A model generated the notes under the pieces. The model did no database searches. It saw only the letters and a list, made by a program, of their open reading frames with translations, and was not told the DNA's origin. The position numbers and the translations under genes were made by a program. Of a stretch of 64,000 nt of DNA, positions 1 to 64,000 are shown in pieces (position 1 is the stretch's first letter; every line of letters starts with the position of its first letter). This stretch comes from Propionivibrio sp. (GTDB lineage Bacteria > Pseudomonadota > Gammaproteobacteria > Burkholderiales > Rhodocyclaceae), in the NCBI RefSeq assembly GCF_029255185.1, contig NZ_JAPUVO010000130.1, forward strand, positions 41,971-105,970, written 5' to 3'.

Positions 1-456
1 CAGTTTGCCCATCGCGTAGGCGGCCTTGATGGCGGCGTTGTCAAGAACCGGATAACCACTGCTGGCGGCAATGCTAACGCCATCAACCGAGCCATCGGCA
101 GCCAGCCTGAGAATAAGACGTACTTCACCTTCGAGGCCGCGAGCAATAGCCTCGGGCGGGTAAAATAGGTGCTGTGAAAGCTTTCTCTGCGCGGCCTGCT
201 CCTCGCGTTTGGCAACAGCCTTTGGCTTGCCTTGCGTGGTGACTGGAGGCACAGGCACCAACGCTGGCGGCGTTTCTTCGCCATCGATTGTATTCTTGAG
301 CAAAGGATCGGCATCGGGCTTGGCCGGTAGGCGCAACGAAGCCTGCAGCGCCGGGCGGGGCGGGGCGGCAGACAGGCGCTTGACGAGATCCGGAAGAAAT
401 AGCCCACTATGCAGGGCAAGCGAAAGCGCAAGGGCGGGAATCAGACGCAATGACAT
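1..456 (-). CDS. TonB-family energy transducer, C-terminus cut by window edge
   Basis: An open frame of 152 codons starts at ATG 456 and runs off the left edge. The product has a short hydrophobic N-terminal anchor (residues 5-20, IPALALSLALHSG), a Pro/Lys-rich spacer (about 30-90) and, from about residue 97, a TonB C-terminal-type domain with FYPPEAIARGLEGEVRL followed by SSGYPVLDNAAI. TonB proteins couple the inner-membrane proton motive force to outer-membrane receptors. No exbB/exbD genes are visible here. It is divergent from the ankyrin gene, with 69 bp between the two starts. No strong ribosome binding site was seen. The last residues of the TonB domain lie outside the window. Confidence 0.8.
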   Translation of the reverse strand, partial: MSLRLIPALALSLALHSGLFLPDLVKRLSAAPPRPALQASLRLPAKPDADPLLKNTIDGEETPPALVPVPPVTTQGKPKAVAKREEQAAQRKLSQHLFYPPEAIARGLEGEVRLILRLAADGSVDGVSIAASSGYPVLDNAAIKAAYAMGKL

Positions 457-525
457 TAGCGCAGTATTGTGCAACAAAACGCGGCGGGGCATCGCTTGTT
501 GTGAAGAAGGTGGAGGATCATTTCA

Positions 526-1683
526 ATGCGGGTGATTAGCAGAAGCGGCGGAGCCTTTATATTAGTGCTTTGCCTGTTGGCAGTTTCGGCAGGCGCGGCC
601 TGGGCGGCGTTGCCCGATCCGGTCGCCTTTGGCTGGACGGTTGAGCGCGGCGATGTCAAAAAGGTCAAGGCCTGGCTCGATGAGGGGCTTGATCCCGAGT
701 TCCAGAACAACCAGATCGGCTCCGGGCTGATGATTGCCGCCTGGAACGGCAACATTGAAATGATGGCGCTGTTTATCGAGCACGGCGCCAATCCTCGGCG
801 CGCCAACCGCAACGGCGAACAGCCCTTGCAACTGGCCGCCTGGAACGGCCACCTGGACGCGGTCAAGTGGCTGCTCAATCACGGCGCTGCGCTTAACCGC
901 GAAGGAAAGCAATGGGGCGCACTGCACTATGCCGTATTCAATGGACACCAGGCCCTGGCCAAGCAACTGATCGAGCTGGGGGCTGAAGTCAATGCGCCTT
1001 CGCCCAACGGTTCGACCCCGCTCATGCTGGCCGCGCGCGAAGGCCGCGAGGAGCTAACCAGGGTCTTGCTTGAGTCGGGCGCTGACCGCAAATCGCAGAA
1101 CGACTGGGGTGACAACGCACTGACGATGGCCATGCGTTACGACCATTACCGGGTCGGCAAAATGATTTCGTCGCCCGAAGAGTTTGCCATTGCGGTCAAG
1201 GTGCCGAAGGAGAGTTTCGGCGTGACCAGCCGCTCGGCATCGGCGCCGAGTGAAATCGAGGAGTTGCTGAGCAAGATTCGCGAGGCCGAAGTCGAAGGGC
1301 GGCCGATTGAGGAATTGCAGCAGCAGTTGATGGTCGCGATCAACGCCTTCAGGCGCAATGCGATGGCGTTGAAGAACACACGTCGCAGCACGATGCCTTT
1401 GCCCTATCAACCGAAGACCCTCGTGATCACAGCCAGTCGCAAACGACCGGGTGCCGAGCGGGCGCAGGTGATGGTCGATGGCAAAGCCGTCAGCTCGTCA
1501 GCCACTGCAAAACCGACCACCAAATCCGCGTCGATCACCATCACGCCGGTAAACCAGCGCGCCACGCAGGCCCAGATCGCTGAAACGATGCGCCAGATTC
1601 GGCTGGCCGAAGCGCAAGGCCAGCCGGCGGATGACTTGCGGCGACGGCTTTCCGAACTTATTGACGTGCTGAAGTCACAATAA
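526..1683 (+). CDS. Exported ankyrin-repeat protein with duplicated C-terminal helical motif
   Basis: This 385-residue protein has a good ribosome binding site (GGAGG) upstream of ATG 526. Residues 1-27 look like a signal peptide ending AGAAWA, so the protein should be periplasmic or surface-exposed. Residues about 30-215 hold about five ankyrin repeats (for example GEQPLQLAAWNGHLDAVKWL and GSTPLMLAAREGREEL), which normally mediate protein binding. The tail carries two similar helical motifs, at about 242-276 (IEELLSKIREAEVEGRPIEE) and 350-384 (IAETMRQIRLAEAQGQPADD), joined by a basic, Ser/Thr-rich linker. The partner and role are unknown. The neighbouring tonB-like gene is divergent. Confidence 0.85.
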   Translation: MRVISRSGGAFILVLCLLAVSAGAAWAALPDPVAFGWTVERGDVKKVKAWLDEGLDPEFQNNQIGSGLMIAAWNGNIEMMALFIEHGANPRRANRNGEQPLQLAAWNGHLDAVKWLLNHGAALNREGKQWGALHYAVFNGHQALAKQLIELGAEVNAPSPNGSTPLMLAAREGREELTRVLLESGADRKSQNDWGDNALTMAMRYDHYRVGKMISSPEEFAIAVKVPKESFGVTSRSASAPSEIEELLSKIREAEVEGRPIEELQQQLMVAINAFRRNAMALKNTRRSTMPLPYQPKTLVITASRKRPGAERAQVMVDGKAVSSSATAKPTTKSASITITPVNQRATQAQIAETMRQIRLAEAQGQPADDLRRRLSELIDVLKSQ

Positions 1684-1700
1684 TAATCGCCTCTGTCTGG

Positions 1701-1950
1701 CTATCGCTCCCGCAAACTCTCATCCTTATACTGAAGCAAGGGGCTCAGGAAATACTCGATCACCCGGCGCTGGGCAGTCTTGACTTTTACGGTGACCGCC
1801 ATTCCCGGTGACAGATTGACGGTCTTGTTCTCCACCTGGATCGTCGACCTTTCCAGACTCACCCGCGCCGGAAAAATCAGTCGTCGCTTTTCGTCATTCA
1901 CCGCATCGTTCGAAACGTGGGTCACCTTGGCGTTGATGGTGCCCGTACCT
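1701..1950 (-). pseudogene. 3' remnant of a HlyD-family type I secretion adaptor
   Basis: The minus strand encodes only the last 75-80 residues of a HlyD/PrtE-type periplasmic adaptor: VTHVSNDAVNDEKRRLIF, then GMAVTVKVKTAQRRVIEYFL and SPLLQYKDESLRER, which is the family's characteristic C-terminus. Full-length members have roughly 430-450 residues. Homology stops near 1945-1950, the reading frame meets a stop just upstream, and the 3' end of the parA-like gene follows within about 40 bp. No ABC exporter or outer-membrane partner lies nearby. I read this as the scar of a deletion or rearrangement that removed the rest of a type I secretion operon. The frame has an internal ATG at 1925, but a functional 74-residue product is unlikely. 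Confidence 0.75.
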
Positions 1951-1985
1951 GGCGGTAGAACAAATTTACCCTGTCGCTATCAGGC

Positions 1986-2609
1986 CTAACCATCAACCCA
2001 GTCAATGATCGGCTGCCACTGCACCCTGTCTTTCTCGGCGCGCAACGCTGAAAGATCAAAGAGGGTCATGCCGTTGGCGGCCAGTTGCACGTAGAGTTGC
2101 GTATCTCTCAGGGAGGTGAGAACGGGCAACTCGTAGGAAGCCAGAAAACGCTCCAGTTCACCGGCGGCTCGCGTTCGTGCATCGATACGCATGCCGACCA
2201 CGGCAACGAAAACGCGCTCCTTGCGCACGGCTTTTTCTGCGAGCAGGGTTTCAAGAAAATGGCGTGTCGCGAGAATGTCGAAGAGCGAAGGCTGTAGCGG
2301 AACAATGACCCGACTGATCTTGCCGAGCATCCGTTCGAGCGCCTTGCCGTGCAGCCCCGCCGCACTGTCCAGCACAACATGAGTGGTCTCCTTGGGCGGC
2401 TTTGCCGGCAGGCCATGTTCAACGTCCCAACTGCGGATCGTCGGCAGGATGTTCGGGCGAATCTGCAACCAGTCACGCGCCGATTGCTGGCGGTCGGTAT
2501 CCCCGAGCATGACCTGATGACCACAACGGGCGAAATAGCCGGCCAGGTTGGTGGCCAGAGTCGATTTCCCTGAGCCGCCCTTGGGATTGGCGATAAGAAA
2601 GGATTTCAT
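1986..2609 (-). CDS. ParA/MinD-family ATPase
   Basis: This 207-residue protein has a deviant Walker A motif at residues 10-16 (KGGSGKS). It is followed by DTDRQQSARDW, typical of the small orphan ParA proteins, and by a Walker B-like hydrophobic stretch ending in Asp (HVVLDSAAG). ParA proteins are ATP-dependent dimers that position DNA, proteins or membrane assemblies. No parB gene or parS-like repeat is visible, so plasmid or chromosome partition is not supported here. Its ATG overlaps the stop of the upstream TAXI gene by 4 bp, which implies translational coupling and a shared task with a membrane protein. Its stop sits next to the hlyD remnant. Confidence 0.88.
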   Translation of the reverse strand: MKSFLIANPKGGSGKSTLATNLAGYFARCGHQVMLGDTDRQQSARDWLQIRPNILPTIRSWDVEHGLPAKPPKETTHVVLDSAAGLHGKALERMLGKISRVIVPLQPSLFDILATRHFLETLLAEKAVRKERVFVAVVGMRIDARTRAAGELERFLASYELPVLTSLRDTQLYVQLAANGMTLFDLSALRAEKDRVQWQPIIDWVDG

Positions 2610-3934
2610 ATGCTGGCCTCATGACGGCTTGCAAGCTGGAGAAGCTCGGCGCGAACGAGGTTGATGTGCTCACGCAGGGTATAGAACAAGTCGCTAAAAG
2701 ACCGTGGAATGTTGCGTGAATAAGCGTCTTCCTCGATACGATCGAGCCTGACCAAATACTCTGCATGGCGTGATGGATCATAGCTTTGGCGCAACTCGCT
2801 CTCGAGGAACTTCAGATCACCATAGCACCGGAATATCTTGGAGCGCACCCGCCAGTTATAAATTGATGGAGCGACCTTGAGCAGGGGCAGCAGCAAAATG
2901 ATGACCGGCAAGATCAAGACGAACAGTCGCTCGACGAGCACGGCGATCCAGAAGGGCAGGTAGCGCTGTAGGAAGGACGGCCCGGACTTGTAGTAACGTT
3001 TCGCTTCGTCGGACAGCTCGAAGCTGTGATCCTTGTAGGCCGGAAATTCGCCAGCACGCTGAAAAAACCCGCTCTTGCCATTCACTTCGCTCATTGCCTG
3101 CAACAGGAGACTAACGAGGGCCGGATGCAGGCTGTCGCGGACAATCACGTTGGCAGTCGTCGCCAGGAGGATGGTATCTCTTGGCGGAGTATCGCGCACC
3201 AAGTCAACAACGCCGCGCGGCAAAACGATTTTTGACAGGAAGGGGAAACGCCGTACATAGGCATCGGCCTGACTGAAACTCATCACCCGCACGCCCGGCG
3301 ATCGCAGCAGAACCTGAACGACAGGCGCTTCCTGTGCGGCGACAATGAAGGCGGCGTCGATTTGCCCCTGTTGCAGGGCTTCGGCCGCATTAAGCCCGGC
3401 CACTGGCAACAGATTCCTGCTGTTTGCGGCAATCTCGTTGGCCTCCAGCATTTGCAACGCAAGCCCCCGGATACCGCTGCCCTCTTCACCGACGGCGATG
3501 CGCTGGCCGCTCAGTTGATGTAGTTTGTCAATCCGGGTATCGCTGCGATAGAAAACCCATACCGGTTCATAGGACACACTGCCCAGCGAGAGAAGCTCGC
3601 TTTCATCGTCACTGTTACGTGACTCCTGAACGCCGCCCTGAATGAAAGCGATGTCGGCCTCACCCTTTTTAAGACGTTCCAGATTCTGCAGCGAACCGGC
3701 CGAAGTCCTGACCTCAAGCGTGACGCCGCTGGCCGCGAGAAGTTGGGCGTAACGCTTGGCGTAAGCGTGGTAGGCGCCCGTCTCGCCGCCAGTCGAAATC
3801 GTCATGTGTCTTGGCGGTGCCGGCTCGACGAACTGATAGGCGACAACGAAACCAATGCTCGTAATCAGGACAATAGGCCAGGCCGTCGCCAGCAGGTCGC
3901 GTAGTGAAACAAACTTCGCCCGCAGTTTGTCCAT
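2606..3934 (-). CDS. Membrane-anchored TAXI-family solute-binding protein
   Basis: The protein has 442 residues. An N-terminal hydrophobic segment (about 18-36) is followed by a TAXI-type periplasmic binding domain: ISTGGETGAYHAYAKRYA, then EADIAFIQGG and GEEGSGIRGLALQML. A second strong membrane segment (about 328-355, rich in Leu/Ile/Val) precedes a charged tail of about 85 residues that is probably cytoplasmic. Ordinary TAXI proteins are free periplasmic ligand carriers for TRAP transporters. This one is tethered and has an extra cytoplasmic part, and no TRAP permease is adjacent. It overlaps the ParA-like gene by 4 bp. A role in sensing a ligand and signalling to the ATPase is possible, but this is inference. 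Confidence 0.85.
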   Translation of the reverse strand: MDKLRAKFVSLRDLLATAWPIVLITSIGFVVAYQFVEPAPPRHMTISTGGETGAYHAYAKRYAQLLAASGVTLEVRTSAGSLQNLERLKKGEADIAFIQGGVQESRNSDDESELLSLGSVSYEPVWVFYRSDTRIDKLHQLSGQRIAVGEEGSGIRGLALQMLEANEIAANSRNLLPVAGLNAAEALQQGQIDAAFIVAAQEAPVVQVLLRSPGVRVMSFSQADAYVRRFPFLSKIVLPRGVVDLVRDTPPRDTILLATTANVIVRDSLHPALVSLLLQAMSEVNGKSGFFQRAGEFPAYKDHSFELSDEAKRYYKSGPSFLQRYLPFWIAVLVERLFVLILPVIILLLPLLKVAPSIYNWRVRSKIFRCYGDLKFLESELRQSYDPSRHAEYLVRLDRIEEDAYSRNIPRSFSDLFYTLREHINLVRAELLQLASRHEASI

Positions 3935-3939
3935 GGCGC

Positions 3940-4914
3940 TTACGGCAGAAAAATCGTCGAACCCGTCGTTTTGCGAGCTTCAAGGTCGCGATGTGCGTTG
4001 GCCGCATCAGCTAGCGCATAGGTCTGATTGACCTCGATCCTGACTTTTCCCGAACTGACGACAGCAAAGAGCTCAGCGCCAAGAGCGACCAGTTCATCAC
4101 GCCTGGCGGTGTAGTGTCCGAGGGTTGGTCGGGTAATGAACAGCGAACCCTTCTGGGACAACAGTAGCGGGTCAAATGAGGGAGCCGGCCCGGAGGCATT
4201 GCCGAAGGAAACCATCATTCCCCGCACGCGCAGGCTGTCGAGCGAACCCATGAAGGTATCCTTGCCGACGCCGTCATAGACCACAGCAACGCCTTCCCCG
4301 CCGGTGATCTCGCGCACGCGTTTGGCCACGTCCTCCCGTGTATAGAAGATGATCTGGTCGCAACCGTGGCATAGCGCCAGCTCGGCCTTGGCCTCGCTCG
4401 ACACGGTGCCGATGACGGTGGCCCCGAGTGCTTTGGCCCACTGACACGCGATCAGGCCAACACCGCCTGCCGCCGCATGAATCAGCACGCAATCGCCGGC
4501 TTGCACCGGGAAGGTGCGGCGTAGTAAATAGGCACTGGTCAGGCCCTGCAACATCATCGCGGCACCGGTGTGAAAATCGATGCCATCGGGCAGCTTGAGC
4601 AGACGGTCCGCCGGCAGGCAACGGACTTGGCTGTAGGCTCCCAGCGGGCCGCCAGCGTAGGCCACGCGGTCGCCGGCGCGTAGATCGCCAACACCGGCAC
4701 CGACCGCCTCGACGACGCCCGCCCCCTCCGAACCCAGTCCGGAAGGCAAAGATAGGGGATAAAGGCCGCTACGATGATAAATGTCGATGTAGTTCAAGCC
4801 GACCGCCTCGTGGCGCACACGCGCCTCGCCAGGCGCCGGATCGCCAACGGCAAGCGCCTCCCAGCGCATCACTTCGGGCCCACCGGTCTGATGGATGCGA
4901 ATGGCAAAAGACAT
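3940..4914 (-). CDS. qor: NADPH:quinone oxidoreductase (zinc-independent MDR family)
   Basis: Start ATG 4914 is chosen over the upstream ATG 4962 because AGGAG lies 7 bases before it and the resulting 324-residue product matches the usual length of the family. The N-terminal GroES-like domain includes VGLNYIDIYHRSGLYPL. The nucleotide-binding domain includes AAAGGVGLIACQWAKALGA, and the C-terminus is close to that of E. coli Qor. No structural-zinc cysteine cluster is present, as expected for quinone reductases. The enzyme would reduce quinones with NADPH in the cytoplasm. The gene lies 5 bp upstream of the TAXI gene, so the three minus-strand genes may form one operon. Confidence 0.9.
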   Translation of the reverse strand: MSFAIRIHQTGGPEVMRWEALAVGDPAPGEARVRHEAVGLNYIDIYHRSGLYPLSLPSGLGSEGAGVVEAVGAGVGDLRAGDRVAYAGGPLGAYSQVRCLPADRLLKLPDGIDFHTGAAMMLQGLTSAYLLRRTFPVQAGDCVLIHAAAGGVGLIACQWAKALGATVIGTVSSEAKAELALCHGCDQIIFYTREDVAKRVREITGGEGVAVVYDGVGKDTFMGSLDSLRVRGMMVSFGNASGPAPSFDPLLLSQKGSLFITRPTLGHYTARRDELVALGAELFAVVSSGKVRIEVNQTYALADAANAHRDLEARKTTGSTIFLP

Positions 4915-5013
4915 GGTTTTCTCCTGGGCAAAGGTCGCAGGGTGCACTTGGCGCGATGGCATCCGCTACCAGACGCGCCAACTCAAACCACTAGACTAGC
5001 CGCAGCACAACGA

Positions 5014-5047
5014 TCGAGCAAGCCATGCAGCAGCATGGCTTGCTCGA
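5014..5047. terminator. Perfect 15-bp hairpin between kdpE and qor
   Basis: TCGAGCAAGCCATGC (5014-5028) pairs perfectly with GCATGGCTTGCTCGA (5033-5047) around a 4-base loop. It lies 106 bp beyond the kdpE stop and 100 bp before the qor start, both on the minus strand. A transcript end for the kdpDE operon is the likely role, but neither strand has a clear run of T after the stem. A protein-binding palindrome is the alternative. Confidence 0.5.
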
Positions 5048-5152
5048 TAAAGTTGATAGAAAGACCGGTTTCAGTTCTAGTCTGGATCCGCAGGGTCACT
5101 ATTTTCAATTGATGCAGGTACTCCAGCCGCAAGAATCGTTGGATACCCATCG

Positions 5153-5845
5153 CTAGCTCACAAAACGGTAGCCAACCCCAGATTCGGTCAGGATGTATTT
5201 CGGCCGTGTCGGGTCATCCTCGATTTTCTTCCTGACATGCCCCATATAGACGCGGACATAGTGACTATCTTCGGTGTGGGAGGGACCCCAAACGGCCTTC
5301 AATAGCTGCCGATGGGTCAGTACCGAATCCGGATTAGCGATCAGATAGGCCAGCAGCCTGAATTCGATCGGGGTCAGATGGAGTTGCTGCCCAGCTTTTT
5401 CGACAATCCGTTTTCCGAGGTCGACGCGAACATTACCGAACTCGAAAACCGTCATCCCCGTCGTACCCGCCCTAAAACGTCTGCGCAAATGCGCTCGGAC
5501 GCGGGCCAGGAGTTCGGCGGCCCCGAACGGCTTGATCAGGTAATCGTCGGCGCCGGCATCGAGCGCGGCCACTTTGTCGGCTTCGGCCGTTCGGGCGGAA
5601 AGAACGATGATGGGGATGTCCGACCAGGTGCGCAGCTCACGGATCAAATCGACGCCGTCGCCATCCGGCAATCCAAGGTCGAGGACCACCAGGTCAGGTT
5701 GCCGGGTACCCACTTCAATCAAACCGCGGGCCACCGAATCTGCCTCGAATACTTCCAGTTCCTCGGCTTCCAGCGCCAGTCGGATGAAGCGCCGAATCTT
5801 GGCTTCATCCTCGACAACGATCACGATCGGTGTGGTGGTGGACAT
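5153..5845 (-). CDS. kdpE: KdpE, potassium-responsive DNA-binding response regulator
   Basis: This 230-residue OmpR-type regulator has a receiver domain at about 6-118 with acidic pocket E12/D13, phosphoacceptor D56 (VVLDLGLPDGDGVDLI) and the conserved Lys in YLIKPFG. A winged-helix domain follows (about 130-228, ending ILTESGVGYRFV). After phosphorylation by KdpD it activates kdp transcription. The ATG lies directly next to the kdpD stop codon with no intergenic bases, so the pair is translationally coupled. Two T-rich boxes at 9139-9159 and 15314-15334 are the probable binding sites. Confidence 0.97.
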   Translation of the reverse strand: MSTTTPIVIVVEDEAKIRRFIRLALEAEELEVFEADSVARGLIEVGTRQPDLVVLDLGLPDGDGVDLIRELRTWSDIPIIVLSARTAEADKVAALDAGADDYLIKPFGAAELLARVRAHLRRRFRAGTTGMTVFEFGNVRVDLGKRIVEKAGQQLHLTPIEFRLLAYLIANPDSVLTHRQLLKAVWGPSHTEDSHYVRVYMGHVRKKIEDDPTRPKYILTESGVGYRFVS

Positions 5846-8554
5846 TCAGCGACTCCCCTCATCTGCTGTCACTCCCTCATCGTCAAGAAGCGGCGGGTTG
5901 CCCCTGGGCAGAGAAAACATGAAACGGGCGCCGCCTTGCGGACGATTTTCGGCATGGATTTCCCCGCCATGTGCCTCGACGATGGCACGGCAAATGGCCA
6001 GCCCCAGCCCGACGCCACGGGTGGCGCCTTCCGGCTGGCCGCGCTCGAATTTCTTGAAAATCATTTCTTCTTTGCCTGCGGGCAAGCCGGGGCCGTTATC
6101 GTCGATCCAGACCTCGATGCTTTTTTCCGTTACATTCGCCCCGATGTCGACCAGGCTGCCCGGCGGCGTATATTTCACGGTGTTTTCCAGCAGGTTGTAA
6201 ATCACCCGCTCCATCAGCACGGAGTCGATATTCACCAGCGGCAGGTTTTCATCGAGGGAAACCTTGATCTGGTGCTGGGCAAAGGCCCGCTCCAGGGTTT
6301 TCAGGGCGCTGACGACAACCTCTTCCAAAGGTTGCCATTGCCTGTTCAGTTCGACACGGCCGGCCTGCAAGCGGGCCATGTCGAGCAGGTTATTGACCTG
6401 GCCGCTGACGCGCAGAGCCTCTTCTTTCAGGGAGCGAGCAATTTCAGCCTGCGGGCCGGTCGGCGGCGGCTGGGTCAGGAACATCGAGTCGGCCAGGCCG
6501 ACCAGAATGCTCATTGGCGTCCTTAAATCGTGGGAAATGGCCGACAGCACGGAATTACGTAAGCGTTCGGATTCCATTTGGACGGTCGTATTCTGGGCTA
6601 CGTCGACGTAATGCACCCGCTCAAGGGCAATAGCGATTAGCGACGCAAAAGTGTCGAGCAGGCGCCGTTGTTCCGGGATCAGCAGGCGATCCGAGTGGCA
6701 CATTTCCAGGGCCAGGACGCCGCGCAGGCGCATCGGCGCCTTCAGCGGCAAATACAGGATGGGGCTGGCGGCCAGGGTGTTGGTGCCTTGCCCGGCCGCT
6801 TCCCCGTGACCAAAAGCCCACTGGGCAATGCCCATATCGACGGCTGGCAGACCGTTGGCTGAAGGCAGAGCGGTTTGCAACTGGTCGTTGTCATCGGTCA
6901 GCAGAAATGCTGATTTTGCGCCGAACTCGGCGACGATGAAGCGCTCGCCAATTTCGGCAATCTGCTCAGGCATCAGCGCGCCCGAAAGATCCCGCGACAT
7001 TTCATAGAGGGAGCGAACGCGCTGCTCGCGACGCGTTGCCACCTTGGCCTGGTATTTTGAGCCGGCAGTCAACTGACCGGTGATTAGTCCGACGACCAAC
7101 ATGACGACGAAAGTCATCAGGTACTGCACATCGGTAACTGCAAAGGAAAAGCGCGGAGGAACAAAGACGAAATCAAAAATGGCGACCGACAGGAAAGAAG
7201 CCAGCACCCCCGGGCCGCGCCCGTAACGCACACTGACTAGCACCACCGCCAGCAGGAAGACCATGACGATGTTGGGCAGATCAACTATTGGGAAGACCGC
7301 GGCGGCGGCAAAGCCGGCCAGCGCACAACCGAGGGCGGCCTTGGCATAGGCAGGCCACTGGTCAAAAATGCTGTCGTCGACATTCTCCCGTCCGTATTTT
7401 TCGCTTTCCCTAGCCACTTCCGAGCGCGCTACCTGCAGCACATCGAGGTCGGGCGCACGCTGCCCGATCCGGTCAGCAAAGGATCGGTACCACGGGCGCC
7501 ACGGGCGCGGGTGATCCCGGCCGACGATGATTTTTGCCAGATTGTGATCACGGGCATATTTGATCGCCACCTCGCCGGCCTCGCTGCCCGACAGGGTCGC
7601 CGTCTGGGCGCCCAGTTCCTCGGCGAGCTTGAGGTTGCGCAGAATACGGTGGCGGCTTTTCTCCGAAAGTCGCTGCAAGTTAGGGGTTTCGATGTAGATG
7701 GCGTGCCATGGTGCCTCCAGCCGACCGGCTACCCGCGCCGTGGTGCGGATGACCTTTTCCGCCCCGGTGCCGGTGCCGATGCATGCGAGCAGGGAATCGC
7801 GGGTTTGCCAGACCGGCGAGACAAACTGGTCGCGCCGGTATTGCAGCATCTGGTCATCAACCCGGTCAGCCGTGCGGCGCAGCGCCAACTCCCGCAGGGC
7901 GATCAGGTTGCCCTTGCGGAAGAAGTTGCGGATGGCGCGTTCCGCCTGATTGGGCAGATAGACCTTGCCGGCCTGCAGGCGCTGCAGGAGTTCGTCGGGT
8001 GGCAGGTCGACTAACACCACCTCGTCGGCGGCATCGAAAACTTTATCTGGCACCGTTTCCCAGACCCGGATGCCGGTAATGCCAGTGACGACATCGTTGA
8101 GGCTTTCCAGGTGCTGAACATTGACCGTCGAGTAGACGTCGATGCCGGCCGCCAGCAACTCGTCGACGTCCTGCCAGCGCTTGCTGTGGCGTGATCCGGC
8201 GACATTGGAATGGGCCAGTTCATCCATCAGGATCAAAGCCGGCTGGCGGGCCAGTGCTCCGTCGAGGTCGAATTCCTTGAGACTGCGGTCGCGATAGGGC
8301 ACATCCCGCAAGGGCAAGCATTCCAGGCCGTCGGCCATGACCTCGGTTTCCATGCGGCCATGGGTTTCGACGACGCCGATGACCACATCCACCCCGGCCA
8401 GCAGTTGCTGCCGTGCCGCACCCAGCATGGCGTAGGTCTTGCCGACGCCAGCCGAGGCGCCGAAAAATATCTTCAGCTTACCGCGTCGGGCCTTCACCTC
8501 TTCCTCGTTCAGGCGGGTCAGAAGTTGGTCGGGATCGGGTCTTTGATCGGACAT
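5846..8554 (-). CDS. kdpD: KdpD, turgor/potassium sensor histidine kinase
   Basis: The protein has 902 residues, the normal length for KdpD. Order of parts: N-terminal KdpD domain with Walker A FGASAGVGKTYAML and the MDELAHSN motif; a USP-like domain (about 250-370); four membrane segments (about 400-500); a GAF-like region; then the kinase core with H-box AISHDLRTPMS (about 660-670), N-box NLLENTVKYTP and G-box DDNGPGLP. It autophosphorylates under potassium limitation and passes phosphate to KdpE. It is preceded within 7 bp by a small Cys-rich gene and then by an IS110-like domain gene, an accessory pair not found in the classical E. coli arrangement. Confidence 0.97.
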   Translation of the reverse strand: MSDQRPDPDQLLTRLNEEEVKARRGKLKIFFGASAGVGKTYAMLGAARQQLLAGVDVVIGVVETHGRMETEVMADGLECLPLRDVPYRDRSLKEFDLDGALARQPALILMDELAHSNVAGSRHSKRWQDVDELLAAGIDVYSTVNVQHLESLNDVVTGITGIRVWETVPDKVFDAADEVVLVDLPPDELLQRLQAGKVYLPNQAERAIRNFFRKGNLIALRELALRRTADRVDDQMLQYRRDQFVSPVWQTRDSLLACIGTGTGAEKVIRTTARVAGRLEAPWHAIYIETPNLQRLSEKSRHRILRNLKLAEELGAQTATLSGSEAGEVAIKYARDHNLAKIIVGRDHPRPWRPWYRSFADRIGQRAPDLDVLQVARSEVARESEKYGRENVDDSIFDQWPAYAKAALGCALAGFAAAAVFPIVDLPNIVMVFLLAVVLVSVRYGRGPGVLASFLSVAIFDFVFVPPRFSFAVTDVQYLMTFVVMLVVGLITGQLTAGSKYQAKVATRREQRVRSLYEMSRDLSGALMPEQIAEIGERFIVAEFGAKSAFLLTDDNDQLQTALPSANGLPAVDMGIAQWAFGHGEAAGQGTNTLAASPILYLPLKAPMRLRGVLALEMCHSDRLLIPEQRRLLDTFASLIAIALERVHYVDVAQNTTVQMESERLRNSVLSAISHDLRTPMSILVGLADSMFLTQPPPTGPQAEIARSLKEEALRVSGQVNNLLDMARLQAGRVELNRQWQPLEEVVVSALKTLERAFAQHQIKVSLDENLPLVNIDSVLMERVIYNLLENTVKYTPPGSLVDIGANVTEKSIEVWIDDNGPGLPAGKEEMIFKKFERGQPEGATRGVGLGLAICRAIVEAHGGEIHAENRPQGGARFMFSLPRGNPPLLDDEGVTADEGSR

Positions 8555-8561
8555 GTGGACC

Positions 8562-8735
8562 TTATTTCTCCTTGGCGCCTTTGGCTATTTCGGCCAGTAT
8601 CCTGGTCCGTACCAACCCGGGGTAAACAGACTTGCAGTGCGGGGAGCAGGTCCTCGGTCGACCGTAGGACAACTGGTCTAGTATTGCATGGACTTCATGG
8701 GGCCTGCCGCAAACCGGGCAAATATGTCGCGTCAT
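8562..8735 (-). CDS. Small Cys-rich, putative zinc-ribbon protein in kdpD operon
   Basis: This is a 57-residue protein read from ATG 8735 to TAA 8562. Two metal-binding-like cysteine pairs are visible: C6-P-V-C9 near the start (RHICPVCGRPHEVH) and C30-SPH-C34 in the middle (RTCSPHCKS), with His residues nearby. This is the pattern of a small zinc ribbon. It starts 6 bp after the stop of the upstream 99-residue gene and ends 7 bp before kdpD, so it should be co-transcribed with kdpDE. No function is recognised; nucleic-acid or protein binding is plausible. The tight packing and the Cys pattern support a real gene. The ribosome binding site is weak, consistent with coupling to the upstream gene. 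Confidence 0.7.
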   Translation of the reverse strand: MTRHICPVCGRPHEVHAILDQLSYGRPRTCSPHCKSVYPGLVRTRILAEIAKGAKEK

Positions 8736-8741
8736 AGTGTT

Positions 8742-9041
8742 TCACGCCGTATGTTCGGCATAACGCGCAAGAGCCATCGCCTGATTGGCAATGCTGGAAG
8801 ATACGATGAAGGTTTCGCGCCCGCATACATTGCCCAGGGTCAACGCCAGGCTGAGCGCCGCGACACCTGCCACCGCCATTCGCACCGGGTCGCCGTAACC
8901 GGACAGAAAGACCCTGATCCCTTCGATGCCCATTCCCGTCGCCGGGAATTTCATCACCACGGCAGCCTTGCCTGGTTCCAGGGCGGCGACTTCAAGCGAG
9001 TCATTCGTCGAAGCAATACCGATGCATAAGTCTGAGTTCAT
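8742..9041 (-). CDS. 99-residue degenerate IS110 transposase-like (DEDD/RNase H fold) protein upstream of kdpD
   Basis: Start ATG 9041 is chosen because AAGGAT lies at the right distance; the longer frame from 9101 has no such signal. The whole protein aligns by eye to the N-terminal DEDD domain of IS110-family transposases. CIGIASTNDSLEVAAL stands for the usual GIDVSK-x-x-LDVAL, MAVAGVAALSLALTL for the LEATGGY region, and ALARYAEH for the end of the domain. The catalytic Asp of GIDVSK is replaced (GIAST), the Glu of EATG is replaced by Ala, and the KTDxxDA segment is missing. It should therefore be inactive as a nuclease. Its place as first gene of the kdpDE block, under a kdp-like promoter box, suggests a regulatory or structural role. 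The homology is by eye only. Confidence 0.7.
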   Translation of the reverse strand: MNSDLCIGIASTNDSLEVAALEPGKAAVVMKFPATGMGIEGIRVFLSGYGDPVRMAVAGVAALSLALTLGNVCGRETFIVSSSIANQAMALARYAEHTA

Positions 9042-9138
9042 TTGATCCTTCACTTTCGATTGATAAACAGCCAGGCCAGGTACATGACGAATACTAGGCA
9101 AAACGATTTCAATATTTTGAAAAAAATAGGGGCTTCGT

Positions 9139-9159
9139 TATAAAAAGAGCGTAAAAATT
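9139..9159 (-). promoter_or_regulatory. Putative KdpE-binding box upstream of the kdpDE block
   Basis: This 21-bp site reads on the plus strand TATAAAAA, four variable bases, GTAAAAATT. It matches the box upstream of kdpF at 18 of 21 positions and resembles the T-rich E. coli KdpE site on the transcribed orientation. Both boxes are followed, in the direction of transcription, by a short C-rich then AT-rich stretch. The site lies about 100 bp before the 99-residue gene. Confidence 0.6.
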
Positions 9160-9171
9160 GACGTTACGGAA

Positions 9172-9633
9172 TCACTCGAGGAGTGACCAGGTAGTGAACA
9201 GTTGCTTTACTTCCAAGGGTTGTTTGCACAAGTGCAGGCGCTCACGGAACCGCTGGTTGGAAAACATCCGCGTCGCTTCGGCGAGAATGCCAAGATGCGC
9301 CTCAGTGGCTTCCTTGGGAACCAGCAGAACGAAAATATCGCTGACCGGTTTGCCATCCGGCGCAGCGAAAGGCAGTGGCGATTTGAGGCGCACGTAGGCA
9401 AGCTGTATGCGGTAAAGATCCTTGATGCGGGCGTGCGGAATGGCCACGCCCTCACCCAGGCCGGTTGACCCGACCTGTTCCCGACGTGACAGACTGAGGA
9501 CAATCCACGCTTGCGGCATGCCATGCATTCCCTCCATGTGCTGGCCGATTTCTTCAAAAAGCTGGGTTTTACTCACCACCTCCAGATCAAGGATGACGTC
9601 TTCGGTCCGGAGAAGATCAGCGATGCTGTCCAA
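9172..9633 (-). CDS. PTS IIA-Ntr (PtsN)-like regulatory protein at the end of the kdp operon
   Basis: I choose the TTG at 9633: GGAGGA lies 7 bases before it, and it gives 153 residues beginning MDSIADLLRTEDVIL, exactly where PtsN proteins begin. The ATG at 9744 would add an unrelated Arg-rich leader. The phosphorylatable His is H67 in GEGVAIPHARIK. PtsN proteins are phosphorylated by the nitrogen PTS, and in E. coli dephosphorylated PtsN binds KdpD and inhibits the Trk potassium system. A dedicated paralogue downstream of kdpFABC therefore fits a role in adjusting potassium uptake. It follows the porin gene after 132 bp and ends 12 bp short of the kdpDE promoter box. Confidence 0.85.
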   Translation of the reverse strand: MDSIADLLRTEDVILDLEVVSKTQLFEEIGQHMEGMHGMPQAWIVLSLSRREQVGSTGLGEGVAIPHARIKDLYRIQLAYVRLKSPLPFAAPDGKPVSDIFVLLVPKEATEAHLGILAEATRMFSNQRFRERLHLCKQPLEVKQLFTTWSLLE

Positions 9634-9765
9634 TTTGTGTTCCTCCACAGGATGATAAATCCGCCATCGTTCGATCCACTGGCGGGGCACAAGGGAGCGG
9701 GATTGCCCGCCCCCCCGTTCTTTCTCTGTCTTCAATGCAGACATGGGCCTTGCTGCCTGACTCGA

Positions 9766-10584
9766 TCAGAAACTCTTGGTCACGGAAAGAACGGCGATGC
9801 CGCGACCGGCATCCTTGGCTTTGCTGCCGTTCTGGACGTTCTGGTTGCTCAGGGAATTGGAGAAACAATAGAACTCGCCGTTGCCACAATCCCCCTTGGC
9901 ATTGGTGTCCACATAGGCAGCACCGACCACCCAGCCCGACATATCCTTGGTCAAGCCGAGTTTCCAGTCGGTATAGCTGCCGTTGGTGACGTTCCTGAAA
10001 TTCAGACGGCCAACGTGGCCGTTGATGCCCCAGCCCTCGCCCAGATCGTAGTTGGCCGACAGATCAAGATAACTGCTGCCCTTGCTGTCTGGCATGGCGA
10101 AATAGTCGCTGATTGCATGGGAATATTTCAGGGACAGGAACTTCCAGGAGGCCGCGAGATAAATTTCCGTGTTATCGACCCGGCCGGTATTGGTTTTTCC
10201 ACCATTGGTAATGGTCAAATCAGTACCGGGGTAGTAGTAGTAAAGACCACCGACATCGATCCCGAAATCACCGAAACTCGCCTTGTAGCCGCCATAAAAA
10301 TCCATTTCCAGATTGCCTTCCGGATAACCGGCACCGGAGGAAACATTGGAGTTCCAGTTGCCAAGATAGAGGCCGCTGGAATGCGCGTAATCAACGCCAC
10401 CTTGCAAGGCAGGCTTGCCAAAGGTCTGGTCGATACCACGGAAGCGGTAGCTGCTGAACAGGCCGAGGTTGCCGGTCAGGCTGTGCTCGGGCGTCGGGGC
10501 GTCCTCGGCCAGGACCGGCGCCGAAAGGCCGGCGGCCAAGGCAAGGACGGCAAGGGAACGAAGGGAAGCGGAATGTTTTTTCAT
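9766..10584 (-). CDS. TorF-family putative outer-membrane porin linked to kdp
   Basis: The product has 272 residues from ATG 10584, the first Met followed by a clear signal peptide (MKKHSASLRSLAVLALAAG ... APVLAED). The mature part has the features of the TorF/gcw_chp family of small beta-barrels: LTGNLGLFSSYRFRGIDQT near the start, many alternating aromatic strands, GYPEGNLEMDFYGGYK and a C-terminal Phe (VLSVTKSF). It starts 22 bp after the kdpC stop, with no terminator, so it is probably induced with kdp. An outer-membrane channel supplying potassium or another solute to the Kdp pump is a reasonable inference. The longer frame upstream of 10584 merely overlaps kdpC. Confidence 0.85.
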   Translation of the reverse strand: MKKHSASLRSLAVLALAAGLSAPVLAEDAPTPEHSLTGNLGLFSSYRFRGIDQTFGKPALQGGVDYAHSSGLYLGNWNSNVSSGAGYPEGNLEMDFYGGYKASFGDFGIDVGGLYYYYPGTDLTITNGGKTNTGRVDNTEIYLAASWKFLSLKYSHAISDYFAMPDSKGSSYLDLSANYDLGEGWGINGHVGRLNFRNVTNGSYTDWKLGLTKDMSGWVVGAAYVDTNAKGDCGNGEFYCFSNSLSNQNVQNGSKAKDAGRGIAVLSVTKSF

Positions 10585-10606
10585 GAAGATATCTCTCTGT
10601 GTTGTA

Positions 10607-11179
10607 TTAACGAAGTGAATCAAGCGCGATATTGAGCTGCAATACATTGACCCGGGGTTCGCCGAAGACACCCCACTGGCGACCTTCAGTGTTCTTGGCA
10701 ACCAGGGTCCTGACGACCTCCACCTGGAGTTGGCGTGTTTTGGCGACCCGTTCGATCTGGTATTCGGCAGCGGCCGGGCTGATCTCGGGATCAAGACCGC
10801 TGGCCGAAGCATTGACCAGATCGGCCGGAATTGGCTTGCTATTGCCTGGATCAGCCGTCTTCAGGGCGTCGATCCGCCCCTTGACCGCGTCGACCAGGGC
10901 CGGATTGAGCGGTCCCTGGTTGGAGCCACTGGAGGCCGAGGCGTTGTAAGGCTGCGGCGAAGTGGCCGAGGGGCGGCCCCAGAAATACCGAGGATCGCTG
11001 AAGTTTTGCCCGATCAGACGGGAGCCGACCGGCTTGCCATCCTTGATGACCAGGCTGCCGTCAGCTGCTTCGGAAAAGGTGACTTTGGCAAGGCCGGTAA
11101 CCGCCAACGGGTAAACAACGCCAGTCACGGCAGTGAGCAAGACAAAGAGACTGACGGCGGGGCGTAACAGGGTTTTCAT
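10607..11179 (-). CDS. kdpC: KdpC, accessory subunit of the potassium-transporting ATPase
   Basis: The protein has 190 residues from ATG 11179 ([20 protein letters not shown]). One N-terminal membrane anchor is followed by the periplasmic domain with [36 protein letters not shown] and DALKTADPG motifs typical of KdpC. KdpC stabilises the KdpA-KdpB complex and raises its affinity for ATP/K+. The start lies 11 bp after the kdpB stop, with a good AGGAG. Confidence 0.97.
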
Positions 11180-11190
11180 GTATTTTCTCC

Positions 11191-13257
11191 TCAAGCCAGA
11201 CCGATGGCGGCAATCGCCATGTCGATCAACTTAATGCCGATAAAGGGAACGACGACGCCACCCAGGCCGTAGATCGCCAGGTTCTGCCGCAATAGCGTCG
11301 CGGCGCCGAGCGGCCGGTACTTGACGCCCTTGAGGGCCAGCGGGATCAGAAAGACGATGATCAGCGCGTTGAAAATCACCGCCGACAGGATGGCCGAGGC
11401 CGGGCTAGCCAAACTCATAACGTTGAGCGCGGCAAGTTGCGGATAGGTCGTCACGAACGCCGCTGGAATGATGGCGAAGTATTTGGCGACGTCGTTGGCA
11501 ATACTGAAGGTGGTCAGCGAACCCCGGGTCATCAGCATCTGTTTTCCGGTTTCGACAACCTCAATCAGCTTGGTCGGATTCGAATCCAGATCGACCATGT
11601 TGCCAGCTTCCTTGGCGGCCTGCGTACCGGTGTTCATGGCTACCGCGACATCGGCCTGGGCAAGCGCCGGGGCGTCATTTGTACCGTCGCCCGTCATCGC
11701 CACCAGCCGGCCTTCGCTTTGGTACTGGCGGATCAGCGCCAGCTTGGCTTCCGGCGTCGCTTCCGGCAGGAAGTCGTCGACACCGGCTTCGGCAGCGATG
11801 GCCGCCGCAGTAATTCGATTGTCGCCGGTCACCATGATCGTCTTGATACCCATCAGGCGCAGTTCGGCAAACCGCTCCTTAATGCCACCCTTGACGATGT
11901 CCTTGAGTTCGATGACGCCCATGACTCGAGTGCCATCGGTTACTACCAGCGGCGTGCTGCCGCGTCGCGCAACCTCATCCACCTTGTCGACGAGCGATTT
12001 GGGGAAACTGCCGCCCAGGGCTTCGACATGTTTCTTGATCGCTTCAGCCGCACCCTTGCGAATCTGACGACCCGCCATGTCGACGCCGCTCATCCGGGTA
12101 TTTGCCGAGAAATGCACGAAGTGGGCATCCAGCGCATGAATGTCGCGCTCCCGCAACTGGAAACGCTGCTTGGCGAGGACCACAATGCTGCGTCCTTCCG
12201 GCGTTTCGTCGGCAAGCGATGCCAGTTGGGCCGCATCGGCCAGTTCGCCTTCCGTGACGCCATCGGCCGGCAGGAAGGTGGAAGCCTGGCGATTGCCCAG
12301 GGTGATCGTGCCGGTCTTATCCATCAGTAGCACATCGACGTCGCCGGCCGCCTCGACAGCACGCCCGGAAGTGGCAATCACATTGGCCTGCATCATGCGG
12401 CTCATGCCGGCCACGCCGATGGCCGAGAGCAGGCCAGCAATAGTGGTCGGGATCAGGCAGACGAGCAGCGCAATCAGTACGGTAATACTGATCGGCGTAC
12501 CAGAACCGGCTACCTCGACACTGAACATCGAAAACGGCAGCAAGGTGACGACCACGCCCAGGAAGACGATAGTCAGTGCCACCAGCAGGATGGTCAGGGC
12601 GATTTCGTTGGGCGTCTTCTGACGCTTGGCGTTCTCGACCATGGCAATCATCTGGTCGACAAAGGTTTCACCGGGATTAACCGTGACCCGCACAACAATC
12701 CAGTCGGACAGCACGCGGGTGCCGCCGGTGACGGCCGAGAAGTCGCCGCCGGATTCCCGGATGACCGGAGCCGATTCGCCGGTGATGGCGGATTCATCGA
12801 CCGAGGCGACGCCTTCGATGACCTCGCCGTCAGCCGGAATCGTTTCCTGAGCCTGGACGAAGATGACATCGCCCTTGCGCAGATCAGTCGCCTGGGCCAT
12901 ATGCCATTGGGCACCAAACCGGGGCTCACGTAACTTCTTGGCCCAGGTTTCCTTTTTCAGGCCACGCAGCGAAGCGGCTTGCGCCTTGCTGCGTCCTTCG
13001 GCCAGTGCCTCGGCGAAATTGGCGAAGAGCACGGTAAACCACAACCAGATGGTGATCGCCAGGATGAAACCGGCCGGCGCCTCTCCTTGCCCACCCAGGG
13101 CTTGCGCCCAAAGGATGGTGGTGAGGATGCTGCCAACATAGACGACGAACATCACCGGATTGCGCCATTGCACAGCCGGATTCAGTTTACGGAAAGCATC
13201 GGCAATGGCCGGAAAGGCCAGCGCCGGATCGAACAGAGTAAAAGTCTTGCGTGTCAT
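11191..13257 (-). CDS. kdpB: KdpB, P-type ATPase catalytic subunit of the high-affinity K+ pump
   Basis: The product has 688 residues from ATG 13257, which is preceded by GGGGAGA; the frame extends further only into the end of kdpA. P-type ATPase signatures are complete: actuator [10 protein letters not shown], phosphorylation motif DKTGT (about residue 307), nucleotide-binding KGAAEAIKK and hinge [16 protein letters not shown]. Seven membrane segments are expected. ATP hydrolysis here powers potassium entry through KdpA. Confidence 0.98.
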
Positions 13258-13273
13258 TATTTTCTCCCCTAGC

Positions 13274-15052
13274 TTAATGACCGACCCAGAGCACAAGGTG
13301 CTCGATGACGGGGCCAAGGGCCAACGCCGGGACGTAATTCAGGAGGCCGACCAGCAGCACGGTGCCAATCAGCAGCGTGACAAATAGCGGACCATGGGTT
13401 GGCAGCGTGCCGGGACCAACGGCAATACGTTTCTTGGCGGCCAGCGAACCGGCAATCGCCAGTACCGGCACGATCACGCCAAAGCGGCCGAACCATACGG
13501 CGATGCCCAGCATGATGTTGTAGAAGGGCGTATTGGCGGACAGCCCGGCGAAAGCGCTGCCGTTGTTGTTGGCGGCCGAGGTGAAGGCATAGAGGATTTC
13601 CGAGAAACCGTGGGCGCCCGGGTTGGCGATGCCCGCCTTGCCATCGACGGCCATGACCGCGATGGCCGTGCCGACGAGAACCAGCAACGGTGTGACCAGG
13701 ATGGCGATCGACGTCATCTTCATCTCGTAGGCTTCGATCTTCTTGCCCAGGTATTCCGGCGTGCGGCCGATCATCAGGCCAGCAATGAAGACGGCCATGA
13801 TGGCGAAAACGAGCATGCCGTAGAGGCCAGAACCGACACCGCCGAAGACCACTTCGCCCAGTTGCATGTCGATCAGCGGCACCAGACCGCCGAGCGGCGT
13901 GAAAGAATCATGCATGGCATTGACCGCACCGCAGGAAGCTAGCGTGGTAATGGTCGCAAACAGGCCAGAATCGGCGATGCCGAAGCGGGTTTCCTTACCT
14001 TCCATGTTGCCGGCCGCCGGATCGACACCCAACTGGGTCAATAACGGATTGGCCTGCTGCTCGAAATGCATGGCGGCATAGGCCAGGACGACGAACATCA
14101 AGGTCATCGCGGCAAGCACCGCCCAGCCTTGGCGCGCATCACCGACCATACGGCCGAAGGTGAAGCAGAGCGCCGCTGGCATCAGGAAGATCGACAGCAT
14201 CTGGATAAAGTTGGAGAGCGGTGTCGGGTTTTCATAAGGATGTGCCGAGTTGGCGTTCATGAAGCCGCCACCATTGGTGCCCAGCATCTTGATTGCTTCC
14301 TGTGAGGCCACCGGGCCCATGGCCAGCGTCTGGGTCGGTGTTTCAGCTGGCTCGGTGATGGCAACGCCCTTGTCGTCCTTGAGCGGCTGACCGGCGGCAT
14401 CAACCTTTGGGTTGTCATACTTGGTGACTTCCAGTGTCGTCACATCCTTGTAGGCGTCGAAATTCTGGATGACGCCCTGGCCGGTTAGGAAGACCGCATA
14501 GACGATGGAAATCGGCAGCAGCACATGCAGCGTGATGCGGGTCAGATCAACCCAGGCGTTGCCGACTGTCTTGGCGCTATGTCGCGCAAAGCCGCGGATC
14601 AGGGCGATAACGACGACGATGCCGGTAGCCGCCGAGAAAAAATTCTGTACCGTCAGGCCCAGCAGCTGGGTCAGGTAGCTCATCGTGGCTTCACCAGCGT
14701 AGCCTTGCCAGTTGGTGTTGGTGACAAAACTGACGGCAGTGTTGAAGGCGGAGTCCGGGCTGATATTGGGAAAAGCCTGCGGATTGAGCGGCAATGAGAA
14801 CTGCAGACGTTGCAGGGCATAGACCACAAAAACGCCTAGGGCGTTGAACGACAAGATAGCGAAGGCGTATTTCAGCCAGCCCATTTCCTCGTCCTGGCGA
14901 ATGCCACACAGTCGATAGACCGGGCTTTCTATTTTGCCAGCCAGACGGAAGCGGCCTTCCATAACATTTGCGATGTAAGTCCCCAAGGGCTTGACGGTCA
15001 GCAACAGGACAGTAAGAAAAATTCCGATCAGAATCCAGGCATGGTTGCTCAT
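13274..15052 (-). CDS. kdpA: KdpA, potassium-translocating channel-like subunit
   Basis: The protein has 592 residues with about ten membrane segments. K+ selectivity-filter-type repeats are visible, for example [52 protein letters not shown] and [15 protein letters not shown]. Its ATG overlaps the kdpF stop (ATGA), and kdpB follows after 16 bp. It forms the selective pore of the KdpFABC complex. Confidence 0.98.
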
Positions 15053-15141
15053 GAGAGGTCCTCCGGATTAAGCAGTGCTGCGATCAGATAGATCAGCAGG
15101 CCGGCAGCAACGGCGCCACTGAGAACAAAAAGCCAGGTCAT
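15049..15141 (-). CDS. kdpF: KdpF, small membrane subunit of the Kdp complex
   Basis: This is a 30-residue peptide, [20 protein letters not shown] followed by [10 protein letters not shown], with one membrane helix and the LLxPExL-type ending of KdpF. The stop codon overlaps the kdpA start (ATGA), and the ribosome binding site for kdpA lies inside its last codons. KdpF stabilises the complex in the membrane. Confidence 0.93.
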
Positions 15142-15230
15142 TTGGCACCTCCCAGCCGGGCACAGCCGGTGGCGAGGGCGAGCATCAGGGTAAAGAACAG
15201 ACCGATGCCGGCAAGATAAACGAAATCCAT
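15138..15230 (-). CDS. Second 30-residue membrane peptide preceding kdpF
   Basis: ATG 15230 to a TGA that overlaps the kdpF ATG by 4 bp encodes MDFVYLAGIGLFFTLMLALA followed by [10 protein letters not shown]. It has one hydrophobic helix and a short basic tail with a Cys just after the helix. The upstream sequence GGAGAGTACTC is an acceptable ribosome binding site. It is the first gene of the kdp structural operon and is coupled to kdpF. Its function is not known. A second small accessory subunit or a translational leader are the main options. Confidence 0.8.
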   Translation of the reverse strand: MDFVYLAGIGLFFTLMLALATGCARLGGAK

Positions 15231-15313
15231 GAGTACTCTCCGTGTTGGTTATTGCGACGGAGTCATACTATGAAAATCGTTATTAAAATTTTCGAGAAAT
15301 ATGGGGGGAGGAA

Positions 15314-15334
15314 TATAAAAAAACGGTAAAAATT
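15314..15334 (-). promoter_or_regulatory. Putative KdpE-binding box upstream of the kdpFABC operon
   Basis: The plus strand reads TATAAAAA, then AACG, then GTAAAAATT. On the transcribed (minus) strand this is a T-rich direct pattern like the E. coli KdpE site. It lies about 85 bp upstream of the first small gene and matches the box at 9139-9159 in 18 of 21 bases. Confidence 0.65.
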
Positions 15335-15400
15335 AGCTTCGCATCAACGAAAATGACGGAAGTGGATGCAGGCGGTGTCAGCTGCACGGCAGCTTGGTCA

Positions 15401-17599
15401 TCACGCCGGTGTCAGTTTTGCGTATTCGAGCGCCAGCCATTTCATACCCTGTGCGCCGAAATTGACCTGGACGCGTGCATCGTTCCCGCGCCCTTCAGCG
15501 GAAACAATTACGCCCAGACCAAACTTTGCGTGCTCTACATTTTGCCCGATGCGCAAGACGTTGGTCGGGGATTGTTCGGCGGCCATCAGCGCTTTTGCCA
15601 CACGTGACGGCGCGCGCTCCGTATACGCTGGCGCTCGATTGATCTTGCGCAACAGTTCCCCGGGCAGTTCTTCGAGAAACAGCGAGGGCAGGCAATAGCG
15701 CATCTGCCCATGCAGCATGCGCGTCTGCGCGTGCGAAAGGTAGAGCCGCCGCCGGGCACGAGTGATGGCCACGTACATCAGCCGCCGCTCCTCCTCCAGG
15801 CCATCGCGCTCCTGTGCGGCGTTGTCGTGCGGGAATAACCCCCGCTCCAGCCCGGTGATGAACACCACGTCGAACTCCAGCCCCTTGGCCGCATGAACGG
15901 TCATCAACTGCACCGCCTCCTGCCCCTCACCGGCCTGATGCTCACCGGCTTCGAGCGCGGCATGGGCGAGAAAGGAGGCGAGTGGACTGGCCTCGGCCGG
16001 GTTAGCCTGGGTATCGGACTCTTCCTGCAGGAAGTTGGTCGCCGCATTGATCAGTTCGTCGAGATTTTCCAGCCGCTCACGGCCCTCCTTCTCGCCGAGG
16101 TAGTGCTGGCGCAGACCGCTTTTCTCGATCAGGTGATCAATCACCTCGGGCAAAGGCAGTTTCTCCGTCTCGGCACGCAGGGTTTCGATCAACCGGATGA
16201 AGCTGCCGACCGATGCTCCGGCCTTGCCAGCGAGGCTCGCCGCCGCATTGTAGAGGCTGGAATTGGCACGGTGCGCGGCCTCCTGCAAGGCTTCCAGACT
16301 GCGACTGCCGATGCCGCGCGTCGGGAAATTGACTACCCGAGCAAAGGCGGTATCGTCGTCCTGATTGCCGATCAGACGTAGATAAGCCAGCGCATGCTTG
16401 ATCTCCTGACGATCGAAAAAGCGCAGCCCACCATAGACGCGGTAGGCCACGCCAGCGGTGAACAATTGATGTTCCAGAACGCGCGACTGGGCATTGGAGC
16501 GGTAAAGCAGGGCAATCTGCGTGTGCGGGAAGCCGTCGCGCACCAGTTCGCGCACTTCATCGACGACAAAACGTGCTTCGTCGACGTCCGAGAAGGCCTC
16601 GAAGACGCGGATAGCCTCACCAGCGCCGGCATCGGTCCACAGGCTCTTGCCCAGGCGACCGCGGTTGTTCTTGATCAACGCATTGGCCGCATCAAGGATG
16701 TTGCCGTGCGAACGGTAGTTCTGTTCGAGGCGGATCACGTTGGCGACCGCGAACTCGCGTTCAAGATCGCGCATATTGCCGACCTCGGCGCCGCGAAAGG
16801 CATAAATCGATTGGTCATCGTCGCCAACGGCAAACAGGCAGGCGCCATCTGGCCTTATCTCACCAGGCTCGGTCGCAGAACGCTTCTGCGCATGCCCGGC
16901 CAGCAGTTTCAACCACGCATACTGCAGGCGATTGGTATCCTGAAACTCGTCGACGAGAATATGCCGGAAGCGCTCCTGATAATGCCGGCACAGCGGCTCG
17001 TTACGTGATAGCAGCTCGTAGGAGCGCAGCAGCAGTTCGGCAAAGTCGACCACACCCTCGCGCTGGCACTGGGCGTCGTACTCGGCGTAAAGCTCGACGC
17101 GGCGCCGGGTGTACTCGTCGTAAGCCTCGGCCAGCGGGGCGCGGATACCCTGGTCCTTGTGTGCGTTGATAAAGCCGGCAAGTTCACGCGGCGGAAACTT
17201 GTCGTCATCAACGTCGAGGCGCTTTAGCAAACGCCTGATCGCCGAGAGCTGGTCGGTCGAATCAAGAATCTGGAATAGTGCCGGCAGGCCGGCCTCGCGG
17301 TAATGCGCGCGCAGCAGCCGGTTACATAGCCCGTGGAAAGTGCCGATCCACATACCACGCGTGTTGATCGGCAGCAGCGCGGAAAGACGCGCCAGCATTT
17401 CCTTGGCCGCCTTGTTGGTGAAAGTCACGGCGAGAATACCGTGTGGCCCGACCTGCCCGGTCGAAATCAGCCAGGCGATACGGGTCGTAAGCACTCGCGT
17501 CTTGCCACTGCCCGCCCCGGCAAGGATCAGAGAATGTTGCGGAGGCAGCGTGACGGCAGCCAGTTGGGGTGGATTGAGATTGGCGAGCAGATCGGACAT
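15401..17599 (-). CDS. uvrD: UvrD-type superfamily 1 DNA helicase II
   Basis: The protein has 732 residues from ATG 17599 (MSDLLANLNPPQLAAV), which is where UvrD proteins usually begin. Helicase motifs: Walker A LAGAGSGKTRVL, DEFQDTN (motif II), AVGDDDQSIYAFRGA (motif III), LEQNYRS (motif IV), TVHAAKGLEFDVVFITGLE (motif V) and AITRARRRLYLS (motif VI). It unwinds DNA 3' to 5' in nucleotide-excision and mismatch repair. It is transcribed towards the kdp promoter region. An upstream ATG at 17626 is possible but gives an atypical leader. Confidence 0.95.
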   Translation of the reverse strand: MSDLLANLNPPQLAAVTLPPQHSLILAGAGSGKTRVLTTRIAWLISTGQVGPHGILAVTFTNKAAKEMLARLSALLPINTRGMWIGTFHGLCNRLLRAHYREAGLPALFQILDSTDQLSAIRRLLKRLDVDDDKFPPRELAGFINAHKDQGIRAPLAEAYDEYTRRRVELYAEYDAQCQREGVVDFAELLLRSYELLSRNEPLCRHYQERFRHILVDEFQDTNRLQYAWLKLLAGHAQKRSATEPGEIRPDGACLFAVGDDDQSIYAFRGAEVGNMRDLEREFAVANVIRLEQNYRSHGNILDAANALIKNNRGRLGKSLWTDAGAGEAIRVFEAFSDVDEARFVVDEVRELVRDGFPHTQIALLYRSNAQSRVLEHQLFTAGVAYRVYGGLRFFDRQEIKHALAYLRLIGNQDDDTAFARVVNFPTRGIGSRSLEALQEAAHRANSSLYNAAASLAGKAGASVGSFIRLIETLRAETEKLPLPEVIDHLIEKSGLRQHYLGEKEGRERLENLDELINAATNFLQEESDTQANPAEASPLASFLAHAALEAGEHQAGEGQEAVQLMTVHAAKGLEFDVVFITGLERGLFPHDNAAQERDGLEEERRLMYVAITRARRRLYLSHAQTRMLHGQMRYCLPSLFLEELPGELLRKINRAPAYTERAPSRVAKALMAAEQSPTNVLRIGQNVEHAKFGLGVIVSAEGRGNDARVQVNFGAQGMKWLALEYAKLTPA

Positions 17600-17832
17600 G
17601 GAATGGAGGCTGAATGGAGGCGTCATGTAAGCAGCGCCGATTATACCGGTCGCGACGATGCGCGAATGTTGCAATTGCACTACGCAGGCGCCTCCTTGTT
17701 AGTAAACTTAGGTGAAAGAGCCTAATGCCAAGTACAAAAACGAACTATACTAATGCTGCGCTGCAACAATAAAGGCTTGCAAGACCTGATTTCCCAGTGC
17801 CCGGCAACGGCCGGAACACAAGGAGAAACACC

Positions 17833-18189
17833 ATGAAAGCACCGAAAATCCTACCGTGGATCGCCAGCAAAGCCGGCATCAGCGAAGAACTTGCACTCAA
17901 TCTGTGGCGCCGTGCCGCCAGCGAAGCCGAAGCACTGACCGCGTGCTGCACCCGCTCGGACTATTACCGTCTGACCGTTGAGCACTTCATTGACCTGGCA
18001 GAAGAAGAAAGCGAGAAGTACGCCAATAGCGACCCGCTGACCGGCACGTTAAGCATCCCACGCTTTAACTGGATGCGGCGCTACCAGGAGCGGATTTGGC
18101 TGGGTAATCTGCTCTCGGCACAAAACACTTACCGCTTGTGGCTCACCAGCTGGACCAGCATGATCACAGGCCATAAACAATCAGCCTGA
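17833..18189 (+). CDS. Conserved-looking hypothetical protein, 118 residues
   Basis: ATG 17833 has a strong AGGAGA 7 bases upstream; the longer frame from 17797 lacks one. The product begins KAPKILPWIASKAGIS and includes EALTACCTRSDYY and a Trp/Tyr-rich end (RFNWMRRYQERIWLG). It has no signal peptide or membrane segment and appears mostly helical. A TATACT hexamer at 17746-17751 could be its -10 element. It stands alone between uvrD and the convergent FecR-SPOR gene. No function is recognised. Confidence 0.8.
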   Translation: MKAPKILPWIASKAGISEELALNLWRRAASEAEALTACCTRSDYYRLTVEHFIDLAEEESEKYANSDPLTGTLSIPRFNWMRRYQERIWLGNLLSAQNTYRLWLTSWTSMITGHKQSA

Positions 18190-18221
18190 AGGCAGCTTGC
18201 CGGAACGAGGGCCGTCCCTGC

Positions 18222-19118
18222 TCAATGCCTGATGACAACGGGAGTGCTTAACGCCAGCGACAGCCTGAGCTTTTCCGCCAGCGCATGGGCCTCCGCTGGC
18301 GACGGTAACTGGGTAACCCGAACCGAGTAACGATAGCCGCCTTCCGCACGGCGCGGCTTGATGCTGACGGAATAACCGGTGGCACGAGCCCGGTCATAGA
18401 GGGCTAGCGCATTGGACTCGCCATCAACCGCCGCCAGTTCAACCATCCATTGACCGCCACGTCGGGCATAGCCACTCCCCTGCTGAATCTCAGTCTGTGC
18501 CGCCCACTCGTTGATCTGTTCAAGATCGACACGGGACACCGGATCGGGCGCGGCCCCTTTGGGAGCCACATAGAAGCTTAGGGGTTCGCTCATCTCGCGA
18601 ACCTCGTCCAACGGATGAAAAACGGAAATCCGTCCTTCGAGCAGGCAGAGCAGATCGCGTTCGTTATCCGACTTGCCCCACAAGTCGGTGCCGCGGATAC
18701 CTGCGGTAATTGTCGCAATACGAACGTTGACTGCCCGTTGCTCACGTTGCGTAGAGAACACGCCGGTGGTGAACCGGAAGGCGCCCCTGGCCACATCCAG
18801 CGCCGCAGTGAACACCCGGTTCTCGCGCCGTCCCAACGCATTGAGATCGAGCTGAGCATTTTCGCCGAGCTTGACCGCGCTTCCCTCAGCTAAGCGGATG
18901 AGCACCCGTGCCCCAGTTCCGGTCAGCACCCGATCGCGGTTGCGCAGCGCCTTCCCTGGCTCGAGCGGTTGCCGAATTCCGTTGCGCTCAACCCAGGCTG
19001 GCATCTGCACACTATCGACAACAGCAAAGTCACCAACAACGGCCAGAGCCCTCTGCGCCGTAAGGCTGTAGAGCAGCAAGCCGGTAGCGAGAAGAAAATG
19101 CGGTGCGAGCTTCTTCAT
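18222..19118 (-). CDS. Exported FecR-domain protein with C-terminal SPOR domain
   Basis: The protein has 298 residues. Residues 1-26 form a signal peptide ending QRALA. A FecR-type domain follows (about 55-170: DRVLTGTGARVLIRLAEGS, KLGENAQLDLN, ATITAGIRGTDLWGKS). The last 75 residues look like a SPOR domain (GGQWMVELAAVDGESNALAL ... GGYRYSVRVTQLPSPAEAHA), which binds denuded peptidoglycan at division sites. FecR domains alone are common in exported proteins that are not linked to iron signalling. No ECF sigma factor lies nearby. It is divergent from fba. Confidence 0.85.
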   Translation of the reverse strand: MKKLAPHFLLATGLLLYSLTAQRALAVVGDFAVVDSVQMPAWVERNGIRQPLEPGKALRNRDRVLTGTGARVLIRLAEGSAVKLGENAQLDLNALGRRENRVFTAALDVARGAFRFTTGVFSTQREQRAVNVRIATITAGIRGTDLWGKSDNERDLLCLLEGRISVFHPLDEVREMSEPLSFYVAPKGAAPDPVSRVDLEQINEWAAQTEIQQGSGYARRGGQWMVELAAVDGESNALALYDRARATGYSVSIKPRRAEGGYRYSVRVTQLPSPAEAHALAEKLRLSLALSTPVVIRH

Positions 19119-19172
19119 GAAACAACCTTTCTCGGGGTGGCAAACGCGATTCTAACAGGCTGCGCTAGCAAA

Positions 19173-19202
19173 TTGACCCGAAATACGCAGACATAGTAGG
19201 AT
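19173..19202 (+). promoter_or_regulatory. Putative sigma-70 promoter of fba
   Basis: TTGACC (19173-19178) and TAGGAT (19197-19202) are separated by 18 bp, ending 36 bp before the fba ATG. This is a good match to the housekeeping consensus, as expected for a central metabolic gene. Confidence 0.5.
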
Positions 19203-19238
19203 GGACTCCCTTGATCAACCGTTATCGGAACCGAAACC

Positions 19239-20312
19239 ATGAATGCTCTACAGATAAAGCCGGGTGTTGTCTCCGGCGATGATTTGCAAGCCCTATTCGC
19301 ACTGGCCAAGACCAAAGGTTTCGCTCTTCCAGCCATTAACGTTATCAACACCAGCACGGTCAACGCTGTCATGGAAACGGCAGCAGAACTCAAGTCGCCG
19401 GCGATTCTCCAGTTCTCCAATGGCGGCGCCCAATTTTATGCCGGCAAGGGGCTGAAGAACGAAGCCCAGAGCGCTTGTATCGCTGGTGCTGTTTCAGGCG
19501 CCAACCATGTGCACGCTCTCGCCGAAATGTACGGTGCAAGCGTCGTTCTGCACACCGACCATGCCGCCAAGAAGCTTTTACCCTGGATTGATGGCCTGCT
19601 AGATGCCGGCGAAAAGTTCTACCAGGCCAACGGCAAACCGCTGTTTAGCTCGCACATGCTCGATCTGTCGGAAGAGCCGCTGGAAGAGAACATCGAAATC
19701 TGCGCGCGCTACCTTGAGCGCATGAGCAAGATCGGCATGACCCTCGAAATCGAACTCGGTGTGACCGGCGGCGAAGAAGACGGCGTCGACAACAACGATG
19801 TTGACAGCGCCAAGCTCTATACCCAGCCTGAAGACGTGTCTTACGCCTACGAGCACCTGTCCAGGATCAGCAATCGATTCACCATCGCCGCCTCGTTCGG
19901 CAATGTGCACGGCGTCTACAAACCGGGTAACGTCAAGCTGCAACCGGTGATTCTGAAGAACTCCCAGGAATACATCCAGAAAAAGTTCAGCACCCAGGCT
20001 CGGCCAATCGACTTCGTATTCCACGGCGGCTCAGGCTCCTCACTCGCAGAAATCCGCGAAGCGATCTCCTATGGCGTAATCAAGATGAATATTGACACCG
20101 ATACGCAGTGGGCCTTTTGGGATGGCGTCAAAAACTACTACAAGAAGAACGAAGCCTACCTCCAGGGCCAGATCGGCAACCCGGAAGGCGACGACAAACC
20201 GAACAAGAAATACTACGACCCGCGCGCTTTTCTGCGGGCCGGCGAAGAGGCTTTCAAAGCCCGCCTCAAGCAAGCCTTCGCCGACCTCAACAACGTCGGC
20301 ACTCTGGTTTGA
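19239..20312 (+). CDS. fba: Class II fructose-bisphosphate aldolase
   Basis: The protein has 357 residues, the size of E. coli FbaA. Zinc ligands and active-site segments are present: VVLHTDHAAKKLLPW, GVTGGEEDGVDNN, ASFGNVHGVYKPG and FVFHGGSGSS, followed by VIKMNIDTDTQWA. It cleaves fructose-1,6-bisphosphate in glycolysis, or forms it in gluconeogenesis. It has its own promoter and a strong terminator, so it is monocistronic. The transketolase gene is 30 kb away and is not part of the same operon. Confidence 0.97.
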   Translation: MNALQIKPGVVSGDDLQALFALAKTKGFALPAINVINTSTVNAVMETAAELKSPAILQFSNGGAQFYAGKGLKNEAQSACIAGAVSGANHVHALAEMYGASVVLHTDHAAKKLLPWIDGLLDAGEKFYQANGKPLFSSHMLDLSEEPLEENIEICARYLERMSKIGMTLEIELGVTGGEEDGVDNNDVDSAKLYTQPEDVSYAYEHLSRISNRFTIAASFGNVHGVYKPGNVKLQPVILKNSQEYIQKKFSTQARPIDFVFHGGSGSSLAEIREAISYGVIKMNIDTDTQWAFWDGVKNYYKKNEAYLQGQIGNPEGDDKPNKKYYDPRAFLRAGEEAFKARLKQAFADLNNVGTLV

Positions 20313-20332
20313 TCAGCACCGCGCAGCGCAGG

Positions 20333-20364
20333 AAAACCGGCTCAGCATTAAGCCGGTTTTTTTT
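20333..20364 (+). terminator. Intrinsic terminator after fba
   Basis: AAAACCGGCT (20333-20342) pairs with AGCCGGTTTT (20351-20360) around 8 bases and continues as TTTT. It ends fba. The stop codon of the converging 120-residue gene lies inside the loop, so the hairpin is shared with that gene's 3' end. Confidence 0.9.
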
Positions 20365-20710
20365 CGCCTGCGGCCAGGACTAATGCCCCGATATACCCGC
20401 GCCGACCACGCTTGAGCAGTTTCTTAAGCTGCCGCTCAGCCTCGTGTCGTGTTAAACAAACGTGGTCGAGAAAGGCATTGCACGCGGCCCAGCGCCCTTC
20501 CGGCGTACGCAGCACAGCCACGCTGCGACCACCATCGACGCTGGCCACGACGCACTCGAATTCGTCATTGCGCCACGCGGCAGCAAGCAGATTCATGGCC
20601 TCGTCACGCGGCACGCAAAGGGCAAGCAGTGCATCAATCGGCGAGTCGCACTCAACGCAAAGGATGGCCGGGAAGTAACTGATTGATTCGGAATGCTCAC
20701 ATGAATTCAT
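20348..20710 (-). CDS. Hypothetical protein, 120 residues
   Basis: ATG 20710 (MNSCEHSESISYFPAIL) is preferred to the upstream 20767 start because it leaves the divergent hydroxylase promoter region free. The ribosome binding site is weak in either case. The product has several cysteines (CEH, CVEC, CVPRDE, FECVV, CNAFLDHVC) and a basic tail (RQLKKLLKRGRRGYIG). It has no signal peptide. Codon usage and the well-placed ends support a real gene. No family is recognised. Confidence 0.65.
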   Translation of the reverse strand: MNSCEHSESISYFPAILCVECDSPIDALLALCVPRDEAMNLLAAAWRNDEFECVVASVDGGRSVAVLRTPEGRWAACNAFLDHVCLTRHEAERQLKKLLKRGRRGYIGALVLAAGEKKPA

Positions 20711-20792
20711 GGAAGAAGCTTCTAACACGCGCCGCCACGCTTGTAAAACGACAGCGCGACAGGGCACAATCGCGGCTTACCGGAGGCATTGA

Positions 20793-21953
20793 ATGCAGTT
20801 TGATGTAGTCATCGTGGGTGGTGGGCTGGCTGGACTCTCGCTGGCTTGTGCCCTGCGCGATACGCGCCTGAAAATTGCCTTGGTCGAAAGTCGTGCGCCG
20901 GTGCCAGCGACGGGGTGGGATGCGCGCGTCTATGCCATCAGCCCAGCCAATGCCGATTTTCTCCGGCAAATTGGCGCGTGGAAACATCTGGATGCCGAAC
21001 GCATAACGCCGATCAAGGCCATGAAAATCCTCGGCGACGGCGGCGCACGACTCGACTTTTCCGCCTATGAGACGGGCGTCCCGGAACTTGGCTGGATTCT
21101 TGAATCGTCACTTATGGCCGGCGAACTATGGGAAAGCGTCAAACGGCAAGGCAACCTCACCTTGCTTTGCCCGGCTGCACCGCACGCCATTAACATCACA
21201 GAGGCCGCCACCCTGCTAACGCTCGACACTGGTCAAACGCTGTCGACACGCTTGCTGGTCGGCGCGGACGGCCGCGACTCCTGGATCCGTGAGGCCGCCG
21301 GCCTGCCGGCGATCAATACTCCCTACGATGAAATGGGGCTGGTCGCCAACTTTGAATGCGAACGGCCGCATCGCGGCATCGCTCGCCAGTGGTTTCGCGA
21401 CGACGGCGTCCTGGCCTGGCTACCGCTGCCCGGACAGCGCATCTCGATCGTCTGGTCGACACCCGATACCAACGCGCAAGCGCTACTGACGCTTCCGGCA
21501 GAGGCGTTTGGCGCCCGCGTTGCTGCGGCTGGCAACGACGAACTGGGCAAGCTCAGACTGATTACGCCGGCTAACGCCTTCCCACTGCGTCTGATGCGCG
21601 TTCCACGCACCATTGCGCCACGACTGGCGCTAATCGGTGACGCCGCACACGGGATTCACCCCCTGTCCGGGCACGGCATCAACCTCGGCTATCAGGACGC
21701 CAGAGCGCTGGCTGAGCTGCTGGCTGCCACGCCGGAGTGGCAGGACATCGGCAGCGCGCGTCTGCTGCGTCGCTACCAGCGCGCCCGGCGCGAAGAAACG
21801 CTCCTCATGCAGTACACAACCCATACACTGCGCCGGCTATTTCGTGAGAAACTACCCGGTCTGAGACCCTTGCGCAATATCGGAATGAGCCTTACCAATG
21901 CCTTGCCAGTCCTGAAGAACTCGCTTGTACGCTACGCGCTCGGCGCCTTTTAA
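20793..21953 (+). CDS. UbiH/UbiF/COQ6-family FAD-dependent hydroxylase (ubiquinone biosynthesis)
   Basis: The protein has 386 residues, with CGGAGGC before ATG 20793. The N-terminal FAD-binding motif is VVIVGGGLAGLSLACAL. The second family signature is IGDAAHGIHPLSGHGINLGY (about 285-304). These flavoprotein monooxygenases hydroxylate the aromatic ring during ubiquinone synthesis. Which ring carbon this member attacks cannot be told from sequence by eye. The dsbC gene follows after 24 bp, so the two are probably one transcript ending at the hairpin at 22703. Confidence 0.9.
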   Translation: MQFDVVIVGGGLAGLSLACALRDTRLKIALVESRAPVPATGWDARVYAISPANADFLRQIGAWKHLDAERITPIKAMKILGDGGARLDFSAYETGVPELGWILESSLMAGELWESVKRQGNLTLLCPAAPHAINITEAATLLTLDTGQTLSTRLLVGADGRDSWIREAAGLPAINTPYDEMGLVANFECERPHRGIARQWFRDDGVLAWLPLPGQRISIVWSTPDTNAQALLTLPAEAFGARVAAAGNDELGKLRLITPANAFPLRLMRVPRTIAPRLALIGDAAHGIHPLSGHGINLGYQDARALAELLAATPEWQDIGSARLLRRYQRARREETLLMQYTTHTLRRLFREKLPGLRPLRNIGMSLTNALPVLKNSLVRYALGAF

Positions 21954-21977
21954 CCCCTGTTCAAACGGAGAAACTCC

Positions 21978-22685
21978 ATGCTCAACAAACTGCTGCCGTT
22001 CGCTCTGGCTGCCATCCTCAGCCTGACCGCCCTGGCCGACGAAGCCAGCGTCAAAAAAGCGGTTGAAGCCAAACTGGGGACCAAGGTTAGCAGCGTTGCC
22101 AAAAGCCCCTATCTCGGACTTTACGAAATTTACGCCGATGGGCAGATCCTTTACACCGACGAGAAACTCAATGCCATCATTGCCGGCACCTTGATCGACG
22201 GCAAGACGATGAAAAACGTAACCGCCGAACGCATGCAGAAACTCTCGGCGATCAAGTTTTCCGACTTGCCGCTCGAACTCGCCGTCAAGCAGGTGCGCGG
22301 TGACGGCAAGCGCGTTCTCGCCAGCTTCGAAGATCCGAACTGCGGCTACTGCAAGAAACTGGCGAAAGATATCGCCAAGCTTGACAACGTAACCCTCTAC
22401 ACCTTCCTCTACCCGATTCTTTCGTCCGACTCGCTCGACAAGTCGAACCAGGTCTGGTGCTCATCAGACAAGGCCAAGGCCTGGAATGAGTGGATGCAGG
22501 AAGGCAAGGCACTGACCGGCAAGGGCGACTGTGACACCAGCGCAGTCCAAAAAACAGTCGAATTAGGCCGCAAACTGGCGATCACCGGCACCCCGACCCT
22601 TTTCTTCATCGATGGCGATCGCGTCCCTGGCGCCGTACCAATAACTCAGATTGAAAAAAAACTGGAGCAAACGCCGAGCAAGTAA
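21978..22685 (+). CDS. dsbC: DsbC, periplasmic disulfide isomerase
   Basis: The protein has 235 residues. A signal peptide (MLNKLLPFALAAILSLTALA) is followed by the small dimerisation domain (VKKAVEAKLGTKVSSVAKSP) and a thioredoxin-fold domain. The active site CGYC (SFEDPNCGYCKKLAKDI) and the cis-Pro loop TGTPTLFFIDG are intact, and a second Cys pair (VWCSSD ... GDCDTSA) matches the structural disulfide of DsbC. It isomerises wrong disulfides in the periplasm. Confidence 0.95.
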   Translation: MLNKLLPFALAAILSLTALADEASVKKAVEAKLGTKVSSVAKSPYLGLYEIYADGQILYTDEKLNAIIAGTLIDGKTMKNVTAERMQKLSAIKFSDLPLELAVKQVRGDGKRVLASFEDPNCGYCKKLAKDIAKLDNVTLYTFLYPILSSDSLDKSNQVWCSSDKAKAWNEWMQEGKALTGKGDCDTSAVQKTVELGRKLAITGTPTLFFIDGDRVPGAVPITQIEKKLEQTPSK

Positions 22686-22702
22686 GCGGCAACTGCGAGC
22701 AC

Positions 22703-22739
22703 AAACGGGACAGGGCGCCATAGCGCCCTGTCCCGTTTT
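22703..22739 (+). terminator. Intrinsic terminator after dsbC, probably bidirectional
   Basis: A 16-bp perfect stem joins AAACGGGACAGGGCGC (22703-22718) and its complement (22723-22738), with loop CATA. The plus strand continues as T-rich sequence. The converging 93-residue gene ends 13 bp further on, so both may use the hairpin. Confidence 0.88.
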
Positions 22740-22751
22740 ACACTTCCACCC

Positions 22752-23033
22752 CTATGGCAACTTCGGCTCGTTGCTCAGCGCTTTTTCCGTAATTTCGTGA
22801 TACAGATTCATCATCCGCGCCGCCAGCGCCTGGTACTCAGGATGGCGCGTCAAAAAAGGCCTCAATTCATTGGTATCGGCGAATACCCGGTCCAGAAAAT
22901 CGATATCAAAATCATCCAGCACCCCACCCTGATCGACTTTTTCCTTGAGATCAATGGCCCTCGGCAGTCGCTGCGTTTCTATACGTTCAACAATAGCCGC
23001 CGCCACCCCAGCCTCTTGTGACTCATTAACCAT
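22752..23033 (-). CDS. Hypothetical helical protein, 93 residues
   Basis: ATG 23033 is preceded by TAGGAG, so I prefer it to the frame's first ATG at 23087. The product (MVNESQEAGVAAAIVERIET ... DDFDIDFLDRVFADTNELRP ... YHEITEKALSNEPKLP) is charged and helical, with no signal or membrane segment. It converges on dsbC, and its start lies 78 bp from the tRNA gene on the other strand. The function is unknown. Confidence 0.75.
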   Translation of the reverse strand: MVNESQEAGVAAAIVERIETQRLPRAIDLKEKVDQGGVLDDFDIDFLDRVFADTNELRPFLTRHPEYQALAARMMNLYHEITEKALSNEPKLP

Positions 23034-23111
23034 GCTCACTCCTATCGTTCGGGCGAAAAAGGATGATAAAACGCACCTCTTGGCCAACTTGTGATAGCAT
23101 GCCGCCCCGAT

Positions 23112-23202
<91 letters not shown>

Positions 23203-23211
23203 GAATAATGG

Positions 23212-23244
23212 AAGCCCGCACTGCCACAAGCTTTGCGGGTTTTT
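23212..23244 (+). terminator. Intrinsic terminator after tRNA-Ser
   Basis: CCCGCA (23215-23220) pairs with TGCGGG (23234-23239), followed by five T. It lies 13 bp beyond the tRNA CCA. Confidence 0.8.
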
Positions 23245-23360
23245 CATTTCTTCCTGCCTATAATTGTAGTGTCGGTAGTATGGATATTCCTAAGAACCTA
23301 TGTCATCATCCAACCACGTCGTAGCTTGCAAACCTCTTGGCTAGTAAGAGATCGTTCCCG

Positions 23361-24470
23361 ATGATGAAATATCAAGAAACCGTCAATCAGAGCGCCGAAT
23401 ACCTGAGGCTGTCTCTACCCTTGATGTCACGACAGGCGGCGGCACTGCATCCGATCAGTTATGCCGTCTGGTATGAATACGTGGCGGGAATCAATAAACC
23501 GCTCCAAGCGGCCATCGATACACTCACCAAAAACGGCGCGCAACTCGATGAAACCATCACCGCCGACCTTTTCCAGAAATACATCGCCGAACTCGATGCG
23601 CAGACGGCGCAGCGTCTGGCGGACGGATTCCAGAAAGCTCTGAACGACATAGCGCAGTCTGCCGCACATGCCGAAGATCATGCTGATCAATTCGGCAACG
23701 AGCTGGTGCAATGTAGCGAAGATCTTGGAAACGTAGAATCGGACTCCGGCACAATCAAGGTGATCGACAAGCTGTTGTTCGGTATTCACGAAATGCAGGG
23801 CGCCATCACTACTCTGAAGGGGCGCCTCGACGACAGTCAGAGCGAAATCGAGAAGCTTCGGCAGGAAGTTGATCGGGCACGCGAGGAGGCGCTCGCCGAC
23901 GGCCTGACTGGACTGGTCAATCGTCGGGGATTTGATCTGGCCCTGGCCGCCTGTTTGTCTACGGTGGAATCGGGCGAGCAAGGCCCCAGCCTGCTGATCG
24001 CCGACATTGATCATTTCAAGCAAGTCAATGATAACTACGGGCATCTCTTTGGTGACAAGGTGCTGTGCAGCGTGGCGAAAATCCTGCAAGCGAACATTAA
24101 GGGCAAGGATACGGCGGCCCGCTATGGCGGCGAGGAGTTCGTTGTCCTGCTGCCCGAGACGACAATTGAAGGCGCACACGCGCTGGCCGAAAAAATCCGC
24201 TCGACGATTGAAAGAAGCCGGATTCGACGCGCCAACAACGGTCAAGAAATAGCTCAGATCACGATATCGCTAGGTGTGGCCAGTTATTGTTTCGGCGAAA
24301 CCGCCGGCGCCTTTGTTGAACGTGTGGACAACGCCCTGTACGTCTCGAAGAACCAGGGACGCAACCGCGTCACCCTGGCCCCGGCCGGGCCACAGCGCAA
24401 ACCGGCGAAGGCTGCTACGGAAGATCTTATGCCCGAGCGTGGCTCTGTCGAGACTGTTCAACCCCTGTAA
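23361..24470 (+). CDS. Diguanylate cyclase (GGDEF) with helical N-terminal domain
   Basis: I start at ATG 23361 (MMKYQETV), giving 369 residues; the frame opens earlier at TTG 23337. Residues 1-180 form an uncharacterised helical domain ending in a coiled coil (SEIEKLRQEVDRAREEALAD). The GGDEF domain follows (about 185-345) with the intact active-site signature ARYGGEEFVVLLPE and substrate-binding LIADIDHFKQVND. The inhibitory RxxD site is not conserved (KGKD). It should make c-di-GMP. No membrane segment is seen, so it is a cytosolic enzyme. A second GGDEF gene follows after 79 bp. Confidence 0.92.
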   Translation: MMKYQETVNQSAEYLRLSLPLMSRQAAALHPISYAVWYEYVAGINKPLQAAIDTLTKNGAQLDETITADLFQKYIAELDAQTAQRLADGFQKALNDIAQSAAHAEDHADQFGNELVQCSEDLGNVESDSGTIKVIDKLLFGIHEMQGAITTLKGRLDDSQSEIEKLRQEVDRAREEALADGLTGLVNRRGFDLALAACLSTVESGEQGPSLLIADIDHFKQVNDNYGHLFGDKVLCSVAKILQANIKGKDTAARYGGEEFVVLLPETTIEGAHALAEKIRSTIERSRIRRANNGQEIAQITISLGVASYCFGETAGAFVERVDNALYVSKNQGRNRVTLAPAGPQRKPAKAATEDLMPERGSVETVQPL

Positions 24471-24549
24471 TCCTGAGCGCCGAAACTGCGCGAGCCGCCC
24501 GACGCGTCCGACGGGTATCACCTTTGACTATTGGTGGTAGCATGCCGGC

Positions 24550-27670
<3,121 letters not shown>

Positions 27671-27734
27671 CTAAAGGGCACGACAAGCACGGGATGTCGG
27701 AGAGGGGCGGCAAAGAAGTGAAATGACCGGCTTT

Positions 27735-27816
27735 CCGCTTCCCTACGACGGCATTACCCGTACAGGTTCAAAGGGACTATCTCAGCAGCGCCATTATGGC
27801 GCGGCACCCCTAACGT
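27735..27816 (-). promoter_or_regulatory. TPP riboswitch (THI element) of thiC
   Basis: On the minus strand the conserved elements appear in order: GGGGTGCC, the P3 stem GCGCCATAATGGCGC, GCTGAGA, CCCTTTGAACCTG, GGTAATGCC and CGTAGGGAAG. This is the full thi-box aptamer. It lies in the leader of thiC and should control its translation or termination in response to TPP. Confidence 0.96.
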
Positions 27817-27950
27817 GATTTTGCAAGTTACTGGAATTGCTAACTTTAAGCAAGACTCACCTGGCCCGTAGGGTCAGCACTCTGAAGTTTGTTCCGGGGA
27901 TTACGGAAAATTCGGCTAAAGTATTCATCAGGTTTTCCGTGATCCAGAAG

Positions 27951-29237
27951 ATGAGAGCAAAAACGAATAGCGGGAGTCCCGTCCTGTGCATCAAGCTTTG
28001 CGCTGCCCTGATTGCAACAGTGCTTCCGGCAATGGCCTGCGCGGCTTGGCAGGTGGTCGCCAGCGAACAGGGCAAGCGCGTTGAAATCGACCGGGCCAGC
28101 ATCGTCAGCAATCCGAATGGTGAGGCGACAGCGACGGGGCGTATTGTTCTCGACAAGCCGATTGTCGACCCGAAAACGTCATCGGCCTACCGCATTATCG
28201 AGGTCATGAGTCGTTACGATTGCACCGAGCGTACACACTCGACGCTCAAACGCAGTTACTTCAAGGAAGAAGGCGAGTTGGTGCGGCAGGAGGAAGTAAA
28301 GATTCCCTATGACATGCCGGTGCGCTCGGGAACGCCCGACGATAAATTGTTGCGCGAGGTCTGCCGGCCGAAATCCGGAAGTCCGGCCGTCGCTCTGGCC
28401 AGCAGGACTGCCGAAAAAGTTAACGAGGCTGCCGGCGCGTTGCGCAAGGAGAACGAATCGCTCGTCGAAAAGGAAGTCCAGAAAGAGTTGAGGAAGATAA
28501 CGTCGAATGCCTCGTCAGCCTTACATGGGATCCGGAAAGACGCTTCGGCCACGGACCTCTCCAACATCCCGTGGTCTTACGACGGCACTGGCGGAGCGGA
28601 TAACTGGAGCCGGCTGAAAGCAGAATACGCGACCTGCGGCAGCGGTCGTCGACAGTCCCCGATCGACCTGCGTGATGGCATCGCGCTTGATCTTGAGCCG
28701 ATTCAGTTCGCCTATCGGCCGGCGTCGTTCCGGGTAGTCGATAGCGGCCGCAACTTGCAGATGACCGTCTATGGCGGCAGCCTCGGTCTGCTCGGCAAGA
28801 ACTACGAGTTGATCCGCATTCAGTTCCATCGACCGTCCGAGATTACGATCGACGGCCGAGCCTTCGCCATGGACGCGCAACTGGTGCACAAATCTGACGA
28901 TGGGAAACTGGCCATCGCCGTCGTCCTGCTGGATACTGGAACGGAGAATCCGGTGATCCAGATGGCATTGAACAACCTGCCGCTGGAAAAAGGCGGTGAA
29001 GTGGCGCCACCGGCGCAGACCCTCGACCTTAGCCGCCTATTGCCTGGAGATCAGCGCTACTTTACCTTCATGGGGTCGCTGACAACACCGCCGTGCACTG
29101 AGGATGTACTGTGGCTGGTACTCAAACAACCACAGCAACTCTCACCCGAGCAACTGGCGATTTTCGAGCGCCTGTACAAGCCCAATGCACGGCCAGTACA
29201 GCCAGGGTGGGGACGCATCATCAAGGAGTCGCGATAG
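27951..29237 (+). CDS. Exported alpha-carbonic-anhydrase-like protein lacking two zinc histidines
   Basis: Start ATG 27951 gives 428 residues with a signal peptide (VLCIKLCAALIATVLPAMACA); the frame's first ATG (27837) lies next to the thiC leader. Residues about 32-140 resemble the small surface-adhesin-E-type domain, followed by a helical linker. From about 208 there is an alpha-carbonic anhydrase fold: WSYDG, RQSPIDL, and near the end FMGSLTTPPCTEDVLWLVLK. The zinc region is altered. Where the enzyme has HFH the sequence reads Q291-F-H293, and the third ligand (ELHLVH) is Q310 in DAQLVH. Catalytic CO2 hydration is therefore unlikely, and a binding role, as in animal carbonic-anhydrase-related proteins, is more probable. 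It overlaps the DUF4392 gene by 17 bp at its 3' end. Confidence 0.85.
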   Translation: MRAKTNSGSPVLCIKLCAALIATVLPAMACAAWQVVASEQGKRVEIDRASIVSNPNGEATATGRIVLDKPIVDPKTSSAYRIIEVMSRYDCTERTHSTLKRSYFKEEGELVRQEEVKIPYDMPVRSGTPDDKLLREVCRPKSGSPAVALASRTAEKVNEAAGALRKENESLVEKEVQKELRKITSNASSALHGIRKDASATDLSNIPWSYDGTGGADNWSRLKAEYATCGSGRRQSPIDLRDGIALDLEPIQFAYRPASFRVVDSGRNLQMTVYGGSLGLLGKNYELIRIQFHRPSEITIDGRAFAMDAQLVHKSDDGKLAIAVVLLDTGTENPVIQMALNNLPLEKGGEVAPPAQTLDLSRLLPGDQRYFTFMGSLTTPPCTEDVLWLVLKQPQQLSPEQLAIFERLYKPNARPVQPGWGRIIKESR

Positions 29238-30123
29238 TTTCCAGGGCGCTCAGGGTTTCCTGATAGATGTCTGCGATAGTTCTCGCATAATCTGCCCAGC
29301 ACAGCCCGTCCACCGACAGTTCATTTTTTTTCGTGCAGCCATCCACCGCACCTGCGGCGAGCAGGGCTTGCAGCACGGCGTACTCGTGCTCTGGCGCACG
29401 CAGCAGGAGGCGGCCGGCGAGCAGGGATAGCGTGGCGACCAGAGCAAAAGCGCCCCAGTTGGAAATTCCCGCAGGGATCAGGTAGTCCGCCGGCGTCGAG
29501 CAAAAAATGAGTTCGCCGTGGACGACTCGCCCCTTCAGCGACTCGCGCAGACTGCCGAAACCCAGCTCGTTGCCGCCGTCGCCGATGGCGATACTCCGGT
29601 ACGCGGATGGCGATGCCAGCAGGCGATCTGCGGCGGGGACGAGGTCGTCGAGAATTTCGCCACGCATCGAGTAACAATGCCCGTCCGCAGCACGCCCTGG
29701 GCGTTCTATGGCGACCACCTGGCTTGGCGCGAAGGTGGCGAGGAGCTCCTCAATCTGGCGCTCGGCCACATCCTGAGGCAGACTCAGGGTAAGCGTCGGG
29801 AAGGGGGTGCCGAAGACCGTCGCGCCGGCACTGAGCAGACAGGCGCTGTACTTGTCGGTAACCAGCACCACCTCCTTGCCAAGTTGACGCAGAGCATCAG
29901 CGATGGCCAGGGCACCCGGCGGCCCGTCGGTTTCCCCGATCATCTCGGCGCGGATGCAAAAACCGGTAACCACGATCACGCGCTCGCCGCGCAGGAGTTC
30001 GGCGGCTGCGGGGAGAAGATGGCGGGTGTCGGCGAAAGACGCCAGTCCCCGGCTGCCCGGGTCGCGTCGCGCCAGTGCTTCAATGCGAGCGATGGCTTGC
30101 GTCATCAGGCTAGATTCATTCAC
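29221..30123 (-). CDS. DUF4392 protein, D-glutamate cyclase family
   Basis: This 300-residue protein has the DUF4392 pattern: [73 protein letters not shown] and [12 protein letters not shown]. In mammals the DUF4392 part of mitochondrial D-glutamate cyclase converts D-glutamate to 5-oxo-D-proline. There it is fused to a DUF1445 domain; here DUF1445 is the preceding gene, overlapping by 4 bp. The function is inferred from that family. The substrate in this bacterium is unproven. Confidence 0.85.
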
Positions 30124-30902
30124 GATTCAGCCAGGTCCTTGTCCCTGATGTCGGTGATGAACATATAACCCGGGGCATGAGTGATGACCAGTTCCGGCTT
30201 GGCCCGTTTGAGCGCCATCTGGGGCGTCACACCACAGGCCCAGAAGACCGGAATCTCGCCCTGGCGAATTTCCGGCGGGTCGCCGAAATCGACGCTTTGC
30301 AAATCTCTGATGCCAAGAGCGGCGGGATCACCGATATGCACTGGCGCGCCGTGCGCTTTGCGATATTTGGCGGTGATCGCGCGGGCCTTGCCGACCAGGG
30401 TCTCCGGGATGGGGCGCATGCTGACGACCATCGGCCCGGAGAATATTCCGGCCGGACAGCATTCGCGATTGGTGACGTACATCGGGACGTTGCGATCAAG
30501 TTCGATGTGCCGCACCGGGATGCCGTTATCCAGAAGATCCTGTTCGAAGGTGAAACTACAGCCGAGGAGAAAGGTGACCATGTTGTCGGTGAAATGATCG
30601 CGAATATGCTCGGTCTCCTGCTCCAGCACACCATTGCGATAGATGCGATAGCGGGGAATCTGCGTGCGGATGTCGGCGTCGGGTCCAGCCAGCGGCGGCG
30701 CGGTGATTCCGCTCTCGCAGACGTCAATCACCGGGCAGGGTCTGTCGTTGCGGGTGCAGAACAGTAGGAAATCAAAGGCGTATTTTTTGGGCAGGATCAC
30801 GACATTGGCCTGGGTAAACCCTGAGGCCAGGCCGGAAGTCGGTTTGCGCCATTCGCCCCGCGCAATCGCGGCGCGAATTTCCTGTACTGTGCTAACGCCC
30901 AT
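30120..30902 (-). CDS. DUF1445 (YcsI family) putative hydro-lyase
   Basis: ATG 30902 has AAGGAG 7 bases upstream, giving 260 residues; the earlier ATG at 30920 lacks one. The family motifs are [72 protein letters not shown] and [12 protein letters not shown]. YcsI proteins are annotated as hydro-lyases with little biochemistry. Coupling to the DUF4392 gene reproduces as two genes the single mammalian D-glutamate cyclase polypeptide. It is divergent from the TAXI-TRAP operon, with a 279-bp shared control region. Confidence 0.88.
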
Positions 30903-31181
30903 GGCAACTCCTTTTTGCACGGATCGATGATAGCCACCCCCGAAAGCGAGCGCTCATCCTAGCACGACTTGAAACAAGCCGACCTTGGCGTTGGCCTGGT
31001 CAAACGGCGCTTCCTCAGGGCATTTTTTGCAACGTACTTTACGAGTCAGTCGTTTAGCGCTACCCTACCCCCGGCTACAACAGGCCCAATTCATGTAGAG
31101 GTCGAGGGGACGCAAAGTAAGCGAAAGAGGCGCTTGCCTCACCAGCTTTCATTTATCGGCACACTAAAGGAGAGATCAACA

Positions 31182-32150
31182 ATGAAGAAACTAACAATTA
31201 TCGCCGCCGCTCTGGCGCTTGGTGTAACACTGGCCAGCCCGGTCGCCGTGGCACAACAGAAATTTGTCACCATTGGTACCGGCGGTGTGACCGGCGTCTA
31301 TTACGTCGCTGGTGGCGCCATCTGTCGTTTGATGAACAAGGAAAGAGCCAAGCACGGTATCCGCTGCTCAGTCGAGAGCACCGCTGCATCGGTCTATAAC
31401 ATCAATACCATCAAGGCCGGCGAACTTGACTTCGGTGTCGCCCAGTCCGACGTTGAATACAATGCCGTCAAGGGCCTGGCTCAGTTCAAGGACGGTGGAG
31501 CGCACAGCGATCTGCGCGCAGTGTTCTCGGTATTCCCCGAGGCGCTGATGGTGCTGTCGCGCAAGGAAGCCAACATCAAAAAGTTCGAAGACTTCAAGGG
31601 CAAGCGCTTCAATGTCGGCAATCCAGGTTCCGGTACGCGCGCCACGGTCGACATGCTGATGGCCAGTATGGGCATGAAGACCAGTGACTTCTCGTTGACC
31701 TCCGAACTGAAGCCCGACGAGCACGGCCCGGCGCTGTGTGACAACAAGATCGACGGCTTTGGCTTTGTCGTCGCCAGCCCAGCGGCCAACATCCAGGATC
31801 CGACCACCACCTGCGGCGCCAAGCTGGTGCCGGTTACCGGTCCGGCAGTCGACAAACTGGTCAAGGAGTATCCGTACTTCGCCTACGCGACGATCCCCGG
31901 CGGCATGTATCCAGGTAACCCGGAGGCGACCAAGACCTTTGGCGTCGTGGCCAGCTTCGTCACCTCGTCCAAGGTTCCGGATAATGTCGTCTATGCCATG
32001 GTCTCGGCGGTCTTCGACAACTTCGAGGAGTTCAAGAAACTGCATCCGGCGCTGGCCAATCTCGAGCCGAAGGACATGATCAAGAACGGCATGTCGGCAC
32101 CGCTACATCCGGGCGCCGTCAAGTACTACAAGGAAAAAGGCTGGATGTAA
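31182..32150 (+). CDS. TAXI-family TRAP transporter solute-binding protein
   Basis: ATG 31182 follows AAAGGAGAGA and gives 322 residues with a clear signal peptide ([21 protein letters not shown]); the longer frame from 30969 is just the leader. The periplasmic domain shows the TAXI signature [20 protein letters not shown], plus [17 protein letters not shown] and [18 protein letters not shown]. Characterised TAXI proteins bind glutamate, glutamine or other small carboxylates. It supplies the fused permease downstream. Confidence 0.95.
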
Positions 32151-32189
32151 GAATGGCCTAGGCGACGCGATGCGCGCCTGCTGATTCGG

Positions 32190-32220
32190 GACGGCTCCTC
32201 AACGGAGCCGTCTTGCGTTT
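32190..32220 (+). terminator. Hairpin between TAXI gene and TRAP permease gene
   Basis: GACGGCTCC (32190-32198) pairs with GGAGCCGTC (32204-32212) around TCAAC and is followed by TTGCGTTTT. The T run is broken, so termination is probably partial. That would give more binding protein than permease from one operon. It could also protect the 3' end of the TAXI mRNA. Confidence 0.6.
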
Positions 32221-32247
32221 TATGTTATTTAAAATAGGGGGCAGTCA

Positions 32248-34839
32248 GTGAACGAAAATGAAGTTAAGACGTCGGAATTGACCGACGACGAAATCCGGCA
32301 AATGGTTGCCGAATCGGATACCGGGGGGCGCCGACCGAGTGGCCTGGCAGCCAAGATCGTAATGTACGCGGCGATGGCATGGTCGCTGTTCCAGCTCTGG
32401 ATTGCCTCGCCGCTGCCGTTCGCGTTTGGCATATTTGTTCTCAACGATACCCAGTCACGCTCAATCCACTTGGCCTTTGCGATGTTTCTGGGCTACATGC
32501 TTTTCCCACCACTCAAGAGTTCGCCACGCACCCGCATCCCGGTGCAAGACTGGGTGCTGGCGCTGCTCGGCGCCTTTTGTGGGGCTTATCTATACCTTTT
32601 TTACGCCGAACTTGCCGCGCGGCCCGGTCAGCCGACCGCCTTCGATCTGGTGGTTGCATTGGCCGGCGTCACTCTCCTGCTGGAAGTAACGCGCCGCGTC
32701 ATTGGCCTGCCGATGACGTTGATGGCTCTGCTCTTCATCGGCTACATCTTTCTCGGCCCTTACATGCCAGAGATGATTGCGCACAAGGGGGCATCGTTCG
32801 GCAAGGGCATGACGCATCTGTGGTTGTCCACCGAAGGCGTTTTCGGCGTTGCGCTGGGCGTCTCGTCGGGCTTCGTCTTTCTCTTCGTGCTCTTCGGTGC
32901 GCTGCTCGATACGGGCGGCGCCGGCAACTACTTCATTAAGTCAGCGCTCTCGCTGCTCGGCCACATGCGCGGCGGCCCGGCCAAGGCAGCGGTCGTCTCC
33001 TCGGGCTTGACCGGCCTTATTTCGGGCAGCTCGATCGCTAACGTGGTGACCGTCGGCACCTTCACCATCCCGCTTATGAAACGCGTCGGCTACAAGCCCC
33101 ACGTGGCCGCTGCCGTTGAAACCGCCGCCTCGGTCGACGGCCAGATCATGCCGCCGGTGATGGGCGCTGCGGCCTTCCTGATGGTCGAGTACGTCGGCAT
33201 TCCCTACACCCAGATCATCAAGCACGCCGCCCTGCCGGCGCTGATGTCCTACATCGCGCTGTTCTACATCGTGCACCTGGAGGCCTGCAAGGCCGACATT
33301 CGCGGCATCCCGCGCGATAACATGCCGCCGTTGATGAATCGCCTGATCGGTTTCGTACTCTCGGTGAGCGGCGTCATTCTCTTGGCCAATGTCGTTTATT
33401 TTGGCCTGGGCTGGATCAAGGGCGTTGCCGGTGACGCGTCCACGCTTGTCATCGCCTTGCTCATGCTCGGCGCTTACATCGGCCTGGTCAAGTACGAGTC
33501 AAATTATCCCGAGCTGCACATGGAGGATCCGAATTCACCGATTCTCAAGCTGCCCGAGCCGGGGCCGACGATCAAGAGCGGCCTGCATTTCCTGTTGCCG
33601 GTCGCCGCCCTGATTTGGAATCTGATGATCGAGGAGCTTTCGCCAGCGCTGTCGGCCTTCTGGGCAACGATGTTCCTGATCTTCATCCTGGTTACGCAAC
33701 GTCCGCTTGGCGCTTGGTTCCGCGGTCAGCGCGAGATCAAGGCTGACTGGGCGCAGGGCTTCCAGGATCTGAAAACGGGCCTGATTGCTGGTGCGCGAAA
33801 TATGGTCGGCGTCGCCATCGCCACCTCGACCGCTGGCATCATCGTCGGTACCGTAACGCTGACCGGCATCGGTCTGGTGCTGGCTGAAGTGGTCGAGCTG
33901 ATCTCGGCCGGCAACCTGCTGCTGATGCTGTGCATGGTCGCCGTCGCTTCGCTGATCCTCGGCATGGGCGTGCCGACGACGGCCAACTACATCATCGTGT
34001 CGACGCTGATGGCGCCGGTAGTCGTCGAACTTGGCGCGCAGAGCGGACTGGTCGTCCCGCTGATCGCCATCCACATGTTCGTCTTCTATTTCGGCATCAT
34101 GGCCGACGTGACGCCGCCGGTCGGACTGGCGGCCTACGCGGCGGCGGGCATCGCCAAATGCGATCCGATGCTGACCGGCTTTACCGCCTTCTGGTACAGC
34201 ATCCGCACCAGCGTCCTGCCCTTCATGTTCATCTACAACACGCAACTGCTGCTGATCGGCATCGACAGCATTTCGCAATTCATTCTGGTCGTCGTTTCGG
34301 CCATTGCCGCCAGCCTGATTTTCGTTGCCGCGTCGCAGAACTGGTTCATCACCCGCAGCAAGTGGTACGAAAGCGCCCTGCTGCTGCTGATCGCGTTCAG
34401 CCTGTTCCGACCGAACTTCTGGATGGACATGATTGTTCCGCCTTACAACAAGGTGGCGCCAACGCAGATCATGCAGATTGCCGAGAAAGCACCGGCCAAC
34501 GAGGATCTGCGCGTCTGGATCGAAGGTGAAGATCTGAACGGCAAGTTGGTCAACAAAGGCATGCTGCTGCCGCTCGGCGAAGCGGGCACGGCGGCCCAGC
34601 GCTTCGAGAGGTTCGGTCTGCGCTTGCAAACCAATGGCGATCAACTGGAAGTTGCTGCGGTCAAGTTCCGTAGCAAGGCTGACAAGGCCGGCTTCAAGCA
34701 GGGTCAGACAGTGACGGCGATTGAAATGGAATCCACTCAGCCGGCGCCTGAGTGGCTGTTCATCCCGACCTTGGGAATGCTGGCGCTGGTTATCTTCGTA
34801 CAACGCCGGAGGGCGGCGGCTACGGCGGTAGCTGCGTAG
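32248..34839 (+). CDS. Fused TRAP transporter permease (DctQ-DctM) with DUF3394 tail
   Basis: The protein has 863 residues from a GTG start with AGGGGG upstream. An N-terminal small-permease-like region is followed by the large DctM-type permease with many membrane segments and the motifs SGSSIANVVTVGTFTIPLMK, MPPVMGAAAFLMVEYVGIPY and GMGVPTTANYIIVSTLMAPV. A C-terminal DUF3394 region (about 700-850, RVWIEGEDLNGKLVNKGMLL) ends with a final helix. It moves the ligand captured by the TAXI protein into the cell using an ion gradient. The neighbouring divergent genes suggest that ligand is glutamate-like. Confidence 0.95.
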   Translation: MNENEVKTSELTDDEIRQMVAESDTGGRRPSGLAAKIVMYAAMAWSLFQLWIASPLPFAFGIFVLNDTQSRSIHLAFAMFLGYMLFPPLKSSPRTRIPVQDWVLALLGAFCGAYLYLFYAELAARPGQPTAFDLVVALAGVTLLLEVTRRVIGLPMTLMALLFIGYIFLGPYMPEMIAHKGASFGKGMTHLWLSTEGVFGVALGVSSGFVFLFVLFGALLDTGGAGNYFIKSALSLLGHMRGGPAKAAVVSSGLTGLISGSSIANVVTVGTFTIPLMKRVGYKPHVAAAVETAASVDGQIMPPVMGAAAFLMVEYVGIPYTQIIKHAALPALMSYIALFYIVHLEACKADIRGIPRDNMPPLMNRLIGFVLSVSGVILLANVVYFGLGWIKGVAGDASTLVIALLMLGAYIGLVKYESNYPELHMEDPNSPILKLPEPGPTIKSGLHFLLPVAALIWNLMIEELSPALSAFWATMFLIFILVTQRPLGAWFRGQREIKADWAQGFQDLKTGLIAGARNMVGVAIATSTAGIIVGTVTLTGIGLVLAEVVELISAGNLLLMLCMVAVASLILGMGVPTTANYIIVSTLMAPVVVELGAQSGLVVPLIAIHMFVFYFGIMADVTPPVGLAAYAAAGIAKCDPMLTGFTAFWYSIRTSVLPFMFIYNTQLLLIGIDSISQFILVVVSAIAASLIFVAASQNWFITRSKWYESALLLLIAFSLFRPNFWMDMIVPPYNKVAPTQIMQIAEKAPANEDLRVWIEGEDLNGKLVNKGMLLPLGEAGTAAQRFERFGLRLQTNGDQLEVAAVKFRSKADKAGFKQGQTVTAIEMESTQPAPEWLFIPTLGMLALVIFVQRRRAAATAVAA

Positions 34840-34865
34840 TTTTTCGGGGTCGTATGCGCTACCTG

Positions 34866-34894
34866 AAAACGCTGCCTTCGGGCAGCGTTTTTTT
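34866..34894 (+). terminator. Intrinsic terminator after TRAP permease
   Basis: AAAACGCTGCC pairs with GGCAGCGTTTT around a TTCG tetraloop and continues as T. The 3' end of the converging CDF gene touches the T run, so the hairpin serves both directions. Confidence 0.93.
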
Positions 34895-35807
34895 ATGCAT
34901 CTTTGCTGCTGGCGGCGGCAGCGCGCGATAACCAGCGAACCGGGTGCATGGCAGACTCTGGCTGCAAGGTGACATGGGCAATTCCCTGATGCAGCAACAC
35001 GTGCCGGGCAGCCGCCAGAACGTCGGGCCACTGGGAAAAGTCATCGACCACCAGATGCGCTGACAGCGCGATGCGATTTGACGACAAGGTCCAGATGTGC
35101 AGATCATGGACCGAGTTGACGCCGGGAACGGTCGCCAGCGCCTGCCCGACCTGCTCCAGGGAAAGGTGCGCCGGAACACCTTCGAGTAATGCGTGCAAGA
35201 CCTCACGCAAGAGCCGCAGGCTGGAGCCGAGGACCAGCAAGCAAATGAGCAGAGAGAGCAGCGGATCGATCGGCGTCCAGCCGGTGAAAACAATCACCGC
35301 ACCAGCGACCAGCGCCGCCACCGAGCCGAGCAGATCACCGAGCACATGCAGCAGGGCGCCACGTGTATTCATCGTTTGCTCACCATGCATGAGCAAGCAG
35401 GCAACACCGATGTTAATGAGCAGACCGGCCAGCGCAACCAGCGTTACGGCCTGACCATTGATTGCCGTCGGCTCAAGAAAACGCTGGATTGCGGCCACCG
35501 AGATGCTGACCACCACCACCACCATGAACAGGACATTAAGCAGAGCGGCCAGTGTTTCGACGCGACCCAGGCCGTAGGAGTGACGTTTTGAGGGAGGACG
35601 CCTGCTCAGCCAGACGGCAAAAGCGGCCAGGCCGAGCGAGGCACTGTCAGTCACCATATGCCCGGCGTCGCCGAGTAGCGCCAGCGACCCGGACCAGAAA
35701 CCGGTTACCGCTTCAAGCACTGCAAAGCCGAGTGTCAACAGCAGGGCCCAGACCAGGCGCGGCCCGGGATCGGCGTGATGATGGTCGTGATGGCTGTGGT
35801 CGCTCAT
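34893..35807 (-). CDS. Cation diffusion facilitator, zinc/cadmium/cobalt exporter type
   Basis: I start at ATG 35807 (MSDHSHHDHHHADPGPR), giving 304 residues with a His-rich metal-binding N-terminus. About six membrane segments follow, with the two transport-site motifs LLGDAGHMVTDSASL and LLHVLGDLLGSVAAL. The C-terminal cytoplasmic domain has VHDLHIWTLSSNRIALSAH. This is the CzcD/ZitB subgroup, which exports Zn2+ and similar ions in exchange for protons. It lies 52 bp downstream of the short ALDH-like gene and may be co-transcribed with it. Confidence 0.93.
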   Translation of the reverse strand: MSDHSHHDHHHADPGPRLVWALLLTLGFAVLEAVTGFWSGSLALLGDAGHMVTDSASLGLAAFAVWLSRRPPSKRHSYGLGRVETLAALLNVLFMVVVVVSISVAAIQRFLEPTAINGQAVTLVALAGLLINIGVACLLMHGEQTMNTRGALLHVLGDLLGSVAALVAGAVIVFTGWTPIDPLLSLLICLLVLGSSLRLLREVLHALLEGVPAHLSLEQVGQALATVPGVNSVHDLHIWTLSSNRIALSAHLVVDDFSQWPDVLAAARHVLLHQGIAHVTLQPESAMHPVRWLSRAAAASSKDA

Positions 35808-35859
35808 GGTCTTGGAAGGATAAGCCGACGCAGCGGAGAAGGGATCATAGGGCGCCAGG

Positions 35860-36480
35860 TCACGCAATGAGCAGGCTAACGCCTGCGGCAGCGCGCAAAG
35901 CGTCTACCGCCACATCGCCGCCCTGCAGAATATTGAAAACCCCGCCGGGGAACCCACAACGGCCGGTCAACTCGGCCAGCGCGAAAATCGCCGATGGTGT
36001 TTCCGGAGACGGCCGGATAACAACCGTCGAACCCGCCATCAGTGCTGGGACGGCAAGCCGCAAGGAAGAGAGCAGGGGGGCTTGTGCGTTGCCGACAATA
36101 GCTAACACTGCCGAAACATCGCCGGTTGGCGCAGAACGCAGGAGCGCCACAGCGTCGGCAACTTCGGCAGCGGCCAGCGCGCCGTCCTTACCGGATTCCT
36201 CGACGATCAGTTGGGCGAGATGCCCGGCATAAGCGGATACTGCCTCACCCACCTTAGCCAGCAGTGCAGCACGCGCTACGCTGGGTTGTGCCGCCCAGGC
36301 TGGCAGCGCGTCTGTTGCCGCAACGACCGCCTGTTTCACTTCACCCGCGCCACACAGCGGTGTGCGGCGCAATACCTCGCCACTGGCCGGATTGCGGACA
36401 TCGAGAAAGGCCGGAGCTAGCGTGAGATAAGCGTGGCCATTGATCCACAGGGGGATCGCCAGCGGGTCGTCGCTCTGCAT
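35860..36480 (-). CDS. Half-length aldehyde dehydrogenase-like protein (NAD-binding part only)
   Basis: ATG 36480, preceded by AAGGA, gives 206 residues, against about 480-500 for a full aldehyde dehydrogenase. The N-terminal motifs are present (VRNPASGEVLRRTPL, LIVEESGKDGALAAAEV, VVIRPSPETPSAIFALAELT, GFPGGVFNILQGGD). About 40 residues are missing between the EV-helix and the LxVPALMAG strand, and the whole catalytic Cys domain is absent. The frame is open with a normal ribosome binding site, so it may be expressed as an NAD-binding relic. A decayed gene is equally possible. An IS605-type element lies just upstream. Confidence 0.7.
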   Translation of the reverse strand: MQSDDPLAIPLWINGHAYLTLAPAFLDVRNPASGEVLRRTPLCGAGEVKQAVVAATDALPAWAAQPSVARAALLAKVGEAVSAYAGHLAQLIVEESGKDGALAAAEVADAVALLRSAPTGDVSAVLAIVGNAQAPLLSSLRLAVPALMAGSTVVIRPSPETPSAIFALAELTGRCGFPGGVFNILQGGDVAVDALRAAAGVSLLIA

Positions 36481-36623
36481 TAGTACATTCCTTTGCTGTG
36501 GTTTGCCTTGCTTACGGGCGCGAAGCAAAATATTTTTCCCTGACTTCTGGTATCCGACACACGCACGCAGCAGCTCCAGAGGAGAGCTAACGAACAGGGC
36601 AGCACGCATGATGTTGACATCCT

Positions 36624-36643
36624 CTCCGGCCTGAAGGCTGGGG
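36624..36643 (-). other. Subterminal hairpin at the tnpB end of the IS605-type element
   Basis: CCGGCC (36626-36631) pairs with GGCTGG (36636-36641) around TGAA, with one wobble pair and two further closing pairs. On the minus strand it follows the tnpB stop within 15 bp and precedes GAGGATGTCAAC. In active elements this is the right-end structure recognised by TnpA, and it overlaps the 3' part of the omega RNA used by TnpB. Confidence 0.6.
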
Positions 36644-36655
36644 ATTCCTACGGCG

Positions 36656-37030
36656 TTAAACAAGCAAACCCCTGCTCAGTCGCATCGCGCCGACCAGATC
36701 GGCGTTGTTCTCGTAGCTGCAACCCACATCGATGCCGATGATCGAGGCTGAAGGATGGACCGGCTCTGCAATCTCGCGCTCAGTCTGAATCGACACGAAC
36801 CACTTGCCGCCGTTGCAAGATACGGTGATGTTCTGCGCTGTGCCGAGAATGTCCCGGCTATTGCGGTAGCGAATCCAGCCCAGCTTCTTCTCGCCCTGCT
36901 CGTATCTGGCTTTCTGCATCGCCAGCGCCTTGTTGAATACGAACCGGCACGAGCCAACGAAGCGGCGCGTATTGCGCTGCTGGTCGCCGTTGGGCTGTAG
37001 TTCGTATTTGTAGGCTTGCAAGCAGTTCAC
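36656..37030 (-). pseudogene. tnpB: Internally deleted TnpB (IS605 OrfB) remnant
   Basis: The frame, opened at a likely GTG 37030, has about 124 residues instead of about 370-400. Three TnpB pieces follow one another without frameshift. First is the N-terminus LQAYKYELQPNGDQQRNTRR ... FNKALAMQKARYEQGEKKLG. Second is the middle part WIRYRNSRDILGTAQNI ... IIGIDVG, with the RuvC-I Asp. Third is the end NADLVGAMRLSRGLLV. Two in-frame deletions have removed most of the helical lobe and the RuvC-II and zinc-finger regions. RNA-guided nuclease activity is therefore not expected. Confidence 0.8.
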
Positions 37031-37051
37031 GGCTAAATTATAGTTTGGTCT

Positions 37052-37468
37052 ATGCAAACAAACAATGACATTCGACACGGGCGGCACTGTGTTTTTAACA
37101 TGCACATCCACCTGGTTTTTGTGGCGAAATATCGCCGCAAGGTCTTCGATAGCGATGCAATTTACCGGCTCAAAGAATTGTTCGCTAAAACATGCACTGG
37201 CTTCGAGGCCGACCTGGTGGAAATGGACGGCGAACGTGACCATGTGCATTTGCTGGTGAACTATCCACCCAAGGTTGCCGTATCGGCACTAGTGAACAGT
37301 CTCAAAGGGGCTTCCAGTCGGGTACTGCGCAAGGAACGACCGGATATTGCCCAGCGCTACTATCTCAAGGGCGGATTGTGGTCGCCCAGCTACTTCGCCG
37401 CCTCCTGTGGCGGTGCCCCAATTAGCATCATTCGGCAGTACATCGAGCAACAGGCAACTCCCGATTGA
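37052..37468 (+). CDS. tnpA: IS200/IS605-family Y1 transposase TnpA
   Basis: The protein has 138 residues, full length for the family. The HUH motif is HVH in GERDHVHLLVNYPP, and the catalytic Tyr lies in SIIRQYIEQQ. Other family features are the N-terminal HCVFNMHIHLVFVAKYRRKV and LKGASSRVLR. It acts on single-stranded DNA hairpins. It appears intact and could still move this element or related ones. Confidence 0.94.
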   Translation: MQTNNDIRHGRHCVFNMHIHLVFVAKYRRKVFDSDAIYRLKELFAKTCTGFEADLVEMDGERDHVHLLVNYPPKVAVSALVNSLKGASSRVLRKERPDIAQRYYLKGGLWSPSYFAASCGGAPISIIRQYIEQQATPD

Positions 37469-37599
37469 CAGCCAGGGCAAGGACACCTATGGCGTCCGCG
37501 CTATCCATCCCCGACCAAACTCGGCGGCTTCGCCTAAAGGGTACTCCGCAACCAGATCGTTGGGGCGAGGCTTTCCGCGCATTCGGGTAAAATGCCAGG

Positions 37600-40500
37600 A
37601 TGCCTGAAACCCGTTTCGTCCATCTTCGTCTGCACAGTGAATATTCGATCACCGATGGCATTGTCCGTCTTGACGATGCGGTGGCCCGCGCGGTCGCTTA
37701 CGGCATGCCGGCACTGGCGCTCACCGATCTGTCCAACCTTTTCGGTCTGGTCAAGTTTTATTCTTCGGCGCGCGGCAAGGGCGTCAAGGCGGTGCTCGGC
37801 AGTGATGTTTTCGTGGCCAACAAGAGCGATCCCGACCGCCCCTATCGAATGCTTCTGCTGTGCCGTTCGCGGCAGGGCTATCTGCAACTCTGCGAACTTC
37901 TGTCCCGCGCCTACTTGGCACCAAGACTGCGAGGGCGCGCCGAAATCACGCGCCAGATGCTGCGTGACGTTGGGGTCGATGGACTGATTGCACTCTCTGG
38001 CGCGGGTAGTGGCGACATCGGGGAATCTCTGTTGCAGGGTAATGTCGAGCAGGCGGCGAGTCGCGCCCGTTACTGGGCAAGCCTGTTTCACGGCGCTTTT
38101 TATCTGGAGGTGCAGCGCGTCCATCCGCGCGGACAGGCGCAACAGGAGTCGCTGATTGCAGCGACCGCCGATCTGGCCGCCGATCTGGGCCTGCCGCTGG
38201 TGGCCACTCATCCGATCCAGTTCCTTGTGCGCGACGACTTCAAGGCGCATGAGGCGCGCGTCTGCATCGCCGAGGGCTATATGCTGGGTGACGCGCGGCG
38301 TCCGAGACTGTACACCGAAGAGCAATACTTCAAATCAATGGACGAGATGGCAGAGTTGTTCTCCGATCTGCCGGAAGCGCTTGCGAACTCGGTGGAAATC
38401 GCCAAGCGCTGCAATCTGCAGATTACGCTCGGTAAAAATTATTTGCCCGATTTCCCAACCCCGGAGGGCATCACGCTCGACGATTTTCTCTGTCAGGAAG
38501 CGGCGCGCGGCCTTGAAAAACGCTTGTTGCAGTTGTTCCCGGATGCCACCGAGCGTGCGACACAGCGCCCAACTTATGCTACCCGCCTGAAGATCGAGAC
38601 CGACACCATCGTACAGATGGGTTTCCCCGGCTACTTCCTAATCGTTGCCGACTTCATCAACTGGGCGAAGAAAAACGGCGTCCCGGTCGGCCCCGGACGG
38701 GGGTCCGGTGCCGGTTCGCTGGTCGCCTACTCGCTGGGCATCACCGATCTTGATCCGCTGCGTTACGCGCTTCTCTTTGAGCGCTTCCTGAATCCGGAAC
38801 GGGTTTCGATGCCCGACTTCGACATCGACTTCTGTCAGGATAACCGCTGGCGCGTCATTGAATACGTTCGCGAAAAATACGGTGCGGCGGCAGTGTCGCA
38901 GATTGCCACCTTCGGCACCATGTCGTCGAAAGCGGTGATCCGCGATGTCGGGCGCGTGCTCGATCTGCCCTACAACGTCTGCGACCAGTTATCCAAGTTG
39001 ATCCCGCTGGAAGCCAACAAGCCGTTGTCGTTGGCCAAGGCGATTGAGGCCGAACCACAACTGAAAGTCAAGATCGAAGAGGCTGAGGAAGTCCGGGATC
39101 TGTTCGATCTAGCCGCCCGTCTTGAAGATCTGACGCGCAACGTCGGCATGCACGCCGGCGGCGTGCTGATTGCTCCGGGCAAGCTCACCGATTTTTGCCC
39201 GCTCTATTCGGCTGACGGCGGTGGCTCGGTCATCTCGCAGTTCGACAAGGATGACGTCGAAAAAGTCGGATTGGTGAAGTTCGACTTTCTCGGCCTGCGC
39301 AACCTGACCATCATCAAGCTGGCCGTTGATTACGTCGAGCAACTCACCGGCGCGCGTCCCGATCTTGACGTGCTGACCTTCGACGACCCGAAGGCCTATC
39401 AGATACTCAAGGATGCCAACACCACGGCGATCTTCCAGGTCGAATCCGAGGGCATGAAGAAGCTGCTCAAGAAGCTCTCGCCCGACCGTTTCGAGGACAT
39501 CATCGCCGTCCTCGCGCTCTACCGTCCCGGACCGCTCGGTTCCGGGATGGTCGATGACTTCATCCTGCGCAAAAAGGGTCAGCAGAAGATCGACTACTTC
39601 CATCCCGATCTGACCGCCTGCCTGTCGCCGACCTATGGCGTTATCGTGTATCAGGAACAGGTGATGCAGATCTCGCAGATCATCGGTGGCTACACACTGG
39701 GCGGCGCCGACATGCTGCGCCGTGCGATGGGCAAGAAAAAAGCCGAGGAGATGGACAAACACCGCGCAACGATTGCCGCCGGCGCCAAAAAACTGGGCTA
39801 CGATCCAGCGCTCGCCGAGCAACTGTTCGACCTGATGACCAAGTTTGCCGAGTACGGTTTCAACAAGTCGCACACTGCGGCCTACGCCGTAATCACCTAT
39901 CAAACGGCCTGGCTCAAGGCGCATCACTGTTCAGCCTTCATCGCGGCAACGCTGTCGTCAGACATGGACAATACCGATGCGGTCAAGATATTTTATGACG
40001 ACGCCATCGCCAACAAACTGACCGTCCTCGGCCCGGACGTGAATGCCTCGGAGTACCGTTTCACGCCGGTTGATCGCAGTACCATCCGTTATGGCCTGGG
40101 CGCGGTCAAGGGGACCGGTGAGCAGGCGGTGAGCTCGATTCTCAAGGCTCGCCAGAATGCGGGGAATTTCAAGGATCTGTTCGACTTCTGTCTGCGCGTT
40201 GATAAGCGCATGGTCAACCGGCGCAGCATCGAAGCATTGGTTCGCGCTGGAGCCTTTGATTCGCTGGATGACCATCGGGGACGCCTGATGGCTTCGGTGG
40301 GCATCGCGATGGAAGCGGCTGAACAGGCCGAACGCAACGCCATGCAAGTCAGCCTGTTCGATGTTTTCGACAGTGCCACCAACGCCGAGCACGGACCCCA
40401 GTATCGTGACGTGCCACGCTGGAAGGAAAGGCAACAGCTGACCGAGGAAAAGCTGGCACTCGGTTTCTTTTTTTCCGGGCACCCTTTCCACGGCTACAAA

Positions 40501-41076
40501 GCCGAGGTTTCGCGCTTCGCCCGCAAACCACTTTCCGCGTTGGAGGCCAGAAAAGAGCCGCAACTATTGGCCGGCCTGGTGGTTGGGGTACGCACCAAGT
40601 TCACCTCGCGCGGCAAAATGGCCTTCGTACAGATCGACGATGGAACGACCTTGCTGGAGGTTTCGGTGTTCAATGAACTGTTTGAAACCGAACGGAGCAA
40701 GATCAAGGACGACGAAGTGCTGATCATCGAAGGCAAGGTTCAGCGCGACGACTTCGCCGGCGAAGGCAAAGTGCGCGTCATCGCCGAGCGCTTGCTGACG
40801 CTGGCCGAAGCACGCGGCCGCTTTGCCCGGCATCTGCGCCTTTCGCTTAACGGGCAGGCCAGTGGAGCGAATGCCCAGACTGCCGTGCAGCGTCTGCGCA
40901 GCTTGCTGGCCCCCTATACCCCGGGCAATTGCCCGGTGCGTCTGGCCTACCGCAATGCCGATGCGGTCTGTGAATTGACGCTCGGAGAAGACAGTCGGGT
41001 ACGACTGGAAGACGATTTACTGGCGTCGCTTGGCGAATGGCTCAGTAGCGAGAACGTCAGCGTTGACTACAACTGA
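37600..41076 (+). CDS. dnaE: DNA polymerase III alpha subunit
   Basis: The protein has 1158 residues, the usual size of DnaE. An N-terminal PHP domain (FVHLRLHSEYSITDGIVRLD) is followed by the polymerase core with GPGRGSGAGSLVAYSLGITD and the catalytic aspartates in MPDFDIDFCQD. A helix-hairpin-helix region and an OB-fold domain (KMAFVQIDDGTTLLEVSVFN) complete it. It is the replicative polymerase. Only 131 bp separate its ATG from the IS605-type transposase, so its promoter must lie within or next to the end of the element. Confidence 0.97.
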   Translation: MPETRFVHLRLHSEYSITDGIVRLDDAVARAVAYGMPALALTDLSNLFGLVKFYSSARGKGVKAVLGSDVFVANKSDPDRPYRMLLLCRSRQGYLQLCELLSRAYLAPRLRGRAEITRQMLRDVGVDGLIALSGAGSGDIGESLLQGNVEQAASRARYWASLFHGAFYLEVQRVHPRGQAQQESLIAATADLAADLGLPLVATHPIQFLVRDDFKAHEARVCIAEGYMLGDARRPRLYTEEQYFKSMDEMAELFSDLPEALANSVEIAKRCNLQITLGKNYLPDFPTPEGITLDDFLCQEAARGLEKRLLQLFPDATERATQRPTYATRLKIETDTIVQMGFPGYFLIVADFINWAKKNGVPVGPGRGSGAGSLVAYSLGITDLDPLRYALLFERFLNPERVSMPDFDIDFCQDNRWRVIEYVREKYGAAAVSQIATFGTMSSKAVIRDVGRVLDLPYNVCDQLSKLIPLEANKPLSLAKAIEAEPQLKVKIEEAEEVRDLFDLAARLEDLTRNVGMHAGGVLIAPGKLTDFCPLYSADGGGSVISQFDKDDVEKVGLVKFDFLGLRNLTIIKLAVDYVEQLTGARPDLDVLTFDDPKAYQILKDANTTAIFQVESEGMKKLLKKLSPDRFEDIIAVLALYRPGPLGSGMVDDFILRKKGQQKIDYFHPDLTACLSPTYGVIVYQEQVMQISQIIGGYTLGGADMLRRAMGKKKAEEMDKHRATIAAGAKKLGYDPALAEQLFDLMTKFAEYGFNKSHTAAYAVITYQTAWLKAHHCSAFIAATLSSDMDNTDAVKIFYDDAIANKLTVLGPDVNASEYRFTPVDRSTIRYGLGAVKGTGEQAVSSILKARQNAGNFKDLFDFCLRVDKRMVNRRSIEALVRAGAFDSLDDHRGRLMASVGIAMEAAEQAERNAMQVSLFDVFDSATNAEHGPQYRDVPRWKERQQLTEEKLALGFFFSGHPFHGYKAEVSRFARKPLSALEARKEPQLLAGLVVGVRTKFTSRGKMAFVQIDDGTTLLEVSVFNELFETERSKIKDDEVLIIEGKVQRDDFAGEGKVRVIAERLLTLAEARGRFARHLRLSLNGQASGANAQTAVQRLRSLLAPYTPGNCPVRLAYRNADAVCELTLGEDSRVRLEDDLLASLGEWLSSENVSVDYN

Positions 41077-41084
41077 CCGTCAAT

Positions 41085-41113
41085 AAAAAGCCTGCCGGCG
41101 TTGCCGGCAGGCT
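41085..41113 (-). terminator. Intrinsic terminator of the peroxiredoxin gene
   Basis: AGCCTGCCGGC (41089-41099) pairs with GCCGGCAGGCT (41103-41113). Read on the minus strand the stem is followed by TTTTTATTG, a good terminator for the peroxiredoxin gene. In the dnaE direction there is no T run, though the stem is only 12 bp beyond dnaE. Confidence 0.85.
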
Positions 41114-41129
41114 CGTGCTCGGGAATGCG

Positions 41130-41732
41130 TTACAGTTCCTTGGAGTGCGCCGCCAGATATTCGGCAACGCCAGCCGTTGAAGCCTTCATGCCAGCCTTGC
41201 CCTTGTTCCAGCCGGCCGGACAGACTTCGCCGTGCTCTTCGGTAAATTGCAGGGCATCAACCATGCGCAGCATTTCGTCGACATTGCGGCCGAGCGGCAG
41301 ATCGTTGACCACCTGGTGGCGAACGGTGCCTTTCTTGTCGATCAGGAAGGAGCCACGGAAAGCCACGCCAGCGGCAGCGAATTCGACGTCATAAGCGCGG
41401 CAGATTTCGTGCTTGACGTCGGCAATCAGCGGGTACTGCACCTGGCCGATGCCGCCGTTGTTGACCGGGGTGTTCTTCCAGGCGAGGTGGGTGAATTGCG
41501 AGTCGATCGAGACGCCGATGACTTCAACGCCGCGTTGCTTGAATTCGGCCAAACGGTGGTCGAAAGCGATTAGTTCGGATGGGCAGACGAAGGTGAAGTC
41601 GAGCGGATAAAAGAAAATCACCGCATACTTTCCACCGGTTTCGGCGGACAGGGTGTAACTGCGGATTTCATTGTTGCCCATGACGGCGTTTGCGGTGAAA
41701 TCAGGGGCTTGTTTGCCAACGAGAACGGCCAT
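41130..41732 (-). CDS. Typical 2-Cys peroxiredoxin (AhpC/Prx1 type)
   Basis: The protein has 200 residues. The peroxidatic Cys lies in DFTFVCPSELIAF and the resolving Cys in GEVCPAGWNKG. The GGIGQVQYP motif and the C-terminal extension of the eukaryote-type Prx1 group are present. It reduces H2O2 and organic peroxides with thioredoxin or a similar donor. No ahpF gene is adjacent. The gene has its own terminator and a 117-bp gap from the acylphosphatase gene, so it is probably monocistronic. Confidence 0.95.
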   Translation of the reverse strand: MAVLVGKQAPDFTANAVMGNNEIRSYTLSAETGGKYAVIFFYPLDFTFVCPSELIAFDHRLAEFKQRGVEVIGVSIDSQFTHLAWKNTPVNNGGIGQVQYPLIADVKHEICRAYDVEFAAAGVAFRGSFLIDKKGTVRHQVVNDLPLGRNVDEMLRMVDALQFTEEHGEVCPAGWNKGKAGMKASTAGVAEYLAAHSKEL

Positions 41733-41849
41733 AACTTTTCTCCATAGATCGGTTGTTAAAAGGGATAAAAAAACAAGGGATAAGAAACGGCTGAGTACCG
41801 AATCCTGAGCAGATTAGTAAGCATAGCGGCTCGGCAAGTTCCCGGCAAA

Positions 41850-42143
41850 TCAAAAAGTCGGACGCTGTTCAAAGCCGGCTGCTGCTTCGAGGTTTTCAGC
41901 GTCGGGCTCGTCGCTGCATAAAACGCGCTCGACCCGGGCGCTGGGCGGGCCGCGATAGGCCCAGGCGGTAAGCGCTTCGACAGTTTGCGGCGTACCGCAA
42001 ATCAAGGCTTCTACGCTGCCGTCACGACGGTTGCGCACCCAGCCACGCAGCCCTAGGGCTCTGGCTTCGGCACTCAGCGACCAGCGGAAACCGACGCCCT
42101 GTACATGGCCGTGAATGGTGAGACGACGGGTGAGCTGTACCAT
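41850..42143 (-). CDS. acyP: Acylphosphatase
   Basis: ATG 42143 gives 97 residues, the normal size. The signature is TIHGHVQGVGFRWSLSAEAR, with the catalytic Arg and, further on, GWVRNRRDGSVEA with the catalytic Asn. It hydrolyses acyl phosphates. It lies 11 bp after the hyfI-like gene as the last gene of the Ehr operon. Acylphosphatase domains also occur in HypF, but no HypF zinc fingers or carbamoyl domain is present here. Confidence 0.93.
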   Translation of the reverse strand: MVQLTRRLTIHGHVQGVGFRWSLSAEARALGLRGWVRNRRDGSVEALICGTPQTVEALTAWAYRGPPSARVERVLCSDEPDAENLEAAAGFEQRPTF

Positions 42144-42154
42144 GTGCTGTCCGC

Positions 42155-42679
42155 TCAGGACGTACTGTCTGCGGCCGGGGTGATGGCGGCCAGGATGCCC
42201 TGAATCAGTTGCAGCGGGGTAGGTGGGCAGCCGGGAATGGAAACGTCGACCGGGATGATGTTGGATACCCGGCCACAGGAGGCGTAGCTTTCGCCGAAGA
42301 GGCCGCCGGTACAGCCGCAATCGCCAACGGCAACGACCAGCTTGGGTTCCGGTGTGGCGGCGTAGGCGCGCTTGAGCGCGACTTCCATGTTTTTTGCGAC
42401 CGGGCCGGTGACTAGCAGCAGATCGGCGTGGCGTGGACTGGCGGCGAATTTAATGCCCATCGCTTCAAGGTTGTAATAGGGATTGTTGAGGGCATGAATT
42501 TCGAGTTCGCAGCCATTGCACGATCCGGCATCGATGTGGCGGATGACCAGCGCACGGCCAAGCTGCCGGGTCAGCGCGTTGGAGAGGCGTTCGGTGGTGG
42601 CGCACAAGGCATCGTCAACGGTGGGGGCCGGCTCGCTGACGATGCCGGTGCGAAGGATTTGTCTGAGCAGCGGGATCAT
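42155..42679 (-). CDS. hyfI: Hydrogenase-4 component I / NuoB-like iron-sulfur subunit
   Basis: ATG 42679 overlaps the stop of the large-subunit gene by 4 bp and gives 174 residues. The four Cys ligands of the N2-type [4Fe-4S] cluster are present in family order: GSCNGCELEIHAL, VGDCGCTGGLFG and VSIPGCPPTP, together with ESYASCGRV. It is the small electron-transfer subunit that sits against the large subunit in complex I and group 4 hydrogenases. The symbol follows the E. coli hyf order. In this operon it is part of an Ehr-type complex. Confidence 0.9.
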   Translation of the reverse strand: MIPLLRQILRTGIVSEPAPTVDDALCATTERLSNALTRQLGRALVIRHIDAGSCNGCELEIHALNNPYYNLEAMGIKFAASPRHADLLLVTGPVAKNMEVALKRAYAATPEPKLVVAVGDCGCTGGLFGESYASCGRVSNIIPVDVSIPGCPPTPLQLIQGILAAITPAADSTS

Positions 42680-44223
42680 AAATCCTGTCCGGCGTAAGAG
42701 AGGTTGAAGGATTTGTTGATCAGGGGAAAATCGGGAACGATGTTGTCGATCGCCGCGTGTTCGAGCGCCGGCCAGTTCTGCCACGACGGATCGTGGCAAT
42801 GGCAGCGCCGGATCTGGCCATCAGTACCGGTTTCCAGGGCGACCAGGACATCACCGCGCCAGCCTTCGATCCAGCCAAAGCCGCGCCGATCGGCGGCGCT
42901 AAAGAACTCGCTGCGGATTGGGCCGGGTGGCAGGTCGCTGGCGATTTTGTGGATCAGGTGCAGCGACTCGCTGATCTCGGCAAAACGAACGAGAGCACGT
43001 GCGGCGACATCGCCGTTGCGTTCGATAACCATTTTTGGCGCCAGTTGATCGTAAGGTTCGCAGGGATGATTGCAGCGCAGATCCCAGGCCTGGGCGCTGG
43101 CCCGCCCGGCCAGACCAATCATGCCGAGGCGTTTGGCGAGTTGGGGTGTGATCCGACCGGTACTGAGGAAGCGGTCCTGCAGACCGGCATGCTCGTCGTA
43201 GATTTTCTTCAGCTGGCGTACTTCGTTCGCCAGCGTGTGGCAGTGGTCGATGACGGCCTGCGCGCCCTGGGCGTCCAGGTCGACGGCGATGCCGCCAGGA
43301 ACAATGCGATCCATCAGCAGGCGGTGGCCGAATAGCCGGGCGTTGAGCCGGGTCCAGTCTTCCTTTAGGCGCATGAATTGGGTCAGTCCGAACGCCAGCG
43401 CCACATCGTTGCCCAGGTATCCGAGATCGCCCAGATGGTTGGCCACCCGTTCGTGTTCGAGGAGCAGCGCGCGCAGCCACAGTGCACGCGGCGGCGGCGG
43501 GGTGCCGCTGATGGCTTCGGCGGCCTGGCTATAGGCCCAGGCATAGGCGACCGTCGAATCGCCGGAAACGCGGCCAGCCAGGCGAGCGCCGTCGCTCAAG
43601 GCCATGCCGACAAAGCGGCGCTCGATGCCTTTGTGCTTCCAGCCGAGCCGTTCTTCGAGGCGCAGCACGCTTTCGCCCATCACCGAAAAGCGGAAATGGC
43701 CGGGTTCGATGATTCCGGCATGGATCGGGCCGACCGCGACTTCGTGGACCCCGTCACCCTCGACGCGAACGAAGGGATAGTTCTCGTTGCAGGTTGCGAA
43801 ACGGGTATCCGGGGTATCGCGACGCAAAGGGTAATGGTCGGCGGGCCAGTTGGCGTGACGCAGCCAGGGGCGCTGATCGCCGTCCTGCGGGGCGGCGCCG
43901 AGCAGGTCGCGAACGGTGCGTTGCATGCGGTCAGCGGCCGGGAAAGCCAGTGCCAGGTCGGGGAACTCCGGATTTTCAGTCGGCAGCGGCAGTGTCAGGC
44001 AGACCAGTCCTTCGGCCAGATCGAAGGCGAGGTGCAACGCATAACCAAATTTTGCGTCACGATCCCGTTCATCGCTGCCCCACAGCGCGATCAGCCGGCG
44101 TTCGGCCTGATGCGCGGCGGTGCAGAAGGCGAGCAGCTCACGAGTACTGACCCGCGCCGCGAAGGTCAGCGCCGCGTGCTCGGCAAGCGGTTTGAATTCG
44201 ATGGCTTGATTGAGAAATTGCAT
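42676..44223 (-). CDS. hyfG: Hydrogenase-4 component G / NuoCD-like large subunit without NiFe ligands
   Basis: ATG 44223 gives 515 residues; the longer frame only overlaps the upstream gene. Residues 1-135 are NuoC-like (FPAADRMQRTVRDLLGA). The rest is NuoD/HycE-like (LEERLGWKHKGIERRF). The N-terminal NiFe motif RVCGIC is R218-V-S-G-D-S223 here, so both Cys are Ser. The C-terminal DPCxxC motif is replaced by INKSFNLSYAG. No NiFe centre can be built, and it is thus not a hydrogenase. It matches the energy-converting-hydrogenase-related (Ehr) class of complex-I relatives, whose reaction is unknown. The symbol reflects homology only. Confidence 0.88.
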   Translation of the reverse strand: MQFLNQAIEFKPLAEHAALTFAARVSTRELLAFCTAAHQAERRLIALWGSDERDRDAKFGYALHLAFDLAEGLVCLTLPLPTENPEFPDLALAFPAADRMQRTVRDLLGAAPQDGDQRPWLRHANWPADHYPLRRDTPDTRFATCNENYPFVRVEGDGVHEVAVGPIHAGIIEPGHFRFSVMGESVLRLEERLGWKHKGIERRFVGMALSDGARLAGRVSGDSTVAYAWAYSQAAEAISGTPPPPRALWLRALLLEHERVANHLGDLGYLGNDVALAFGLTQFMRLKEDWTRLNARLFGHRLLMDRIVPGGIAVDLDAQGAQAVIDHCHTLANEVRQLKKIYDEHAGLQDRFLSTGRITPQLAKRLGMIGLAGRASAQAWDLRCNHPCEPYDQLAPKMVIERNGDVAARALVRFAEISESLHLIHKIASDLPPGPIRSEFFSAADRRGFGWIEGWRGDVLVALETGTDGQIRRCHCHDPSWQNWPALEHAAIDNIVPDFPLINKSFNLSYAGQDL

Positions 44224-44231
44224 GGGTCTGT

Positions 44232-45683
44232 TCAGCCGATCAATTTGGCGGCCTGCCGGTACCAGTCGGCGAGGTAGGGCGGGATCCACAGGCCGAGCAT
44301 GAGCACCAGCCCGAGATGAACAAATACCGGCAGCAGTGCCGGATTGTGCGCCAGCGGCCGCACCGTCGGTTCGCCAAAAACCATGGATTGTACCTTTTGA
44401 AACATGGCGGCAAAGGCCACACCCAGCGCCATCAGCAGAATCGGCGTGGCCCACGGGTAATGTTTGATGGCGGTGGTCAGGATCATGAATTCGCTAGTGA
44501 ACACGCCGAAGGGTGGCATGCCGAGAATGGCCAGCGAGCCGAGCATCAGCCCCCAGCCGATGGTCGGTGATTGCTTGATCAGCCCCTTGATGTCATCGAT
44601 GATCTGGGTTCCGGCCATTTGTGCGGCGTGGCCGACGGCAAAAAAGATCGCCGATTTGGTTAGCGAGTGCACGGTCATGTGCAGCAAGCCGGCAAAGCTG
44701 GCGACCGGGCCGCCCATGCCGAAGGCAAAAGTGATCAGACCCATGTGTTCGATCGACGAGTAGCCAAAGAGTCGCTTGACGTCTTTTTGCCGCGCCAGAT
44801 AAAAGGCCGGGACAACGACAGTGAGCAGGCCGAAGGCGATCATCAGGTTGCCAGCGAAGTGCGTTCCCAGCGCGCCGTCAACCAGCACCTTGCAGCGGAT
44901 GATGGCGTACAGCGCGACATTGAGCAGTAGGCCGGAGAGCACCGCAGAGACCGGCGTCGGGCCTTCGGCGTGGGCATCCGGCAGCCAGTTGTGCAGGGGT
45001 ACGAGGCCGGTCTTGGTGCCGTAACCGACAAACAGGAAGACGAAAGCTAACGAGAGTACGGTGGGTTCAAGCTGGCTCTTGACGGCATCAAGGTGCGTCC
45101 ACAAGAGCGCGCCGCTTTCGTGACCAAGGATCCGTTCGGCAGCGAAATAGATCAGGATGGTGCCGAACAGCGCCTGGGCGATGCCAACGCCGCACAGAAT
45201 GAAGTATTTCCAGGCCGCTTCCAGGCTGGCCGGCGTGCGGTAGAGGGCGACCAGCAGGACGGTGGTCAGCGTCGCCATTTCCATGGCCACCCAGAGGATA
45301 CCGAGGTTGTTGGTCGACAGGGCGACCAGCATGGTGCACATGAACATCTGGAACATGCTGTGATAGAGGCGCAGCCGGTTGACTGACAGGCGGTCGTGGT
45401 CGTGCTCGACACGCATGTAGGGGCGCGAGAAGAGCGAGGTGGTGAAGCCGACGAGGGCAGTGAGGGCGATCAGGAAAACATTGAGCGGGTCGACGAAAAA
45501 CTGTTCGTCATAGAGAACCATCGGGCCGTCGTTGATTACGCGGATGGTCAGCAGTGCGGCCGCCAGCAGCGTCAGCAGGCTGCCTGCCGAGTTGATTTCG
45601 GCGGCGCCGCGGCGGTGGCCGAAGAGCGCCAGCAGCAGCGCGGTGGCGAAGGGGGTGACGAGCACCAGCACCAGTTCGATCAT
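44232..45683 (-). CDS. hyfF: Hydrogenase-4 component F / NuoN-like proton-pumping membrane subunit
   Basis: This 483-residue protein has about 14 membrane segments. Antiporter-like motifs are visible: LGILWVAMEMATLTTVLLVA (with the conserved Glu), LHNWLPDAHAEGPTPVSAVL, LFGYSSIEHMGLI and GLLHMTVHSLTKSAIFFAVG. It belongs to the family that translocates protons or sodium in complex I. It overlaps hyfE by 4 bp and is followed by hyfG after 8 bp. Confidence 0.92.
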   Translation of the reverse strand: MIELVLVLVTPFATALLLALFGHRRGAAEINSAGSLLTLLAAALLTIRVINDGPMVLYDEQFFVDPLNVFLIALTALVGFTTSLFSRPYMRVEHDHDRLSVNRLRLYHSMFQMFMCTMLVALSTNNLGILWVAMEMATLTTVLLVALYRTPASLEAAWKYFILCGVGIAQALFGTILIYFAAERILGHESGALLWTHLDAVKSQLEPTVLSLAFVFLFVGYGTKTGLVPLHNWLPDAHAEGPTPVSAVLSGLLLNVALYAIIRCKVLVDGALGTHFAGNLMIAFGLLTVVVPAFYLARQKDVKRLFGYSSIEHMGLITFAFGMGGPVASFAGLLHMTVHSLTKSAIFFAVGHAAQMAGTQIIDDIKGLIKQSPTIGWGLMLGSLAILGMPPFGVFTSEFMILTTAIKHYPWATPILLMALGVAFAAMFQKVQSMVFGEPTVRPLAHNPALLPVFVHLGLVLMLGLWIPPYLADWYRQAAKLIG

Positions 45684-46369
45684 TGCTCCTTGTTCCTCTC
45701 CATGTGCCGGATGTCGAGACTATCGAACTGTTGCCTGATCTGGAAAAAGAAGACGCCGAGGATGACCATGCCGACCATCACGTCGAGTGCAATGCCGAGC
45801 TCAACGACCATCGGCATGCCGTAGGTGGCACTGGTGGCGGCGAAGAAGAGCCCGTTTTCCATGGCCAGGAAGGCAATGACCTGTGGCACCGCCTTGCTGC
45901 GCGTAATCATCATCAGGAAGGCGAGCAGGACGCAGGCCAGCGCAATACCGATTGTGGCGCGCGTGATGGTTCCTGAAAGTTGCGAAATGGGTTGCGCCAC
46001 GTTGAAGGCGATAACCACCAGTGCAATACCGATCAGCATGATGGTCGGGATGTTGAGCAGGGTTTCGATGTCCCACTTGACCGACAAGCGGCGGATCAGG
46101 CGATGCAGGATGAGCGGCAGGGCGATGACTTTGAGCAGCAGGGTGAGTCCGGCCGACCACAGCAGATGACTCTGACTGGTGGTCAACGCGACGATCAAGG
46201 TCGATATAAAGAGCACCAGACCTTGCAGCATGAATAGGTTGATCAGCGTCAGGACGCGGCGCTGCGCCAACATGGCGAAGCCGAGCAGGAGCATAATCGC
46301 CGCACACAGATTGATTACCTGGCTACTGAGCGGAATGGCGTGGATCAGCGAGGCGTTCACTGCACTCAT
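45680..46369 (-). CDS. hyfE: Hydrogenase-4 component E / NuoK-like membrane subunit
   Basis: The protein has 229 residues with about six or seven membrane helices. Motifs include INLFMLQGLVLFISTLIVAL and FLAMENGLFFAATSATYGMP, with the NuoK-type Glu. It overlaps both neighbours by 4 bp, which implies fixed stoichiometric translation with hyfC and hyfF. Confidence 0.9.
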   Translation of the reverse strand: MSAVNASLIHAIPLSSQVINLCAAIMLLLGFAMLAQRRVLTLINLFMLQGLVLFISTLIVALTTSQSHLLWSAGLTLLLKVIALPLILHRLIRRLSVKWDIETLLNIPTIMLIGIALVVIAFNVAQPISQLSGTITRATIGIALACVLLAFLMMITRSKAVPQVIAFLAMENGLFFAATSATYGMPMVVELGIALDVMVGMVILGVFFFQIRQQFDSLDIRHMERNKEQ

Positions 46370-47319
46370 TGCCCCGTCTCCAACAGCAGGTGCACCAGCA
46401 TGGCCAGTACTGCAAGCAGGAATGCGGTGCCGAGGAATTCGGGCGCACGGAAGATGCGCATCTTGGCGCTTACGGTTTCAATTAACGCCAGCATGAAACC
46501 ACCGGCCAGCAGTTTAAGGATCAGGATGACGCCGGCCAGGGCAAGTGCGGTCGGGTCAGCCGTTTCGGGTATGCCGAAGGGGAAAAATAGGGCGATGCCG
46601 AGGCAGGAATAGGCAAATAACTTGAGGTTGGCGGCCCATTCGATGAGCGCCAGATGACGGCCCGAGTACTCGAGGACCATGGCTTCGTGAATCATCGTTA
46701 GTTCAAGGTGGGTGGTCGGGTTGTCGATCGGTACGCGGGCGTTTTCAGCCAGCGAAACCATAGTGAAGGCGACGCCGGCAAACGCCAGGCTCGGATAAAT
46801 GACAAACTCGCTGTGGGCCAGCGTTTCAACGATAGTTGACAGTGAGGTGGACTGCGAAATCAGCGAGGCCGTAAAGAAAACCATCAACAGGGCGGGTTCG
46901 GCCAGGAAGCCGATCAGCATTTCGCGTCTTGAGCCGAGTGAGCCAAATGAGGTGCCGACATCCATGCCGGCCAGCGCGATGAAAACCCGCGTCAGCGCGA
47001 AGAGGCCGACGAGGGCGATGGCGTCGGCGGCCGGAGAGAAAATCAGGTCGGTGGACAAGGTCGGCACGATGGCCGCCGCCAGCGCCATGCACGAAAAAAT
47101 GATGTAGGGTGCGGTCCGAAATAGCGATGAGGCGTTGTGTGCCAGCAGCACATCCTTGTGCAACAGCTTGGAGAGCGTGTAATAGGTTTGCAGCAGCGGC
47201 GGCGCTGAACGGTTTTGCAGCCAGGCGCGGCACTGATTGACCCAGCCATTGAGGATAGGCGCCAGGATTAGTGCGATGACGAGTTCGAGCAGTTGGGCAA
47301 GCAGAGCGTAGACGTTCAT
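46366..47319 (-). CDS. hyfC: Hydrogenase-4 component C / NuoH-like membrane subunit
   Basis: This 317-residue protein has about eight membrane segments. It shows the NuoH-like traits PILNGWVNQCRAWLQNRSAP, LQTYYTLSKLLHKD, ARVPIDNPTTHLELTMIHEA and MVLEYSGRHLALIEWAA. It anchors the peripheral arm and contributes the quinone-like channel in related complexes. It follows hyfB after 4 bp. Confidence 0.93.
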   Translation of the reverse strand: MNVYALLAQLLELVIALILAPILNGWVNQCRAWLQNRSAPPLLQTYYTLSKLLHKDVLLAHNASSLFRTAPYIIFSCMALAAAIVPTLSTDLIFSPAADAIALVGLFALTRVFIALAGMDVGTSFGSLGSRREMLIGFLAEPALLMVFFTASLISQSTSLSTIVETLAHSEFVIYPSLAFAGVAFTMVSLAENARVPIDNPTTHLELTMIHEAMVLEYSGRHLALIEWAANLKLFAYSCLGIALFFPFGIPETADPTALALAGVILILKLLAGGFMLALIETVSAKMRIFRAPEFLGTAFLLAVLAMLVHLLLETGQ

Positions 47320-47323
47320 GCGT

Positions 47324-49333
47324 TCATCCGCGGGTCAGCACCAGAAGGGTGAGCAGCGTCACAAAGCTGTAAAGCAGATAGATCGCGATCCGCCCCTGCT
47401 GCAGGAAGGCGATCAGCCGCGTACCCTGCTCGACGATCCTGGCGATGGGCAGGTAGAGCCAGTACCAGAAGGGGTCTTCGACCAGGCTGCGGTAACGCGG
47501 GTGGGTATCAAAGGGTGACGGGTGTTCGCGCGTGCGTTTGAAGAAAGGTGAGAAAATTCTGCGAATCGGCTGGCCGAAACCCTCGGCGGTGTCCTGCATG
47601 CGGCTGGTTTGCAGCGGGAAACCGCAGTCCCAGGCCGGGACGCGCTGTAGGCGTCCATGGTAGAAGCGGCGCACCACCCAATAGACCAGCGGCATGAACA
47701 GGGCAATGCTGACCAGGAAAATGGCCGGACTGTAGCTGGCCCGATCCTCGCTGATCGGCGCCAGTAGCCACCAGCCATGGCTGGTCGCGGTGTAGCGCAG
47801 ACCACTGCCGACCAACAGGCGGGTGACCGGGTCGAGCAGCGCAATGACGACATTGGGGAGCAGGCCAAGCAGCACGCAGCCAACGGCCAGCCAGAGCAGC
47901 CCAAGACGTTCCAGGCGGCCAGCGTCACGGGCTTGCGCAAGCTTTTCCTCGCGTGGTTGGCCGAGGAAGACGATGCCGAAAAACTTGACCATGGCAAAAC
48001 CGGCCAGTGCGGCGATCAGCGCGACGGCGCCGGCAACGACCGGCAGCAGCATGTTCAGATAGCCTTGCGGCAGACCGGAGGTGAACAGGAAGCTTTGCAG
48101 CAGCAGCCATTCGGAAACGAAGCCGTTGAATGGTGGCAGGCCGGCCGAAGCCAGCACACCGATGAGTGCCAGCCAGGTGACCCATGGCATGCGGTGAATC
48201 AGGCCGCCGAGCTTGCCGAGGTTGCGTTCGCGTGTGGCATGCAAAACCGAGCCGGTGCACAGGAAGAGCAGGCTTTTGAAGAAGGCATGATTCAGACAAT
48301 GGTAAAGGGTGGCGGTCAGCGCCAGGGCGGCCAGACTGGGCAGCAGGAAGGATTTGAAGATGAGGGTCAGCCCGAAGCCAACAAAAATTAGCCCGATATT
48401 CTCGATCGACGAGTAGGCGAGCAGGCGTTTCATGTCGCTTTGCACCGTTGAGAAGATCACGCCGAACAGGGCAGTGACCAGTCCGAGCAGGAGAAGCAGA
48501 ATGCCCCACCACCACAGTTGCGCATGCAGCAGGTCGAAGCTGACGCGCAACAGGCCGTAGATTGCCGTTTTGAGCATGACGCCGCTCATCATTGCCGAGA
48601 CCGGCGAGGGGGCCGCTGGGTGTGCTTCGGGTAGCCAGATGTGCAGCGGCAGGAGGCCGGCCTTGGCGCCGAAGCCGAAAAGTGCGAGCAGGAAAGCGAT
48701 GGTTGGCCAGAAGCCCGCAACTGAAAAGTTGCGCATGGCGTCGAAAGTGTAGTCTCCGGCGCTGCCCGCCATCACGCCAAAGGACAGCAAAATGCCGACG
48801 GCGCCGATGTGCGCAACCAGCAGGTAGAGATAGCCGGCACGCCGGATTTCGGCATGGCGGTGTTCCGAGGTGACCAGGAGGAAGGAACTGAGCGCCATTG
48901 ATTCCCAGGCCACCATGAAGGAATAGCCGTCGTCGGCGAGCATAACGAAGGCCATGCTGGTCAGGAAAATGTGATAGAGCAGGCATTGCAGGCCGGGCGC
49001 CGTACCCTCGCCCTTGCGGAAATAACCGGCGGCGTAGATCGAGATGCCGGCAGCGGTCGCGCCAAGGAGGAAAAGGAAGAAGGCGGATAGTGCGTCGAGA
49101 CGCAAATGGAAGGGCAGGTCAGGCAGGCCGAGGGGCAGGATGCGCACTTGCGGGCTGGCGCCGACGCCAAAGAGTGCGAGCAGGGCAAGGAGCAGGGCGC
49201 AGAGCGCGCCGAGCGGGAAAAGAACGCGGCTGATCAGTCTGAAATTGCGTGGAAAACTCACGCCAATGACGCCAATCAACAGCCAGCCCAGGGCGGTAAT
49301 CAGAACCCAGTCGATCAGCAGCGCTTGGCGCAT
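47324..49333 (-). CDS. hyfB: Hydrogenase-4 component B / NuoL-like membrane subunit
   Basis: The protein has 669 residues with about 16 membrane segments. Motifs include FMVAWESMALSSFLLVTSEH (conserved Glu), LPLHIWLPEAHPAAPSPVSA, LLAYSSIENIGLIFVGFG and LYHCLNHAFFKSLLFL. It is the first gene of the Ehr operon, with GGAGAG before the ATG. The C-terminal region (VPAWDCGFPLQTSRMQDTAE) is the usual HyfB tail. Confidence 0.93.
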   Translation of the reverse strand: MRQALLIDWVLITALGWLLIGVIGVSFPRNFRLISRVLFPLGALCALLLALLALFGVGASPQVRILPLGLPDLPFHLRLDALSAFFLFLLGATAAGISIYAAGYFRKGEGTAPGLQCLLYHIFLTSMAFVMLADDGYSFMVAWESMALSSFLLVTSEHRHAEIRRAGYLYLLVAHIGAVGILLSFGVMAGSAGDYTFDAMRNFSVAGFWPTIAFLLALFGFGAKAGLLPLHIWLPEAHPAAPSPVSAMMSGVMLKTAIYGLLRVSFDLLHAQLWWWGILLLLLGLVTALFGVIFSTVQSDMKRLLAYSSIENIGLIFVGFGLTLIFKSFLLPSLAALALTATLYHCLNHAFFKSLLFLCTGSVLHATRERNLGKLGGLIHRMPWVTWLALIGVLASAGLPPFNGFVSEWLLLQSFLFTSGLPQGYLNMLLPVVAGAVALIAALAGFAMVKFFGIVFLGQPREEKLAQARDAGRLERLGLLWLAVGCVLLGLLPNVVIALLDPVTRLLVGSGLRYTATSHGWWLLAPISEDRASYSPAIFLVSIALFMPLVYWVVRRFYHGRLQRVPAWDCGFPLQTSRMQDTAEGFGQPIRRIFSPFFKRTREHPSPFDTHPRYRSLVEDPFWYWLYLPIARIVEQGTRLIAFLQQGRIAIYLLYSFVTLLTLLVLTRG

Positions 49334-49804
49334 TTTTGGCGCTCTCCTAACAGCCCGTCGGACTTAAGCGCGAGCAGCGGTCAAATTCCCCGATCCGGGA
49401 AAAATGGACGCGCCTTTGGATAAAATCAGGGTAATTCGGCATAGGGATGCAATGCTTCTGTTCTATTCTGGTGCGGCGTTACTGCCGATATAGATTTTCC
49501 CGTTTGGAAACGTAATTTTGTAGAGGATACTCTGATTCATTTTTGAGATTTCCGGCCCGTCATCTCACCGCCACCAGAACCGTCGCCCTCCCCATCATCC
49601 TTTTTTGCTCAACTGCCGCAATCAACTCTTGATCGATAAGTGGTCAGAATATACATCAGCTTCTCTTTCACGACCGTCATTTCTGACTGCCAGAAATCGA
49701 ACTCAGGCAAATACATTGTTTCCGCTGCGCTTGCCCGTATACTTCTCGCCTTTAGCGACGCGGTGTCTTCGTAAAGTCTTTTTCGTTCTACCAGGAGTTT
49801 CTAA
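49334..49804. other. 471-bp divergent control region between the Ehr operon and tkt
   Basis: No convincing gene is present. A 67-codon frame at 49605-49808 lacks a ribosome binding site and overlaps the tkt start. The region is less GC-rich than its surroundings. A plausible tkt promoter lies at 49716-49743. I could not identify a clear promoter for the hyf direction. Confidence 0.6.
49716..49743 (+). promoter_or_regulatory. Putative sigma-70 promoter of tkt
   Basis: TTGTTT (49716-49721) and TATACT (49738-49743) are spaced by 16 bp, about 60 bp before the tkt ATG. Confidence 0.4.
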
Positions 49805-51820
49805 ATGAGTTCTCAAGTTTCACTGGCCAATGCCATCCGCGTGCTCGCCATGGATGGCGTACAGGCGGCCAATTCAGGGCACCCGGGCGCGCCAATGGGG
49901 ATGGCTGAAATCGCGGTGGCGCTGTGGAATCGGCACCTCAAGCACAACCCAGCCGATCCGAAATGGCCCAACCGCGATCGTTTCGTCCTCTCTAACGGCC
50001 ATGCCTCGATGTTGCTCTACTCGCTGCTGAACCTGACCGGCTACGACTTGCCGCTCGACGAACTCAAGCGCTTCCGGCAACTGCACAGCAAAACGCCGGG
50101 CCATCCGGAATATGGTCACACCGTTGGTGTCGAAACGACCACCGGCCCTCTCGGCCAGGGTCTGGGCAATAGCGTCGGTTTCGCCCTCGCCGAACACTTG
50201 TTGGCGACCGAATTCAATCGCGATGGTTTCCCGATTGTTGACCACTACAGCTACGTCTTCATGGGCGATGGCTGCATGATGGAAGGCATTTCCCACGAAG
50301 TGTGTTCGCTGGCCGGCACCTGGAAACTGTCCAAACTGATCGTTTTCTACGATGACAACGGGATCTCCATCGATGGCGACGTCAGTGGCTGGTTCGCCGA
50401 CGACACTGCGAAGCGCTTCGAGGCCTACGGCTGGAACGTGATCCGCAATGTCGATGGACACGACATCGATGCCGTGGATCGCGCCATCATTGCTGCCAAG
50501 TCGCAAAATGCCAAGCCCACCCTGATTTGCTGCAAGACGGTCATTGGCCAGGGCTCGCCGAACAAGGCCGGCGGGCATGACGTGCACGGCTCGCCGCTGG
50601 GCAAGGACGAAGTCGCCGCGACGCGCGCCGCGCTGGGAATTGCCGACGGTGCGTTTGAAGTCCCCGCAGCAGTGCGCACGCTGTGGGACGGTCGCGTCGC
50701 TGGCGCCAAACGTCAGCGCGAGTGGCAGGACCTACTTGCTGCCTATCGTGCCGCCCACCCGGCGCTGGCCGCCGAATTCGAGCGCCGCACCCAGGGTGGT
50801 TTGCACGCTGACTTTGCCGCCAGTTCGGCCGACATACTGAAAGCCATTGCGGCCAAGGCGGAAGTCATTGCCACGCGCAAATCATCACAGAACGCCATTC
50901 AGGCGCTGGCGCCGGTGATGCCGGAATTTATTGGCGGCTCCGCCGACCTGGCCCCGTCCAACCTGACCCAGTGGCGAGGTTGCCATGACCTGCGTCCGGA
51001 AGCGATGACCGCAGGCGGTAACTACATTCACTACGGTGTTCGTGAATTCGGCATGGCCGCAATCATGAACGGTCTGGTCCTGCACGGGGGCTTCCGGCCC
51101 TACGGCGGCACCTTCCTGATGTTTTCCGAGTACGCGCGCAATGCCATCCGAATGGCAGCTCTGATGAAGATCAATCCGATCTACGTGTTCACGCACGACT
51201 CCGTCGGCGTTGGCGAAGATGGCCCGACGCACCAGCCGATCGAGCAGACGGCGACCTTGCGCATGATGCCCAATCTGGATGTGTGGCGCCCCTGCGACAG
51301 CGTCGAAACCTTCGTTGCCTGGCAAATCGCCATCGAGCACCGCAACACGCCCACGGCGCTGATCCTGAGTCGGCAGAATCTGCCGCATCAGACGCGCGAC
51401 GAGAAACAAATCGCCGAGATTCGGCGTGGCGGCTATCTGCTCAGGGATTGTTCCGGCGCACCGCAGGTGGTCATCATCGCCACCGGCTCCGAAGTGGGTC
51501 TGGCGGTTAGCGCACAGCAGACGCTGGCCGAACAAGGCGTCGCCGTGCGCGTCGTGTCAATGCCGTCAAACTTCATCTTCGACCAGCAGGACGCAGACTA
51601 CCGCGACGCCGTGTTGCCGCGCGGCGTGCCGCGTGTGGCGGTGGAAGCCGGTGTCACCGGCTACTGGCGGCAGTACGTCGGACTCGATGGCGCGGTGGTC
51701 GGTATTGATCGCTTTGGCGAATGCGGGCCAGCCGGCCAGGTTTTCGACTACCTCGGCGTTACCGTGGCCAAGGTGGTCGAGGCCGTCAATCGGGTGGTCG
51801 CATTTTCTCACAGCCTCTGA
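49805..51820 (+). CDS. tkt: Transketolase
   Basis: The protein has 671 residues, with CCAGGAG before the ATG. Thiamine-diphosphate motifs are [20 protein letters not shown] ... [10 protein letters not shown]. Other family motifs are [34 protein letters not shown] and [20 protein letters not shown]. It transfers two-carbon units in the pentose phosphate (or Calvin) cycle. No Calvin-cycle genes lie next to it. It probably has its own promoter. Confidence 0.97.
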
Positions 51821-52067
51821 GTCCCGGACTGCAACGTTCGGTGATTATCAAGGCATGGACACCAACGCCCGTACAGCGTCGTCGTCAATGGTCCACATCG
51901 ACCCTTAGTTATGTTGCAATAAACCAACAGGGCGCCAAGCGTGAACTGCCAAGCAATGAAGATTAACGGTGTTTCGAAAAGGGGCGCTTTAGAATCGACG
52001 CTGTTACCCTGTGGCGGGGTGTCGTTCCGTTTGCCATGACCATAAGTAATTCATAGGAGGGGCTGTA

Positions 52068-53330
52068 ATGTCGCAAATTAACTCAATGAAACTGATTCCG
52101 GCATTGGTGCTGGCCGCTTTTTCGGGCGCGGCAAACGCGTCCGGTTTCCAGCTTCTGGAGCAGAATGCCAGTGGCATCAGTAGCGCCTACGCCGGTTCGG
52201 CAGCGGTCGCCGAGAACGCCAGTACCATTTACTTCAACCCGGCCGGCATGACACAGTTGCAAACTCATGAAGTTTCTGCCGGTGTTGCAGCAGTGGGTCC
52301 CACCTTCAAGTTCCACAACCAAGGATCGAGTGTAGGCGCCTTTGCTACGGCAGGCGAGGGCGGTAACGCTGGCGGCTGGTCGGCTATTCCCAACGGCTAT
52401 GTGTCGTGGGCGCTGAACAAGGACGTCTACGTTGGTGTCGGCTTTAGCGCACCGTTTGGCTTGAAAACCGAATATGACAAGCCGTGGCTTGGCGCCGCGC
52501 AAGCCACGATGTTTGAGATCAAGACCTATAACATCAATCCGTCTATCGCCTATCGCGTTAACGACAAGGTTTCTCTTGGTGCTGGCCTTAACTGGCAGCG
52601 TGTTGAGGCGACTTACGAACGGCAGGCGTCCATCGGAGCGGGAGCCGCTACGCCGATCAAGCTGGGTCTGGATGATGATGCCTGGGGCTGGAATGTGGGC
52701 GCTCTATTTACCCTGTCGCCGTCGACCAAGGTGGGGGTTTCCTACCGTTCCACCATCCAGTACCACACTGAAGGAAGGCTGGATGTAGCTAACGGGGGGC
52801 CGTCATCGGCCGATGCCAAGGCCGATCTCAAACTGCCCGATACCTTCATCATGAGCGTGACGCAGAAGCTAAGCGACCGGTGGGAAATGCTCGGTGATGT
52901 GTCGTGGACCGGCTGGAGTTCGATTCCGAAGGTGGACATCATGAACGTCACGACGGGTTCATCGACACCTGTGCAGACACTTGAAACCGACTTCCGCGAT
53001 ACCTGGCGGGTCGCTCTTGGTGGTAATTACAAGTACAACGATGCTTGGAAACTGAAATTTGGCATGGCTTACGATCAGACGCCGGTCAAGAGGCCAGAAA
53101 ATCGCTTGGTTTCGCTGCCCGATAATGACCGTGTATGGTTTTCCTTTGGCACACAGTGGGTTGTGGACAAGGCATCAAGGCTGGATCTGGGATTGACTTA
53201 CATTGTCATCAAAGACAGCAAGATTGACAATGATCAGGGCACAGTTGCGGCGCCTCTGCGCGGTCGGGTGACCGGCGAATATACCGGTAACATCTGGCTG
53301 CTCGGCGCCCAGTACTCGATGTCTTTCTGA
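52068..53330 (+). CDS. FadL/TodX-family outer-membrane transporter for long-chain fatty acids or hydrocarbons
   Basis: This 420-residue protein follows ATAGGAGGGG. A signal peptide (MKLIPALVLAAFSGAANA, from residue 7) precedes the FadL hallmark SGFQLLEQNASGISSAYAGS, then AENASTIYFNPAGMTQL. The C-terminus ends in Phe, as expected for a beta-barrel. It would admit hydrophobic substrates. The downstream beta-oxidation genes support fatty acids, but a strong terminator separates them from it. Confidence 0.93.
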   Translation: MSQINSMKLIPALVLAAFSGAANASGFQLLEQNASGISSAYAGSAAVAENASTIYFNPAGMTQLQTHEVSAGVAAVGPTFKFHNQGSSVGAFATAGEGGNAGGWSAIPNGYVSWALNKDVYVGVGFSAPFGLKTEYDKPWLGAAQATMFEIKTYNINPSIAYRVNDKVSLGAGLNWQRVEATYERQASIGAGAATPIKLGLDDDAWGWNVGALFTLSPSTKVGVSYRSTIQYHTEGRLDVANGGPSSADAKADLKLPDTFIMSVTQKLSDRWEMLGDVSWTGWSSIPKVDIMNVTTGSSTPVQTLETDFRDTWRVALGGNYKYNDAWKLKFGMAYDQTPVKRPENRLVSLPDNDRVWFSFGTQWVVDKASRLDLGLTYIVIKDSKIDNDQGTVAAPLRGRVTGEYTGNIWLLGAQYSMSF

Positions 53331-53350
53331 CCTGGTTCGTCGGCTTCTCC

Positions 53351-53381
53351 AAAACGCCCCGAATTCCGGGGCGTTTTTTTT
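53351..53381 (+). terminator. Intrinsic terminator after fadL-like gene
   Basis: AAAACGCCCCG (53351-53361) pairs with CGGGGCGTTTT (53367-53377), followed by more T. Stem and T run are both strong. Confidence 0.93.
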
Positions 53382-53416
53382 AATGAAAAATCCAGGACTA
53401 CCCCAAGGAGGATAGC

Positions 53417-55795
53417 TTGAGCAACTTTATCGTACGCAAGGCCGCAGTACTCGGGGCCGGGGTGATGGGCGCGCAGATTGCCGCGCATCTGGTCAATGCC
53501 GACGTTCCGGTGGTGCTGTTTGATCTGCCGGCCAGGGAGGGCGATCCGAACGGGATCGTCAACAAAGCACTCGACGGACTGATAAAGCTTGAACCGTCGC
53601 CGCTCGCCACAAAAGATCGCGTTGCTTACATTGATGCCGCCAATTATGAGCAGCACCTTGATCGACTCGGGACCTGTGACCTGATCATCGAGGCCATCGC
53701 CGAGAAGATGGAGTGGAAAGACGATCTGTATCAAAAAATCGCGCCCTTCATTTCACCGAACGCGATCATCGCCTCGAACACCTCGGGTCTGTCGATCAAC
53801 CGTCTGTCGCAGGGCTTGCCCGAAGCCTTGCGCGCGCAGTTCTGCGGCATCCATTTCTTCAACCCGCCGCGTTACATGCATCTTGTTGAACTGATCGCGA
53901 CCCAAAGCACAGCGCCGGAACTGCTCGACAAGCTTGAGTCCTGGCTGGTTTCCCGTCTCGGCAAGGGCGTCGTGCGGGCGCTCGATACGCCCAATTTCGT
54001 CGCCAACCGCGTCGGTGTCTTTTCGATTCTCGCCGTCATGCACCACACACAGCAGTTCGGGCTCGGCTTCGATGTCGTTGATGCGCTGACCGGTCCGCTG
54101 ATCGGCCGGCCGAAGAGCGCAACTTATCGCACCGCCGATGTGGTCGGCCTGGACACCATGGCGCATGTCATCAAAACCATGCAGGACACCCTGCCCGATG
54201 ATCCCTGGCACGTGTTCTATGCTGTGCCGGCGTGGCTGTCGGCGCTGATCGCCCAGGGCGCGCTTGGGCAGAAGACCCGCTGTGGCATCTTCAAAAAAGA
54301 AGGCCAGGCGATCAGGGTGTTCGACCTGGCAACGCAGGAGTATCGCGATTCAGTGGTCGACATCGCGCCTGAGTTGCTGGCCATTCTCAAGAACCGCAAT
54401 CCGGTCGAGAAATTCGCGCAATTGCGTTTCTGCGAGCATCCACAGGCACAGTTTCTGTGGGCCATTTTCCGCGATATTTTCCATTACGCCGCCTTCCACC
54501 TGGCCGATATTGCCGACAATGCACGCGATTTGGATTTCGCCATGCGCTGGGGGTTTGGCTGGACGCAAGGCCCGCTGGAAAGCTGGCAGGCCGCCGGCTG
54601 GAGCGCCATAGCCGAAGCCGTCAAGGCCGATATCGACGCTGGCCGGGCGATGTGCTCAGCAGCTCTGCCAGCCTGGGTTTTCTCACGCGACGGCGTGCAT
54701 TCCGCAGCCGGTTCGTATTCGGCGAGCGCCGACGACATCCGGCCACGTTCGGCCCTGCCCGTCTATCAACGGCAGATTTTCCCCGAGCGCGTATTGGGTG
54801 AAAACCCCGTCGCCGGAACAACAGTGTGGGAGAACGAGGGTGTGCGTTTATGGATCCTGCCGCAGCTTGACAGCGAAATTGCCATCGTCAGCGTCAAATC
54901 CAAAAACCACACCTTGGGCCGCGATGTGATCATCGGTATGCGCGAGGCGATTACACGGGCTGAGGCCGACTTCCAGGGTTTAGTCGTTTGGCATGAAGCG
55001 CCGTTTGCCCTCGGCGCCAACCTCAAGGAGGTGGTCGAGGCGATCACGGCCGGTCAGTTCGAAATGCTCGAAGCCTATGTTGGCGAGTTCCAGAACGCTG
55101 CGCTGGCGCTCAAGTACGCCAAGTTGCCGGTGGTTGCTGCCGTGCAGGGCATGGCCCTGGGTGGCGGTTGCGAGTTCCTGATGCATTGCGCTAAACGCGT
55201 GGTCGCGCTCGAAAGCTATATCGGCCTGGTCGAAGCCGGCGTCGGCCTGATTCCAGCCGGCGGCGGTTGCAAGGAGTTCGCCATTCGCGCCTGGCAGTTG
55301 GCGGCGAAAACGGGGGGCAACGACCCCTTCGAATTCATCCAGCCGGTATTCTCGACGATTGCCATGGCCACTGTGTCCAAGAGCGGCGCGCAGGCGAAGG
55401 AACTCGGTTTTGTTCTCGATACGGACAAGGTCGTATTCAACGCCAACGAACTACTCTACGTCGCGCTGCGCGAGGCGCGCGGCATGGCCGAAGCTGGCTA
55501 TTGCCCGAAACTGTCGCCGCGCAATATCAAAGTGGCGGGGCGCACCGGGATCGCCAATTGCGAGATGATGCTGGCCAACATGAAGGAAGGCGGAATGATT
55601 TCCGCGTATGACTATCTGGTCGCCAAATACGTGGCGACAGCGTTGTGTGGGGGTGATGTCGAGACCGGTTCTCTGGTTGATGAAGCGTGGCTGCTCACGG
55701 TTGAGCGCAAACTCTTTGTTGAGCTGCTAAAGAACGAAAAAACCCGGCAGCGTATCCAGTACACGCTGGAAACCGGCAAACCGTTGCGCAACTGA
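53417..55795 (+). CDS. 3-hydroxyacyl-CoA dehydrogenase / enoyl-CoA hydratase, FadN type
   Basis: A TTG start at 53417, preceded by AAGGAGG, gives 792 residues. The order is that of FadN rather than FadB. An NAD-binding hydroxyacyl-CoA dehydrogenase comes first (AVLGAGVMGAQIAAHLVNAD, NTSGLSINRL, IHFFNPPRYMHLVE). A crotonase domain lies near the C-terminus (ALGANLKEVVEA, AAVQGMALGGGCEFLMHC, GLVEAGVGLIPAGGG). It performs two steps of beta-oxidation. The thiolase gene follows after 19 bp in the same operon. Confidence 0.94.
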   Translation: MSNFIVRKAAVLGAGVMGAQIAAHLVNADVPVVLFDLPAREGDPNGIVNKALDGLIKLEPSPLATKDRVAYIDAANYEQHLDRLGTCDLIIEAIAEKMEWKDDLYQKIAPFISPNAIIASNTSGLSINRLSQGLPEALRAQFCGIHFFNPPRYMHLVELIATQSTAPELLDKLESWLVSRLGKGVVRALDTPNFVANRVGVFSILAVMHHTQQFGLGFDVVDALTGPLIGRPKSATYRTADVVGLDTMAHVIKTMQDTLPDDPWHVFYAVPAWLSALIAQGALGQKTRCGIFKKEGQAIRVFDLATQEYRDSVVDIAPELLAILKNRNPVEKFAQLRFCEHPQAQFLWAIFRDIFHYAAFHLADIADNARDLDFAMRWGFGWTQGPLESWQAAGWSAIAEAVKADIDAGRAMCSAALPAWVFSRDGVHSAAGSYSASADDIRPRSALPVYQRQIFPERVLGENPVAGTTVWENEGVRLWILPQLDSEIAIVSVKSKNHTLGRDVIIGMREAITRAEADFQGLVVWHEAPFALGANLKEVVEAITAGQFEMLEAYVGEFQNAALALKYAKLPVVAAVQGMALGGGCEFLMHCAKRVVALESYIGLVEAGVGLIPAGGGCKEFAIRAWQLAAKTGGNDPFEFIQPVFSTIAMATVSKSGAQAKELGFVLDTDKVVFNANELLYVALREARGMAEAGYCPKLSPRNIKVAGRTGIANCEMMLANMKEGGMISAYDYLVAKYVATALCGGDVETGSLVDEAWLLTVERKLFVELLKNEKTRQRIQYTLETGKPLRN

Positions 55796-55814
55796 GCGAC
55801 AGGAGACAGACAAC

Positions 55815-57017
55815 ATGAGCAAGCAGATTCAGGAAGCCTATATCGTCGCCGCGACACGTCTGCCAGTGGCCAAGCGCAAGGGAATGTTCGGTTACGTGCG
55901 TCCGGACGACATGCTGGCGCATGCCATCAAGTCGGTCATGGCGCAGGCGCCGGGGCTCGACCCGGCGCTGGTCGAGGACGTCATCGTCGGCTGCGCCATG
56001 CCGGAAGCCGAGCAGGGGATGAACGTCGCGCGCATCGGCCTGCTGCTGGCCGGCCTGCCCAATACCGTGCCGGGCATTACCATCAACCGCTTTTGCTCCT
56101 CCGGGGTGCAGGCGGTGGCCGATGCCGCTGCGCGTATCCGTCTGGGTGAGGCGGACGTGATGGTCGCCGCCGGCACCGAAACCATGTCGCTGCTCAACCA
56201 GATGATGGGTAACAAGATTGCCATGAACCCGGCAATCTTCGAGAAGGACGAGAACTACGCCATCGCTTTTGGCATGGGTTTGACCGCCGAGAAAGTGGCA
56301 GCACAGTGGAAGATTTCGCGCGAAGACCAGGACGCCTTTGCCGTCGCGTCGCACCAGAAGGCCTGTGCAGCCATCCAGGCCGGACACTTCAAGGCCGAGA
56401 TTTCACCCTACCCCATCAAGTCGCATGTGCCGAATCTGAAAACCGGTGAAGTGATGATAAATGACTATCTGGCCGATACCGACGAAGGCCCGCGTCCGGA
56501 TAGTTCGCTGGAACGTCTGGCCAAACTCAAGCCGGTATTTTCAGCGCGTGGTTCGGTAACTGCGGGCAACAGTTCACAGATGTCCGACGGCGCAGCGGCC
56601 GTACTGCTCGTTTCGGAGAAGATCCTCAAGCAGTACAAGCTCAAGCCCTTGGCTCGCTTTGCCGGTTTTGCGGTGGCCGGCGTGCCGCCGCAGATCATGG
56701 GCATTGGCCCGGTCGAAGCCATTCCGCGCGTGCTCAAACAGACCGGCATCAGCCAGCAGGACGTGGATTGGTTCGAGTTGAACGAAGCTTTTGCCGCCCA
56801 GTCGTTGGCCGTCATGCGGACTCTGGATCTCGACCCGGCGAAGGTTAACCCGCTGGGCGGCGCCATTGCCCTGGGTCACCCGCTCGGCGCCACCGGCGCG
56901 GTACGCACGGCAACCCTTGTGCATGGCTTGCAGCGGACGAAACAACGCTACGGCATGGTGACCATGTGCATCGGCACCGGCATGGGCGCCGCCGGGCTGT
57001 TTGAAGCGATGTTCTAA
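55815..57017 (+). CDS. Acetyl-CoA C-acyltransferase (beta-oxidation thiolase)
   Basis: The protein has 400 residues. The nucleophile Cys lies in NRFCSSGVQAVADAA. The catalytic His lies in GGAIALGHPLGATGA, and the second Cys in MVTMCIGTGMGAAG. It cleaves 3-ketoacyl-CoA to acetyl-CoA. With the FadN-type enzyme it completes a degradative fatty-acid module; an acyl-CoA dehydrogenase is not in this window. The FadA/FadI subtype is not resolved. Confidence 0.95.
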   Translation: MSKQIQEAYIVAATRLPVAKRKGMFGYVRPDDMLAHAIKSVMAQAPGLDPALVEDVIVGCAMPEAEQGMNVARIGLLLAGLPNTVPGITINRFCSSGVQAVADAAARIRLGEADVMVAAGTETMSLLNQMMGNKIAMNPAIFEKDENYAIAFGMGLTAEKVAAQWKISREDQDAFAVASHQKACAAIQAGHFKAEISPYPIKSHVPNLKTGEVMINDYLADTDEGPRPDSSLERLAKLKPVFSARGSVTAGNSSQMSDGAAAVLLVSEKILKQYKLKPLARFAGFAVAGVPPQIMGIGPVEAIPRVLKQTGISQQDVDWFELNEAFAAQSLAVMRTLDLDPAKVNPLGGAIALGHPLGATGAVRTATLVHGLQRTKQRYGMVTMCIGTGMGAAGLFEAMF

Positions 57018-57132
57018 AGGACAGTGTGGTTTGGGGTCTGTGCGGTGCTTCATTTTGCAGCGGGGAATAAGCGAATAAGCCTGCGAGAGTGTCTGGCATA
57101 ATACCGTCCAGATACTCTGACGCAGGCGACTA

Positions 57133-57660
57133 ATGGATTTTGAAGTACTGGCCAATTTGAGCTGGCGCGAAGCGCTGATCGCGATTGTTGCGTTGCTCGC
57201 GCTCTATGTCGTCGTCGTTTTTTTTCGCCTGCGTCGTCTCGGACAGGGGAAGGTAAACGTCAGCGTTCCTGAGCAGTTGGCCGCAAAGTCGGCCATTTCC
57301 GCCTACGCTGCGGTGCAGGAGTCGCCCGCGGCGCTGGTTGCACCGTCTGAATTCGCCTTTCCATGGAATGAGCCGCCCGCAGAAATTCCAGGCCAGCAGC
57401 GCGTCGAAGCGCTGGAACGCGAACTTGCGCAACTGCGTGAAGAGGTCAGGGACTTGCGTGCTGACGTACTAAACCTGCGCGAAAAACAGCGGTGCGACTT
57501 GGCGCAGTCACAGGCCGTGCAAAATGTCTCACCGCTTTATAGCGATGCAATGCAGATGGTGATCCAGGGGCATGATGCGGCCAGCATTTCGCAGCATTGC
57601 GGCATTTCCCGCGCGGAGGCCGAACTGGTTGTCGCCCTGGTGCGCAATCGCAACGACTGA
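57133..57660 (+). CDS. DUF2802 membrane-anchored protein
   Basis: The protein has 175 residues. One membrane segment near the N-terminus (ALIAIVALLALYVVVVFF) is followed by a variable linker, a coiled coil (RVEALERELAQLREEVRDLR, then ADVLNLREKQ) and a C-terminal helix-turn-helix-like DUF2802 region (MVIQGHDAASISQHCGISRA). The family often sits near flagellar or envelope genes. It is followed by the SPOR gene after 27 bp, so a joint envelope role is plausible. Confidence 0.85.
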   Translation: MDFEVLANLSWREALIAIVALLALYVVVVFFRLRRLGQGKVNVSVPEQLAAKSAISAYAAVQESPAALVAPSEFAFPWNEPPAEIPGQQRVEALERELAQLREEVRDLRADVLNLREKQRCDLAQSQAVQNVSPLYSDAMQMVIQGHDAASISQHCGISRAEAELVVALVRNRND

Positions 57661-57687
57661 ACATGATGCTACAGGCAGGGAGAGACC

Positions 57688-58431
57688 ATGGCGATTAGCC
57701 AGACTAATAACAGCGAAGTTCACGCCGATTCGTCCGACATCAAGCGCAAGCTGGCCTGGCGGATGGGGTTTGCCGGATTGATGATTATCGGCCTGCTCGG
57801 CGGACTGGCGCTGTTTGATCGCCTCGGTACGCAAAGCGACCCCGAGCCGAGCGCACCACAATTTACCGAGCCTGTTCCGGTTGCCAAGAAGGCGCTTACC
57901 CAGCCGGTAACGCCGGTCGAGCCGAAAGTCGAAACGGTCAAGGCCGCAGCGGTCCCTGAATCCTCTGCGGCGCCGGAGGACCGGTTGACGCCACGCGCTG
58001 AGCCGCCACCACGTCCCGAGGTAGTGGCACAACCGGCCTTGCCACGCGCGGCGCAGCCGGCTGGTCGTCCAGCGGCGAGTCAGCCGGCGCCCGTTGCTGG
58101 GAGCAAACCTGGCGAGACGAGAGCGACCCCAGTTGGCGTTGCGTCCGCGCGCAGCGAGCCGCCTGCCGTGGCCAAACCGCCGCCACCTCCGTCACCCACA
58201 CCGCCCCGATTGTTCTCGGGCTATGCTTTGCAGGCCGGGGTCTTCTCAGACCCACGTCGTGCCGAAGAACTGCACGCCAAACTAACGCTTGAAGGAATCC
58301 CGTCAACGATTGAAGCGCGGGTACAGGTCGGCCCCTTCAAAAGTCGGGCAGAAGCCGAAGCGGTTAGCGAGAAAATGAAGGCGCTGGGCTTCGCTACGGT
58401 GCTGCTGTTGCCCAAGGGCGTCAAGCGCTAG
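57688..58431 (+). CDS. SPOR-domain inner-membrane protein
   Basis: The protein has 247 residues. A cytoplasmic start of about 25 residues is followed by one membrane helix (FAGLMIIGLLGGLALF), a long Pro/Ala-rich periplasmic linker (about 55-172) and a C-terminal SPOR domain (YALQAGVFSDPRRAEELHAK, VQVGPFKSRAEAEA). This is the layout of FtsN/DedD-like proteins that bind septal peptidoglycan. The tail overlaps the 3' end of the opposite TPR gene by 11 bp. Confidence 0.9.
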   Translation: MAISQTNNSEVHADSSDIKRKLAWRMGFAGLMIIGLLGGLALFDRLGTQSDPEPSAPQFTEPVPVAKKALTQPVTPVEPKVETVKAAAVPESSAAPEDRLTPRAEPPPRPEVVAQPALPRAAQPAGRPAASQPAPVAGSKPGETRATPVGVASARSEPPAVAKPPPPPSPTPPRLFSGYALQAGVFSDPRRAEELHAKLTLEGIPSTIEARVQVGPFKSRAEAEAVSEKMKALGFATVLLLPKGVKR

Positions 58432-58774
58432 GCGTTTGCTTCGCACCGGCATCCGCCTGCCGGCGCAACCGTTTGACGAACACCGCCATTTCTTTGGCGG
58501 CCTGGATGTCGCCACTGGTTTTTGCGGCAATGATTCCTTGCTGGTAAGCGGCGAGCGCTGCCAGAGTTTCGCCGCTGTCGACCAGCGCCTTGCCCAGCAG
58601 CTTCCAGGCCGCCGAATAACTCGGCTGGCGTTCGACGGCCGCACGAAAAAAATCGGACGCCAGCGTGGGTTTGCCGGCCTTGAGCCACTCGTTGCCGAGC
58701 GAATAACGCAGCAGCGCGCCGTCACGCGGCCCGCCGAGCAGTTTTTCCAGATTGGCGATGGTTGCATTCGTCAT
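58421..58774 (-). CDS. Small TPR-repeat protein
   Basis: This 117-residue protein holds about two tetratricopeptide repeats (ALLRYSLGNEWLKAGKPTLA, SAAWKLLGKALVDSGETLAA). It has a basic tail and no signal peptide. TPRs bind other proteins. The gene stands alone, convergent with the SPOR gene. Confidence 0.85.
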   Translation of the reverse strand: MTNATIANLEKLLGGPRDGALLRYSLGNEWLKAGKPTLASDFFRAAVERQPSYSAAWKLLGKALVDSGETLAALAAYQQGIIAAKTSGDIQAAKEMAVFVKRLRRQADAGAKQTPSA

Positions 58775-58913
58775 AAAAACTTTCCAGTGAAGGCATTAAG
58801 CACAACGCGCACGACGAACACAATGAAGACCAAAATCATATTTTTTTGCTTCTCGTTGTGAACGTTGTGCGCGTTGTGGTTCAATCGCATTTTTACCTTC
58901 ATGAGACAGCGCC

Positions 58914-59312
58914 ATGAGCAAAACGATCATTTCAACGGCCAACGCCCCCGCCGCCATTGGCACCTACTCGCAGGCTGTCAGGGTCGGCGATACGGTCTAT
59001 CTATCGGGGCAGATTGGTCTTGATCCGGCGACCATGCAGATGGTCGAGGGGATAGATGCGCAGGTCATCCAGGTGTTCGAGAACCTGAAGGCTGTGGTCG
59101 AGGCCGCTGGCGGTTCCTTGGCTGATGTTGTCAAGCTCAACGTTTTTCTCACCGATCTCGGTGATTTTGCCAAGGTCAATGCACAGATGGCCCAGCATTT
59201 CTCTGAGCCTTTTCCGGCGCGCGCGGCGGTTGGTGTCGCTGCGTTGCCGCGTGGGGCATTGGTCGAGGTTGATGGTGTCATGGTGCTTGATGGCTCCTGC
59301 CGACGAGATTAA
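58914..59312 (+). CDS. ridA: RidA-family enamine/imine deaminase
   Basis: This 132-residue protein has the RidA motifs [36 protein letters not shown] and [20 protein letters not shown], including the catalytic Arg. It removes reactive 2-aminoacrylate-type intermediates. Its 3' end overlaps the recG start by 23 bp in another frame, so the two genes are co-transcribed. Confidence 0.95.
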
Positions 59313-61335
59313 GGCGCCCGACGCGATTGCCACCAGGTTGCGCAAGCTGGGATTGTTGCGTGTTGACGATCTTGTTCTGCATTTGCCGATCCGTTACGAG
59401 GACGAAACACGCCTTACGCCGATCGCCGAGGCGCTCGACGGTGGTCCGGTGCAGATCGAAGCCCAGGTGCTTGAGGTTTCGGTGCAGTTTCGTCCCCGCC
59501 GTCAACTGGTGGCGCGCGTCAGTGATGCCAGCGGCGAACTCGTACTGCGCTTTCTCAATTTTTACGGCAGTCAGACCCGGCAGCTTGAAATGGCGCGTGA
59601 CGAAGGGCGCAAGCTGCGCCTCTTTGGAGAGATTCGCCACGGCTTTCTCGGCGCCGAAATGGTTCATCCCCGCTACCGGGTGCTTGCCAGCGATGAGGTG
59701 CTGCCGCAATCGCTGACGCCAGTCTATCCGAGCGCTGCGGGCCTTTCGCAGAGCACGCTGCGTAAGCTCATCCGGAAGGCGCTTGCCGCCGCCACCGACC
59801 TTTCTGAACTGCTTGATGCGCACTGGTGCCGCAAGAATCGGCTGCCGGTTTTCGCCGATGCCGTGCAACTGCTGCATGCGCCGCCACCTGGTACTCCTGA
59901 AGCGACCTTGCAATTGCGTACGCATCCAGCCTGGCAGCGCATCAAGTTCGATGAAGTGCTGGCGCAGCAGCTTTCGCTGCGCCGCGCCTATATGGCGCGG
60001 CGGAAGAAGGGGGCGCCGCAGCTTAATGCCTCTGGCATGCTGGCCAGGCAACTGCTGGCCGCGTTGCCTTTCAGTCTGACTGGCGCGCAACAGCGGGTGC
60101 ATGCCGAACTGGCTGCCGACCTGATGCAGCCCTATCCGATGCAGCGTCTGTTGCAGGGCGATGTTGGCAGTGGCAAGACCATCCTTGCCGCGCTGGCCGC
60201 CTGCCAGGCCATTGAGGCGGGTTGGCAGGCGGCTTTCATGGCGCCGACCGAAATACTGGCCGAGCAGCATTATTTCAAGCTGCGGGCATGGCTTATGCCG
60301 CTCGGCGTCGAAGTCGTCTGGCTCTCCGGCAGCCTCAAGAAAGCAGCAAAAAAAGCCATGCAAGCGCAAGCGGCGACCAGTGCGCAACTGGTCGTTGGCA
60401 CCCATGCGCTGATTCAGGGCGGCGTGGACTTTGCACGGCTCGGCTTGGCCATCGTCGATGAGCAGCATCGCTTCGGCGTTGCGCAACGCCTCGAATTACG
60501 CAGAAAAGGCGGCAATCCGCATCAGCTCATGATGTCGGCGACACCGATCCCGCGCACGTTAGCCATGAGTTATTACGCCGACCTCGACGTTTCGGTGCTC
60601 GACGAACTGCCGCCGGGGCGCCGGCCGATCAGAACAAAGCTGGTTTCCGATGCCCGGCGCGCTGAAGTGATCGCCCGCGTACGCAGCGCCGTGACTGCTG
60701 GCCGGCAGGCTTACTGGGTGTGCCCGCTGATCGAGGAATCGGAAACACTGCAACTGCAAACCGCCCTCGAAACGCACGTCGCACTCTCCGAAGAACTCAG
60801 TGAACTGCGCATTGGCTTGGTGCACGGGCGCCTAAAACCCGATGAAAAAGCGACAACAATGGCCGCTTTTGCAGCCGGTGAAATCGACGTGCTGGTCGCC
60901 ACCACGGTTATCGAGGTCGGTGTCGATGTGCCCAACGCCAGCCTGATGATCATCGAGCACGCCGAACGCTTCGGCCTTTCGCAATTGCACCAGTTGCGCG
61001 GCCGCGTCGGGCGCGGTGTTCATGATTCGGTGTGCGTACTGCTTTTTGCCCAGCCGCTCTCGGAAACTTCCCGGGCGCGCCTGAAAATAATTTTCGAGAA
61101 CACCGATGGCTTCGAGATCGCTCGCCAGGATCTGCACCTGCGCGGCCCCGGCGAGTTCGTTGGCAGCCGACAATCGGGCGTTCCGCTGTTACGCTATGCC
61201 GACCTCGAAGCCGATGCCGATCTCGTTGTACTGGCACGTGCGATGGCCGAACAGCTTTTGCGTGACGACCCGGAGTGTGTCAGGCGACATCTGGCGCGCT
61301 GGCTCGGGAGTCGAGAAGAGCTGTTGAAAGCCTGA
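59290..61335 (+). CDS. recG: RecG, ATP-dependent branch-migration helicase
   Basis: ATG 59290 ([20 protein letters not shown]) gives 681 residues, the usual length. The frame opens at 59125, but that part lies inside ridA. An N-terminal wedge/OB domain is followed by helicase motifs: Walker [47 protein letters not shown] and QLRGRVGRG. It reverses stalled forks and processes recombination intermediates. Confidence 0.96.
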
Positions 61336-61428
61336 CTTTCTTTACCCAAGAAAGCCCATCTGAAAAATCTCAATCGCTGCCGGCACGTGAAGTAGAATAT
61401 CGACTCGCGGCAAATTTTGAGGACAGAT

Positions 61429-63060
61429 ATGACGAGCCCCCAGCTTTCTCTGAGTACGCGTCTTGTTTTGGTACTCCTCGTGACGATTACTGCGCTCGCA
61501 GGACTCCTGGCTGGGGTTCTGTATTCCGAAAGAGCCTTGCTGCTCAACGATCGCAAGGACAAAGTACGCAGCCTGGTCGAGTCGGCCCATAGCGTCGTAG
61601 CCCATTTTGAAGATCAAGCACGACAGGGGAAAATGCCCGTCGAGGCTGCGCAGGGGGCGGCTCTGGCCGCATTGCGCTCGATGCGCTATGACAACAACGA
61701 GTATTTCTGGGTCAACGACATGGCGCCCAAGACCCTGATGCATCCGATCAAGCCTGAACTCGAGGGCAAGGATATGTCGGGTCTGAAAGATCCGAACGGA
61801 AAGTATCTCTTCAACGAATTCGTCGCGGTCGTAAGAAAAGACGGCAAAGGGTTTGTGGACTACTTCTGGCCCAAGCCTGGCGAAAAGGATCCGGTGGCCA
61901 AAATTTCCTATGTCATGGGCTTCGCGCCATGGGCCTGGGTCATCGGCAGCGGGGTATATGTGGACGACGTCGACCGTGCTTATCGTGACGAGGCGCTAAA
62001 GTTCATGTTCTGGGGACTGCTCGTCGCGATCTTCGTGACCGTGCCACTCGTGTTGTTGCGGCGGGACCTGCTCCGTTTACTCGGCGGCGATCCGCAGCAG
62101 GCGGTTGCAATGGCTCGCCGAATTGCCGGGGGAGACCTTTCCACCCCGGTTAATTGTCGTGCGGGTGATAAAGACAGTCTGCTAGCCGGCATGAAGGACA
62201 TGCAGGAACACCTGCGCGGGGTGATTGCCGACATTGGCAAGGATGCGGAACACCTCGGCCGTGCCGCCGACGAAATGATGAAGGCTACCGAAGCGCTATC
62301 GGCACATGCCAGTGGGCAGTCAGATGCGGCATCGTCGATCTCGGTTACCGTGATGCAAATGACGATCAGCATGGGTCTGGTGGAGACAAGCGCCAACGAA
62401 GCCTTCACGCTGTCGCGGCAGGCCGGTTGCGTGGCCGACAGCGGCGCGGCGGTGATCCAGGAGGCGGTCGACGAAATCCGCCGGCTGGCGGACGCGGTGA
62501 ACTCGGCTGCGACGACGATTGAGGAACTCGGCCAACAATCTGCGCAGATCTCCTCAATCGTCAATACCATCAAGGAAATTGCCGACCAGACCAACCTGCT
62601 GGCACTCAATGCCGCCATCGAAGCCGCCCGCGCCGGTGAGCAGGGGCGCGGCTTTGCCGTCGTCGCCGATGAGGTGAGAAAGCTTGCCGAACGGACGACT
62701 CAGTCGACTGCCGACATTGCCAGGACCATCGGCAGTATTCAGTCGGGGACTCATGGCGCTGTCGCCAGCATGGAATCCGGCGTAGCTCAGGCAACCAAGG
62801 GTGTCGGACTGGCCGAGCAGGGCGGCGAGTCGATCGGGCAGATCAGAGACAGCGCCAAGCGTGTAGTCGCTGTGGTTAACGATATTACCGGCGCGATTCA
62901 CGAGCAGATGGTAGCAACACAGCAAATTTCCAGTAGTGTCGAGCAGATTGCCAAGATGTCCGAGGAATCCGCCGCTGCCCTTAATGACAACGCGGGGGCA
63001 GCGCGACGCCTGCGCGACTTGTCCAGCACCCTGCAGGAGAGCCTCAAGCGATTCAAGTGA
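61429..63060 (+). CDS. Methyl-accepting chemotaxis protein with single Cache domain
   Basis: I use ATG 61429, with GAGGA 6 bases upstream, giving 543 residues. It has an N-terminal membrane helix (about 8-28) and a periplasmic sCache-type domain ([58 protein letters not shown]). A second helix and a HAMP-like linker ([13 protein letters not shown]) precede the signalling hairpin [40 protein letters not shown]. No C-terminal CheR pentapeptide is present. Cache domains of this type often bind small organic acids. A stand-alone CZB gene follows after 49 bp. Confidence 0.94.
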
Positions 63061-63109
63061 GGCTTGCCCATGCCGATTTTTTGACCCGAGTAAAAGAGGA
63101 GGACCATCA

Positions 63110-63463
63110 ATGAACTTCGATGACGCAATTGCTGCTCATATCAAGTGGAAGGTCAGACTGAATCAGTTTATCGACGGCACGAGCACGGAAAAGCTCAGCA
63201 GCACGACGGTATGCAAGGACAATCTTTGTGATCTCGGTAAATGGATTTACGGCGAAGGTGCCAAATTCAAGGCAGCGTCGCACTACCAGGACCTGATCAA
63301 AAAGCACGCCAACTTTCATGTCTGCGCAGCCGATGTTGTGAAGAAGGTGGAAGGCGGCGACAAGGTAGGCGCCGAGTCGTTGCTCGGCGGTTCGTTCGCC
63401 AACGCGTCGAAGGAAACTGTCGCGGCAATCATGGAAGCGAAGAAAGAAGCGGCAAAGATTTAG
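63110..63463 (+). CDS. Stand-alone CZB (chemoreceptor zinc-binding) domain protein
   Basis: ATG 63110 follows AAGAGGAGG and gives 117 residues. The CZB zinc-binding pattern is present: an N-terminal His in AAHIKWKVRLNQFIDG, Cys in LCDLGKWIYGEG, and His residues in SHYQDLIKKHANFH. CZB domains usually sit at the end of chemoreceptors or diguanylate cyclases and sense zinc or hypochlorite. Here the domain is a separate small protein directly downstream of a chemoreceptor that lacks it. Confidence 0.92.
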   Translation: MNFDDAIAAHIKWKVRLNQFIDGTSTEKLSSTTVCKDNLCDLGKWIYGEGAKFKAASHYQDLIKKHANFHVCAADVVKKVEGGDKVGAESLLGGSFANASKETVAAIMEAKKEAAKI

Positions 63464-63543
63464 TCTTGATCGCGGCTTTTCCCTGGCTTGAACGGCAAGG
63501 AAAAGCCCACTCATGACCGGGAAAATCGGCACTGAAATCGTCG

Positions 63544-64000
63544 TCAGGATGACCGCTGCAGGCCACCCACGCCGTCAGCGCTCGGACCCTGCAAGGCCAG
63601 ATTGCCGCTGCGTCCGGCAATCTGGCCGTAGGTGACGTGATGTCGTGGCAGGCTGGACGTATCCAAGGTGGCAAACAACTCACGGCAACTGACCAGGCGA
63701 TAGCCCTGCTCTTGCCAGCCCGCGAGAAGTCGCTCGAAGGTTTCGGCCAGACGCATACCTTCCAGTTCAGCATGCAAGGTGTATACCTGCGACTTCTCCT
63801 GGTCGGCGGTCAATGCCAGCACGTGTTGATCAACGTTCTTGGCAGTCAAGCCATCGAGCCCGATCAATTCATCAAGCGTTGGCAGCGTGGTTGGTATCTG
63901 AGGAATGCCGAAGACCGCGCCGGTGTCGTCTACCGGCTGGAACGGGTGACTGCCCCGCCCGTCTGAGGCGTAGTCAAAGCCCAGTTCCCGCTCACCGGCA
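63544..64000 (-). CDS. ArnD-like polysaccharide deacetylase, N-terminus cut by window edge
   Basis: The minus-strand frame enters from the right edge and ends at 63544, giving about 151 C-terminal residues. The visible parts are LGFDYASDGRGSHPFQPV, GIPQIPTTLPTLDELIG, YTLHAELEGMRLAETFERLL, WQEQGYRLVSCRELF and GRSGNLALQG. This is the pattern of ArnD, the deformylase that acts on the formyl-aminoarabinose lipid carrier used to modify lipid A. The metal-binding N-terminal half is outside the window. An internal TTG at 63867 is not the real start. Confidence 0.85.
   Translation of the reverse strand, partial: AGERELGFDYASDGRGSHPFQPVDDTGAVFGIPQIPTTLPTLDELIGLDGLTAKNVDQHVLALTADQEKSQVYTLHAELEGMRLAETFERLLAGWQEQGYRLVSCRELFATLDTSSLPRHHVTYGQIAGRSGNLALQGPSADGVGGLQRSS

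Follow-up and report, generated by a model that had tools for sequence, protein, structure and literature searches.

A selectively maintained Ehr operon of Propionivibrio sp., a relative of hydrogenase-4 whose large subunit lacks the nickel ligands

The analysed window is a 64,000-nucleotide stretch of contig NZ_JAPUVO010000130.1 of Propionivibrio sp. Six genes, hyfB-C-E-F-G-I, run on its minus strand from position 49333 to 42155 as one tight operon (Table 1). The successive junctions B-C, C-E, E-F, F-G and G-I are a 4-bp gap, a 4-bp overlap, a 4-bp overlap, an 8-bp gap and a 4-bp overlap, matching the tight joining described in an earlier, sequence-only reading of this DNA. That reading had also called the operon complete, and the BCEFGI order is identical in 68 of the 68 compared loci in which all six genes passed the thresholds. 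An acylphosphatase gene, which is possibly co-transcribed with the operon here, starts 11 bases 3' of hyfI.

Table 1. Features of the operon and its downstream neighbour (positions in the window)
Feature	Position	Strand	Description
hyfB	47324..49333	-	antiporter-like membrane subunit, NuoL/MrpA type, 669 aa
hyfC	46366..47319	-	NuoH-type membrane subunit, 317 aa
hyfE	45680..46369	-	hydrogenase-4 membrane subunit, 229 aa
hyfF	44232..45683	-	second antiporter-like membrane subunit, 483 aa
hyfG / EhrL	42676..44223	-	large subunit, NuoC+NuoD/HycE type, without Ni ligands, 515 aa
former N-terminal Ni-binding motif in hyfG	43555..43572	-	R218-V-S-G-D222-S
former C-terminal Ni-binding motif in hyfG	42676..42711	-	SFNLSYAGQDL (505-515), then stop
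hyfI / EhrS	42155..42679	-	small subunit, NuoB/HycG type, 174 aa; [4Fe-4S] C54, C57, C121, C151
acylphosphatase gene	41850..42143	-	Pfam PF00708, 1.4e-23 on 42131-41850; start codon from sequence

Automatic annotation was expected to label the operon hydrogenase-4, and it does so: HyfB matches the NCBIfam model NF005086 (hydrogenase 4 subunit B) with 893 bits against a cut-off of 667, and HyfF matches NF005045 (hydrogenase 4 subunit F) with 859 bits against a cut-off of 543. The relatives carry names such as "hydrogenase 4 subunit B/F", "formate hydrogenlyase" and "NADH-quinone oxidoreductase subunit C" in the public record. HyfB also matches the Pfam family Proton_antipo_M and HyfC the family NADHdh (4.6e-37), while HyfE matches NF008556 (8.3e-23, under the cut-off of that model) and gave no match in the Pfam search. 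Conserved carboxylates and lysines are observed in the membrane subunits HyfB and HyfF, and conserved carboxylates in HyfC. In the alignments, E144, K224, K353 and E408 of HyfB occur in 74/74 rows each, and E133, E141, E192, E206, E212 and E217 of HyfC in 76/76 rows each; in HyfF, E135 is found in 92/92 rows, K224 in 94/94, and K343 and E398 in 95/95.

The small subunit, HyfI, belongs to the Pfam family Oxidored_q6 (5.5e-31). Its best PDB match is MbhJ of the archaeal MBH (6cfw_J, 5e-37), with HycG close behind (7z0s_G, 3.9e-36), and its cysteines 54, 57, 121 and 151 align with those of HycG/MbhJ-type subunits; the iron-sulfur cysteines are kept, as had been claimed. The cluster cysteines are retained in 109 of 113 small-subunit rows, a set that includes the query, some controls and the window locus itself, present twice among the compared loci (L003 and L029). 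Three of the exceptions are truncated rows. The fourth is a Thermales copy, from Allomeiothermus, which keeps the six-gene set and has lost all four cysteines. A non-redox role would suit at least this copy, which lends weight to the main rival explanation, namely a non-redox ion or solute transporter whose head would be a relic, regulatory or structural, while its arm would serve as an Mrp-like antiporter or as the partner of a bicarbonate or sulfate carrier. The near-universal retention of the cluster cysteines speaks against it.

The large subunit, HyfG, matches the Pfam families Complex1_49kDa and Complex1_30kDa. Its best PDB match is HycE of E. coli (7z0s_E; phmmer, E=3.4e-58), and a Foldseek comparison of its predicted structure with the same chain gave a TM-score of 0.86; pLDDT falls below 50 at loop 150-196 and residues 512-515 of the AlphaFold model. 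R218-V-S220-G-D222-S223 of HyfG aligns by phmmer onto the RVCGIC motif of HycE, and S505-F-N-L-S509-Y-A-G512 onto its C-terminal motif region. The proposed replacement of DPCxxC by SFNLSYAG is seen both there and in a multiple alignment, in which the Ni-ligand columns read SSSG in HyfG (none of four cysteines) versus CCCC in all 10 NiFe controls. HyfG therefore lacks the ligand motifs of group 4 [NiFe] hydrogenases, RxCGxC and DPCxxC, having RVSGDS and NLSYAG instead, and it has no C-terminal extension past SFNLSYAGQDL. Lacking Ni ligands, the head cannot evolve or consume H2 through NiFe chemistry.

The changed motifs are common to the query and 104 other rows (this later census leaves out L003 and L029; another comprised 102 rows including L003). 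Of the four Ni-ligand cysteines, none of these 105 rows keeps two or more, and 10 keep one. Among the latter is a sibling, L005, which retains the first cysteine (RVCGDS); the change of RVCGIC to RVSGDS stands for HyfG itself, but "both Cys to Ser" fails as a signature of the family, which is instead x-G-D-S/T. Since the same motif recurs in sibling genomes, it is not an assembly error. In the former Ni pocket, Asp222 is present in 105/105 rows and Trp455 in 102/105, and neither occurs in any of the 10 NiFe controls. The HyfG of locus L075 ends early in the ORF call and contributes gaps at the C-terminal columns; L051, a metagenome record doubtfully titled Bordetella parapertussis, was kept in the counts and in the fold alignment.

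The clear loss of Ni ligands, and the lone cysteine left in those 10 rows, might be taken as signs of a decaying or residual hydrogenase, or of an assembly artefact. This explanation has a negligible probability and is refuted by conservation: the changed motifs are shared across the 104 other rows, dN/dS values of 0.10 and 0.13 show purifying selection, and an orthologue is present in 25 of 28 genomes of the genus (identity of at least 67%). The operon is maintained by selection and is not a decayed hydrogenase.

The operon belongs to the published Ehr family (energy-converting, or Ech, hydrogenase-related), which citing papers, in the passages available, credit to Coppi 2005 and Marreiros et al. 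2013. It combines antiporter-like and NuoH-like membrane-arm subunits within one cluster, a NuoB/HycG-type small subunit with the proximal [4Fe-4S] cysteines, and a large subunit free of Ni-ligand cysteines. The earlier assignment to Ehr was correct, the loss of Ni ligands being real and held through the branch. In a tree of the rows compared here, to the exclusion of the published Ehr sequences (those of the name-giving papers included), the main Ehr branch is one clade (100/99); together with the remaining Ni-free rows and a single NiFe row (L056), it forms a further clade (100/100). HyfG thus groups with other large subunits free of Ni ligands and not with Hyc/Hyf/CooH-like enzymes. The tree leaves undecided whether L056 or the pair L026/L027 branches first, so that a single loss of the Ni ligands, though likely, falls short of proof.

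Relatives of HyfG occur in at least 584 stretches in a scan of species genomes, not all of which need be Ehr. Ehr is also found in Burkholderia, Paraburkholderia and Rhizobium, and the same operon is present in two culturable strains, Cupriavidus metallidurans CH34 (L018) and Rhizobium johnstonii 3841 (L021). The available passages of earlier papers describe Ehr in Sulfobacillus, with six syntenic genes (PMC4378227), in Geobacter (PMC7894505), in Methylacidiphilum (PMC6688271) and in Nitrospira (PMC10284858, PMC12342949), with about half of the Nitrospirales genomes having one (PMC12342949). The family is thus already in print, in those passages without an assigned function (PMC4378227, PMC10284858, PMC12342949), which makes the finding less novel. 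As described there, published Ehr likewise has a group 4 hydrogenase-like gene set and no Ni-binding motifs. The window operon differs in belonging to a stand-alone BCEFGI branch, mostly of Proteobacteria in our sample, with the Trp455/Asp222 signature and with neither a ferredoxin subunit nor a formate dehydrogenase inside the operon.

Hydrogenase-4 and formate hydrogenlyase (Hyf/Hyc) have homologous B, C, E, F, G and I subunits. In contrast to the window operon, the true hydrogenase-4 of Azospirillum argentinense (L024) has CCCC Ni ligands and a 32-residue C-terminal tail, and is accompanied by FdhF, ferredoxin subunits, HycI and Hyp genes. None of these genes was found at the window locus, where the local formate dehydrogenase, ferredoxin subunits and maturation genes that go with group 4 [NiFe] enzymes appear to be missing. 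The motif CxxCxxCxxxC occurs in none of the six frames of the window, which bears out the claimed absence of a polyferredoxin (hyfA/hyfH). The claim that no hyp maturation gene is present appears to hold locally, but not genome-wide: a HypD match lies on another contig, and a distinct gene cluster of the host genome encodes an NAD-linked NiFe hydrogenase and a maturation protease. When the FdhF, ferredoxin-subunit, HycI and Hyp proteins of the true hydrogenase-4 locus were compared by blastp with 87 Ehr loci, with flanks of uneven length, HycI, HypA and HypC had no match; the ferredoxin subunits matched only in separate complexes or, at one locus, away from the operon, and FdhF-like genes appeared at two loci (L048, L082), kilobases off the operon.

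These results bear on a formate-linked Ehr, in which a formate dehydrogenase would supply the head with electrons in an FDH-Ehr complex. Such an arrangement has been put forward for Riflemargulisbacteria and Saganbacteria (PMC6349859, passages available), and Ehr subunits of Geobacter sulfurreducens are described as more abundant on formate than under hydrogen-containing conditions (PMC7894505, likewise). In the host genome, however, Fdh-alpha had no match at E<=1e-200, a stringent limit that admits only strong matches, in line with the absence noted earlier. Among 121 genomes of the host family, formate dehydrogenase is found in 19 of 45 with Ehr and 32 of 76 without (p=1.0). Given this lack of co-occurrence and the mere two FdhF-like loci, a formate dehydrogenase partner is not supported for the host family, and the formate-linked reading appears quite improbable.

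A conserved neighbour as electron donor was also rejected, no neighbour cluster being general across the 87 loci. The commonest, a spermidine-synthase-like gene (two members checked by Pfam), occurs at 16 loci, a protein that is presumably MetG-like, judging by its sequence, at 11, and DUF1275 (one member checked) at eight. A mixed cluster at 13 loci comprises SulP permeases in nine and universal stress proteins in four, joined through a fused reading in L075. In two Thiobacillus loci the SulP gene stops 7 bases short of hyfB; in six others it is found upstream in the operon's orientation (one a C-terminal fragment at a contig end), and in the ninth it is downstream on the other strand. This vicinity favours the non-redox transporter, for which a SulP protein could be the carrier partner; yet SulP is confined to nine of the 87 loci, none adjoins the operon of the window, and the invariant pocket residues of HyfG are unlike a relic. 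We regard the non-redox transporter as unlikely.

Among the archaeal MBH/MBS/MBX systems, the large subunits of MBH and MBS match HyfG as well, with lower similarity than HycE (6u8y_L, which we take to be the archaeal MBS subunit, E=1.3e-15). MBS works without a normal NiFe site. MBH and FHL are ferredoxin- or formate-driven enzymes. The relationship with MBS, together with several hosts named as sulfur or iron lithotrophs in record titles, would accord with a sulfur-reducing enzyme, the former NiFe pocket reducing polysulfide or other small sulfur species. On the other hand, HycE is far closer to HyfG than MBS is, the hosts extend to Burkholderia, Paraburkholderia and Rhizobium, and the recurrent neighbour clusters of the 87 loci, mostly without annotation, include no recognised sulfur gene. 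We consider sulfur reduction improbable.

Respiratory complex I shares fold and subunit homology with Ehr (NuoB, C, D, H and L/M/N modules), but its input module, NuoE, F, G and I, is missing from the Ehr operon. The host genome encodes a separate NuoD with a Tyr at column 221, presumably the quinone-site Tyr, whereas all 105 HyfG rows have Gly, so that quinone is unlikely to be bound exactly as in complex I. This weighs against reverse electron transport, in which quinol would reduce ferredoxin for biosynthesis, driven by the proton-motive force. Several of the genera with Ehr are lithoautotrophs by lifestyle, as that proposal would expect, and in the 121 genomes Ehr is enriched with RuBisCO (31/45 versus 23/76) and with three or more 2-oxoacid:ferredoxin oxidoreductase matches (37/45 versus 8/76). 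These associations are, however, confounded by phylogeny. The mean number of oxidoreductases is 4.6 in 22 all-Ehr genera and 1.1 in 39 Ehr-free genera, but of the seven genera with both kinds of genome, five have equal counts with and without Ehr, one has a higher and one a lower count with Ehr; the association, strong between lineages and absent within these discordant genera, is therefore kept only as a lead. NifH is not associated with Ehr (19/45 versus 28/76), and a nitrogenase link was rejected. Reverse electron transport is in our opinion hardly probable.

A related ferredoxin-fused subfamily (the second copy of L019, L101, L088, L115-L117 and L121) shows the same Ni-ligand loss and shares the GDS/GDT and Y-x-G pocket with the window Ehr. 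It differs in forming a separate clade (100/99), in which Trp455 is not fixed, and, in L019 and L121, the two copies scanned, in an N-terminal 4Fe-4S ferredoxin domain on the small subunit. This arrangement suggests that ferredoxin-like donors feed the small-subunit site in Ehr relatives. The between-lineage enrichment of Ehr-bearing genomes in 2-oxoacid:ferredoxin oxidoreductases and the kinship with MBH and FHL also favour a low-potential carrier as the partner.

With moderate confidence, we therefore propose that Ehr couples ion pumping to redox chemistry by way of a single [4Fe-4S] cluster, which would trade electrons with a low-potential carrier in solution, for example ferredoxin; its coupling, carrier, direction and acceptor we infer. 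The six-subunit complex, related to group 4 membrane-bound hydrogenases and to complex I, would comprise an ion-translocating membrane arm (B, C, E and F) and a peripheral head (G and I), in which the only recognisable redox centre would be the N2-type cluster of HyfI. Because no HyfH/HyfA-type ferredoxin subunit is encoded, a one-electron carrier (ferredoxin or flavodoxin) would dock straight on HyfI. The HyfI cluster would relay electrons in either direction between this carrier and an acceptor seated in the rebuilt HyfG pocket (Asp222, Ser/Thr223, Trp455, Tyr510), where a change in protonation would either power or be powered by the passage of H+ or Na+ through HyfC, HyfF and HyfB. More tentatively, and with rather low confidence, the BCEFGI Ehr may represent, instead of a hydrogenase deprived of its metal, a distinct enzyme class, its pocket rebuilt round an invariant Asp-Trp-Tyr: a minimal one-cluster redox ion pump that would trade electrons directly with cellular ferredoxin and a small acceptor and act as a reversible valve for ferredoxin supply or disposal in proteobacteria rich in 2-oxoacid:ferredoxin oxidoreductases.

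New here are the evidence that Ehr is not a decayed hydrogenase (dN/dS and fixed gene order), the Asp222/Trp455 pocket signature and the lack of a general partner gene; the evidence against a formate dehydrogenase partner holds for the bacterial family of the host. Literature searches for phenotypes of the hyf/Ehr operon gave, among the matches listed, none with hyfB, hyfF or hydrogenase-4. Hydrogenase-4 and formate hydrogenlyase labels from annotation pipelines can inflate predicted H2 metabolism. Ehr-like complexes are widespread and stand between hydrogenases and complex I, published accounts naming no substrate in the passages available, and the D222 and W455 pocket signature offers a handle for site-directed mutants.

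The six-gene operon hyfB-C-E-F-G-I had been read from the sequence as an Ehr complex (an energy-converting hydrogenase-related complex without Ni ligands), and our comparisons support this identity, the Ehr family itself being already known. The large subunit HyfG matches Pfam Complex1_49kDa and Complex1_30kDa as well as HycE of the E. coli FHL (3.4e-58), and its AlphaFold2 model (mean pLDDT 85, pTM 0.88) resembles 7z0s_E (Foldseek TM 0.86); HyfI matches MbhJ and HycG. The predicted automatic label, hydrogenase-4, is borne out by HyfB and HyfF, which pass the NCBIfam 'hydrogenase 4' cut-offs, while HyfE lies under its own. In public plasmid records (H27, H28), relatives of HyfG are labelled as a 'nickel-dependent hydrogenase large subunit' or even as 'hydrogenase expression protein HypE'.

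HyfG carries RVSGDS in place of RVCGIC, and NLSYAG in place of DPCYSC. The window protein was aligned with 104 relatives that scored 340 bits or more; among these 105 rows the four Ni-ligand positions contain no Cys in 95 and a single Cys in 10, never more (in row L075, two of the four are gaps). All four ligand residues are present in each of the 10 NiFe control rows of the same alignment; the method therefore detects ligands where they exist, and the loss of the NiFe ligands claimed in the sequence-only reading stands. HyfG terminates at QDL, and Hyc-type controls run on for another 26 to 32 residues. Since such a tail is also absent from other NiFe controls (L119, L120, L126, L127 and L056), its absence alone is not diagnostic.

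Conservation in the alignment suggests that the pocket was rebuilt. Asp fills position 222, between the former Cys pair, in 105/105 rows, against Ile, Val or Leu in all 10 NiFe rows. At position 455, within the EAPRG motif of hydrogenases, 102 rows have Trp and 3 have Phe; the NiFe rows have Pro in nine cases and Ala in one. Gly221 is invariant (105/105), as are Tyr510 and Asn507 in the 104 rows having a residue there. Column 221 is occupied in NuoD of the same genome by a Tyr, which we take to be the quinone-binding Tyr of complex I. The HyfG model, built without its partner subunit, is of low confidence at residues 150-196 and 512-515.

In a large-subunit tree built with the motif columns excluded, the branch containing the window protein forms a single clade (100/99). 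A wider clade (100/100) unites this main branch with the ferredoxin-fused Ehr, three divergent rows without Ni ligands (L023, L026, L027) and the NiFe complex of L056; the other nine NiFe rows fall outside it. This topology fits loss of the Ni ligands inside the group 4 hydrogenases, with two changes by parsimony and a base of the 100/100 clade that is poorly resolved, with long branches. The L056 complex branches at that base and may be the closest NiFe-bearing relative of Ehr. Variovorax, Piscinibacter and Rhodoferax have a second, divergent Ehr subfamily close to their main Ehr operon; in L019, the copy scanned, its small subunit carries a fused ferredoxin domain.

Coordinates of features in the window and in related loci (L-numbers)
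Feature	Locus	Position	Strand	Remarks
hyfB-C-E-F-G-I	window	49333..42155	minus	junctions are 4-bp overlaps or 4-/8-bp gaps
Transketolase gene	window	49805	opposite to operon	upstream of hyfB; Pfam
Short open stretch	window	49540..49463	minus	MNQSILYKITFPNGKIYIGSNAAPE, then stop; upstream of hyfB; by eye resembles the first part of a GIY-YIG nuclease remnant
Acylphosphatase gene	window			downstream; starts 11 bases past hyfI
AhpC-type peroxiredoxin gene	window			next downstream after acylphosphatase
Terminator-like hairpin	window	41114-41088		downstream, past AhpC-type peroxiredoxin
Apparent IS200/IS605-type transposase gene	window	36656-37468		by eye; broken partner on opposite strand
Group 4 NiFe complex	L056	1809-4425		all four Ni-ligand Cys (ERICGVC, ELCYSCTD); adjoins Ehr operon 4795-12203
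Second Ehr subfamily	L019	1147-3362
Second Ehr subfamily	L101	6-3627
Second Ehr subfamily	L088	17836-20344
Ehr-like operon	L023	13260-14132		Allomeiothermus silvanus plasmid pMESIL01; six genes; small subunit lacks all four N2-cluster Cys

The tight junctions claimed for the six genes were confirmed in the sequence. A terminator scan gave 7 sites against a mean of 8.7 in shuffled sequence, a total not above shuffled, and a promoter scan found no promoter. The order BCEFGI is kept in all 68 loci with six genes over the score thresholds, a count that omits loci in which every gene is more distant (e.g., L023, L024, L026, L027); the six genes are a module. In nineteen other loci (L018 onward) between two and five genes score over threshold; most of these loci are on short or cut stretches, and in L066 and L090 a single gene simply fell short of it.

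The 87 Ehr loci, whose flanks differ in length, share no general neighbour gene, the top clusters occurring in 16, 13, 11 and 8 loci. When the proteins of a true hydrogenase-4 locus (L024) were used as blastp queries, two of the 87 gave FdhF-like genes (L048, L082) and four gave ferredoxin-subunit-like matches (L048, and L056, L019 and L088 inside other complexes); none gave HycI, HypA or HypC. SulP permease genes occur in nine loci. In Thiobacillus (L052, L058) they end 7 bases ahead of hyfB; six more loci have them upstream on the same strand (L043, L059, L075, L078 with its STAS end only, L079, L090), and in L048 the gene is downstream on the opposite strand. Spermidine-synthase-like genes recur near hyfB or downstream of Ehr operons (cluster in 16/87; L018, L019, L020, L055, L061, L063, L068, L070 and others), stopping 21 bases ahead of the reading frame of hyfB in L061, L068 and L070.

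The dN/dS (NG86), 0.10 against L004 and 0.13 against L006, indicates that Ehr is maintained. Matches were found in 26 of the 28 genomes of the genus set, with an orthologue (identity at least 67%) in 25; among good-quality genomes it is present in 16/17, the exception (G013) having the divergent subfamily only. In the family set, 45 of 121 genomes carry main-branch Ehr (matches of at least 54% identity), and three further genomes have only matches of 31-34% identity.

Earlier papers describe Ehr complexes without Ni ligands, of unknown function, in comammox Nitrospira (PMC10284858), Nitrospirales (about half of genomes; PMC12342949), Sulfobacillus (six syntenic genes; PMC4378227) and ammonia-oxidising archaea (PMC10432482), and tabulate Ehr in Methylacidiphilum (PMC6688271). 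Ehr expression in N. moscoviensis is reportedly not raised by H2 (PMC12342949); in Geobacter sulfurreducens, growth on formate gave more abundant Ehr subunits than the hydrogen-containing conditions did (PMC7894505). For relatives of Cyanobacteria, an FDH-Ehr complex has been proposed (PMC6349859). The passages of PMC12361115 cite the 2013 paper of Marreiros et al. and do not use the name Ehr.

The chief rival to the proposed redox ion pump is a non-redox transporter. The iron-sulfur Cys residues of the small subunit, claimed to be retained, are indeed present in HyfI, and 109 of the 113 rows compared, a set that counts the query, window duplicates and controls, have all four. The exceptions are three truncated rows (L012, L042, L083) and the plasmid copy of Allomeiothermus silvanus. 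None of the four is left in this copy, which bears a CxxCxxC stretch near its N-terminus and matches only Oxidored_q6 in Pfam; its operon may be a non-redox or rewired Ehr.

The host genome (3.26 Mb, 141 contigs, completeness 99.99, contamination 0.52; window on contig C130) also encodes NuoD, HypD, RuBisCO, three 2-oxoacid:ferredoxin oxidoreductase matches and an NAD-linked HoxE/F/U-type cluster with NiFe large subunit and maturation protease; Fdh-alpha and NifH had no match at the thresholds used. Ehr-positive (45) and Ehr-negative (76) family genomes were compared with phylogeny ignored, and on this basis at least three oxidoreductase matches occur in 37/45 versus 8/76 (Fisher p 1e-15), any such match in 43/45 versus 50/76, RuBisCO in 31/45 versus 23/76 and NiFe hydrogenase in 40/45 versus 50/76, with Fdh-alpha (19/45 versus 32/76, p 1.0) and NifH (19/45 versus 28/76, p 0.57) unlinked to Ehr. 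RnfB is almost everywhere (116/121). Per genus, the mean oxidoreductase count is 4.6 in the 22 genera with Ehr in every sampled genome versus 1.1 in the 39 without Ehr; in the seven discordant genera (g17, g19, g38, g47, g50, g64, g68) it goes with Ehr in one, against it in one and is equal in five. We put at about even the odds that Ehr is a redox ion pump with one cluster, working with a soluble low-potential carrier.
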